This document shows, piece by piece, positions 1 through 38,999 of a DNA stretch of 38,999 nucleotides. The notes under the pieces were generated by a model. That model was not told where the DNA came from, did not search any database, and was given only the letters and a program-made list of their open reading frames with translations. The stretch spans positions 1 through 38,999 of the forward strand of contig JAUHXL010000012.1 of the NCBI GenBank assembly GCA_030426945.1. Reading direction: 5' to 3'. Within the stretch, counting starts at the first letter, position 1. Each line of letters starts with the position of its first letter. This stretch comes from a bacterium. GTDB lineage: Bacteria; Myxococcota_A; Bradymonadia; UBA7976; UBA1532. A program made the translations under genes and the position numbers.

Positions 1-1424
1 CGCTCGTCCACCGGCACCGCGCAGGACGCGGCGTCGCGCTCGAGCACCGCGCGCTCCCGCTCCAGGGTCGCGATCGACCGCTCGAGGTCGTCCAGCTCGG
101 CCGGCTTGCTCGTCAGGGCCACGCGCACTCGCGCGGCGGCCGTGTCGACGAGGTCGATGCCCTTGTCCGGGTGCTGCCGCCCCGAGATGTAGCGCGAGCC
201 CAGCTCCGCCGCCGCCCGCAGCGCGTCGTCGCGGATGATCACGCCGTGGGCGGCCTCGTAGCGCTCCCGCAGCCCGCGCAACATGGTCGCGGTGGCCTCG
301 ACGCCCGGCTCGTCCAGCTTCACCAGCTGGAAGCGCCGCGACAGCGCGGCGTCCTTCTCGAAGTACTTCTTGTACTCCGACCACGTGGTGGCGGCGATGG
401 TCCGCAGCTCGCCGCGCGCGAGCGCCGGCTTCAGCATGTTGGCGGCGTCGCTGCCGCCCTTCTGCGCGCCGGCGCCGATGAGCGTGTGGGCCTCGTCGAT
501 GAACAGGATGATCGGCACCGGCGAGGCCTTGACCTCGTCGATCACCTTCTTCAGCCGCGCCTCGAACTCGCCCTTCACGCCCGCGCCGGCCTGCAGCAGG
601 CCCAGATCCAGGCCGATCAGCTCCACGTGCTTCAGCACGTCGGGCACGTCGCCTTCGACGATGCGCACCGCCAGCCCCTCGACGAGCGCGGTCTTCCCGA
701 CGCCCGCCTCGCCGACGATGATCGGGTTGTTCTTCCGGCGGCGCGCCAGGATGTCGACCATCTGGCGGATCTCGCGGTCGCGGCCGAAGACGGGATCGAT
801 GCCGTCCTCGCGCGCCCGCTGGGTGTAGTTCATCGCGTAGCGGGCCAGCGCCGAGTCGTCGGCCGCCCCGCCGTGGGGCCGCGCGCCCGCGCCACCGCCC
901 GCCGGCGCCGCCGTCGCCTGGCTGAACGAGCCGCTCGGCGCGCCGGCGCTCTCGCCGCTCTCGGCGATGATGTCGAGCAGCTTGATGTGCAGCTCGTGCT
1001 CGGGGATGGCCTGCAGCTGGTCGAGCCAGCCGCCGCTTCCATAAGCGTCCGGGTTCTCGAGCAGCGTCAGCGCGAAGATGCCCGAGCGGATGCGCGGCTG
1101 GTCGAGGTTGACCGACGCGATCATCCAGCTGCGCTCCAGCGCCCGGATGAGCGTCGGGCTGAACACCGGCCGCCCGGTGTTGCCCGTGCGGAACAGCTCG
1201 AGCTGCTCGTTGAGCGCGCGCTCGAGCCGCCCGATGTCTCGCTCGAAGTAGCGGAAGATGGGCCGCAGATCACTCTTGGGATCGTCCAGCAGCGTCAGCA
1301 GATAGTGCTCGACGGTCACCTCGTAGTGGCCGCGGTTGATGCACTGGGAGGCGGCCGTCTCGAGCGCCGACTTGCAGGTCGGGTTCAGCAGACCGATGAG
1401 CGACTTCAGGTTCGTCGTTGCCAT
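1..1424 (-). CDS. clpV: ClpV/TssH, type VI secretion AAA+ ATPase (3' part outside window)
   Basis: Cytoplasmic AAA+ unfoldase that disassembles contracted VipA/VipB (TssB/TssC) sheaths for reuse in type VI secretion. About 474 N-terminal residues are visible. The N-terminal repeat domain (about residues 5-150) begins with [10 protein letters not shown] and contains [14 protein letters not shown], a pattern typical of ClpV rather than housekeeping ClpB. After a Gly/Ala/Pro-rich linker (about 158-188) comes the first AAA+ module: Walker A GEAGVGKT (238-245) and Walker B ILFIDEAH with D310/E311. A coiled region begins near the window edge; the second ATPase module lies beyond base 1. The ATG at 1424 gives the family-typical N-terminus, although no strong Shine-Dalgarno precedes it. 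It lies 97 nt downstream of the YdjY-type lipoprotein on the same strand, so co-transcription is possible. Other T6SS genes are not in view. Confidence 0.9.
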
Positions 1425-1521
1425 GACTCGAGATCGGGTTGAGGGCGTGCGCCGGTTGTAACACGGAGGGCGGTCGGGCGGGGAAGGCCGTCGCGGTCGA
1501 GCGGCCCCGCCGAGCGCCCGC

Positions 1522-2514
1522 TCAGGGCGGAGGCGGTGAGGGGATGGCGGGGGGCGCGCCCGGCGGCGTGGGCGGGGCGCCGGGGATCGGCGCCGGCGGA
1601 GGCGGCGGCACCGGTCCCTTCAGCGGCGCGCCGAGCGGCGGCGCCTCGCCGTCGCCGCGGGCCTGCAGCACCAAGGTCACCGGCGTGCCCTTGGGTGGCA
1701 CGTGCTCCTTGTAGACCTCGTAGCCCAGGTCGTCGCCGCGGTAGGGGTTGCCGATGTCGCCCACGATGTTGACCACCGTCTGCTCGTCGGGGATCAGCCC
1801 CACGACGCTGCGATCGAGATCGGCCGCGTAGCGGTTGTTCCAGAAGACGCTGCCCTGGAAGCGCCAGGTCTGAGGCGGCGGCGCGCCCTTCGCTTTGCGG
1901 TTGTAGAGGAAGTACTCGGCGCGCTCCCGCCGCGTCTTGCCGTCGTGCGTCCACTCGACGTACAGGTCGAGCGGGCTGCCTGCCTTCGTGATGCTGGGCA
2001 TCTTGTTGGGATCGCTGCGATCCCACACGGTCGTCTCGAGGCCCACCAGCAGCAGGCCGAGGTGGATGTGGCTGGGCTCGGGCAGCACCTCGAGCACCGA
2101 CTCGTGCAGCTTCCCGTTCGACGCCACCGCGTAATACTCGAGGATGCCCTCGACCATGTTCAGCCGCGAGGGGATGTCCACCCGGCGCTGCTTGCGGTCG
2201 ACGAACACCTGACCGACGCGCAGCCGGTACTGGTCGATGCGCTGGATGGGCGGCGCGCCGGGCTTGTCCACCGGCTGACCCTCGGCGGCCTGATCGGACA
2301 GCGCGTTCAGATCCGCGGCCGACTTGGGCTCGCCGGCCGGGCGCGCGGGCGGCGGGGTGGGCGGCGGCAGCTTGAGCTTCTTGCGTCGACCGGCCGTGGC
2401 CGCGGCGTCCGGCGCCGCCGCGTCGGGCTGGTAGTCCTTCCAGCCGGGCGGCGTCTCCGGCTTCGTGCAGCCGGCGAGCGCGACGAGCAGGGCCAGGCGC
2501 GCGGCCGCCCTCAT
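1522..2514 (-). CDS. YdjY-domain lipoprotein with proline-rich tail
   Basis: Predicted 330-aa lipoprotein. The signal peptide (about residues 1-15) ends in a lipobox LAGC, so it should be lipidated and sit in the envelope. A Pro/Ala-rich linker follows. The central region (about 90-290) matches the YdjY domain by its order of features: a [16 protein letters not shown] segment, then [30 protein letters not shown], and later VFWNNRY and GDIGNP. YdjY is an uncharacterised domain found in Proteobacteria and Planctomycetes. The last 40 or so residues are almost only Pro, Ala and Gly. The ATG at 2514 overlaps the TGA of the upstream methyltransferase as ATGA, indicating translational coupling. The function is unknown; placement next to clpV does not prove a secretion role. 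Confidence 0.8.
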
Positions 2515-3518
2515 CGGCGCCTCTCGGCCCGCAGCACGGTGTAGTGGATGGGCGCCGGCAGGCGGGTGACCTCGGCGAGATCGAAGCCCGCGGCGTCCAG
2601 CCAGGCCCGGCACTCGGCCACGGTGTGGCAGCGCCCGTCGTGGGCCAGCACCCGCATGTTCAGCGCGAACATGGTCGCGAAGGTGGGCCCGGCGCGGTCG
2701 TCGTCGAGCATCACGTCGCTCAGGTAGAGCACCCCGCCGGGCTCCACCGCGTCGGCCACGGCGCGCAGGATGGCCTGCACCTGGGCGGGCTGCTCCCGGT
2801 GCAGCACCCCCGAGATGAGCGCGGCGTCGTAGCGGCCGGGCAGGGCGTCCCGGTAGTAGTCGAAGGCGGTGCACTGCACCCGGTCGCCCACGCCCATGTC
2901 CGCCACGATCTGGCGCGCGATGGCGACCACGCCGGGCAGGTCCAGCACCTCGGCCGCGAGGCCCGGCGTCTGCTGGCAAAGCAGGGCGGAGTAGGTGCCG
3001 GGGCCGCCGCCCAGGTCGGCCAGCCGCTGGCGCCCGGCCAGGTCGATCACCTGGGCCACCGCGCGCCCGACGCCCAGCGCCCGGTGGTGCATGCCGTAGA
3101 CGAAGTTGCGGGTGCGCTCGGCGTCGTCGCCCAGGTACTGGTCGGGGGCGCGCCTCACGTCGCCGCTGCGCACGACCCCGTCCAGGTCGCCCCACAGGGG
3201 GTAGATGTCGCCGTTGTACAGCAGGGCCGGACCGAGGTAGCCGGGCCGGCCCTCGACCAGGAAGGCGTCGGCGAGGGGCGCGTTGGTGAAGCACCCGTCG
3301 GCGTCCTTCTGGACCAGCTGCAGGCTGGCCAGCGCCGCGAGGAGCGCGTCGGTGGCCACCGGATCGGTGCCGGCGCGCTCGGCGACCGTCGCCGGGGCCG
3401 CGCCGCCGGCGGCGAGGTGCGTGAAGAGCTTCAGGCGGACCGCGGCCACCAGCGTGGCGCTGCCCCAATAGGCGGTCGCGAGCTCGATGAGCGGGGCGGG
3501 GTTCAGGGGGGCGTTCAA
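2511..3518 (-). CDS. SAM-dependent O-methyltransferase family protein (HIOMT/CrtF-like)
   Basis: A 335-aa cytoplasmic enzyme with the two-part layout of the acetylserotonin/hydroxyneurosporene O-methyltransferase family. The N-terminal winged-helix dimerisation domain covers about residues 8-90. The Rossmann methyltransferase domain has SAM motif I LADLGGGPGTY (about 166-176), an acidic residue ending the next strand (VLDLPGV), and GVLHREQP in the position of the family's catalytic-His loop. The TTG start at 3518 is supported by a strong AGGAGG six bases upstream. The substrate cannot be told from sequence; no polyketide or carotenoid genes are near. It is coupled to the YdjY lipoprotein through a 4-nt overlap. 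Divergent to the TPR gene starting at 3673. Confidence 0.82.
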   Translation of the reverse strand: MNAPLNPAPLIELATAYWGSATLVAAVRLKLFTHLAAGGAAPATVAERAGTDPVATDALLAALASLQLVQKDADGCFTNAPLADAFLVEGRPGYLGPALLYNGDIYPLWGDLDGVVRSGDVRRAPDQYLGDDAERTRNFVYGMHHRALGVGRAVAQVIDLAGRQRLADLGGGPGTYSALLCQQTPGLAAEVLDLPGVVAIARQIVADMGVGDRVQCTAFDYYRDALPGRYDAALISGVLHREQPAQVQAILRAVADAVEPGGVLYLSDVMLDDDRAGPTFATMFALNMRVLAHDGRCHTVAECRAWLDAAGFDLAEVTRLPAPIHYTVLRAERRR

Positions 3519-3614
3519 GCCGGGCCTCCTCGGGCGTTCGCCGCATGCTACGCAATGCGCGACGCGACCGACAAGCGGGCGCGGCGCCCGACCGACGTAA
3601 GGTGAGGTGGGGGG

Positions 3615-3643
3615 TTGTCAGCCCTTGGGCGGTCGTGTTGAAT
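3615..3643 (+). promoter_or_regulatory. Candidate sigma70-type promoter for the TPR/CHAT pair
   Basis: TTGTCA (3615-3620), a 17-nt spacer and TTGAAT (3638-3643) lie about 30 bases before the start codon at 3673, within the 154-nt region between divergent genes. The match is partial and was found by eye. Confidence 0.3.
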
Positions 3644-3672
3644 CCGCGTCTGCAGGGTGGAGGCGAATCGAC

Positions 3673-4383
3673 GTGAAGTGGCCCCTCTTCGGCCGAGGCC
3701 GGACGACGACGACGAAGGTGGAGGACGCCCCGGCGCCCCCGACCGTGGCCGCGCCGCCCGCGCCGCCCGCTGCGGCCGAGAGCGCGCCCCGCCGGGGCGG
3801 GTTCCGCTTCGAGGATCCCGAGGGCAGCGAGACCAGCCTGCAGGCGGCCGCGCCGCCGCCCCCGGTGGACGATCTGGCCGCGGTGGTGCGGCGCAAGACC
3901 GAGGGCCGCCGCCCGGGCCTGCGGGTGGCGGATCGCGGCGTGTCGCCCATGATGGTCGCCGGCATGCGGGAGCGCGCCGCGCTCTACCGGCTGGCCGCGG
4001 AGCAACGCGCCGAGACCGCGCCGGAGGAGGCGCTGGCGCTCTGGCGTGGCTACCTGGAGCTCTGCCCCACGGACGGTGAGGGCTGGTTCGTCTACGGGCA
4101 GTGCCTCGCCGACGGGGGCGAGCTCGACGCCGCCTGGAACGCCTTCGTCGAGGCCCGCCGGCACGCCCCCAGCCACGCCTACGCGGCCGCCGCGCTCGGC
4201 TATCTGTGTCAGGCGCGCGGCGATCTCGACGGCGCCTCGCGCTACTACGGTCAGGCCGTCGAGCTGGCCGAGGACGCCGCGCCCTTGCTCGAGAGCCTGG
4301 CCGAGGTTCAGGCGCAGAGCGGGTGCGAGGCCGAGGCTTCGGTCACCCGCGCTCGCCTCGCCCGTCTCCGCGCCGCCGACTGA
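3673..4383 (+). CDS. TPR protein with disordered proline-rich N-terminus
   Basis: A 236-aa protein starting VKWPLFGRG. Residues about 15-75 are rich in Ala, Pro and Thr and probably disordered. From about 100 to the end are alternating helices of TPR type: a segment with EEALALWRGYLELCP, then GWFVYGQCLADGGELDAAW, then YAAAALGYLCQARGDLDGAS. TPRs bind protein partners. I place the start at GTG 3673, preceded by GGAGG with a 9-nt spacer, rather than at the upstream in-frame GTG at 3607, which would add an unlikely 22-residue leader. The stop is only 37 nt before the TPR-CHAT gene, so both probably share a transcript and the proteins may interact. No signal peptide is visible; likely cytoplasmic. 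Confidence 0.75.
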   Translation: MKWPLFGRGRTTTTKVEDAPAPPTVAAPPAPPAAAESAPRRGGFRFEDPEGSETSLQAAAPPPPVDDLAAVVRRKTEGRRPGLRVADRGVSPMMVAGMRERAALYRLAAEQRAETAPEEALALWRGYLELCPTDGEGWFVYGQCLADGGELDAAWNAFVEARRHAPSHAYAAAALGYLCQARGDLDGASRYYGQAVELAEDAAPLLESLAEVQAQSGCEAEASVTRARLARLRAAD

Positions 4384-4420
4384 ACCCCACGCCCGCCCCC
4401 CTGCGGCTCCGGAGGCTCCT

Positions 4421-7393
4421 GTGAATCTCGCCACCATCGAAGCGAACAAGGCCCTGGCGCTCGACGCCTTCGCCCGCGGTGACCTCGAGGGCGCCGACGC
4501 GCTCTACGCGGAGCTCGAGCCCGAGTACACGCGGCACGGCCTGTCCGATGGCCTCGTGGCCCTGCGCTTCAACCGCCTGCTCGTGGCGCTCGAGGTGGGC
4601 GACCGCCGCAAGGTGTCGCGCCTGATGAGCGAGCTGGGCGCGGAGCTGCACGAGGCTCAGCAGGTCACGCCGACGCTGATCGAGGTGGCCACGCGCGTGT
4701 GCCGCCTGTTCGCCGATCCCTTCCCGGGCATCGACCACGCCGCCTCGGCCGGGCTGGTGGCGCTGGCCGCGGATCTCGCGCGCCCGTCCGCGCCCCCCGC
4801 CTCGCGGGAGGCGGCGCCCGACGAGCTGCCCGATCTCGACGCCGTCGCGCGCCTCGAGCCCCTCGACGCCGCCCTGGTCATCACCGGCATCGCCGACGCG
4901 CTGCGCGGTCGAGCGGGCCGGCCGTCGTGGGTCGCGGCCGTGCAGCGCGCCCTGGGCGATCCGGCGCCCCACGACGCCGAGGGGCAGGCCGCGCTCGAGG
5001 CCTTCGCCGAGGCCGCCCGGGCCCAGGACGACTTCCACGCCTACCAGGCCCTCGTCATCGCGTACGAGCGCGCCGCGGTGACGGCGCCGGCCCTGGCCGT
5101 CGAGCTGAGCATCGGCCTGCGCGCGCTGGAGCAGCGCGGCCTGCCCGACCGCCTGCGCTACACCGCGGCGCCCCCGGAGGAGCGGCGCCTGATGGTGACC
5201 GCCCAGCTGCACGGCCAGCTCGCCTGGGCCCTCGCCAGCGAGGCGGGCGCCGAGCGCGCGGCCGCGGGCCAGTGGCGCCTGGTGCGCGAGGCCGCCGATC
5301 GCTGGTTGAGCCTGGCGCGCGCGCGCCGCACGCGGGGCGGCGGGCGGGGTCGCGACATCGCGCGCGAGGCGCAGGTGTCCCTCTGGCGGGCGCGCGCGGC
5401 GCGGGCGGTGGGTGATCTGGCCGGCGCGGCCGCCGCCCTCGACGGCAGCCTGCGGCGGGCGCAGCGGCACGCCTTCGACGATCCCTTCGTGACGGCGCGG
5501 GTGCTGCTCGAGGCCGCGGTCGTGGCGGAGCGCCGGGACGCCGCGCGGGCGGACGCGCTCTTCGGCGAGACGGTGGACGTCGCGCTGCCCGGGCTGGACG
5601 CCGCGCTGCGCCTGGGGCAGCGCGCGTCGCTGGTCGACGAGGCCTGCCGCGAGGGCGGCGCGCCGCGGGTGGCGACGGCCGTCGAGGCGCTGGCCGGCCG
5701 CGCGCGCTGCGGCGACGACGCCGCCGCGGCGGAGCACCTGGCGGTCGCGCGCCTGCTGCTGGCCCTCGCCGAGCCCCACATCGCGCCGGCGGCCGCCGCG
5801 CGCACGACGCTGGTGCTCGAGCTGACCGCGGCGCGACGCGGCGAGCGCGACGCGGCGCTGCGCGCGCTGGAGGCGGCGCGCGCCCTCGAGGACGGCGCGG
5901 CGGTGGCCCTGGCCACGCTGTACCTGGGCCTCGCCGATCACGACGCGGCCGCTTCGCCGGGCGAGCGCGCGGCGGCGCTGGAGCGGCTGTGCGAGGCGGC
6001 CGTCGAGGCGCGCGCGCTGGGCGCGGGGGCGGTGCGACGCGGGGTCGAGACCACCGTGGCCCTCGCCCACCTCGAGTCGGGCGGCGCCGCCGATCCGGAG
6101 CGCGCGGAGATCCACCTGCGGCGGGCGGCCGAGGCGGCCGAGGGGCCGGCGCTGGCGGACGGGGCCGGCGCCTGGGACGTGATGCTGCCGCCACGCGCGC
6201 GCTGGGATCTGGAGCGCGCCATCGAGCGGCTGTGCGAGGGGGGCAACGCGGCGCTCGCCCGGCGCCTGTGTGCGGCGGAGCGGCGGCGCGCGCAGCGCCG
6301 CCCGGTCGCGACGGCGACGGCGCGGTACGCCGCCGAGATGGCGGCGGCCCATCGTCACCGCTTCGATGCCCGCTTCGTGCAGCGCGTCGAGGTCGAAGAC
6401 TGCTTCGATCTGTGGGCCCCCCTGCATCGGGCCCAGGGCGCCGACGGCTGGCCCCTGCGGGCGCCGCGGCCGGGCGAGGCCCGGCTCGAGTTCCGCGTCT
6501 TCGAGACCTGGACGGTGGGGTTCGTGGTCCTGCCCGACGGGGTGCGCATGCACCGGTGGACCCTCGGCCGAACCGGCCTCGGCCGCCACGTCGCGGAGCT
6601 GCGCGCCTGCCTGCGCGCCGGCGACCAGCCCCAGCGCCTGCGGCGGGCCACCGGCGCCCTGTACGACCTGCTGTGGGCGCCCTTCGTCGACGCGCTGGCG
6701 GGCGTCGGCCGCGTGGTCATCGCGCCCGATGGCCCCCTGTGCGGCGTGCCCTTCGCGCTGCTGGGGCGCGACACCTTCGTCGCCGAGACGGTGGATCTGG
6801 TGGTGGCGCGCCCGGCGCCGCCCCCGGCGTTCCTGGCCGACGATCCCGTCGCGCCGCCCACCGCGCTGCTGGTGGGCGAGGCCACCGTGCGCGATCTCGA
6901 GATCAGCACCCTGTGTGGGGAGCACGGGTGGTTCGAGTCCGTGTCCACCCGGATGGGCGACGAGCTCGAGGAGGACGGCCTGGTGCCGGCGCTCGCCCAC
7001 GCGCGCATCGTGCAGCTGGTGGGGGAGCTCGCCCCCGGCCCGGCGCTGACGCTCTGTGAGGAGCGCCCGCCGGTCCCCGTCGAGCGGGTGGCCGAGGCGC
7101 TCGCCGCGGGCGGCGCGGTGTGCGCGGTGCTCAGCGGCCCGGTCGAGGGATCACGGGGTCGGGCGGCGGTGGGCGGGCTGCTCGCCGGCGTGCGGGGCGG
7201 CGTCCTGGCGCGGCACGCGGCGCCGGACGACGACGGCGGCGTGCTGCTGCGCTTCCTGGCCAGCGCGGCGTCCGCCGAGGGCAGCTGGGCGCTGGTCGAG
7301 GCGCTGGGCGAGGCGCGGCGGGCGGCCATCGAGGCGGGCCTCGCGCCGGCCCAGTGGGGCGCCTACGAGCTGTTCATCGCCGAAGGGGAGTAG
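4421..7393 (+). CDS. TPR-CHAT protein with a degenerate (probably inactive) CHAT domain
   Basis: A 990-aa protein starting VNLATIEANKALALDAFARG. Residues about 1-650 are Ala/Leu/Arg-rich helical hairpins of TPR type. From about residue 690 the sequence follows the CHAT (caspase HetF associated with TPRs) fold: an ALYDLLWAPF helix, the strand VVIAPDGPLCGVPFALL, a lysine-free ALLVGEA turn, and the closing QWGAYELFI. The catalytic motifs are altered. The HxxxHG segment reads IVQLVGEL, with Gln865 and Glu869 in place of the histidines. The SAC...G segment reads LSGPVEG (from about 904), with Pro907 at the cysteine position. It is therefore probably a pseudo-peptidase or scaffold. GTG 4421 has GGAGG five bases upstream. 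It is paired with the TPR gene upstream and converges on the kinase gene. Active CHAT proteases occur in gasdermin and type III-E CRISPR systems, but neither is here. Confidence 0.75.
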   Translation: MNLATIEANKALALDAFARGDLEGADALYAELEPEYTRHGLSDGLVALRFNRLLVALEVGDRRKVSRLMSELGAELHEAQQVTPTLIEVATRVCRLFADPFPGIDHAASAGLVALAADLARPSAPPASREAAPDELPDLDAVARLEPLDAALVITGIADALRGRAGRPSWVAAVQRALGDPAPHDAEGQAALEAFAEAARAQDDFHAYQALVIAYERAAVTAPALAVELSIGLRALEQRGLPDRLRYTAAPPEERRLMVTAQLHGQLAWALASEAGAERAAAGQWRLVREAADRWLSLARARRTRGGGRGRDIAREAQVSLWRARAARAVGDLAGAAAALDGSLRRAQRHAFDDPFVTARVLLEAAVVAERRDAARADALFGETVDVALPGLDAALRLGQRASLVDEACREGGAPRVATAVEALAGRARCGDDAAAAEHLAVARLLLALAEPHIAPAAAARTTLVLELTAARRGERDAALRALEAARALEDGAAVALATLYLGLADHDAAASPGERAAALERLCEAAVEARALGAGAVRRGVETTVALAHLESGGAADPERAEIHLRRAAEAAEGPALADGAGAWDVMLPPRARWDLERAIERLCEGGNAALARRLCAAERRRAQRRPVATATARYAAEMAAAHRHRFDARFVQRVEVEDCFDLWAPLHRAQGADGWPLRAPRPGEARLEFRVFETWTVGFVVLPDGVRMHRWTLGRTGLGRHVAELRACLRAGDQPQRLRRATGALYDLLWAPFVDALAGVGRVVIAPDGPLCGVPFALLGRDTFVAETVDLVVARPAPPPAFLADDPVAPPTALLVGEATVRDLEISTLCGEHGWFESVSTRMGDELEEDGLVPALAHARIVQLVGELAPGPALTLCEERPPVPVERVAEALAAGGAVCAVLSGPVEGSRGRAAVGGLLAGVRGGVLARHAAPDDDGGVLLRFLASAASAEGSWALVEALGEARRAAIEAGLAPAQWGAYELFIAEGE

Positions 7394-7453
7394 CGGCGAC
7401 CGGCGAAGGGCGGCGCCGCGCCGGCCGGGGCCGCGCGCGGGCCAGCCGCCGGC

Positions 7454-8809
7454 TCACTGCATGAAGAACCACCAGGCGCCGGCGCCCAGCGCGGCGAGGA
7501 TGGCGACGCCGACGCCGACCATCATGCCGGTGTTCCCGCCGCGCTCCTCGGGGGCCTCCTCGCGGAAGGCGGTGGTGGGACCGGTCATCATGCGGGGCAG
7601 GGGAGCGCTGGCCGGTCGAGCCTCCGGCTGTCGGGGCGCCGCCGCGGCCGGTGCCGCCGGCGCCGCCTGCGCGGCCTGCCGCGCCGCCGACGCGGCGGGC
7701 TTCGCCACCAGCGCCTCGGCCGCCATCGCCTTGGCGATCATGTCGCTCGAGAGCTGCAAAGTCGCCGCCCCCTCGACCTGATCATCGGCGTCGGCCATCA
7801 GCTCAGCCAGCTCGTCGGGGTTCAGATCGAGGGACGCGTCACGCCGCTCGCGCAAGGTGTCGAGGCACTTCTCGAGGTCCTCCTTCACCTTGATCGCGTT
7901 GCGGTAGCGCTCCTCCTTCTTCTTCGACAGCAGCCGCAGGACCACCGCCTCGAGCTCCGGCGGGTAGCTCCAGTCCGACCGCATCTTCGACGGCGGCACC
8001 GGATCCTCGATGACGATCTTCGTCGCCACCTCGACGGCCGACTCGGCGAAGAAGGGCAGCTGCCCGGTCAGGGTCTGATAGAGGATGATGCCCAGGCTGA
8101 ACAGATCCGAGCGGTTGTCGAGCTCGAAGCCCTGCACCTGCTCCGGGCTCATGTAGGCCGGCGTGCCGCAGACGATGCCGTCGCGGGTCAGCGGCTGGTA
8201 GTCCTCGCCCGGATCGGTGATCTTCGCGATGCCGAAGTCCAGGACCTTGACGAAGTCCTTGGTGCGCCGGTGATCGTAACAGACGATGTTCGCCGGCTTC
8301 AGATCGCGGTGGATGATGTTGGCCGAGTGCGCCTCGTCGAGGGCCTCGCACACCTGGCTCATGATGTTCACCACCCGCTGGGTGGGCAGGGGCGAGTCCT
8401 CGGCGATGATCTGGCCGAGGTCGCGGCCCTGGATGAACTCCATGGCCATCCACAACAGGTCACCGTCGTCCTCGCGGCCGAAGCCGAAGATCGAGATGCA
8501 GTTGGGGTGGTTCAGGCGGCTCGCGGCGAGGGCCTCGCGTTCGAACCGCTTCACGACGGTCTCGTCGCTGACCAGGTTCGATCGCAGCACCTTCAGCGCG
8601 ACCTTCTTGCGCAGCTGGACCTGCTCGGCCTGATAGACCCGACCCATCGCGCCCTCGCCCACCAACGTCTCGATGGTGAAGGAGCCGCCGATGGTCCGCC
8701 CGATCAGCGGATCGTCGCCGCCGCCGTCATAGGTCAGCGAGCTGCCGCAGGCAGGGCAGAAGTTGGGTCGTCCTCGGACCGCAGCGCCGCATTTCGGGCA
8801 GCCGTTCAT
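7454..8809 (-). CDS. Zinc-ribbon Ser/Thr protein kinase with C-terminal membrane anchor
   Basis: A 451-aa Hanks-type kinase. An N-terminal zinc ribbon carries Cys4, Cys7, Cys18 and Cys21 (two CPxC knuckles). The kinase domain (about 42-310) has the glycine loop GEGAMG (51-56), VALKVL with Lys73, HRDLKPAN with Asp169, DFGIAK with Asp191, and GTPAYMSPEQ, so it should be active. A long linker rich in Ala and Pro leads to a C-terminal transmembrane helix (about 428-449) ending WWFFMQ. The domain is expected on the cytoplasmic side with a tail-type anchor. No PASTA or other external sensor domain follows; only a couple of residues would lie outside. The ATG at 8809 begins the zinc ribbon; a GAGG lies about 14 bases upstream. 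Substrates are unknown; nearby FHA proteins are candidate phospho-readers. Confidence 0.9.
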   Translation of the reverse strand: MNGCPKCGAAVRGRPNFCPACGSSLTYDGGGDDPLIGRTIGGSFTIETLVGEGAMGRVYQAEQVQLRKKVALKVLRSNLVSDETVVKRFEREALAASRLNHPNCISIFGFGREDDGDLLWMAMEFIQGRDLGQIIAEDSPLPTQRVVNIMSQVCEALDEAHSANIIHRDLKPANIVCYDHRRTKDFVKVLDFGIAKITDPGEDYQPLTRDGIVCGTPAYMSPEQVQGFELDNRSDLFSLGIILYQTLTGQLPFFAESAVEVATKIVIEDPVPPSKMRSDWSYPPELEAVVLRLLSKKKEERYRNAIKVKEDLEKCLDTLRERRDASLDLNPDELAELMADADDQVEGAATLQLSSDMIAKAMAAEALVAKPAASAARQAAQAAPAAPAAAAPRQPEARPASAPLPRMMTGPTTAFREEAPEERGGNTGMMVGVGVAILAALGAGAWWFFMQ

Positions 8810-8888
8810 TGCGTTTGGCACATCCTCGAACTGCCGGCCGCTCGACCGCCGCGCCAGGCCGCGCGGAGTCCGGGCACGAAACGGCCGG

Positions 8889-8917
8889 ACGATAACAGAG
8901 GGTGGGGGGGGTGGCAA
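8889..8917 (-). promoter_or_regulatory. Candidate promoter for the zinc-ribbon kinase, with C8 tract in spacer
   Basis: On the minus strand TTGCCA (8917-8912) and TATCGT (8894-8889) are separated by 17 nt. The spacer begins with a run of eight C residues. The start codon lies about 80 bases downstream. Found by eye. Confidence 0.35.
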
Positions 8918-9000
8918 GCCTTCGGCCACCCCCGACCGAGGCGCGCGGCGCGCCCGCGGAGCGCGTCGCCGCACGGCCATCGGGGGCAATCCATTGCCCT

Positions 9001-9028
9001 TTGAAATCGCCCGACCCTCGGGTATGGT
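9001..9028 (+). promoter_or_regulatory. Candidate promoter for small lipoprotein at 9073
   Basis: TTGAAA (9001-9006), a 16-nt spacer and TATGGT (9023-9028). The region lies between divergent genes, 45 bases before the ATG at 9073, with GGAGG at 9056-9060 between them. Confidence 0.4.
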
Positions 9029-9072
9029 GCGCCACCTTGGACGCGCCTCGGCAATGGAGGGATCCCGACCTC

Positions 9073-9504
9073 ATGATGCGCAAGATGCTCGTGATGCTCG
9101 TGGCCATGACGTTCGTCGGCCCCCTGGGCTGCTACAACACCTACAACATCACCCTCGACGAGCTCGGCAAGGCGCAGGAGGGTGGCGACTCCAACGCCAT
9201 CAAGGTGAAGACCGATGAGGGCGAGGAGGTCGTCGTCACCGAGAACACCAAGCTCGGCGTCACCGACAGCGGCGGCACCTACCACGCCGTCTCGCCCTTC
9301 AACTTCACCCTCACGCGCGGGCAGCTCGTCGCGCCGGACGAGGATCTCCTGCTCCCGCGCGCGCAGATCGAGACCGGCAACGTGAAGGTCGTCAGCGGCA
9401 CGAAGACGGCGCTGCTGGTCGCCGGCGGCGTCGCCGCCATCGTCGCGGGCGCCCTCTTCATCACGCTGACCGCCGAGGACCGGAAGGAGTTCGGCGAGGA
9501 GTGA
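9073..9504 (+). CDS. Small predicted lipoprotein with C-terminal membrane segment
   Basis: A 143-aa protein. The signal sequence is a hydrophobic run (residues 5-18) followed by a lipobox-like PLGC with Cys20. The middle part is beta-like and acidic, with DEGEEVVVTENT and a Tyr/His/Pro turn. A single hydrophobic helix (about 116-135) precedes a charged end AEDRKEFGEE. Lipidation at the N-terminus and a membrane helix near the C-terminus could give two attachment points. ATG 9073 is chosen because it begins the signal peptide; a second ATG follows directly at 9076. I do not recognise the family. It is followed after 13 nt by the large TIG/VCBS lipoprotein gene, so the two may be co-transcribed. 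Confidence 0.7.
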   Translation: MMRKMLVMLVAMTFVGPLGCYNTYNITLDELGKAQEGGDSNAIKVKTDEGEEVVVTENTKLGVTDSGGTYHAVSPFNFTLTRGQLVAPDEDLLLPRAQIETGNVKVVSGTKTALLVAGGVAAIVAGALFITLTAEDRKEFGEE

Positions 9505-9517
9505 TAAGCTCCCCGTC

Positions 9518-12500
9518 GTGCTGATCCGACCCCGCCCCCATTCCCTTGGTCCTCGCCTTCGGCGCGCGCGCACCGGTGGGCTGCTGGTCTCCGCGCTGCT
9601 GGCGACGGCCTGCGCCGACGCCACCCCCTCGATCCTCGACGTCGCGGTGCTGCAGGACACGGCCGATCCGCGGGGCGCCTTCCGGTTCACCGCCGTGGTG
9701 CGGCCGGGCGACGGCGCCACCACGGCGCGGGTCCGCGCGACGACCGGCGAGGCGGCCGATCTGGACGGGCCCTGCGGCGCGCCGCCCGGGGACGGCCCGT
9801 GGCGCAACGTCGACGCGGGGGCGCCGTCGGCCGACTCGCCCCCCTGCTTCACCGTCCGCCTGCGCCGCGCCGGGGAGCGCTTCACCGGCGACCTCGTGGG
9901 CCCGCCCTTTCCCCTCGGCACGCGGCTGCTCTACGTGGTCGAGGCCTTCGACGCCGACGACGACGCCGCGCGCTGGCCGGCGGAGGGCGCCGCGGCCCTG
10001 ATCGTCGGACCCGCCGGTCGCGCGCCGGGGCTGGAGGCCGTCGCGCCCGCCCGCGGCCCGGCCAGCGGGGGCACCGAGGTGCTGCTGCGCGGCGACGGCT
10101 TCGCGCCCGACGTCGAGGTGCTCTTCGGCGCGCGCCCCGCCGCCGTCGTGCGGGTGGAGTCGGCGCACCTGCTGGTGGTCGCCGCGCCCGTCGGCGAGCC
10201 GGGCGCCGCCGACGTCACGGTGCGCCGCGCCGGTCGGGCCACGACGCTGTCCGCCGCCTTCGTCTACGTGCCGCCGCCCGTCGTCCGGCGGGTCAGCCCG
10301 GCCGAGGGGCCCACCGAGGCCGAGACGCTGGTGGTCGTCGAGGGCCGCGGCTTCGAGCCCGGCGCCACCGTGGCCTTCGCCGAGCAGCCGCCCGCCGAGG
10401 CGGTGTGGCTGGCCGCCGATCGCCTCGCGGCCGTCGCGCCCCCCCACGCGCCGGGCGTCGGCGACGTCGCCGTGCAGAACCCGGACGGCCAGCGCGGCGT
10501 GGCCGCGGACGCCTTCACCTGGTGGCCGCCGCCGCGCCTGGACGCCATCGAGCCCGATCGCGGCCCCGACACGGGCGGCACCCGGGTCACGGTGCGCGGC
10601 GCCGATCTGCGCGCCCCCGGCGCCGTGTACCTCGGCGACGGCGCTGGCCTGGACGTCGCGGTGGCCGCCGACGGCCGCTCGGCCACCTTCGTGTCCCCCC
10701 TGCACGCGGAGGGCGTCGTGGACGTCGCCTTCTTCAACCCGGACGGGCAGGCGGCCACGCTCAGCGCGGCCTGGCGCTTCGTGGGCCCCCCCGTCGTCAC
10801 CGCGGCCGCGCCCGACGCCATCAGCCGCTGCGGGGGCGGCCGCCTGGAGCTGATCGGGCGCAACTTCGAGCCCGGCCTCGTCGTCCGCGTCGGGGGCGTC
10901 GAGGCCGAGGTGCTCGAGGTGGCGGACGACGGCACCCGCGTGGTCGTCCGCGCGCCGTCCGGGCGGCCCGGCCCGGCCCGGGTCGAGGTGATCAACCCGG
11001 ACGGCCGCACGTACCGGGCCGACGACCTGGTCAGCTACGGCGTCGTGCCGTCGCTCGATGTCATCGACGTGATCGAGGTGCCCATCTGGGGCGGCACGGC
11101 CGTCGAGGTGGGCGCCTCGGATCTCGAGACCGACGCCGCGGTGACGGTGGGCGGCGTCCCGGCCGAGCAGGTGAACTTCCTCGAGACCGAGGCCTGCGAT
11201 CAGCGCCTTCGCGTCGTGGTGCCGCCTCACCCCGAGGGGCCGGCGGATCTCGTCGCGCGGAACCCGGACGGCGTCGCCGCGTCGCTGCCGGGCGTCTTCG
11301 CTTACGTCGCGCCCACGCTCTCCCCCGATCACGGCCTGCTGCCCGGCTACGCGAACGTCGAGCTCCGCGGGGTCGATCTGCGGGCGGGTCTGCGGATCCG
11401 CTTCGCGGGGGCCGCGCCGCGCGCGGTGGAGCGCGTGTCCGACACGCAGTGGCGCGTCCTCACCCCGCCGGGCGCGCAGGGCCCGGTGGCCGTCGAGGTG
11501 CGCAACGCGGACGGGCGCGGCGCGGTGCTGGAGCAGGCGTTCACCTACCGGGCGCTGGTCGACCGCACGGCGGGGCGACTCAGCCCGTTCGGCGACTGCA
11601 ACGACGTGTCGGTGGCCGACCTGGACGGTGACGGGGATCTGGACTTCGTGGCCGCCAACGGCGCCGTCGGTGGCATCGGTCAGGTCGAGCAGCCCGTCGG
11701 CGTCCACCTCAACGACGGCGCGGCCAGCTTCCGCGCGCAGGATCTGGCCCCGCGCGGCAACGGCATGAACGCGCGGTTGGGCGACTACGACGGGGACGGG
11801 GATCTCGACCTGCTGGTGGCCAACCTGTCGAGCGCGCGCAACAACCTCTTCCGCAACGACGGGGCGGGGGGCTTCTCGGCGGTGCGTGACTTCCCGGGGG
11901 CCGGACCCAGCTACGACGCGGATCTCGTCGACGTGGACGGCGACGGTGATCTCGACGCCTTCCTGCTGCAGACCGGCGCGCCCGAGGGCGGCAACCAGAG
12001 CGGCCCCGAGCAGCTGTGGCTCAACGAGGGCGGCGGCCGCTGGCGGGACGCCTCGGACCGCGTCGCCTTCGATCCGGGTGACGTGCACGACCACGACTTC
12101 GAGGCCGGCGATCTGAACGGCGACGGGCTGCCCGACATCGTCATCGTCGTCGACAACCTCAGCCAGAGCTTCCAGACGGCCCGCAACCGACTGTTGCTGA
12201 ACCAGGGTGACGGCCGCTTCGCCTTCGCGCCCTCGCCCTTCGACGACTTCCAGGGCGACTGGCTGCACGTCGAGCTCGTCGACCTCGACGCCGACGGCGA
12301 TCTGGACGTCGTGCTGCCCCAGGACTACCTCGAGGGCTTCTCGCGCGCCGGCACGCCGGCCATCGCGGTCTTCCTCAACGACGGCCGCGCCAACTTCCAG
12401 GCGGCGCACGAGCGCATCCACGGCATGCCCCGCGTGCCGGCCTTCGAGTCGGTGACGGTCGACGTCGATGGCGACGGCGATCGCGACATGCTGGTGGCGG

Positions 12501-12721
12501 TCTACGGCATCCTCTTCAGCGACGGCAGCGTGGAGCCCTTCCGCTCGGTGCTGCTGCTCAACGACGGGGCCGGTGAGTTCTTCGAGGCGACGACCGCCTT
12601 CGTCAGCCCGGCGACGATCGCCTCGGCCGACTTCGGCGTCGGTGACTTCGACGGGGACGGGGACGCGGATCTGATCGAGTGCGCGGCGCGGGGCCAGTCG
12701 CGCCTGTGGGTGCAGGAGTAG
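9518..12721 (+). CDS. Large lipoprotein: six IPT/TIG domains plus FG-GAP/VCBS repeats
   Basis: A 1067-aa predicted surface lipoprotein. The leader has a basic start and hydrophobic core ending LLATAC, with Cys32 as the likely lipid site. About residues 170-678 form six consecutive immunoglobulin-like IPT/TIG domains; most show an AxGPxxGGT-like entry, a GxxF turn and an NPDG motif near the end. About 690-1060 hold seven repeats of FG-GAP/VCBS type, each with a calcium loop such as DLDGDGDLDF, DYDGDGDLDL or DVDGDGDRDM, typical of an integrin-alpha-like beta-propeller. The expected role is adhesion or carbohydrate/protein binding outside the cell, with calcium for folding. The GTG start has no close Shine-Dalgarno and may depend on coupling to the gene 13 nt upstream. 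It ends 8 nt from the convergent receiver-TPR gene. Confidence 0.85.
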   Translation: MLIRPRPHSLGPRLRRARTGGLLVSALLATACADATPSILDVAVLQDTADPRGAFRFTAVVRPGDGATTARVRATTGEAADLDGPCGAPPGDGPWRNVDAGAPSADSPPCFTVRLRRAGERFTGDLVGPPFPLGTRLLYVVEAFDADDDAARWPAEGAAALIVGPAGRAPGLEAVAPARGPASGGTEVLLRGDGFAPDVEVLFGARPAAVVRVESAHLLVVAAPVGEPGAADVTVRRAGRATTLSAAFVYVPPPVVRRVSPAEGPTEAETLVVVEGRGFEPGATVAFAEQPPAEAVWLAADRLAAVAPPHAPGVGDVAVQNPDGQRGVAADAFTWWPPPRLDAIEPDRGPDTGGTRVTVRGADLRAPGAVYLGDGAGLDVAVAADGRSATFVSPLHAEGVVDVAFFNPDGQAATLSAAWRFVGPPVVTAAAPDAISRCGGGRLELIGRNFEPGLVVRVGGVEAEVLEVADDGTRVVVRAPSGRPGPARVEVINPDGRTYRADDLVSYGVVPSLDVIDVIEVPIWGGTAVEVGASDLETDAAVTVGGVPAEQVNFLETEACDQRLRVVVPPHPEGPADLVARNPDGVAASLPGVFAYVAPTLSPDHGLLPGYANVELRGVDLRAGLRIRFAGAAPRAVERVSDTQWRVLTPPGAQGPVAVEVRNADGRGAVLEQAFTYRALVDRTAGRLSPFGDCNDVSVADLDGDGDLDFVAANGAVGGIGQVEQPVGVHLNDGAASFRAQDLAPRGNGMNARLGDYDGDGDLDLLVANLSSARNNLFRNDGAGGFSAVRDFPGAGPSYDADLVDVDGDGDLDAFLLQTGAPEGGNQSGPEQLWLNEGGGRWRDASDRVAFDPGDVHDHDFEAGDLNGDGLPDIVIVVDNLSQSFQTARNRLLLNQGDGRFAFAPSPFDDFQGDWLHVELVDLDADGDLDVVLPQDYLEGFSRAGTPAIAVFLNDGRANFQAAHERIHGMPRVPAFESVTVDVDGDGDRDMLVAVYGILFSDGSVEPFRSVLLLNDGAGEFFEATTAFVSPATIASADFGVGDFDGDGDADLIECAARGQSRLWVQE

Positions 12722-12729
12722 GGCGGCCG

Positions 12730-13935
12730 TCAGGCGAACAGCGCCGCGCGCGCCGCCCGGTCCAGGGGCGGCGTCGTCGCGAGCAGCGCCCCCAGCCGCC
12801 GGGCGCTCGGGAAGTCGCTCCGCAGCGTCAGCGCGCGCGCCAGCCGGGCCCGCGCCTGGTCGTCCGCCTCGAGCAGGAAGTCCACCACCGCCGCGTTGTA
12901 CAGCAGCACGGGGTTGTCCGGCTGGATCGACAGCGCCGTCTCGTAGGCGCGGCTGGCCTGATCGAGCTGTCCGCGCTTGCGGAACGCGATGCCCAGGTTG
13001 TTGAACAGGTCGGTCTGGCGCGGGTGGTGGCGGCGCGCGGCGTCGGCGAGCTGCGCGGCCTCGGGCAGGCGATCCTGCGCCAGCAGCAGCTCGGTCAGCA
13101 CGAGCGTCGCGTCCCACAGCGCCGGGTTCAGCCGCAGCGCGCGCTGGATCGCGGCCTCGGCCGGCGCCACCTCACCCGCCCGGAAGTGCTGGCGCGCCAG
13201 CTCGACCCAGGTGTCGGGGGTGTTCGGCGCCAGCTCCACGAGGCGCTGCAGGACGCGAAAGACGGCGTCGGGATCGTCCTGCGCGCGGACGACGTGGCTC
13301 AGCCGGCCGTAGGCCTTCGCGCACAGGGGCGAGCGCTCGACCACCTCCTCGAAGATGGCCCGCGCGTCGGCCAGCTGGCCTTGACCGGTCAGGGCTTCAC
13401 CCGCCCCGTAGAGGGCGGCCAACGACGCGGGCTCGAGCTGGCGCAGCCAGTTGTAGACCAAGAGCGCCTTGTCGAAGGCGTCCGCCTCGAGCAGCTGCCA
13501 GCCCCGCTTCAAGAGCAGCGCGAACTCGGTGGGGTTCTGCCGGCGCTGCCAGGCGGCGGCCAGGGTGGCCAGCAGCGCCTGCGTGGTGAAGGGCTTCTGC
13601 ACGAAGCCGCCGATGTCGTAGAGCTCCTCGAGCGCCCGCATCGCCGGGGTGACCTCGTCGGCCAACAGCACCAACGCGGCGTCGCGCAGGGCGTCGGCCC
13701 GGCGAAGGCGGTCGACGAACTCGACGCCCTGCATGTCGGGTTGATCCCAGTCCGCCACCAGCAGATCGTGCTTGCCGGCCGCCGCCGCGCGCAGCCACGA
13801 CCGGGCGTCCCGGGCGTAGTCGACCTGCGCGGCGCCCTGAGCCCTCAGCGGGCCGTGGACCATCGAGCGCAGCAGGTCGTTCGGGTCGAGCACCAGGAAA
13901 CGCGCTGACCGAAAGCGAGGGCCCGTGCCGTCCAA
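12730..13935 (-). CDS. Response-regulator receiver domain fused to TPR repeats
   Basis: A 401-aa cytoplasmic protein. Residues about 10-130 form a receiver domain: acidic pair region LVLDPND (Asp17, Asp20), likely phospho-acceptor Asp62 in VADWDQPDMQG, and Lys114 in VQKPF. The switch Thr/Ser after beta-4 appears to be Ala92 (LVLLADE), so the usual output switching may be altered. Residues about 145-395 are TPR helices, including a clear NNLGIAFRKRGQLDQASRAY unit. There is no DNA-binding or enzymatic output. It probably regulates a partner through the TPRs. The TTG start at 13935 has AGGAGG five bases upstream. No histidine kinase gene lies in the window; it is divergent from the cyclic-nucleotide-binding gene. 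Confidence 0.8.
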   Translation of the reverse strand: MDGTGPRFRSARFLVLDPNDLLRSMVHGPLRAQGAAQVDYARDARSWLRAAAAGKHDLLVADWDQPDMQGVEFVDRLRRADALRDAALVLLADEVTPAMRALEELYDIGGFVQKPFTTQALLATLAAAWQRRQNPTEFALLLKRGWQLLEADAFDKALLVYNWLRQLEPASLAALYGAGEALTGQGQLADARAIFEEVVERSPLCAKAYGRLSHVVRAQDDPDAVFRVLQRLVELAPNTPDTWVELARQHFRAGEVAPAEAAIQRALRLNPALWDATLVLTELLLAQDRLPEAAQLADAARRHHPRQTDLFNNLGIAFRKRGQLDQASRAYETALSIQPDNPVLLYNAAVVDFLLEADDQARARLARALTLRSDFPSARRLGALLATTPPLDRAARAALFA

Positions 13936-14022
13936 GGCGACCTCCTAAGGCGGCCAGGATACCGAGGCTTCGGGTCGAGGGACAGCCCCGGACCGGGAGC
14001 GCGCGCCGGGGCGCGGCGGAAG

Positions 14023-14051
14023 TTGTTCCGGGGACCGGCCGTTGGTAACCT
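14023..14051 (+). promoter_or_regulatory. Candidate promoter for tandem cNMP-binding gene
   Basis: TTGTTC (14023-14028), a 17-nt spacer and TAACCT (14046-14051), about 54 bases before the GTG at 14105 in the gap between divergent genes. Confidence 0.35.
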
Positions 14052-14104
14052 GCGGCCGGCCGCCCGCAGCCGGCGCCGAGACCGGCGGGGGAGACGACGT
14101 CGCC

Positions 14105-15358
14105 GTGAGCACCGACATGCCGTCCAGTCGTGAGGACGCCGAGCGTCAGCTACGGCTTTGCCTCGCGCGCATGCGCATCGCACCGCTCGATTTCCGCCTC
14201 CGGGTCAGCGCGGGGGAGCTGCTCGTCGCGCTCGGCGACAAGCAGCGCGGCATCCGCGTGCTGCGCAGCTGCGCCGACTACTTCACCCTGGCCGGCTTCC
14301 CCCTGCGCGCGCTGTGGGCCCTGAAGCTGCTCGAGCGGTACGACGCCGGGCAGGCGGTCGTCGACCGGGGCCTCAACTTGCTCGCGAAGCACTACGCGGC
14401 GACGCCGGACGCCGAGTGGGGCGACGCCATCTTCGAGATGCCCCTGCCCAAGACGGACGCGTTGAACCTCGACCTGCTGCCGCCGACCCTCGAGGGGGTG
14501 ATGGCCGAGGTCGATCGGCGGGCGACCGACATCATCCGGGGTGCCACCTTCCCGGACCGTCTGCCCCGCTTCCCGTTGCTGTCGGAGCTGGCGGCCGATC
14601 CTTTCCTCACGGTGGCGCGCGCCGTGCGGCTGCGGCGGGTGTCCGACGGCACGCCCCTCGTCGAGGAGGGGGAGCCGGGGCAGGCCGTGCACGTGGTGGT
14701 GACCGGCACGATGCGCGTCATCAAGCGCGGCGCCGAGGGCCTCGACACGGAGCTCGCGCGGCTCGGCGAGGGCGAAGTGTTCGGCGAGATGGCGCTGGTG
14801 ACCGAGTCGCCGCGGGTGGCGACGGTGATCGCCGAGGGCTCGGCGGATGTGTTCGAGCTGCCCCGCAGCGTGCTCGACGAGCTGGGCAACCAGGCCACCG
14901 ATCTCCAGGCGGCCCTGTCCAAGCAGGTCTGCGATCGCATGATCGGCAACCTGATGAACCTGTCGCCGGTCTTCCGCGTGCTGCCGCCGGACCGCCGGTC
15001 GGACCTGATGGCCCGCTTCCAGTCGCGCCTCGTCGAGGCGGACGACGACATCATCATCGAAGGCCAGGTCGGCAAGGGGCTCTTCGTCATCCTCGACGGC
15101 CTGGTGCAGGTCACCCGCCGCAAGAGCGGCCACAAGCACATCCTCAACTGGCTTCGGGAGGGCGAGATCTTCGGCGAGATCTCGCTGCTGCGGAACACCC
15201 CCGCCACCGCCACCTGCACCGCCGCGCGCCGCACGATGCTCATGTTCCTCGCCCGCGAGGAGTTCGAGGACATCACGCGGCAGTACCCCGAGGTCGTCGA
15301 GAAGATGAACGAGCTCGGGGAGTTCCGGCTGCTGGACAATATCTACACCCTGGCCTGA
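14105..15358 (+). CDS. Tandem cyclic-nucleotide-binding domain protein
   Basis: A 417-aa protein. Residues about 5-110 are helical, similar to a short TPR or solenoid. Two cNMP-binding domains follow (about 170-275 and 290-405). The first phosphate-binding cassette reads FGEMALVTESPRVAT and keeps the phosphate-contacting Arg237. The second reads FGEISLLRNTPATAT and has Ala367 at that position, so only the first pocket looks able to bind cAMP or cGMP in the standard way. There is no HTH or catalytic output domain. It resembles a regulatory subunit or sensor that acts through a partner. The GTG at 14105 is preceded by a GGGGGAGA stretch; an upstream in-frame start at 14042 would overlap the candidate promoter. 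Divergent to the receiver-TPR gene. Confidence 0.83.
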   Translation: MSTDMPSSREDAERQLRLCLARMRIAPLDFRLRVSAGELLVALGDKQRGIRVLRSCADYFTLAGFPLRALWALKLLERYDAGQAVVDRGLNLLAKHYAATPDAEWGDAIFEMPLPKTDALNLDLLPPTLEGVMAEVDRRATDIIRGATFPDRLPRFPLLSELAADPFLTVARAVRLRRVSDGTPLVEEGEPGQAVHVVVTGTMRVIKRGAEGLDTELARLGEGEVFGEMALVTESPRVATVIAEGSADVFELPRSVLDELGNQATDLQAALSKQVCDRMIGNLMNLSPVFRVLPPDRRSDLMARFQSRLVEADDDIIIEGQVGKGLFVILDGLVQVTRRKSGHKHILNWLREGEIFGEISLLRNTPATATCTAARRTMLMFLAREEFEDITRQYPEVVEKMNELGEFRLLDNIYTLA

Positions 15359-15439
15359 TCCTGGGGCGGGCCCTCGCCGCCGTGAAATTGACCGCTCCGG
15401 CGCCCGCGTCGATGATGACGCCGCGACCGGGGAGGGGTG

Positions 15440-15904
15440 ATGGCGCGCGCGCGCAAGAAGGCCGAGGAGAAGGGCGGCAAGGGCCGCATCACCGCCGAGG
15501 CGCGGCGGCGCGGCGCGGCCGCCAAGGCCGCGCGGGGCGTCTTCAACCGCTACATCAAGGCGCTGCAAGGCAAGGCGGTCACCCGCACCCAGGCGCGCAT
15601 CGACGAGATCGACGCGACCCTCGAGCGCGGCACCCGCCTCAAGAAGTCACCGGTCTTCGAGGACGGCAAGCGCGTGGGCACCGCGGAGCGCCAGCTGCCG
15701 CTGCTGCCCAGCGAGCGCGCCATCCTGATGGCCCAACGCCGGCGCCTCGAGGAGGGGCTGACCCAGCGCGCGCCGGACGCGCTGCGCGCGCAGTTCCTCG
15801 CCATCCTGCCCGACTACGCCGAGCGGCACGAGCTGACGCGGGACATCCTGCTCGAGGTGGGGGTGCCGGCCGAGGATCTCGACGCGGTGGGCATCGAGGA
15901 GTAG
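15440..15904 (+). CDS. Small basic protein of unknown function
   Basis: A 154-aa protein that I cannot assign. Residues 1-45 are rich in Lys, Arg and Ala (start MARARKKAEEKGGKGR), suggesting nucleic acid binding or disorder. The middle carries RIDEIDATLERGTRLKK and LPLLPSERAILMAQRRRLEE, likely a helical hairpin. The end runs LLEVGVPAEDLDAVGIEE. The closing pattern (a segment ending with a GV-x-AxxLxxxGI signature) reminds me of small uncharacterised actinobacterial proteins; this is memory only. ATG 15440 is chosen over GTG 15437 because GGAGG at 15431-15435 leaves almost no spacer for the latter. It lies 81 nt after the cNMP-binding gene on the same strand and 54 nt from the convergent metalloprotease gene. 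Confidence 0.65.
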   Translation: MARARKKAEEKGGKGRITAEARRRGAAAKAARGVFNRYIKALQGKAVTRTQARIDEIDATLERGTRLKKSPVFEDGKRVGTAERQLPLLPSERAILMAQRRRLEEGLTQRAPDALRAQFLAILPDYAERHELTRDILLEVGVPAEDLDAVGIEE

Positions 15905-15908
15905 GCCG

Positions 15909-15934
15909 GCCCGCCGCGCGGGCGCGCGGCGGGC
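15909..15934. terminator. GC-rich hairpin between convergent genes
   Basis: An 11-bp perfect inverted repeat (15909-15919 with 15924-15934) with a 4-nt loop sits in the 54-nt gap between two convergent genes. No T-tract follows on either strand, so it is a weak or factor-dependent terminator candidate for both. Confidence 0.4.
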
Positions 15935-15958
15935 GGGGCGGCTGGACGCCGCCCGCGC

Positions 15959-18900
15959 TCAGAGGGCGCCGAGGCCGACCAGATCCGTGATGAAGATCAT
16001 GTTGCTGATCTGGTCCTCCTGCAGTTGCAGGCGGTACTCCAGGCGGTCGAGCGCCGTCTCCAGCCGACCGCGCGTGATGCCCACGGGCAGATCGCCGTCC
16101 GCCAGCTGACGCATCATCTCGTTGCGCTGGGTCACCAGCTCGTTGCAGTACGAGACGGCCTGCCACGCGATGCTGGGCACGTTGGCGGTGCGGGCGGCGA
16201 CGAAGGTGCGCTGGGTCAGGGGGCTGGTGCAGCGCAAGATGTCGTCGGGGTTCGACGCGTCGACGTCGAAGCCGGTGAACCCGCCCTCCTCGAACACCCG
16301 CATCGAGTGCGTGAAGGTCAGGTCGTTGTAGTACGGCGTGTCGATCATCCCGTAGATGAGCGCGTAGACGTACAGCTGGGTCGACCCACCGGGCTCGACC
16401 ATCGAGCCGGGCAGGTTCTCGTCGTCGGGATCGAACTCGCGCTCCGCGTCGAAGAAGGTGCCGTCCCAGTACACCCGCTGCGACAGCTGCTCCAGGTCGG
16501 GGTCGAAGTGCTGGGCGACCTCGCCGAAGTCGCCCGAGGCGAACGAGCCGAGCACCTTCAGGAAGGCGCCGGGGAAGAAGTCGTAGAAGTTGAGCTGGAA
16601 GCGCTCGTCGTTGGCGCCGGTCACCACGCCCCAGTCGCGGGTGGTGAGCGTCGAGAGCGCCGCGATCTTGTCGTAGAAGACGCCCACGTAGGACAGCCGA
16701 TCGATCTCGCCGAAGTAGCCGCGCTCGTAGCTCGAGTAGACCGGCTTGCCCAGGCCCAGCGGGATGTTCACCACGTCCGCGTTGGTGCTGTCGGTCAGGC
16801 CGCGGTCCTGGTGCTCGTACATGCCGGTGAACTCGTTGAGCTGGTAGCTGCCCGACTCCGGCTGCATCAGCACGTTGCCGAGGAAGTCGAAGCCCACCAC
16901 CGTCGCGCGGAACATGTCGGTGAAGCCGCCGGGGCCCTCGTTCGACCGGAAGCCGGCCTCGTAGAAGTACTTGTAGAGCAGGGCCTGCATCTGGTCGCCG
17001 ATGACCGAGAAGTAGCGGCTCTGGATCCGGCTCAGGTAGCTCGAGATGTCGAAGTCGGCGCGGTAGCGGCGGAAGTTGTTGAAGATGAAGTTGCGCTCGT
17101 ACTGGTCGATCATGTTGCGCACGATCTCTTCGCTGCTCTCGCCCTCGTCGAAGCGGTTGCAGAAGGGCTGATCGCCCACGCGATCATCGCTGCAGAACAT
17201 CTGCCGAGGGTTGAACCGGGCGGCCACGCGCTCGTCGTCGTCCCAGTTCGAGCACACGCCCACGCCCAGCTCGGCGTCCTGACGGCAGCTCTGGCCGTCG
17301 CCCGCGTGGGGGCAGTCGCTGTTGGCCGAGCAGAGCTCGCCGCCGCGGTACCACTTCACGTGGGCGCGACCACCGTCGGCGAGCTGCGCGCGGCAGGCCT
17401 CGGGCGTCTTGCCGTTGCACTCCACGCGGTCCACGAGATCCGCGTACAGGAACCGCATGGCGGCCTTGTCGTACGAGCCCAGGCCCTGCCAGTCCGAGTA
17501 GTACATGGCGCCGTAGTCCATGATCGAGCTGTAGCGGTACAGCCGGATGCCGGCGTCCTCCTGCATGCGGCGCAGGACCTCGCGGTCCGCCTGCCACGCG
17601 TTGTAGCGGCCGAGGAACTCCAGGTCGGTCTCCTCGTCGTCGCGGAAGGGCTGCAGCTCGGGCGCCGGGCGCCCGTACTCCGCCTCGAAGGCGGCCTCGG
17701 TCTCCTGCTTGATCTGCCAGTACTCCGGGTGGAAGTTGGTCCGGTCGAAGGTGGCGATGAAGTTGTGGCGCAGGCCCATGTTGTGGCCCAGCTCGTGGAG
17801 CGTCACCGCGCGGAAGGACTGCTCGCGCAGCAGCTGCATCAGCTGATCGCGCTCCATGTCCGCGTGCTGGTTGACGAAGTGCCACAGGCCGTTGTCGTCG
17901 AACAGGTACTCGGCCGGCTCGAGGGCCTTGGCCGCGTACTTCAGCTTCTCGCGCTCACGCACCGCCACGCCGCTGTAGTGCAGGTCGAGGGGGTTGAGCC
18001 AGTCGAGCTCCGCGTCGGTCAGCTGGGCGCCCGTGCTCGCCCGGCCGCCGCTCAGCTCGCGCGCGAGCTCGTCGGGCACCAGCGCCCGGTCGAGGCCGGC
18101 CTCCTTGAGCCGCTCGCGCCGCAGGTGCAGCTTGCCCCGGTGGTGCTTGAGGTCGGTCATCCGGTTCTTCATCTCGGCCATGCGGGTCTCGAGATCCGGG
18201 TTCTGGGTGTAGTCGTACGCGGCCCCGGTGATGTTCCGGATCGGCGTCCGCGGCGCCTGCGCGTAGCCCTGCGCCTGCATGATCTCGAGCACCCGCAGGC
18301 CGCGCAGGTACTGGTTCTCGTCGATGGCGCCGCAGGACTTGGGCAGCGCGTCCCCGTCGCGCAGGTGCTGCGCGCACAGGATGTCGAGCATGTCGCCCAT
18401 GCGCGTGGTCAGGTAGTCGAAGCAGCCCGCGCCGTAGATGTAGGTGACGGCGTTGACCAGCTCGCCGGTCTCGGGATCGTTGGCCGGGCCGCCGACGCCG
18501 CAGGGCTGGGCCTGGCCCGGATCCTCGATGTAGGCGATGTAGTTGTAGCGCAGGTCCCCGAGGAACTGCTGGCCGTCGTTCTCGCGCAGCTCGAACGCGC
18601 AGTTGCCGGTCATGGCCCAGCTGTCCTGCGGCCCGCACTGGGCGGCCGGCGTGTCGCCGTTGCACACCACCTTGCAGCTGGTGGTCAGGTCGAGGTCCGG
18701 CACGATGCCCTGGAAGGCGTCGTTCCACTCCTTGGCGAGCGCGAACGCCATCGGCTTGAGGTCCGACGGGAAGGCCCGGTTGAGGTAGTAGACGATCGGC
18801 TTGAGGCCGCGCGCGGCGTGCGTCAGCGGGAGCGGCTGGCAGTCACCGCCGCTGCAGTCGTGGGTGCGGTCCCACATGTGGAAGCGCGTGGCCCGGTACT

Positions 18901-19933
18901 GTTTGAAGTCGGTCTCGCCGCGGCCATCGACGTAGGTGTTCTTCTTCACCCGCCAGATGCCGAAGCGCTCGAAGCTGGTGTCGGGGTAGTACTTGACCTC
19001 GTACTCGGCCTCGGGCGCCCGCTCGGGGACGCGCTTGAACGAGTACCGCATGCCGATCTCGGAGAGCGTGCAGGCCGGCCCGGCGCCGAAAAGGCTGGTG
19101 CGGAAGCAGGTGTTGATCGCGCCACCGCCGTAGCCGTCCTCGGGCACGAGGGTCATCCGCTGGGTCAGCAGGATGTTCTCGCCCTTCTCGAGGTCGATGA
19201 TCGGCGGGACGAAGCCCTCCTCACAGGTGCTGTAGTCCACCCGACCGTCCGGCTGGACGACGCGGCAGTCGCCCGCCTCCTCCTGCACGTAGTAGGGGGC
19301 CTCGATGTTGCCCACCCACCCCAGGTCCGCCTGAGCGTACAGGTTGAAGTTGGTGTCGCTGACCCCGAGGTCGGTCCAGTCGACGCGGATGAAGTCGCGC
19401 TCGTGCCAGGCCCGGTCGACGGTGTTCTCGCTGATCACGTTCGACTGCTCGCCCGTCACGGCGTTGTAGTCGCGCAGGATGTCGAAGTGGCTCTGGATGG
19501 CGAAGGCCGCGACGGGGTGGTCGCAGGGGAACTTGCGGTACGCGTCCCCAGGGGCGTCGTTCGCCGCCCGCGCTTCGGCCTTCTGCGGATCCTTCTCGTC
19601 GCCCTCTGCCTGCCCGTCGCTGTTGCTGCCGACGATCACCTCGTCGGCTCGGCAGGCGTACAGGCGGTCCTCCTCGATGCGCCAGCGAATCTTGATGGCG
19701 GGGAAGTCCTCGCCGAAGGTGTACTCCTGGCGATCACCGACGAAGGTGCCGGCGGCCTCGTAGGGCACGTCGACCACCGTTCGGGCAAAGTACCACTCAC
19801 CCTGGAAGAGGGACTTGGGCAGGGCGTTGGGCTGCGTCCGATCGACGTCGTCGACCGGCTCGGCGCAGCCGAGCGCCATCACCGCGGCGAGCGTCACCGA
19901 AGTCAGTACTGCCTCGAGGCGAATCGACACCAT
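15959..19933 (-). CDS. Large zinc-metalloprotease lipoprotein (metzincin type)
   Basis: A 1324-aa predicted secreted lipoprotein. The leader ends MALGC with Cys23 as lipid site. The catalytic helix is HELGHNMGLRH (His713, Glu714, His717, His723), the HExxHxxGxxH zinc motif. A Met-turn-like YSSIMDYG has Met805. This fits the metzincin clan and resembles bacterial zinc-dependent metalloproteases of the DUF4953/DUF5117 kind, which also carry a HExGHxxGLRHNF sequence. A long N-terminal region (about 30-650) with several Cys pairs precedes the protease. A Cys-rich segment (about 862-890) with CSANSDCPHAGDGQSC spacing follows the Met-turn. ATG 19933 is chosen because GGAGG lies five bases upstream. 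The likely site is the outer envelope; substrates are unknown. Larger than most relatives I recall. Confidence 0.85.
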   Translation of the reverse strand: MVSIRLEAVLTSVTLAAVMALGCAEPVDDVDRTQPNALPKSLFQGEWYFARTVVDVPYEAAGTFVGDRQEYTFGEDFPAIKIRWRIEEDRLYACRADEVIVGSNSDGQAEGDEKDPQKAEARAANDAPGDAYRKFPCDHPVAAFAIQSHFDILRDYNAVTGEQSNVISENTVDRAWHERDFIRVDWTDLGVSDTNFNLYAQADLGWVGNIEAPYYVQEEAGDCRVVQPDGRVDYSTCEEGFVPPIIDLEKGENILLTQRMTLVPEDGYGGGAINTCFRTSLFGAGPACTLSEIGMRYSFKRVPERAPEAEYEVKYYPDTSFERFGIWRVKKNTYVDGRGETDFKQYRATRFHMWDRTHDCSGGDCQPLPLTHAARGLKPIVYYLNRAFPSDLKPMAFALAKEWNDAFQGIVPDLDLTTSCKVVCNGDTPAAQCGPQDSWAMTGNCAFELRENDGQQFLGDLRYNYIAYIEDPGQAQPCGVGGPANDPETGELVNAVTYIYGAGCFDYLTTRMGDMLDILCAQHLRDGDALPKSCGAIDENQYLRGLRVLEIMQAQGYAQAPRTPIRNITGAAYDYTQNPDLETRMAEMKNRMTDLKHHRGKLHLRRERLKEAGLDRALVPDELARELSGGRASTGAQLTDAELDWLNPLDLHYSGVAVREREKLKYAAKALEPAEYLFDDNGLWHFVNQHADMERDQLMQLLREQSFRAVTLHELGHNMGLRHNFIATFDRTNFHPEYWQIKQETEAAFEAEYGRPAPELQPFRDDEETDLEFLGRYNAWQADREVLRRMQEDAGIRLYRYSSIMDYGAMYYSDWQGLGSYDKAAMRFLYADLVDRVECNGKTPEACRAQLADGGRAHVKWYRGGELCSANSDCPHAGDGQSCRQDAELGVGVCSNWDDDERVAARFNPRQMFCSDDRVGDQPFCNRFDEGESSEEIVRNMIDQYERNFIFNNFRRYRADFDISSYLSRIQSRYFSVIGDQMQALLYKYFYEAGFRSNEGPGGFTDMFRATVVGFDFLGNVLMQPESGSYQLNEFTGMYEHQDRGLTDSTNADVVNIPLGLGKPVYSSYERGYFGEIDRLSYVGVFYDKIAALSTLTTRDWGVVTGANDERFQLNFYDFFPGAFLKVLGSFASGDFGEVAQHFDPDLEQLSQRVYWDGTFFDAEREFDPDDENLPGSMVEPGGSTQLYVYALIYGMIDTPYYNDLTFTHSMRVFEEGGFTGFDVDASNPDDILRCTSPLTQRTFVAARTANVPSIAWQAVSYCNELVTQRNEMMRQLADGDLPVGITRGRLETALDRLEYRLQLQEDQISNMIFITDLVGLGAL

Positions 19934-20030
19934 CGCTTCCTCCGAAGCGCCCACGCGCGGGGCGCTCGTTGTCCATGTGCGGCCGGCAGGTCGGGGCCGC
20001 GCGGCCGGGCCAGCGCGGGGCGGGCGGGCA

Positions 20031-20060
20031 CTTCTAGCCGAGCGCCTCCGCGGGTGTCAA
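20031..20060 (-). promoter_or_regulatory. Candidate promoter for the metalloprotease gene
   Basis: On the minus strand a consensus TTGACA (20060-20055), an 18-nt spacer and TAGAAG (20036-20031). The start codon is about 98 bases downstream, giving a leader of roughly 90 nt. Confidence 0.45.
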
Positions 20061-20210
20061 CCGCGCAACACGCCGCAGGGTGGGTGTACGCGCGGCGTCG
20101 CCGGCGGTGTGGCCGGGTGTCCACGCGAGACGAGATTCTCGCCGGGGTCGCGTCGTGGCGGGCGCTCAGCTTTGCCGGCGACGGGGCCGATGTGGGGGAG
20201 GGGAGGCGAC

Positions 20211-20858
20211 GTGACCGAGCCCGAAGCGCCCAACGACGAGATCGAGCTGGTGGCCCTGCGCGGCGACGATCTGCGCCGCTGGGTCGGGCGGCTGACCCGG
20301 CGAGATGGAATCCACCTACGGGTGCGCCTGCCGAGCGGCGACCGACCGGCGGTCGGGCAGGAGGTGCTGGTGGTCGCGCGGGACGCCGCGGGCGGCGCGC
20401 GGCGGGGGCGCGCGGTGGTCGAGAACGCCGACGAGATCGGCGCCACCGTCACCCTGCGCGAGCCGCTGTCGCCGCCCGAGCGGCGGCTCTACGCGCGGGC
20501 GCGCACCCTGGCCTGGGTCCACGCCGAGCGCCTCGCGCCCGACGCGGCCGGTACGGCCCCCGCGGCGCGGGCCGCAGGCGCCGAGCCCAGGGGGGAGCTC
20601 GAGCCGCTCGAGCTGAGCCCGGCCGGCGCGCGCGTGGCCCTCCCCGGCGTCTGGTTGCCCGACGAGCGCGTCGAGCTGCACCTGCGCATGGCCCACGGGG
20701 GCGGGAGCGCCCAGCGCCTGCGGGTCCGCGGCCGGGTGGTGCGCACCGAGTCGGGGGACCCCCCGGCCGTCGTGATCCGGTTCGACGACACGTCGCCGGC
20801 GGTCATGGATCGGCTGGCCGACTTCGTGGACGCCTATCACGACCAGCGCCGCCGCTGA
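20211..20858 (+). CDS. PilZ-like (YcgR-type two-domain) protein, putative c-di-GMP effector
   Basis: A 215-aa cytoplasmic protein. Residues about 5-90 form a beta-rich N-terminal domain resembling the YcgR/PilZN flanking domain. The C-terminal part (about 92-210) follows the PilZ barrel: entry ERRLYARAR containing an RxxxR arrangement, then LELSPAGARV in place of (D/N)xSxxG, with Glu at the first position, and a closing strand VVIRFDD followed by a helix MDRLADFVDAY. It could bind cyclic-di-GMP, but the Asp-to-Glu change and the long insertion between the two motifs leave this open. GTG 20211 has GGGGAGG four to five bases upstream. It is 101 nt before the FHA gene, which appears to have its own promoter. 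Confidence 0.6.
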   Translation: MTEPEAPNDEIELVALRGDDLRRWVGRLTRRDGIHLRVRLPSGDRPAVGQEVLVVARDAAGGARRGRAVVENADEIGATVTLREPLSPPERRLYARARTLAWVHAERLAPDAAGTAPAARAAGAEPRGELEPLELSPAGARVALPGVWLPDERVELHLRMAHGGGSAQRLRVRGRVVRTESGDPPAVVIRFDDTSPAVMDRLADFVDAYHDQRRR

Positions 20859-20898
20859 TCGTCGAGCCGCGCCGGCGACCGACCGCGGTCGGCGATTC

Positions 20899-20927
20899 TG
20901 GACCGCGCGGCAGCGCCCCTCTATAAC
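20899..20927 (+). promoter_or_regulatory. Candidate promoter for the FHA/coiled-coil gene
   Basis: TGGACC (20899-20904), a 17-nt spacer and TATAAC (20922-20927). Transcription would begin near 20934. This argues for translation from GTG 20960, which has GGGGGA eight bases upstream, rather than TTG 20936. Confidence 0.45.
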
Positions 20928-20959
20928 TGAGGACCTTGGAGCCGCGGGGGACGCGCTCG

Positions 20960-22750
20960 GTGGCACGACTCGTCTACACGGACCGCGCCGGGCGGCAAAT
21001 GGTCCACGCGCTCGACTCACGGCGGGGGCAGACCGTCGTCGGTCGCCACCCCGACTGTGACATCGTCATCGCGGACGCGAGCGTGTCGCGCCGCCACTGC
21101 GCGATCGCCTTCGACGACGGCGGCTTCCGCATCGCCGATCTCGGATCGGCCAACGGCACCTTGGTCAACGACGTCCTCGTCTCGCGCCGCCATCTGGCCA
21201 ATGAAGACGTCGTGCGATGCGGCACCTACGTGCTGCAGTTCTTCGACGATCCGGCGCCCGCCCCCGCCGGCCGCGCCTTCCGCGACGCGCCGATCATGGA
21301 GACGCAGGTCGCGCGGCAGCCGCTGCCCGCCCCGCCGCCCGCGGTGGATCCGGCCGAGTACGAACGCCTCAAGGCCTTCAACGAGCGGCAGGCGGAGGCG
21401 CTCGGGCGCATCCAGGACGCGCTGGCCGAGGCGGAGGCGGCGCGCGCCGCCGCCGAGCGTTCGGCGGCCGAGGCGCGCGCGGAGGCCGAGGAGCTCGCGC
21501 GGCGCCTGGCGGCGGCGACACCCTCGGGCTCGCCCGAGCCCGAGCCCACGCAGGCCCTCGACCCGGTGGAGCCGGCGGCCGGGCCGCGGGTGACCATCAC
21601 CCGCGACAACGGCAGCACGCTGCCGGAGGCCGACGCCGCGGCGATGGCCAGCCGCGCCGCGCGCTTGATCGAGGAGAACGACCAGCTTCGACGCCGGATC
21701 GAGGCCCTGCAGACGGCGGCGCCCGCCGCGACGCCGCCGCCGGCCGATGGGCCGGCGGCCTCGCCGGACGAGGCGGCGAACCTGAGGCGCCAGCTGGATC
21801 GGATGCGGCGCGAGCTCGACGCGACCCGCGCCGGGCAGATGGCGACCGACGCCGAGCGCCTCGCGCGCGCAGCCCGGCTGTCGAACGAGCTGCGCGCCGC
21901 CGAGGCGCGCGCCGCGGCGACCGAACGCCGCGTCGAGCAGGTCGAGGACGAGCTCGCCGAGGCCGCGGCGTGGCTGAGAGCCGCGGGCGTGCGGCTCGGC
22001 GCCCTCGCCGACGCCGAGGGCCGCCTCGCCAGCGTGGAGGCCCGGGCCCGCGCTCGAGAAGACGAGGCCAAGGGGCTGCGATCAGCGCTCGACGAGGCGC
22101 GGGCGGCGGTCCACCAGACGTCGGCCATCCGGCGCCAGCTGCGCGCCGCGCAGGCCCGGCTCGAGGCGGTCGGCGAGGCGCCGCCCGGCCCGGACGCGAC
22201 GCCGCCGCCGGACGACGGCGCCGCCGAGGCGCGCGCCCGCCAGGCCGAGGCCGCGCTCATGGTGATGGAGCAGCGCCTCCACGCCGCCGAGGACGCCCTG
22301 CGCCGGGTGCGCGAGGCGCAAGAGACGACCGACGCGATGGATCCCGAGACGGCCGAGCGGATCCAGGGCATGCAGGCCCAGCTCGGCGCCGTCACGCGGC
22401 GGGCGATGATGATGAAGGCGAAGGATCTCGAGCTCGAGCGGCGCCAGGCGCAGATCCAGGCGCTCGAGGATCAGGTCCGCGTGGCGCGCGACGAGCGCGA
22501 CGCCCTCGAGCAGCAGATGCTCGAGCTGATCGTCACCCAGCAGCAGAGCGCGGCGAGCGAGTCGGCGCAGACGGTCCGCGAGGCGGTCGGCGCGGTCCTC
22601 GCCGCCTGGTTCGAGCTGCTGGACGCCGAAGGGGACGCGGTGGAGGCGGCGCGCGCCGACGTGGCGGCGGCGCTCGAGGCGCTCGACGCGGCGACCGGCG
22701 GCGCCGAGGCCGACGAGCCCACCCTGCCCCCGGAGACGATGGAGGCGTGA
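20960..22750 (+). CDS. FHA-domain protein with long coiled coil
   Basis: A 596-aa protein from GTG 20960 (an alternative TTG at 20936 adds 8 residues). Residues 1-90 form a canonical FHA domain with Gly28-Arg29, Ser43/His46 in SVSRRH and Asn65-Gly66 in LGSANGT, the residues that read phosphothreonine. From about 130 to 560 the sequence is dominated by Ala, Glu, Arg and Leu with heptad-like spacing, broken by Pro/Ala-rich linkers near 190-215 and 255-275, so it is mostly coiled coil. It probably links Ser/Thr phosphorylation to assembly of a cell structure; the zinc-ribbon kinase 12 kb away is one possible writer, by inference only. The TGA overlaps the GTG start of the glycosyltransferase (GTGA), so the two are coupled. 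Confidence 0.88.
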   Translation: MARLVYTDRAGRQMVHALDSRRGQTVVGRHPDCDIVIADASVSRRHCAIAFDDGGFRIADLGSANGTLVNDVLVSRRHLANEDVVRCGTYVLQFFDDPAPAPAGRAFRDAPIMETQVARQPLPAPPPAVDPAEYERLKAFNERQAEALGRIQDALAEAEAARAAAERSAAEARAEAEELARRLAAATPSGSPEPEPTQALDPVEPAAGPRVTITRDNGSTLPEADAAAMASRAARLIEENDQLRRRIEALQTAAPAATPPPADGPAASPDEAANLRRQLDRMRRELDATRAGQMATDAERLARAARLSNELRAAEARAAATERRVEQVEDELAEAAAWLRAAGVRLGALADAEGRLASVEARARAREDEAKGLRSALDEARAAVHQTSAIRRQLRAAQARLEAVGEAPPGPDATPPPDDGAAEARARQAEAALMVMEQRLHAAEDALRRVREAQETTDAMDPETAERIQGMQAQLGAVTRRAMMMKAKDLELERRQAQIQALEDQVRVARDERDALEQQMLELIVTQQQSAASESAQTVREAVGAVLAAWFELLDAEGDAVEAARADVAAALEALDAATGGAEADEPTLPPETMEA

Positions 22751-23652
22751 GGGCCGGCCGGCTCGTCGGGCCCGCGGTCGACCGGACCGGTGAGCCCGCG
22801 GACGCGGCCCCGCCCACCCCCGAGCCCCCGACCATCACGGTGGCCGTCGTCGCGCGCAACGCGGCGGGGCTGTTGCCCGGTTGCCTGGCCAGCGCGCGCG
22901 ACGCCGACGCTCGGCTGGTGATCGACCACGCCTCGACCGACGCGACCGCGGCCCAGGCGATCGCCGCCGGGGCCGAGGTGGTGGTCGGCGAGGGCAGCCT
23001 GTCGGCCCTGCGCACGCTCGCCCTGCGCAGCGCGCCCACGGCCTGGGTGCTGTTCCTCGACGCCGACGAGCGCCTCCCGCCCGGCGCGATCGGTCGCCTC
23101 CGCGCGATGCTCGAGCGGCGGCCGGACCTGGCTGGGGTCGAGGTGTCCATCCGCTCGCATCTCGGTTCGCGCCCGCTCCGCTTTGGCGGCTATGCGCCGG
23201 CCTGGCGGCTTCGCCTGGTGCGCGTCGCCGCGACCCGCTTCGCCGAGCGGCGGGTCCACGAGCGCCCGACCGTCGAGGGCCCCGTCGCGCGCGCCGCGGT
23301 GCGGCTCGAGCACCACGGCTACCGCGACCGGGCTCACGCAGTCGCCAAGCTGCGGCGCTACGCGGCCCTCGCCGCCGCCGACCTGCGCGGCGCGGGGCGC
23401 CGGCCGTCCTGGCTGGAGGGGGCCGGGCGCGCGGCGTGGCGCTGGTGGACGGTGGCGGTGCTCCGCGGGGGGCTGCTGATGGGGGGCGACGGCCTGTTCC
23501 TGGCGACGCTGCAGGCGCGCTCGGTCTGGTGGCGCACGCGCTGGGCTCGGCGCGGGCCGCCGGCCGACCTGATCGCGCCGCCGTGCGATCCGCACGGCGC
23601 CTCGCCACCGCACGGGGGGTTTGCGCATGACCCACCCCGTCTGCCAGATTAA
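22747..23652 (+). CDS. Family 2 glycosyltransferase, WaaE-like
   Basis: A 301-aa GT-A fold enzyme. The donor-binding strand is TVAVVARNAAG (about 31-41), followed by IDHASTDAT. The metal-binding DxD appears as LFLDADERLPPG with Asp105 and Asp107. The acceptor half shows a GGYAPAWRLRLVR segment, then RRVHERP, and LEHHGYRDRAHAVAKLRRYAALAA. This layout matches the WaaE/KdtX group that adds sugars to lipopolysaccharide core or other cell-surface glycans. A hydrophobic segment near 234-255 (VAVLRGGLLMGGDGLFLATL) may associate with the membrane. The GTG start overlaps the FHA stop by 3 nt, with GGAGAC about nine bases upstream. Exact sugar and acceptor are unknown. Confidence 0.85.
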   Translation: MRAGRLVGPAVDRTGEPADAAPPTPEPPTITVAVVARNAAGLLPGCLASARDADARLVIDHASTDATAAQAIAAGAEVVVGEGSLSALRTLALRSAPTAWVLFLDADERLPPGAIGRLRAMLERRPDLAGVEVSIRSHLGSRPLRFGGYAPAWRLRLVRVAATRFAERRVHERPTVEGPVARAAVRLEHHGYRDRAHAVAKLRRYAALAAADLRGAGRRPSWLEGAGRAAWRWWTVAVLRGGLLMGGDGLFLATLQARSVWWRTRWARRGPPADLIAPPCDPHGASPPHGGFAHDPPRLPD

Positions 23653-23726
23653 GTCTGCGACGCCGCTCGGTCGTGTTTATCAAGTGAGTGGTGCCGGAGC
23701 CGAGGGAACCGGCCGGGAGGACAGCC

Positions 23727-23894
23727 GTGCTGGACGCCTACATCATCGATCAGATTCGCAAACGCGAAGAGGAGCGGCGCCGCATCCACGAGCGGCCCGC
23801 CCTCGAGCTGCCGCTCGAGCCGGAGCCCCCCCCCGACTGGGAGCCCGAGGTCGAGGAGGAGGAGGCGCCTCGCGTCATCATCATCGACCTCTGA
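23727..23894 (+). CDS. 55-aa acidic small protein
   Basis: Start GTG 23727 has GGGAGGA five bases upstream. The N-terminus VLDAYIIDQIRKREEERRR is an amphipathic, charged helix. The centre is Pro/Glu-rich (ELPLEPEPPPDWEPEVEEEEAP) and probably extended. The end is a short hydrophobic strand VIIIDL with a C-terminal Leu. There is no signal peptide or membrane helix. Because the strong ribosome site, the coherent three-part layout and the clean terminator at 23920 all agree, I think it is a real gene rather than chance. I do not know its function; a peptide-like tag or adaptor that docks through its C-terminus is one guess. It lies 74 nt after the glycosyltransferase gene. Confidence 0.7.
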   Translation: MLDAYIIDQIRKREEERRRIHERPALELPLEPEPPPDWEPEVEEEEAPRVIIIDL

Positions 23895-23919
23895 GTCGAG
23901 CGCCCTGACCCGGCCGAGA

Positions 23920-23952
23920 CGCCCGAGCCCCTGGCTCGGGCGTTCGTCGTTT
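23920..23952 (+). terminator. Intrinsic terminator after the small acidic protein gene
   Basis: A 10-bp perfect stem (23920-23929 with 23933-23942), loop CCT, followed by TTCGTCGTTT. It ends the FHA-glycosyltransferase-small protein run. Confidence 0.7.
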
Positions 23953-23998
23953 GGAGAGGGGCGCTCGAGACGCCGAACCGTCAACCTGCCGATTCCCC

Positions 23999-24031
23999 AA
24001 AGAAAAAGGGCGCCGCGATCGCGACGCCCTT
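23999..24031 (-). terminator. Intrinsic terminator of the AgmX-type gene
   Basis: On the minus strand a hairpin of 7 bp (24031-24025 with 24012-24006), one mismatch and 4 further bp around an AT loop is followed by a T-rich tract corresponding to AAAGAAAAA at 23999-24007. This is a classic Rho-independent terminator. Confidence 0.8.
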
Positions 24032-24071
24032 CTTGCCGCCGCCGGTCACCCGGCGCGCGCTGCGGTGCTGC

Positions 24072-25382
24072 TCAGAGGCCCGCGTTGAACACGAACGGGT
24101 ACCGAATCTGGCACATGCCGCCCTCGGGCTTCGGGAACTTCCAGCGCTGGATCTGCCGGGTCATGCAACCCTCGACCTGCTTGTTGCCCAGCGAGGAGTT
24201 CTCGACGAAGGCCTTGACCACCGAGCCGTCGAGGCCGATACGCCACGACATCGTGACCTTGCCCTGCAGCTCCGGGTTGCGGGCCAGCTCCTTCTCGTAG
24301 CAGTACTGGATGCCCCGCTGACGGGCCGCCACCACGCGCTGGATGTCGGCCTCTTTGCAGAAGCCCGACAGGTTGGCCTTGCCGCGCCGGACGCGCGCCT
24401 TGGCCTTGCGCTTCTTCTTGCCGCCGAGGTTGGCCTTGGTGCCGCGGCCACCGCCGGTGTCGATCCGGCCCATGCCGTGGATGCGGCCGAAGCCCTCACC
24501 GCCGCCGCCGCTGCCGGTGCCGCGCAGACCCATGCCGCCGGCGCCCTGGCCCACAACCAGATCGTCACCCGCGCCCGCCATGGCGGCGTTGAGCTTGCTG
24601 TCGAAGCCCGTCTTGTCGCCGAACACGTTCTTCAGGGGGCCACGGCCGAGCAGGTTCGAGCCGAGGGCCTTGTGGATGCCGACGTCCTTGATCTTGTCGA
24701 CCATCTCGCCGTCGCGCTTCGGCACCTTGGACTTCTCGACCTTGTCCTCTTCGCCGAACTTGCCCTCTTCGCCGCCGGCCTTCTTGCCCACGTCCTCGTC
24801 GACCGACTCTTCCTCTTCCTCCTCCTCGATCTCGGGGGGAGGCTCCTCGACGATGACCTTCATGAAGCGGTCGCTCAGGTCGAGCGAGGTGAGCTGAGGA
24901 TCCTCGTTCCAGAAGAAGAAGGCCGCGATCAGGAAGCCGAGGTGCACGACGAGGGCCGTCAGCAGCGACCCCAGCAGCGACGACTCCATCGTCGCCCAGA
25001 TGGGCTTCGCGGGGAGCTTCTCGGTGGCGACGCCCATCTGGAAGAAGACGGCGAGGGGGCCGAGGTCGATCACGCCCCAATCGTCGCCGGCGACCGACAG
25101 CGCGCCGCCCTTGGCCGCGCGCGCGGCCTCGACCGTCTGCTCCTTGCCGCCGAGGTTCAGGCGGCCCGTCATCGCGCTGGTCAGGTTCAGCGAGAACCCG
25201 CCCGCGTCCGGCGTGAACAGGACGTGGCTGTCCCCGACGCCGGCCACGTCGGGCACCATCAGGGTGTTGCTGGGCTTCTCGCCGATGGTCACCGGGCGCT
25301 TGCCCTCGACGATGGTCTCGGCGAAGACGGTGTCGTGCCAGAGCACGGCGACGCGGAGGTTGGTCTGGTTCTCTTTGCTCAA
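24072..25382 (-). CDS. AgmX/PglI C-terminal domain, TonB-like membrane protein with FHA-like N-terminus
   Basis: A 436-aa protein common in type to myxobacteria. Residues about 8-115 form an FHA-like beta domain with VTIGEKPSN and DSHVLFTPDAGG. One membrane helix (about 136-158, LLGSLLTALVVHLGFLIAAFFF) follows. Then come an acidic stretch (about 179-195 with runs of Glu), a Lys/Asp region, and a Gly-rich segment (about 275-315). The C-terminal about 90 residues match the AgmX/PglI C-terminal domain, related in layout to TonB: ADIQRVVAARQRGIQYCYEKEL, then VTMSWRIGLDGSV and RWKFPKPEGG. AgmX and PglI are linked to gliding motility in Myxococcus xanthus; many paralogs exist with unknown roles. 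The TTG start at 25382 has GGAGG nine bases upstream. It has a strong promoter and its own terminator, so it is a single-gene unit. Confidence 0.85.
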   Translation of the reverse strand: MSKENQTNLRVAVLWHDTVFAETIVEGKRPVTIGEKPSNTLMVPDVAGVGDSHVLFTPDAGGFSLNLTSAMTGRLNLGGKEQTVEAARAAKGGALSVAGDDWGVIDLGPLAVFFQMGVATEKLPAKPIWATMESSLLGSLLTALVVHLGFLIAAFFFWNEDPQLTSLDLSDRFMKVIVEEPPPEIEEEEEEESVDEDVGKKAGGEEGKFGEEDKVEKSKVPKRDGEMVDKIKDVGIHKALGSNLLGRGPLKNVFGDKTGFDSKLNAAMAGAGDDLVVGQGAGGMGLRGTGSGGGGEGFGRIHGMGRIDTGGGRGTKANLGGKKKRKAKARVRRGKANLSGFCKEADIQRVVAARQRGIQYCYEKELARNPELQGKVTMSWRIGLDGSVVKAFVENSSLGNKQVEGCMTRQIQRWKFPKPEGGMCQIRYPFVFNAGL

Positions 25383-25457
25383 AGCCGCGTTCCTCCGATG
25401 GGCGTGGTCGGTGCGCCCGCGATTCGACCCGCGCGTAGCCAGCGAAAAATTCGACGC

Positions 25458-25486
25458 AGGATAGCGACGCCCCTGGGGGTGGTCAA
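25458..25486 (-). promoter_or_regulatory. Strong candidate promoter for the AgmX-type gene
   Basis: On the minus strand TTGACC (25486-25481), a 17-nt spacer and TATCCT (25463-25458), about 75 bases before the TTG start. One of the clearest promoter matches in this window. Confidence 0.6.
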
Positions 25487-25660
25487 CCCGAACGCCGCGA
25501 TTCGACTGCGCTTCCTGCGCTTGACCCTGCCGGCCAACCGTGGGCACCTTCGAAGGCCCCGAGGGCCCTCGCGCCGTTCGACAGCGTCGGCGCGCGCAGG
25601 TTCCCGGGCGGGTGTTTTTCCTGCGGAGCGCGTCGGGTCGTCGGCGCAGGGAGTTTGCCA

Positions 25661-26416
25661 GTGAGCCCTGGCCGACCGCAGTGCAGAATGTTGCACCGCC
25701 TGCTCGTCGGCCTGAGCGTCCTCGGCGTGTCCCTCGGCGCGGCCGCCGAGGACGCCGGCGCGCCGCCGCCCGACGCCGGGGTGGCCGCCGATCCCCTCCG
25801 CGAACCGATCGACGCGAAGAGCCGCGCGGCGCTGGCCGCCCGCCTGCAGCAGGTGACGCTGGTGGTGCGGCGGCGGGGCGCGGTGTCGCCCGGGGCGCGG
25901 GATCCCGGGCCGGGCGACGATGGTCGCGGCTTCTGGGCGGCCCCGGGGCGGGTGGTGACCGCGTTCGCCCTCGTCACGGGGTGGCCGCGGCACGGGGACG
26001 ACCGGCTCGAGGTGGTGACGCCGGACGGCGCGGCGCGCGCGGCGGCCGTGGGTCTGATGGACGCGCGGCTCGGCCTGGCGGTGCTGGACGTACCGGGGCT
26101 GCCCGCGCCGCCGGTGGCGTCCGCGCCCTGGTCGCCCCCCGAGGCGGCGGTGCGCGCGTCGACGGCGCTGTTCGGGGCCCCGACGCACGGCGGGCCGCTG
26201 TGGCGGGCGGTGATCGGGCGGCGGGGCGTCGGCCAGCAGGGGTACTACTGGTGGGCCGACGGCTCGGCGCCCCTGGGCACGCCGCTCTTCGATCCGCGCG
26301 GGCGCCTGTGCTCGCTGGTCGGCCTGCCCACCCCGGAGGTGCCGGGGCAGAGCCTGCTGCTGCCGGCCGTCGCCCTCCGCGGGTTGATGGAGCGCAGCCC
26401 GGACTGGTGGCCTTGA
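25661..26416 (+). CDS. Secreted trypsin/HtrA-fold protein lacking the catalytic triad
   Basis: A 251-aa protein with a signal peptide (hydrophobic about 11-28, likely cleaved after AAA). From about residue 65 the order of strands follows an HtrA-like chymotrypsin fold: GFWAAPGRVVTAFALV, then LGLAVLDV, and GSAPLGTPLFDPRGRLCSLVGL. The expected catalytic residues are replaced: Ala103 where His is expected, Gly138 where Asp is expected, and Leu205 where Ser is expected. If the alignment holds, it is a pseudo-protease, perhaps binding peptides or partners in the periplasm. GTG 25661 has GGGAG seven bases upstream; ATG 25688 and TTG 25655 are alternatives. Its TGA overlaps the TTG start assigned to tilS, so the two are coupled. 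Assignment is moderate. Confidence 0.65.
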   Translation: MSPGRPQCRMLHRLLVGLSVLGVSLGAAAEDAGAPPPDAGVAADPLREPIDAKSRAALAARLQQVTLVVRRRGAVSPGARDPGPGDDGRGFWAAPGRVVTAFALVTGWPRHGDDRLEVVTPDGAARAAAVGLMDARLGLAVLDVPGLPAPPVASAPWSPPEAAVRASTALFGAPTHGGPLWRAVIGRRGVGQQGYYWWADGSAPLGTPLFDPRGRLCSLVGLPTPEVPGQSLLLPAVALRGLMERSPDWWP

Positions 26417-27459
26417 CCACGCCCCTCGACGCGCTGGGGCCCGACGCCGACGCCCTGCTGCCGCCGGGCGAGGCGCTGCTGGTGGCGGTGAGCGGCGGGG
26501 CCGACTCGGTGGCGCTGTTGCACGCGCTGCGGCACGTCGGTCGGGGCCCCCTGTTCGTGGCGACCGTGGATCACGGGCTCGACCCGGGCAGCGCCGGGCG
26601 CGCCCGCTTCGTCGAGGATCTCTGCGCCACGCTGGGCGTGCCTTGCGCGCGGCTGCACCCGGCGCCGGCGGAGATCGCGGCGGGGGAGGGGCCGGAGGAC
26701 GGGGCGCGGCGGGCGCGCTACCGCCTGCTCGAAGCGCACGCGCAGGCGATCGGCGCGGCGCGGATCGTCACCGCGCATACCGCCGACGATCAGGCCGAGA
26801 CGGTGCTGATGCGGTTGGCGACCGGCAGCGGGCTGCGGGGCATGGCCGGTATCCCCGCGCGCCGCGGGGTGATCGCGCGGCCCTGGCTGGGCGTCCAGCG
26901 GGCGGCGGTGCGGGGCTGGGCGGCCGCCTTCGCCCTGCGCTGGGTCGAGGATCCGACCAACGCCGACGACCGTTATCTGAGGAATCGCGCGCGCGCGCAC
27001 GCGAGCCCGGGCCTGACGGCCACCTTCGGTCCGTCGTGGAGCCGGGGGGCGGCGCGGACGGCGGCGACGCTCGCGGCGGATCGCGAGGCGCTCGCGCACT
27101 TCGTCGACGCGTGGCTGGTCGAGCGGCTGCGGGTGGGCGCCCGGGGAGCGTCGATCGAGATCGACGCCCTGTTGGCGTTGCCACCGGCCGCGCGCCGCCA
27201 GGTGCTGATGGTCGGGCTGCACCGGGCGGCCTCGGCCGCCGGTCGGCCGGCACCCCGGTCCATGGCCGAGGCGGTGGCGCGGGTGGAGGATCTCGTGCGG
27301 GGCGCGGTGGGCCGCCGCGCGACGCTTGCCGGCGGCCTCGTGGCGGAGCGGCGCCGCGACGGGTTGGTGCTGCGGGCGGGGGACGAGCCGCCGAGGACCG
27401 ATGAGCCCGCGCGGCGCACCCGAATGTCGGGCGGCGACGACGGAGTTGGAAACACCTGA
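26413..27459 (+). CDS. tilS: tRNA(Ile)-lysidine synthase
   Basis: ATP-dependent enzyme that modifies C34 of tRNA-Ile (CAU) to lysidine so it reads AUA. A 348-aa protein. The N-terminal PP-loop is VAVSGGADS (SGGADS at 27-32), followed by VATVDHGL, ARRARYRLLEAHA, and TAHTADDQAETVLMRLATGSG, all typical of TilS. The tail is shorter than in E. coli TilS (about 430 aa) and lacks a clear second C-terminal substrate domain; short forms exist in other bacteria. TTG 26413 overlaps the upstream stop; a GTG two codons earlier (26407) is also possible. In many bacteria tilS lies directly before ftsH, as here, though tandem hairpins at 27518-27557 separate them. Confidence 0.9.
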   Translation: MTTPLDALGPDADALLPPGEALLVAVSGGADSVALLHALRHVGRGPLFVATVDHGLDPGSAGRARFVEDLCATLGVPCARLHPAPAEIAAGEGPEDGARRARYRLLEAHAQAIGAARIVTAHTADDQAETVLMRLATGSGLRGMAGIPARRGVIARPWLGVQRAAVRGWAAAFALRWVEDPTNADDRYLRNRARAHASPGLTATFGPSWSRGAARTAATLAADREALAHFVDAWLVERLRVGARGASIEIDALLALPPAARRQVLMVGLHRAASAAGRPAPRSMAEAVARVEDLVRGAVGRRATLAGGLVAERRRDGLVLRAGDEPPRTDEPARRTRMSGGDDGVGNT

Positions 27460-27517
27460 CCGCTTCGGTGCGTCTCAAGACCGTGGTTGCCGCCTCTGGG
27501 GCGTGTGGTGACCACGA

Positions 27518-27557
27518 GCGGGCGTGACCGCCCGCGGTTGCGGGCCTTCTGGCCCGC
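27518..27557 (+). terminator. Two tandem GC hairpins between tilS and ftsH
   Basis: Two perfect 7-bp stems with 4-nt loops: 27518-27535 (loop TGAC) and 27540-27557 (loop TTCT). Only a short T-poor tail follows, so this could be a weak terminator, an attenuator or mRNA-stabilising structure. Confidence 0.4.
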
Positions 27558-27645
27558 GTGTTAGGTTTCCCGTCGGCTCATTCTCCCGCCGCGCGTTCGC
27601 TCGGCGCTTCGTTGGACTTGACCCACGCCCCGCAGAGGACGCGCA

Positions 27646-29574
<1,929 letters not shown>

Positions 29575-29594
29575 TCGGCTCCGAGCGGCGCGGG

Positions 29595-29621
29595 AGGCCG
29601 GTCCGGGGGGGCCGGCCTTTT
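29595..29621 (+). terminator. Intrinsic terminator after ftsH
   Basis: Stem AGGCCGG (29595-29601) with CCGGCCT (29612-29618), G-rich 10-nt loop, then TTTT. It separates ftsH from the folP operon. Confidence 0.65.
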
Positions 29622-29689
29622 GCGTTGTGTGCGTGGGATTTCGATGGGCGGGCGCGGCCGGAGGGCGGCGCCCGGGGGGACGAGACGCA

Positions 29690-30541
29690 GTGCGGTGGCG
29701 AATCGGCGCACGGCAGGTGGAGTGGGACGCGCAGGGCGCGCCCGTCCGCTTGATGGGCGTCCTGAACGTGACCCCGGACAGCTTCTCGGACGGCGGGCGC
29801 TTCGTGCAGAGCCAGGCCGCCCTCGAGCACGCCCTGCAGATGGTGGCCGCGGGCGCGGACGTGATCGACGTCGGCGGTGAGAGCTCCCGGCCCGGGGCGG
29901 CGCCGGTGCCGGCCGAGGTGGAGCTCGAGCGCGTGCTGCCCGTGGTGGAGGGGCTGCGCGCGCGCTGCGACGTGGCCCTCTCGATCGACACCACCAAGGC
30001 GGTCGTGGCCGAGGCGGCGCTCGCGGCCGGCGCCGATATCATCAACGACATCAGCGCGTTGCAGGCCGATCCGGCGATGGCTGGCGTGGCCGCGCGCGCG
30101 GGCGCGGGCGTGGTGCTGATGCACATGCGCGGCACCCCCCAGACCATGCAGCGCGGGGATCTGTCGTCGCCGGACATCGTCGCCGAGGTGCGGGACGCCC
30201 TGGCCGCGCGCCTCGCCGCCGTGGTGGCGGCGGGTGTGCCGCCCGAGGCCGTGTGCCTGGATCCGGGCATCGGCTTCGGCAAGACCGTGGCGCAGAACGT
30301 CGCCCTCGTGGCGCGCCTGGGCGCCCTGGCGGCGCTCGGGCGCCCGGTGCTGCTGGGGGTGTCGCGCAAGTCCTTCCTCGGCGCGCTGACCGGGCGGCCG
30401 GTGGACGATCGGGCGTGGGCGACGGCGGCGGCCTGCGCGGTGGGCGTCGCGCAGGGCGCGCACCTGCTGCGGGTGCACGACGTGGCGGCGATGCGTGACG
30501 TGGCCGCGGTGGCGGCGGCGCTGCGCGGGGCCGGCCGATGA
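29690..30541 (+). CDS. folP: Dihydropteroate synthase
   Basis: Condenses p-aminobenzoate with 6-hydroxymethyl-7,8-dihydropterin diphosphate in folate synthesis; the sulfonamide target. A 283-aa protein. The diagnostic [15 protein letters not shown] (about 22-36) is followed by [44 protein letters not shown] and GVSRKSFLG, covering both substrate sites of the TIM barrel. GTG 29690 follows a GGGGGGA about nine bases upstream; a longer in-frame start near 29627 would run into the ftsH terminator region. The stop overlaps cdaA as ATGA, so this gene leads a coupled run with cdaA, cdaR and glmM. Confidence 0.95.
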
Positions 30542-31398
30542 GCTGGGCGGTCATCCGCGAGATGGTGGCGCCCGTCCTCGACGTCGCCATCATCTACTAT
30601 CTGATCTACCGGGTGCTCCTGATCATCAAGGGCACCCGGGCGGTGCCGATGCTCATCGGCCTGGTCGTGATCGTCATCCTGTACGCGCTCAGCCAGGAGG
30701 CGTACCTCGATCTGCCGACGTTCAACTGGCTGCTCGAGCAGTTCATCGGGAACCTGCTGCTGATTGTGGTGGTCGTGTTCCAGGCCGACATCCGGCGCGC
30801 GCTGACCGCGTTCGGGCGGACGCAGCTGTTGAGCAACCTGCGGAGCGGGGCGGGGGCGCAGGCCATCGACGAGCTGGTGAAGGCGAGCACCTCGCTGGCG
30901 CAGCAGACCATCGGCGCGCTGATCGTGGTCGAGCGCGAGGCGGATCTGGATCCCTACCTCGAGGAGTCCACGCGGGTGGACGCCAAGCTGAGCAAGGAGC
31001 TGCTCTACAGCCTGTTCGTGCCCGAGCGGCAGAACCCCCTGCACGACGGCGCGGTGGTGGTGCGCCGCAACCGGGTCGAGGCCGCGGGGGTGTTCCTGCC
31101 GATGAGCGTCAACCCGAACATCGATCGTGCGCTCGGCACTCGGCACCGCGCGGCCCTGGGCCTGTCCGAGGAGACCGACGCGCTGGTCATCGTGGTCAGC
31201 GAGGAGCGCGGCTCGGTGTCGCTGGCCTGGGAGGGCGATCTCGAGCTCGATCTGAAGCCGGCCGAGCTGCGGGAGCGGCTGACCACCTTGATGATCAAGC
31301 GGCCCACCCGGCTGTTCCGGCGCGACAAGAGCGTCGTGGCGCTGCTGCGTCCCAAGTCGAGCGACGCGACCAGCAAGGAGGCGCCGCCCCGCCCGTGA
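30538..31398 (+). CDS. cdaA: Diadenylate cyclase CdaA (cyclic-di-AMP synthase)
   Basis: Makes cyclic-di-AMP from two ATP at the cytoplasmic membrane. A 286-aa protein with hydrophobic segments near 12-30, 36-52 and 70-82, then the DisA_N catalytic domain (about 115-270). The two signature motifs are intact: Asp170-Gly171-Ala172 in LHDGAVVV, and Arg202-His203-Arg204 in GTRHRAALG. Length and topology match CdaA rather than DisA. It overlaps folP by 4 nt (ATGA) and cdaR by 4 nt (GTGA). The order cdaA-cdaR-glmM is widely conserved in Firmicutes and also seen in some Deltaproteobacteria, linking cyclic-di-AMP level to cell-wall precursor supply and osmotic control. Confidence 0.95.
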
Positions 31399-32387
31399 AG
31401 ACCGTGCTGCGCCAGGTGTTCCTCGAGAACGTGGGGCTGAAGGTGCTGGCGCTCGCGCTGGCGACCACCCTGGTGGTGGTGAAGCGCGAGGACCAGACGA
31501 CGGTGGTGACCGCCAACGTGCGCGTGCGCGTGGTGCACCCCGAGGATCGCGTGCTCATCAGCCCGCCGGTGGACAAGGTGGCGGTGACCATCGAGGGCAA
31601 GTACTCGGCCCTGCGCGATTTCGACGTCGACAGCCTGCCCGCGCTCGACATCAACCTGTCGGGCTACGAGGAGGAGCAGGTCACCTTCGAGCCGGAGATG
31701 TTCAAGGTGCCGCCCTCGCTGCAGGTGCGCGTGGTGCGCCCGGCCGCCATGCTGGTGCGCTTCGAGCCCAAGACGCGCAAGGTGGTCGACGTGGTCGCGG
31801 CGCTGGAGGGCGAGCCCCAGACGGGCTATCGCGTGACGCAGGTGGTGGTGGATCCGCCGACCGTGACGCTCACCGGCGCGGCGTCGGTGGTCGGGCGCAT
31901 CGAGTCGGTGAAGACCGAGCCCATCTCGCTGGTGGGGCGGAACCAGACCACCGGGCTGTCGGTCTCGCTGGCAGCGCCGCCGGCCTACGCGGGCTACGTG
32001 GAGCGCGGGCGACGGCACGTGGTCACGGTGACCATCGAGGAGAAGCGCGGCACGCGCGTGGTGGCCGGGCGGCCGGTCGAGGTGCGCAACGTGCCCGACG
32101 CGGTCTACGGCTTCGAGGTCAGCCCGGCGACGGTGGACATCACGCTGCACGGTCCGGTGCGCTTGCTCGACGCGCTCGACGCGAGCACGCTGACGGCGTG
32201 GGTGGACGCGACCGGCGTGAACCCGCGCCGCAAGCAGCTGCACACCCGCGTGGTGCGCTTCGACGCCCCCGAGGGGCTGACGGCTTCCGAGCTGAAGCCG
32301 GACAAGGTGACCCTGCTGCAGCTGGATCCGCCGCCGGACGCGGCGCCGCCCCCGGCGGACGCCGGCGACGCCGGGGCGCCCGAGTAG
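31395..32387 (+). CDS. cdaR: CdaR/YbbR-domain protein, CdaA regulator
   Basis: A 330-aa protein with an N-terminal membrane helix (about 12-29, [17 protein letters not shown]) and an extracytoplasmic region of repeated YbbR-type beta domains. Recognisable strands include [25 protein letters not shown]-like opening, [13 protein letters not shown] and [27 protein letters not shown]. In Gram-positive bacteria CdaR binds CdaA and modulates its activity. The tail is Pro/Ala/Asp-rich. GTG 31395 overlaps the cdaA stop, consistent with coupled synthesis of the pair. Sequence identity to Gram-positive CdaR seems low; the assignment relies on domain pattern and context. Confidence 0.85.
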
Positions 32388-32416
32388 AGACGACGCAGAG
32401 TCGAGACGACGCAGAG
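32387..32416 (+). repeat. Short direct repeat before glmM
   Basis: The 14-mer GAGACGACGCAGAG occurs at 32387-32400 and again at 32403-32416, separated by two bases. The second copy runs into the purine-rich AGAGAGGA that probably serves as ribosome-binding site for glmM. Confidence 0.8.
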
Positions 32417-32431
32417 AGGACGAAGACCGAC

Positions 32432-33796
32432 GTGAGCAAGGACGAGCGCACCCTCTTCGGGACCGACGGGGTCCGAGGCCTGGCCAACCGCCACCCGATG
32501 ACCGCCGAGCTGGCCATGAAGCTGGGGCGCGCGGTGGGCTATCAGCTGCGCGAGGTCACCGGCCGGCGCCCCAAGGTGCTGATCGGTAAAGACACTCGCC
32601 TGTCGGGCTACATGATGGAGACGGCCCTGGTCAGCGGGCTGTGCTCGGTGGGCGCGGACGCGCTGCTGGTGGGTCCGCTGCCGACGCCGGGCATCGCGTT
32701 CCTGACCTCGGGCATGCGCGCCGACGCGGGGCTGGTGATCTCGGCCAGCCACAACCCCTTCGAGGACAACGGGATCAAGGTGTTCGGGCGGGACGGATAC
32801 AAGCTGCCCGACGAGGACGAGCTGCGGCTCGAGCGCCTGCTGGTGTCCGACGAGCTCGAGGCGTTCCGGCCCACGGGCACCGAGATCGGGCGCGCCTATC
32901 GCATCGACGACGCGGCGGGGCGCTACGCGGTGTTCGCCAAGACGGCCTTCCCGCGTGACCTGACCCTCGAGGGCCTGCGGGTGGTCGTCGACTGCGGCCA
33001 CGGCGCCGGCTACAAGGTGGCGCCCGAGGTGCTGCGGGAGCTGGGGGCCGAGCTCGTACCGCTCGGCGTGTCGCCGGACGGCACCAACATCAACGAGGAC
33101 TGCGGCGCGCTGCACCCGGAGCACATGGTGCGCATGGTGCGGGAGCGCCGCGCGGATGTGGGGGTGGCCCTCGACGGCGACGCGGATCGCTGCATCCTGG
33201 TCGACGCGCGGGGCAACGTCGTCGACGGCGATCAGGTGCTGGCGATCATCGGCAAGTGGATGCTCGAGCGTGGCGAGCTGGCGCAGAAGACGCTGGTCGC
33301 GACCGTGATGAGCAACATCGGCCTCGACCGCGCCATCCGGCAGGCGGGCGGCAAGGTGGTGCGGGTGGGCGTGGGCGACCGCTACGTCGTCGAGCGCATG
33401 CGCCAGGATGGGCTGAACGTGGGCGGCGAGCAGTCCGGGCACGTCGTCCTGCTCGATCATGCGACGACGGGCGACGGCCTGGTCACCGCCCTGACGGTGC
33501 TGGGCATCATGGTCGCGTCGAAGCAGCCGCTGCACACCTTGGCGGCGGCGATGACCCGCTTCCCCCAGGTGCTGCGCAACATCGACGTGCCGGCGAAGCC
33601 GCCGCTCGAGACGCTGGGGCCGCTGCAGGCGGCCATCGCGGACGTCGAGGGCGCGCTGGGCGACGACGGGCGGGTGCTGGTGCGCTACTCGGGCACCCAG
33701 AGGAAGTGCCGGGTGATGGTCGAAGGGCCGGACGACGTGACCATCGAGGCGATGGCGGCGCTGCTGGTGACCGCGCTGCAGGAGTCGCTGTCTTGA
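32432..33796 (+). CDS. glmM: Phosphoglucosamine mutase
   Basis: Converts glucosamine-6-phosphate to glucosamine-1-phosphate for UDP-GlcNAc, peptidoglycan and lipopolysaccharide synthesis. A 454-aa protein of normal length. The N-terminus LFGTDGVRG is diagnostic. The phosphoserine loop is [12 protein letters not shown] with Ser106. The metal loop is DGDADR, the sugar-binding loop GGEQSGH, and the phosphate-binding end [15 protein letters not shown] (normally R-x-SGTE-x-x-x-R; here Gln replaces Glu). GTG 32432 has GAGAGGA about 11 bases upstream. It follows cdaR after 44 nt; in other bacteria GlmM and CdaA interact directly. Confidence 0.95.
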
Positions 33797-33845
33797 TTGG
33801 GCGGCGGCTCGGCACTGCCCTCGGCGGGACCTCGGGAGGACGCTC

Positions 33846-34580
33846 GTGAGCCTCGAGTGCCGCCTCCATCTGTCCCTGGATCCGGTCGCGGCCTTCCGCG
33901 GGCTGCGCGACTCGGCGACGCCGGAGCCGGTGGCCGTGGCGCTGCTGGCGGAGCTGGCCGGGGTGCGCTTCGTCAGCATGGAGGCGCGGGATCAGCGCCG
34001 CGCGCGCGACGTGCGGCTGCTGCGCGAGACGCTGTCGGTGCCCGTCGACCTGGCGCTGGCGCCGACGCTCGATCCGGTGGGCACCGCCTTCGAGGTGCGT
34101 CCCGACCGGCTGACGCTGGTGCCGGAGCAGCGCGAGGGGGGCAGCGCCGCGGGCGGGCTGGACGCGCACCTGCTGCGCGACGCGCTGAAGAAGCACGTGA
34201 CCCACCTGCGCGACGCCGAGATCGAGGTGGGCGTGCGCATCGAGCCAGGGCTCGAGCAGGTCAAGGCGCTGCACCGCTGCGACGCCAACGTGGCGGTGCT
34301 TCACGGCGGCGGGCTGCTGCGCGCGCGCGGCCCGGCGGAGCAGCGGGCGGAGCTGGTGCGGCTGCGCGACGCGGCGAGCCTGGCGCACAAGCTGAACCTG
34401 CGCGTCGCCGTCGCGGGCGGCGTGGATCTGCGGGCGGCCGAGCTCTTGGCGCAGGTGCCGCAGATCAGCGAGCTTCACCTGGGGCACGCCTGCCTGGCGC
34501 GCGCGCTGCTGGTGGGCATCGAGCGCGCGGTGTCCGACTTCGCCGAGGCGGTGGCGCGCGGGCGACGGCAGGCCGACTGA
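33846..34580 (+). CDS. pdxJ: PdxJ-family protein with missing active-site residues
   Basis: A 244-aa protein, the normal length for pyridoxine 5'-phosphate synthase, which makes vitamin B6 from 1-deoxyxylulose 5-phosphate and amino-acetone phosphate. The frame is clear: [40 protein letters not shown], and the phosphate-site [12 protein letters not shown]. Key residues differ from E. coli PdxJ. VNIDH reads LSLDP, the HLREDRRH loop is shortened by about three residues and reads MEARDQRR with Glu46 at His45, LEMA reads LALA with Ala70 at Glu72, and the NAGHG segment reads VAGGV, losing His193. It may be inactive or have a new function. GTG 33846 has GGAGG six bases upstream. The usual neighbour acpS is absent. 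Confidence 0.8.
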
Positions 34581-34583
34581 GCC

Positions 34584-34603
34584 GCGGGGCGCGAGCGCCC
34601 CGC
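34584..34603 (+). promoter_or_regulatory. Hairpin just before the nnr ribosome-binding site
   Basis: A perfect 9-bp inverted repeat (34584-34592 with 34595-34603) fills most of the 33-nt gap between the PdxJ-like gene and nnr, ending directly at the GGGAG used for nnr. No T-tract. It could act on translation or mRNA processing. Confidence 0.4.
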
Positions 34604-34613
34604 TGGGAGCAAG

Positions 34614-36191
34614 ATGAGCGCACCCACCGGAATCCACTTCGTGCCCGAGGCCGGCTGGCCGGGCGCGCGTCGCGTGGTGACCGCGGCCGAGATGCGCGCC
34701 GCCGACGCCTGGACCATCGACACCCTGGGTGTGCCCGGCGTCGCCCTGATGGAGTGCGCGGGGCGGGCGATCGCCGCGGTGGTCGCGCGGCGCGCGCGCG
34801 GCGGCGGGCGCGTCGCGGTGGCCTGCGGGGGCGGCAACAACGGCGGCGACGGCTTCGTCGTCGCGCGGCTGCTGCACGGCTGGGGCATCGCGGTCGACGT
34901 GCTGCGCGGCCGCGCGGTGGACGACTACGCCGGAGACGCCGCGGGCAACCTGCGCGCGGCCTCGCACCTGGGCGTCACGATCCGGGCGGCCGACGACGAC
35001 GCGGCGATCGCCGCGTTGCCGCCGCCGGGCACCTACGATCTGGTCGTGGACGCGGTGCTGGGCACGGGGCTCAGCGGCGAGGTGCGCGGGGCGGCGCGCG
35101 GGCTCATCGGCTGGATCAACGCGCAGGCGGCCACGGTCGTCGCGGTCGACATCGCCAGCGGCCTGTGCGGCGACACCGGCCGCGTGCTGGGCGCGGCGGT
35201 GCGCGCGGACCACACCGTCACCTTGGGCGCGAGCAAGCTGGGGCATTGGCAGGGGCACGGCCCGGAGTACGGCGGCCGCCTGCTGGTGGCCGACATCGGC
35301 ATCAACGGGTCGGCCCTCGACGGCGCGGGTGATCGCTGGCTGCTCAGCGACGCGGACGTCGCGCCGGCCTTCGCGCCGCGCGCGCGCGACGCGCACAAGG
35401 GCACCTTCGGGCACGTCGGCGTGCTCGGTGGCTGCCTGGGCCGCCTGGGCGCCGCGCGCATGAGCGCGGACGCGGCGCTGCGGGCGGGCGCCGGGCTGGT
35501 GAGCGTCGCCACCACGCCGGACGCGCTGGCGGCGCTGTCGGGCGCGGTGTACGAGGTGATGGTCGAGGCCCTGGGGCCGACGACGGACGTCGACGAGGCC
35601 GCGGCCCGGCTCAACGCCCGGGACGCGTTGATCATCGGCCCGGGCATGGACGTGTCCGACGCCGCGGGCGACTGGCTGGCGGCCCTGCTGCCGCGCCTGC
35701 GGCGCCCGGTGGTGGTGGACGCGGACGGGCTGAACCACCTGGCCCGCCGCCCGGAGGCCTGGAAGGGCGGCCCGCCACGGGTGGTCACGCCGCATCCGGG
35801 CGAGGCGGGGCGGCTGTTGGGCTCGAGCGCGGCGCAGGTGCAGGATGATCGGGTCGGGGCGGCGCGGGCCCTCTCCGAGCGGCTGGAGGCGGTGGTGGTG
35901 CTCAAGGGCGCCCATTCGCTGGTGACGACCCCCGACGGCTGGCTGGGCATCTGCCCGGCCGGCAACCCGGGCATGGCGACGGCCGGGGCCGGCGACGTGC
36001 TGGCCGGGGTCATCGGGGCGCTGCTGGCGCGCGGGTTGCCCCCGGCGCGCGCGGCGGCGGCGGGGGTGCTGTGGCACGCCCGGGCAGGGGATCTCGCCGT
36101 GCGGCGCGGCGGCCCCAATGGGCTGCGGGCCCGCGACATCCTGGCCGCGCTCACCGACATCGAGAGGGGTGCGACATGCTGCGACGACTGA
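34614..36191 (+). CDS. nnr: Bifunctional NAD(P)H-hydrate epimerase / ADP-dependent dehydratase
   Basis: Repairs damaged NADHX and NADPHX. A 525-aa two-domain protein. The N-terminal YjeF epimerase domain (about 20-230) has the Rossmann loop CGGGNNGGDG (71-80), VVDAVLGTGLSG and VDIASGL. The C-terminal ribokinase-like dehydratase domain begins near HKGTFGHVGVLGG (His261) and carries VDADGLN, VTPHPGEAGRLL, VVLKGAHS and NPGMATAGAGDVLAG with Asp461 as the likely catalytic base. Both domains look intact. ATG 34614 has GGGAGC upstream. The last 16 nt overlap the tsaC start, so they are translated together. Confidence 0.93.
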   Translation: MSAPTGIHFVPEAGWPGARRVVTAAEMRAADAWTIDTLGVPGVALMECAGRAIAAVVARRARGGGRVAVACGGGNNGGDGFVVARLLHGWGIAVDVLRGRAVDDYAGDAAGNLRAASHLGVTIRAADDDAAIAALPPPGTYDLVVDAVLGTGLSGEVRGAARGLIGWINAQAATVVAVDIASGLCGDTGRVLGAAVRADHTVTLGASKLGHWQGHGPEYGGRLLVADIGINGSALDGAGDRWLLSDADVAPAFAPRARDAHKGTFGHVGVLGGCLGRLGAARMSADAALRAGAGLVSVATTPDALAALSGAVYEVMVEALGPTTDVDEAAARLNARDALIIGPGMDVSDAAGDWLAALLPRLRRPVVVDADGLNHLARRPEAWKGGPPRVVTPHPGEAGRLLGSSAAQVQDDRVGAARALSERLEAVVVLKGAHSLVTTPDGWLGICPAGNPGMATAGAGDVLAGVIGALLARGLPPARAAAAGVLWHARAGDLAVRRGGPNGLRARDILAALTDIERGATCCDD

Positions 36192-36787
36192 CCGTCGACG
36201 AGGCCGTGCGCGGCCTGCAGAGCGGCGGCGTGCTGGCCTTCCCGACCGACACCAGCTACGTCCTCGGCTGCGACGCGCTCGACGCGGACGCCGTGGCGCG
36301 CGTCGCCCGCGCGAAGGGGCGGCCGCGCGGCAAGCCGCTGCCGATCCTGCTGCCTTCGGTCGAGGCCCTGCGCAAGGTGCACCTCGAGACGCCGCTGATC
36401 GTGCTGGCCGAGGCCTTCTGGCCCGGCCCGCTGACCCTGGTGGTGCCGGCCTTCCCTGGGCTGCCAGCCGAGGTCACCGCGGGCACGAACATGGTGGGCG
36501 TGCGTCAGTCACCGCATCCCTTGGCGGCGGCGCTGCTCGACGGCTTGGGCAACCCGCTGGTGGCGACGAGCGCGAACCGCACGGGCGAGGCCGCGGCGTC
36601 GACGCTGGCCGGGTGCGACGCGGCCGGCCTGGTGGACGTGGACGGCGTGGTCGACGGCGGCGACACGCCGGGCGGGCAGGCGACCGTGGTGGGGCTGTTC
36701 GAGGGCGACCTGCGCATCTTCCGCGAGGGCTCCATCTCGGAGGAGGCCCTGCGCGCCGTCTGGGAGCCCGCCCGCCGGCTGCGCTGA
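36176..36787 (+). CDS. tsaC: YrdC/Sua5-family L-threonylcarbamoyladenylate synthase
   Basis: Makes threonylcarbamoyl-AMP from threonine, bicarbonate and ATP for the universal t6A37 tRNA modification. A 203-aa single YrdC domain without the Sua5 C-terminal domain. Seen motifs: AFPTDTSYVLGCDA (about 21-34), the basic patch KGRPRGKPLPILL, FWPGPLTLV, VGVRQSPHPLAAALL and LVATSANRTGE. The YciO paralog group is the alternative, but the KGRxxxKPLP form supports TsaC/YwlC. ATG 36176 lies inside the end of nnr with GAGAGGGG upstream. Its TGA abuts the TGA of convergent hutI with no spacer. Confidence 0.85.
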   Translation: MLRRLTVDEAVRGLQSGGVLAFPTDTSYVLGCDALDADAVARVARAKGRPRGKPLPILLPSVEALRKVHLETPLIVLAEAFWPGPLTLVVPAFPGLPAEVTAGTNMVGVRQSPHPLAAALLDGLGNPLVATSANRTGEAAASTLAGCDAAGLVDVDGVVDGGDTPGGQATVVGLFEGDLRIFREGSISEEALRAVWEPARRLR

Positions 36788-38022
36788 TCAGGCTGCGTAC
36801 ACGACCTGGCCGCCCTTGATCACCCAGCGCGTCGGATCGCCGCCGAAGTGGTAGGGCAGGTGGTGGTGGCTGGGCGTGGCGAAGATCGCCAGATCGGCCG
36901 GGCGCCCCACCTGCAGGCTCCCGGCGACGTCGTCCCGGCCCAGCGCGGCGGCGGCGTGCACCGTGACCGCCTCGAGCACCTCGCGCGCGCTCAGCCCCAG
37001 CCGGCTCATGCCCAGCGTCAGCATCAGCAGCAGGTTCTCGGTCATGCAGGTGCCGGGGTTGCAGTCGGTGGACAGCGCCACGCGCACGCCGCCCTCGATC
37101 AGCCGGCGGGCGGGGGCGCGGTCGTCGACGCCCAGGAAGAGCGCCGCGCCGGGCAACAGCACGGCGACGGTGCCCGCCTCGGCCAGGGCGGCGATGCCTG
37201 CGTCGCTGACGTGCTCGAGGTGGTCGGCGCTGACGGCGCCCACGCGCGCGGCGAGCTCGGCGCCGCCGCCCGGGCTCAGCTGGTCGGCGTGCACCTTGGG
37301 CCGCAGGCCGTGGGCCAGCCCGGCGCGCAGCACCGCCTCGCCCTCGGGGATCGTGAAGGCGCCCGTCTCGACGAAGACGTCGCAGAACGTGGCGAGGCAC
37401 TGCTCGGCGACGGCCGGGATCCAGCGCTCCACGATGTCGGCGACGTGCGCCGCGCGGTCGGATCGGCGCTCGGGCGGCACCGTGTGCGCGCCCAGGAAGG
37501 TGCCGACGAGGTCGACGGGGTGCGCGGCGTCGAGGGCCTCGACGGCCCGCAGCATCTTGACCTCGGCCTCCAGCGTCAGGCCGTAGCCGCTCTTCACCTC
37601 GGCCGTGGTGACCCCGCAGCGCAGCAGCGCGTCGAGGCGGGGCCGCGCGCGCTCGACCAGCGCCTCGAGGGGGGCGGCGCGGGTGGCCCGCATGGTGGCG
37701 GCGATGCCCCCCCCCTCGGCGGCGATCTGCAGGTAGGGCACGCCCGCCGCTCGGCGGCCGTACTCTTCGGCCCGGTCGCCGGCGAAGACGAGGTGCGTGT
37801 GCGGGTCGACGAGGCCCGGCGTGACCAGCATGTCGGGCGCGTCGATCACGCGCGTCGCGGCGCCCACCTCCAGGCCCGCCGCGCCCAGCCCGGCCTCGGC
37901 GCCCAGGTACGCGATGGTGCCGTCGCGCACGCCCACGACGGCGCCGTCGAGGGGCCCGGACGGGGTCGCCGTGAACACCTCGCGCGCGCCGCGCACGATC
38001 AGGTCGAGTGCGCGTCGGCCGC

Positions 38023-38026
<4 letters not shown>
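36788..38026 (-). CDS. hutI: Imidazolonepropionase
   Basis: Third step of histidine degradation: hydrolyses 4-imidazolone-5-propionate to N-formimino-glutamate. A 412-aa amidohydrolase with the metal pair His76 and His78 in [11 protein letters not shown], then the [15 protein letters not shown] loop, [28 protein letters not shown] and [14 protein letters not shown], all family hallmarks. GTG 38026 overlaps the stop of hutH as GTGA. A run of nine C (37707-37715 on the plus strand) encodes the EGGG loop. Cytoplasmic. Confidence 0.95.

Positions 38027-38999
<973 letters not shown>

Follow-up and report, generated by a model that had tools for sequence, protein, structure and literature searches.

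The window, that is the whole 38,999-nucleotide stretch of DNA analysed here, encodes a 990-residue protein that combines N-terminal TPR-type helices with a C-terminal CHAT domain whose His-Cys dyad has been lost, and this loss is shared by the orthologs of the protein in one Myxococcota order. The protein is kept together with a small TPR partner and, as we propose, probably serves as a non-proteolytic scaffold in a membrane-kinase signalling module. The loss of the canonical dyad in the family is well supported by the aligned sequences, and the pseudo-CHAT domain is predicted to have no proteolytic activity.

The host genome is 75.6% complete and consists of 772 contigs. The gene for the TPR partner of 236 residues (3673..4383, plus strand; Pfam TPR_14 with an E-value of 7e-7, also TPR_17 and TPR_2) is separated by 37 bp from that for the TPR-pseudo-CHAT protein (4421..7393, plus strand, GTG start). 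The GC content at third codon positions is 93–96% in both genes, as for coding DNA here. The pair faces a convergent gene on the minus strand (7454..8809) for a zinc-ribbon Ser/Thr kinase with a C-terminal TM-like helix (Pkinase, E 1e-47; Zn_ribbon_3, E 1e-4), the start of which was set at a conserved MNxCPKC, with the open frame extending to 8989. On the other side lies a divergent O-methyltransferase gene (2511..3518, minus strand; Methyltransf_2, E 1e-26), and beyond the kinase a putative lipoprotein gene (9073..9504, plus strand) that matched no Pfam family and was recognised by tblastn synteny in eight loci. No CRISPR-type Pfam family was present in those genes of the window that were scanned. 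The wider surroundings are rich in signalling genes (12733-13935, 14042-15355, 19815-20855 and 20936-22747), whose products are a response regulator that carries TPRs and proteins with cyclic-nucleotide-binding, PilZ and FHA domains. A protein of 1331 residues (15962-19954, minus strand) shows a weak Met-zincin (DUF4953) match, and an ftsH-folP-diadenylate cyclase (DAC) cluster occupies 27646-31395.

The C-terminal third of the 990-residue protein had been assigned to the CHAT fold in an earlier note, and both sequence profiles and predicted structure agree with this assignment. The window copy gives a score of 24.0 bits against PF12770 (E 1.1e-4 in a genome-wide search), which lies at the 24-bit cut-off; the match (6647-6817) is confined to the N-terminal part of the profile, its first fifth (positions 3–63), and hmmscan of the window protein reported no CHAT. 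PF12770 matches six of the 13 orthologs (best E 6e-11), and TPR_12 three of them (best E 1e-7). A profile of the C-terminal 391 residues aligned by hhalign with a profile of active CHATs at a probability of 98 and an E-value of 1.2e-13 over 278 columns. Judged at the sequence level, the CHAT assignment is weak in the window copy and firm for the family. No member of the family, in any of the 13 cases, has a Pfam match to Peptidase_C14 p20, and a DUF2249 match (E 0.006, below the cut-off) was put down to chance.

An AlphaFold2 model built from six orthologs presents the C-terminal region as an α/β domain with a moderate pLDDT of 72. Its top PDB matches in Foldseek are nearly all Craspase TPR-CHAT proteins and separases (7y8t_B, E 5e-7), and no viral structure matches below 1e-3. 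Since the TM-scores are low, about 0.35, the fold was assigned from the Foldseek ranking and E-values in combination with the sequence profiles. In the full-length model (mean pLDDT 74), paired helices run from residue 3 to residue 670 and are followed directly by the CHAT domain; residues 791–886, the former His site among them, are poorly modelled. This model matches separase, Craspase and DdvA, and also unrelated LGN-type TPR proteins. The predicted structure has the TPR-CHAT architecture, with a TPR-type superhelix at residues ~1–670 (4421..6430, plus strand; also indicated by TPR_12 and Foldseek) and a CHAT domain of the caspase/separase type at residues 686–990 (6476..7393, plus strand).

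The earlier note had placed Gln865 and Glu869 at the histidines of the HxxxHG motif and Pro907 at the cysteine of the SAC motif. These positions and their numbering proved exact in the alignment with HxxTHG and S-A/G-C of active CHATs. The catalytic histidine in the CHAT/separase clan is the one preceding the glycine, and hence the informative positions are 869 (codon 7025..7027) and 907 (7139..7141), while Q865 (7013..7015), at the first and non-catalytic histidine, says little. The 13 orthologs, drawn from two families within the order, carry E, A, T, D or R at position 869 but in no case His, and at position 907 twelve of them have Pro and none has Cys, so that both the HG histidine and the SAC cysteine are absent in all 13. 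Position 865 is His in seven orthologs and varied in the rest, and Q865 is thus peculiar to the window copy. Conservation of the three residues, which had been a question, therefore holds for Pro907 and for the lack of His at 869; Gln865 and Glu869 themselves vary.

Both residues of the dyad are kept in the five other CHATs of the window genome and in nine more copies from related genomes. The same holds for the other strong CHAT matches in the order that were aligned, a comparison that leaves aside a few weak partial matches. The loss is more than chance, since it is found in 13 of 13 orthologs and the active-type CHATs that could be read fully have the dyad. No better alignment restores a His-Cys pair: the CHAT part of the 13 orthologs contains no conserved column of His or Cys, and a shifted dyad was rejected because C902 (in 'VCAV') and H/Q865 are unconserved.

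Orthologs of similar length, with 23–53% identity, are present in 12 related genomes, and relatives covering most of the length occur as one copy each in 13 of the 16 genomes of the order. No full-length relative was found outside the order, either in 41 further genomes of the class or in 141 genomes sampled evenly across the phylum; in these genomes only active proteases matched, through their CHAT part. Among the genomes searched, the family is confined to a single Myxococcota order. Metagenome-assembled genomes make up the nearest relatives that carry names, and three of these bear the label Myxococcota or Myxococcales. A search for related loci with a single protein gave no matches, and an alignment of nine rows varied too much to yield patterns; with a six-row alignment as the query five named MAG loci were recovered. 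The contig of the same-genus genome G001 that carries the methyltransferase neighbour ends inside the TPR gene, and the absence of the pseudo-CHAT gene there was attributed to an assembly gap rather than to gene loss. The number of CHAT matches per genome varies widely, with 23 in G009 and 31 in G012, whereas G002 and G004, which belong to the same family, have none over the threshold; at locus L069 (contig C442 of G011), in a genome without the pseudo-CHAT module, three successive large genes each carry an intact CHAT.

A maximum-likelihood tree built from the CHAT part unites the pseudo-CHATs in one clade with a support of 100/100, which splits along the two families of the order and follows taxonomy. 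For the closest pair, dS is about 0.6–0.7 and dN 0.10–0.15, alike in the TPR and CHAT parts, which gives a dN/dS of about 0.2 in each half. The stretch around the former cysteine is among the best conserved, and that around the His site is poorly conserved in the second family. By these measures the pseudo-CHAT is evidently under purifying selection, as had been suspected from the window copy, in which the fold seemed to be retained and catalysis lost. The single clade, the low dN/dS and the conserved former-Cys stretch are most simply explained by one old loss event followed by selection for the fold.

In the small partner, a basic and aromatic N-terminus (KWPLFGRGRTTTTKVED) is followed by a disordered linker, which bears a G-G-F-x-F-E motif, and by TPRs at the C-terminus. 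An ortholog of it lies upstream of the pseudo-CHAT gene in every genome where the contig reaches, and the basic/aromatic N-terminus is common to these orthologs. In most partners of the window's family the linker also contains F-x-F, and the TPRs are preceded by a VPSLREQALVYR-like segment. Conservation of the methyltransferase and lipoprotein neighbours is seen in the window's family only, the methyltransferase being 69–76% identical in seven related genomes and 80% identical in the same-genus genome. The pair in G002 (locus L030) is directly beside folP, DAC and YbbR-like genes, which is a housekeeping region and not a mobile or defence island.

The kinase gene is convergent with and adjacent to the pair in the window and at eleven loci of relatives, so that the two neighbours expected to travel with the pseudo-CHAT gene do so, the TPR partner wherever it can be tested and the kinase in nearly all cases. 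Identity of the adjacent kinases to that of the window is 64–80% in the window's family and 27–30% in the second family. In spite of the latter values, the idea that the second-family kinases are not orthologs was rejected by own-genome ranking: for all three of them, the window kinase was the best of 12 own-genome kinases tested, with 135 against 98 bits in the case of G014. The motifs HRD, DFG and VAxK are intact in the window kinase and its family. In the second family (genes at L033:5510-7012, L034:5288-6670 and L035:3-1490), HRD is HGD, DFG is D-L-A or D-P-C, and the zinc ribbon is lost. The second-family kinase seems, from these motifs, to be drifting toward an atypical kinase or a pseudo-kinase of uncertain activity.

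What, then, is a protease fold without its dyad kept for? A dead and well-kept protease fold, a TPR superhelix and a fixed TPR partner make a scaffold the best reading, and the retention of the kinase, even at an unlinked locus, suggests this kinase as the one served by the scaffold. The linkage to the kinase is weaker evidence than the pairing with the TPR gene, because the convergent genes do not make up a single operon and because the neighbourhood in the window's family is conserved beyond the triad. It is conceivable, though we hold it to be the less likely case, that the protein acts as a scaffold within the TPR pair alone and that the kinase is a frozen neighbour with no functional link. 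This would fit the conservation of the other neighbours and the situation in G002, in which the TPR and pseudo-CHAT genes stay together and a 60%-identical kinase (next paralog 44%) is located on another contig. Against it, the kinase is adjacent in both families despite strong divergence, and it persists in an unlinked position but is missing from the genomes that lack the pair: G004 and G011, which have no TPR/pseudo-CHAT pair, contain only paralog-level kinases of at most 43% identity. These two genomes are of one genus, and their absence counts as one loss event.

The protein might still be an enzyme, if a catalytic group at another place in the CHAT domain, or of another kind, supported proteolysis or a different activity. 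The family does have invariant residues, such as P754, P777, L826 and W979, and RR966-967 is nearly so; these are, however, mainly structural and common to active CHATs (PDGPLxxLPF and the final tryptophan). Against a relocated centre, the domain has no conserved His or Cys, C902 and the first histidine being variable, and we regard a retained activity as unlikely. Some pseudo-caspases dimerise or compete with active paralogs, and a decoy acting in trans on active CHATs of the same cell would find targets in the window genome, with its five active-type CHATs, and in some relatives, with 20–30. This role is disfavoured to about the same degree, because G002 (87% complete) keeps the pair and has no CHAT reaching an E-value of 0.001, unless an assembly gap is responsible; moreover, the second family has very few CHATs, with two or three matches including the pseudo-CHAT itself. 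Still less probable is a decaying relic that is carried along without function. In its favour, the CHAT half has gone past recognition by Pfam in about half of the members, and the His-site stretch of the second family is poorly conserved. Yet full-length frames are open in every ortholog whose contig permits, dN is well below dS, nearly every genome has one copy, and the partner genes are conserved across the order.

In the scaffold that we favour, a dead TPR-CHAT protein ('pseudo-separase') would have been fixed in the ancestor of the order and kept for binding partners through its TPR superhelix and CHAT fold, with the small TPR protein as a standing subunit and operon partner. The module would be tied to a membrane-anchored Hanks-type kinase, which may phosphorylate, or dock on, the TPR/pseudo-CHAT pair, the contact possibly being made by the juxtamembrane tail of the kinase or by the Thr-rich N-terminus of the small partner. 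Rather than cut, the CHAT domain could then serve as a switch that works by binding or by a change of conformation. Complex formation, phosphorylation and the role of kinase adaptor are all predictions from gene content and conservation. More speculative, and in our estimation rather doubtful, is a core-genome hub of the whole order, in which kinase, TPR adaptor and TPR-pseudo-CHAT protein form one complex and the former protease fold has become a switch controlled by phosphorylation.

CHAT domains are treated as proteases in the annotation of defence and cell death. A lineage-fixed dead CHAT, retained as a single-copy core gene with a kinase, would indicate that the fold is useful beyond cutting, and a CHAT match alone is insufficient for calling a protease. 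With one loss, long conservation and defined partners, the family offers a natural case for the passage of a caspase/separase fold to a scaffold.

Among the known systems that come closest is Csx29, the protease of Craspase (type III-E CRISPR), which likewise consists of a TPR superhelix and a C-terminal CHAT domain and provides the best structural matches (7y8t, 7xsr and 8d9f). Csx29 has a His-Cys dyad, H585/C627 (PMC9729208), that the pseudo-CHAT protein does not have. It works with gRAMP and Csx30, whereas the pseudo-CHAT neighbours examined show no CRISPR gene; the protein is not encoded with gRAMP/Cas7-11 and Csx30, and PADLOC gave no match for it. Eukaryotic separase (C50; 9hm7 and 9hma in Foldseek) also joins helical repeats to a caspase-like domain, but is an active protease, while the pseudo-CHAT has E869 and P907 at the His and Cys positions. 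DdvA, titled a 'transmembrane anti-sigma factor' in PDB entries 8rot and 8rw5, is by those titles a CHAT protein in signalling. It keeps HG and AAC in the aligned sequence, in contrast to the dyad-less pseudo-CHAT, and is named transmembrane, whereas the pseudo-CHAT model goes from TPR helices directly to CHAT.

Bacterial pseudo-orthocaspases are C14 p20 proteins without the HC dyad that are conserved in bacterial lineages, mostly Alphaproteobacteria and Cyanobacteria, sometimes with TPRs and commonly with Tyr or Ser substitutions (PMC6426788). They belong to the p20/C14 family, unlike the window protein, which is of the CHAT type and has Pro in place of the Cys. Both caspase-clan pseudo-enzymes and the TPR-CHAT architecture are already known. 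A conserved pseudo-CHAT scaffold family had been thought new in the earlier note. Its conservation stands, within one Myxococcota order, and its scaffold role is our proposal; as to novelty, no paper on pseudo-CHATs was found in the literature searched, in which pseudo-orthocaspases (PMC6426788) came closest and already represent pseudo-enzymes of the clan. Neither NCBIfam nor PADLOC nor that literature yielded a dead TPR-CHAT that is fixed in a lineage and accompanied by these partners. Among the CHAT-fold matches is also PDB 7sqc chain R, a chain of 2070 residues in the Chlamydomonas C1 central pair, which possibly represents a eukaryotic CHAT-like domain in a structural scaffold.
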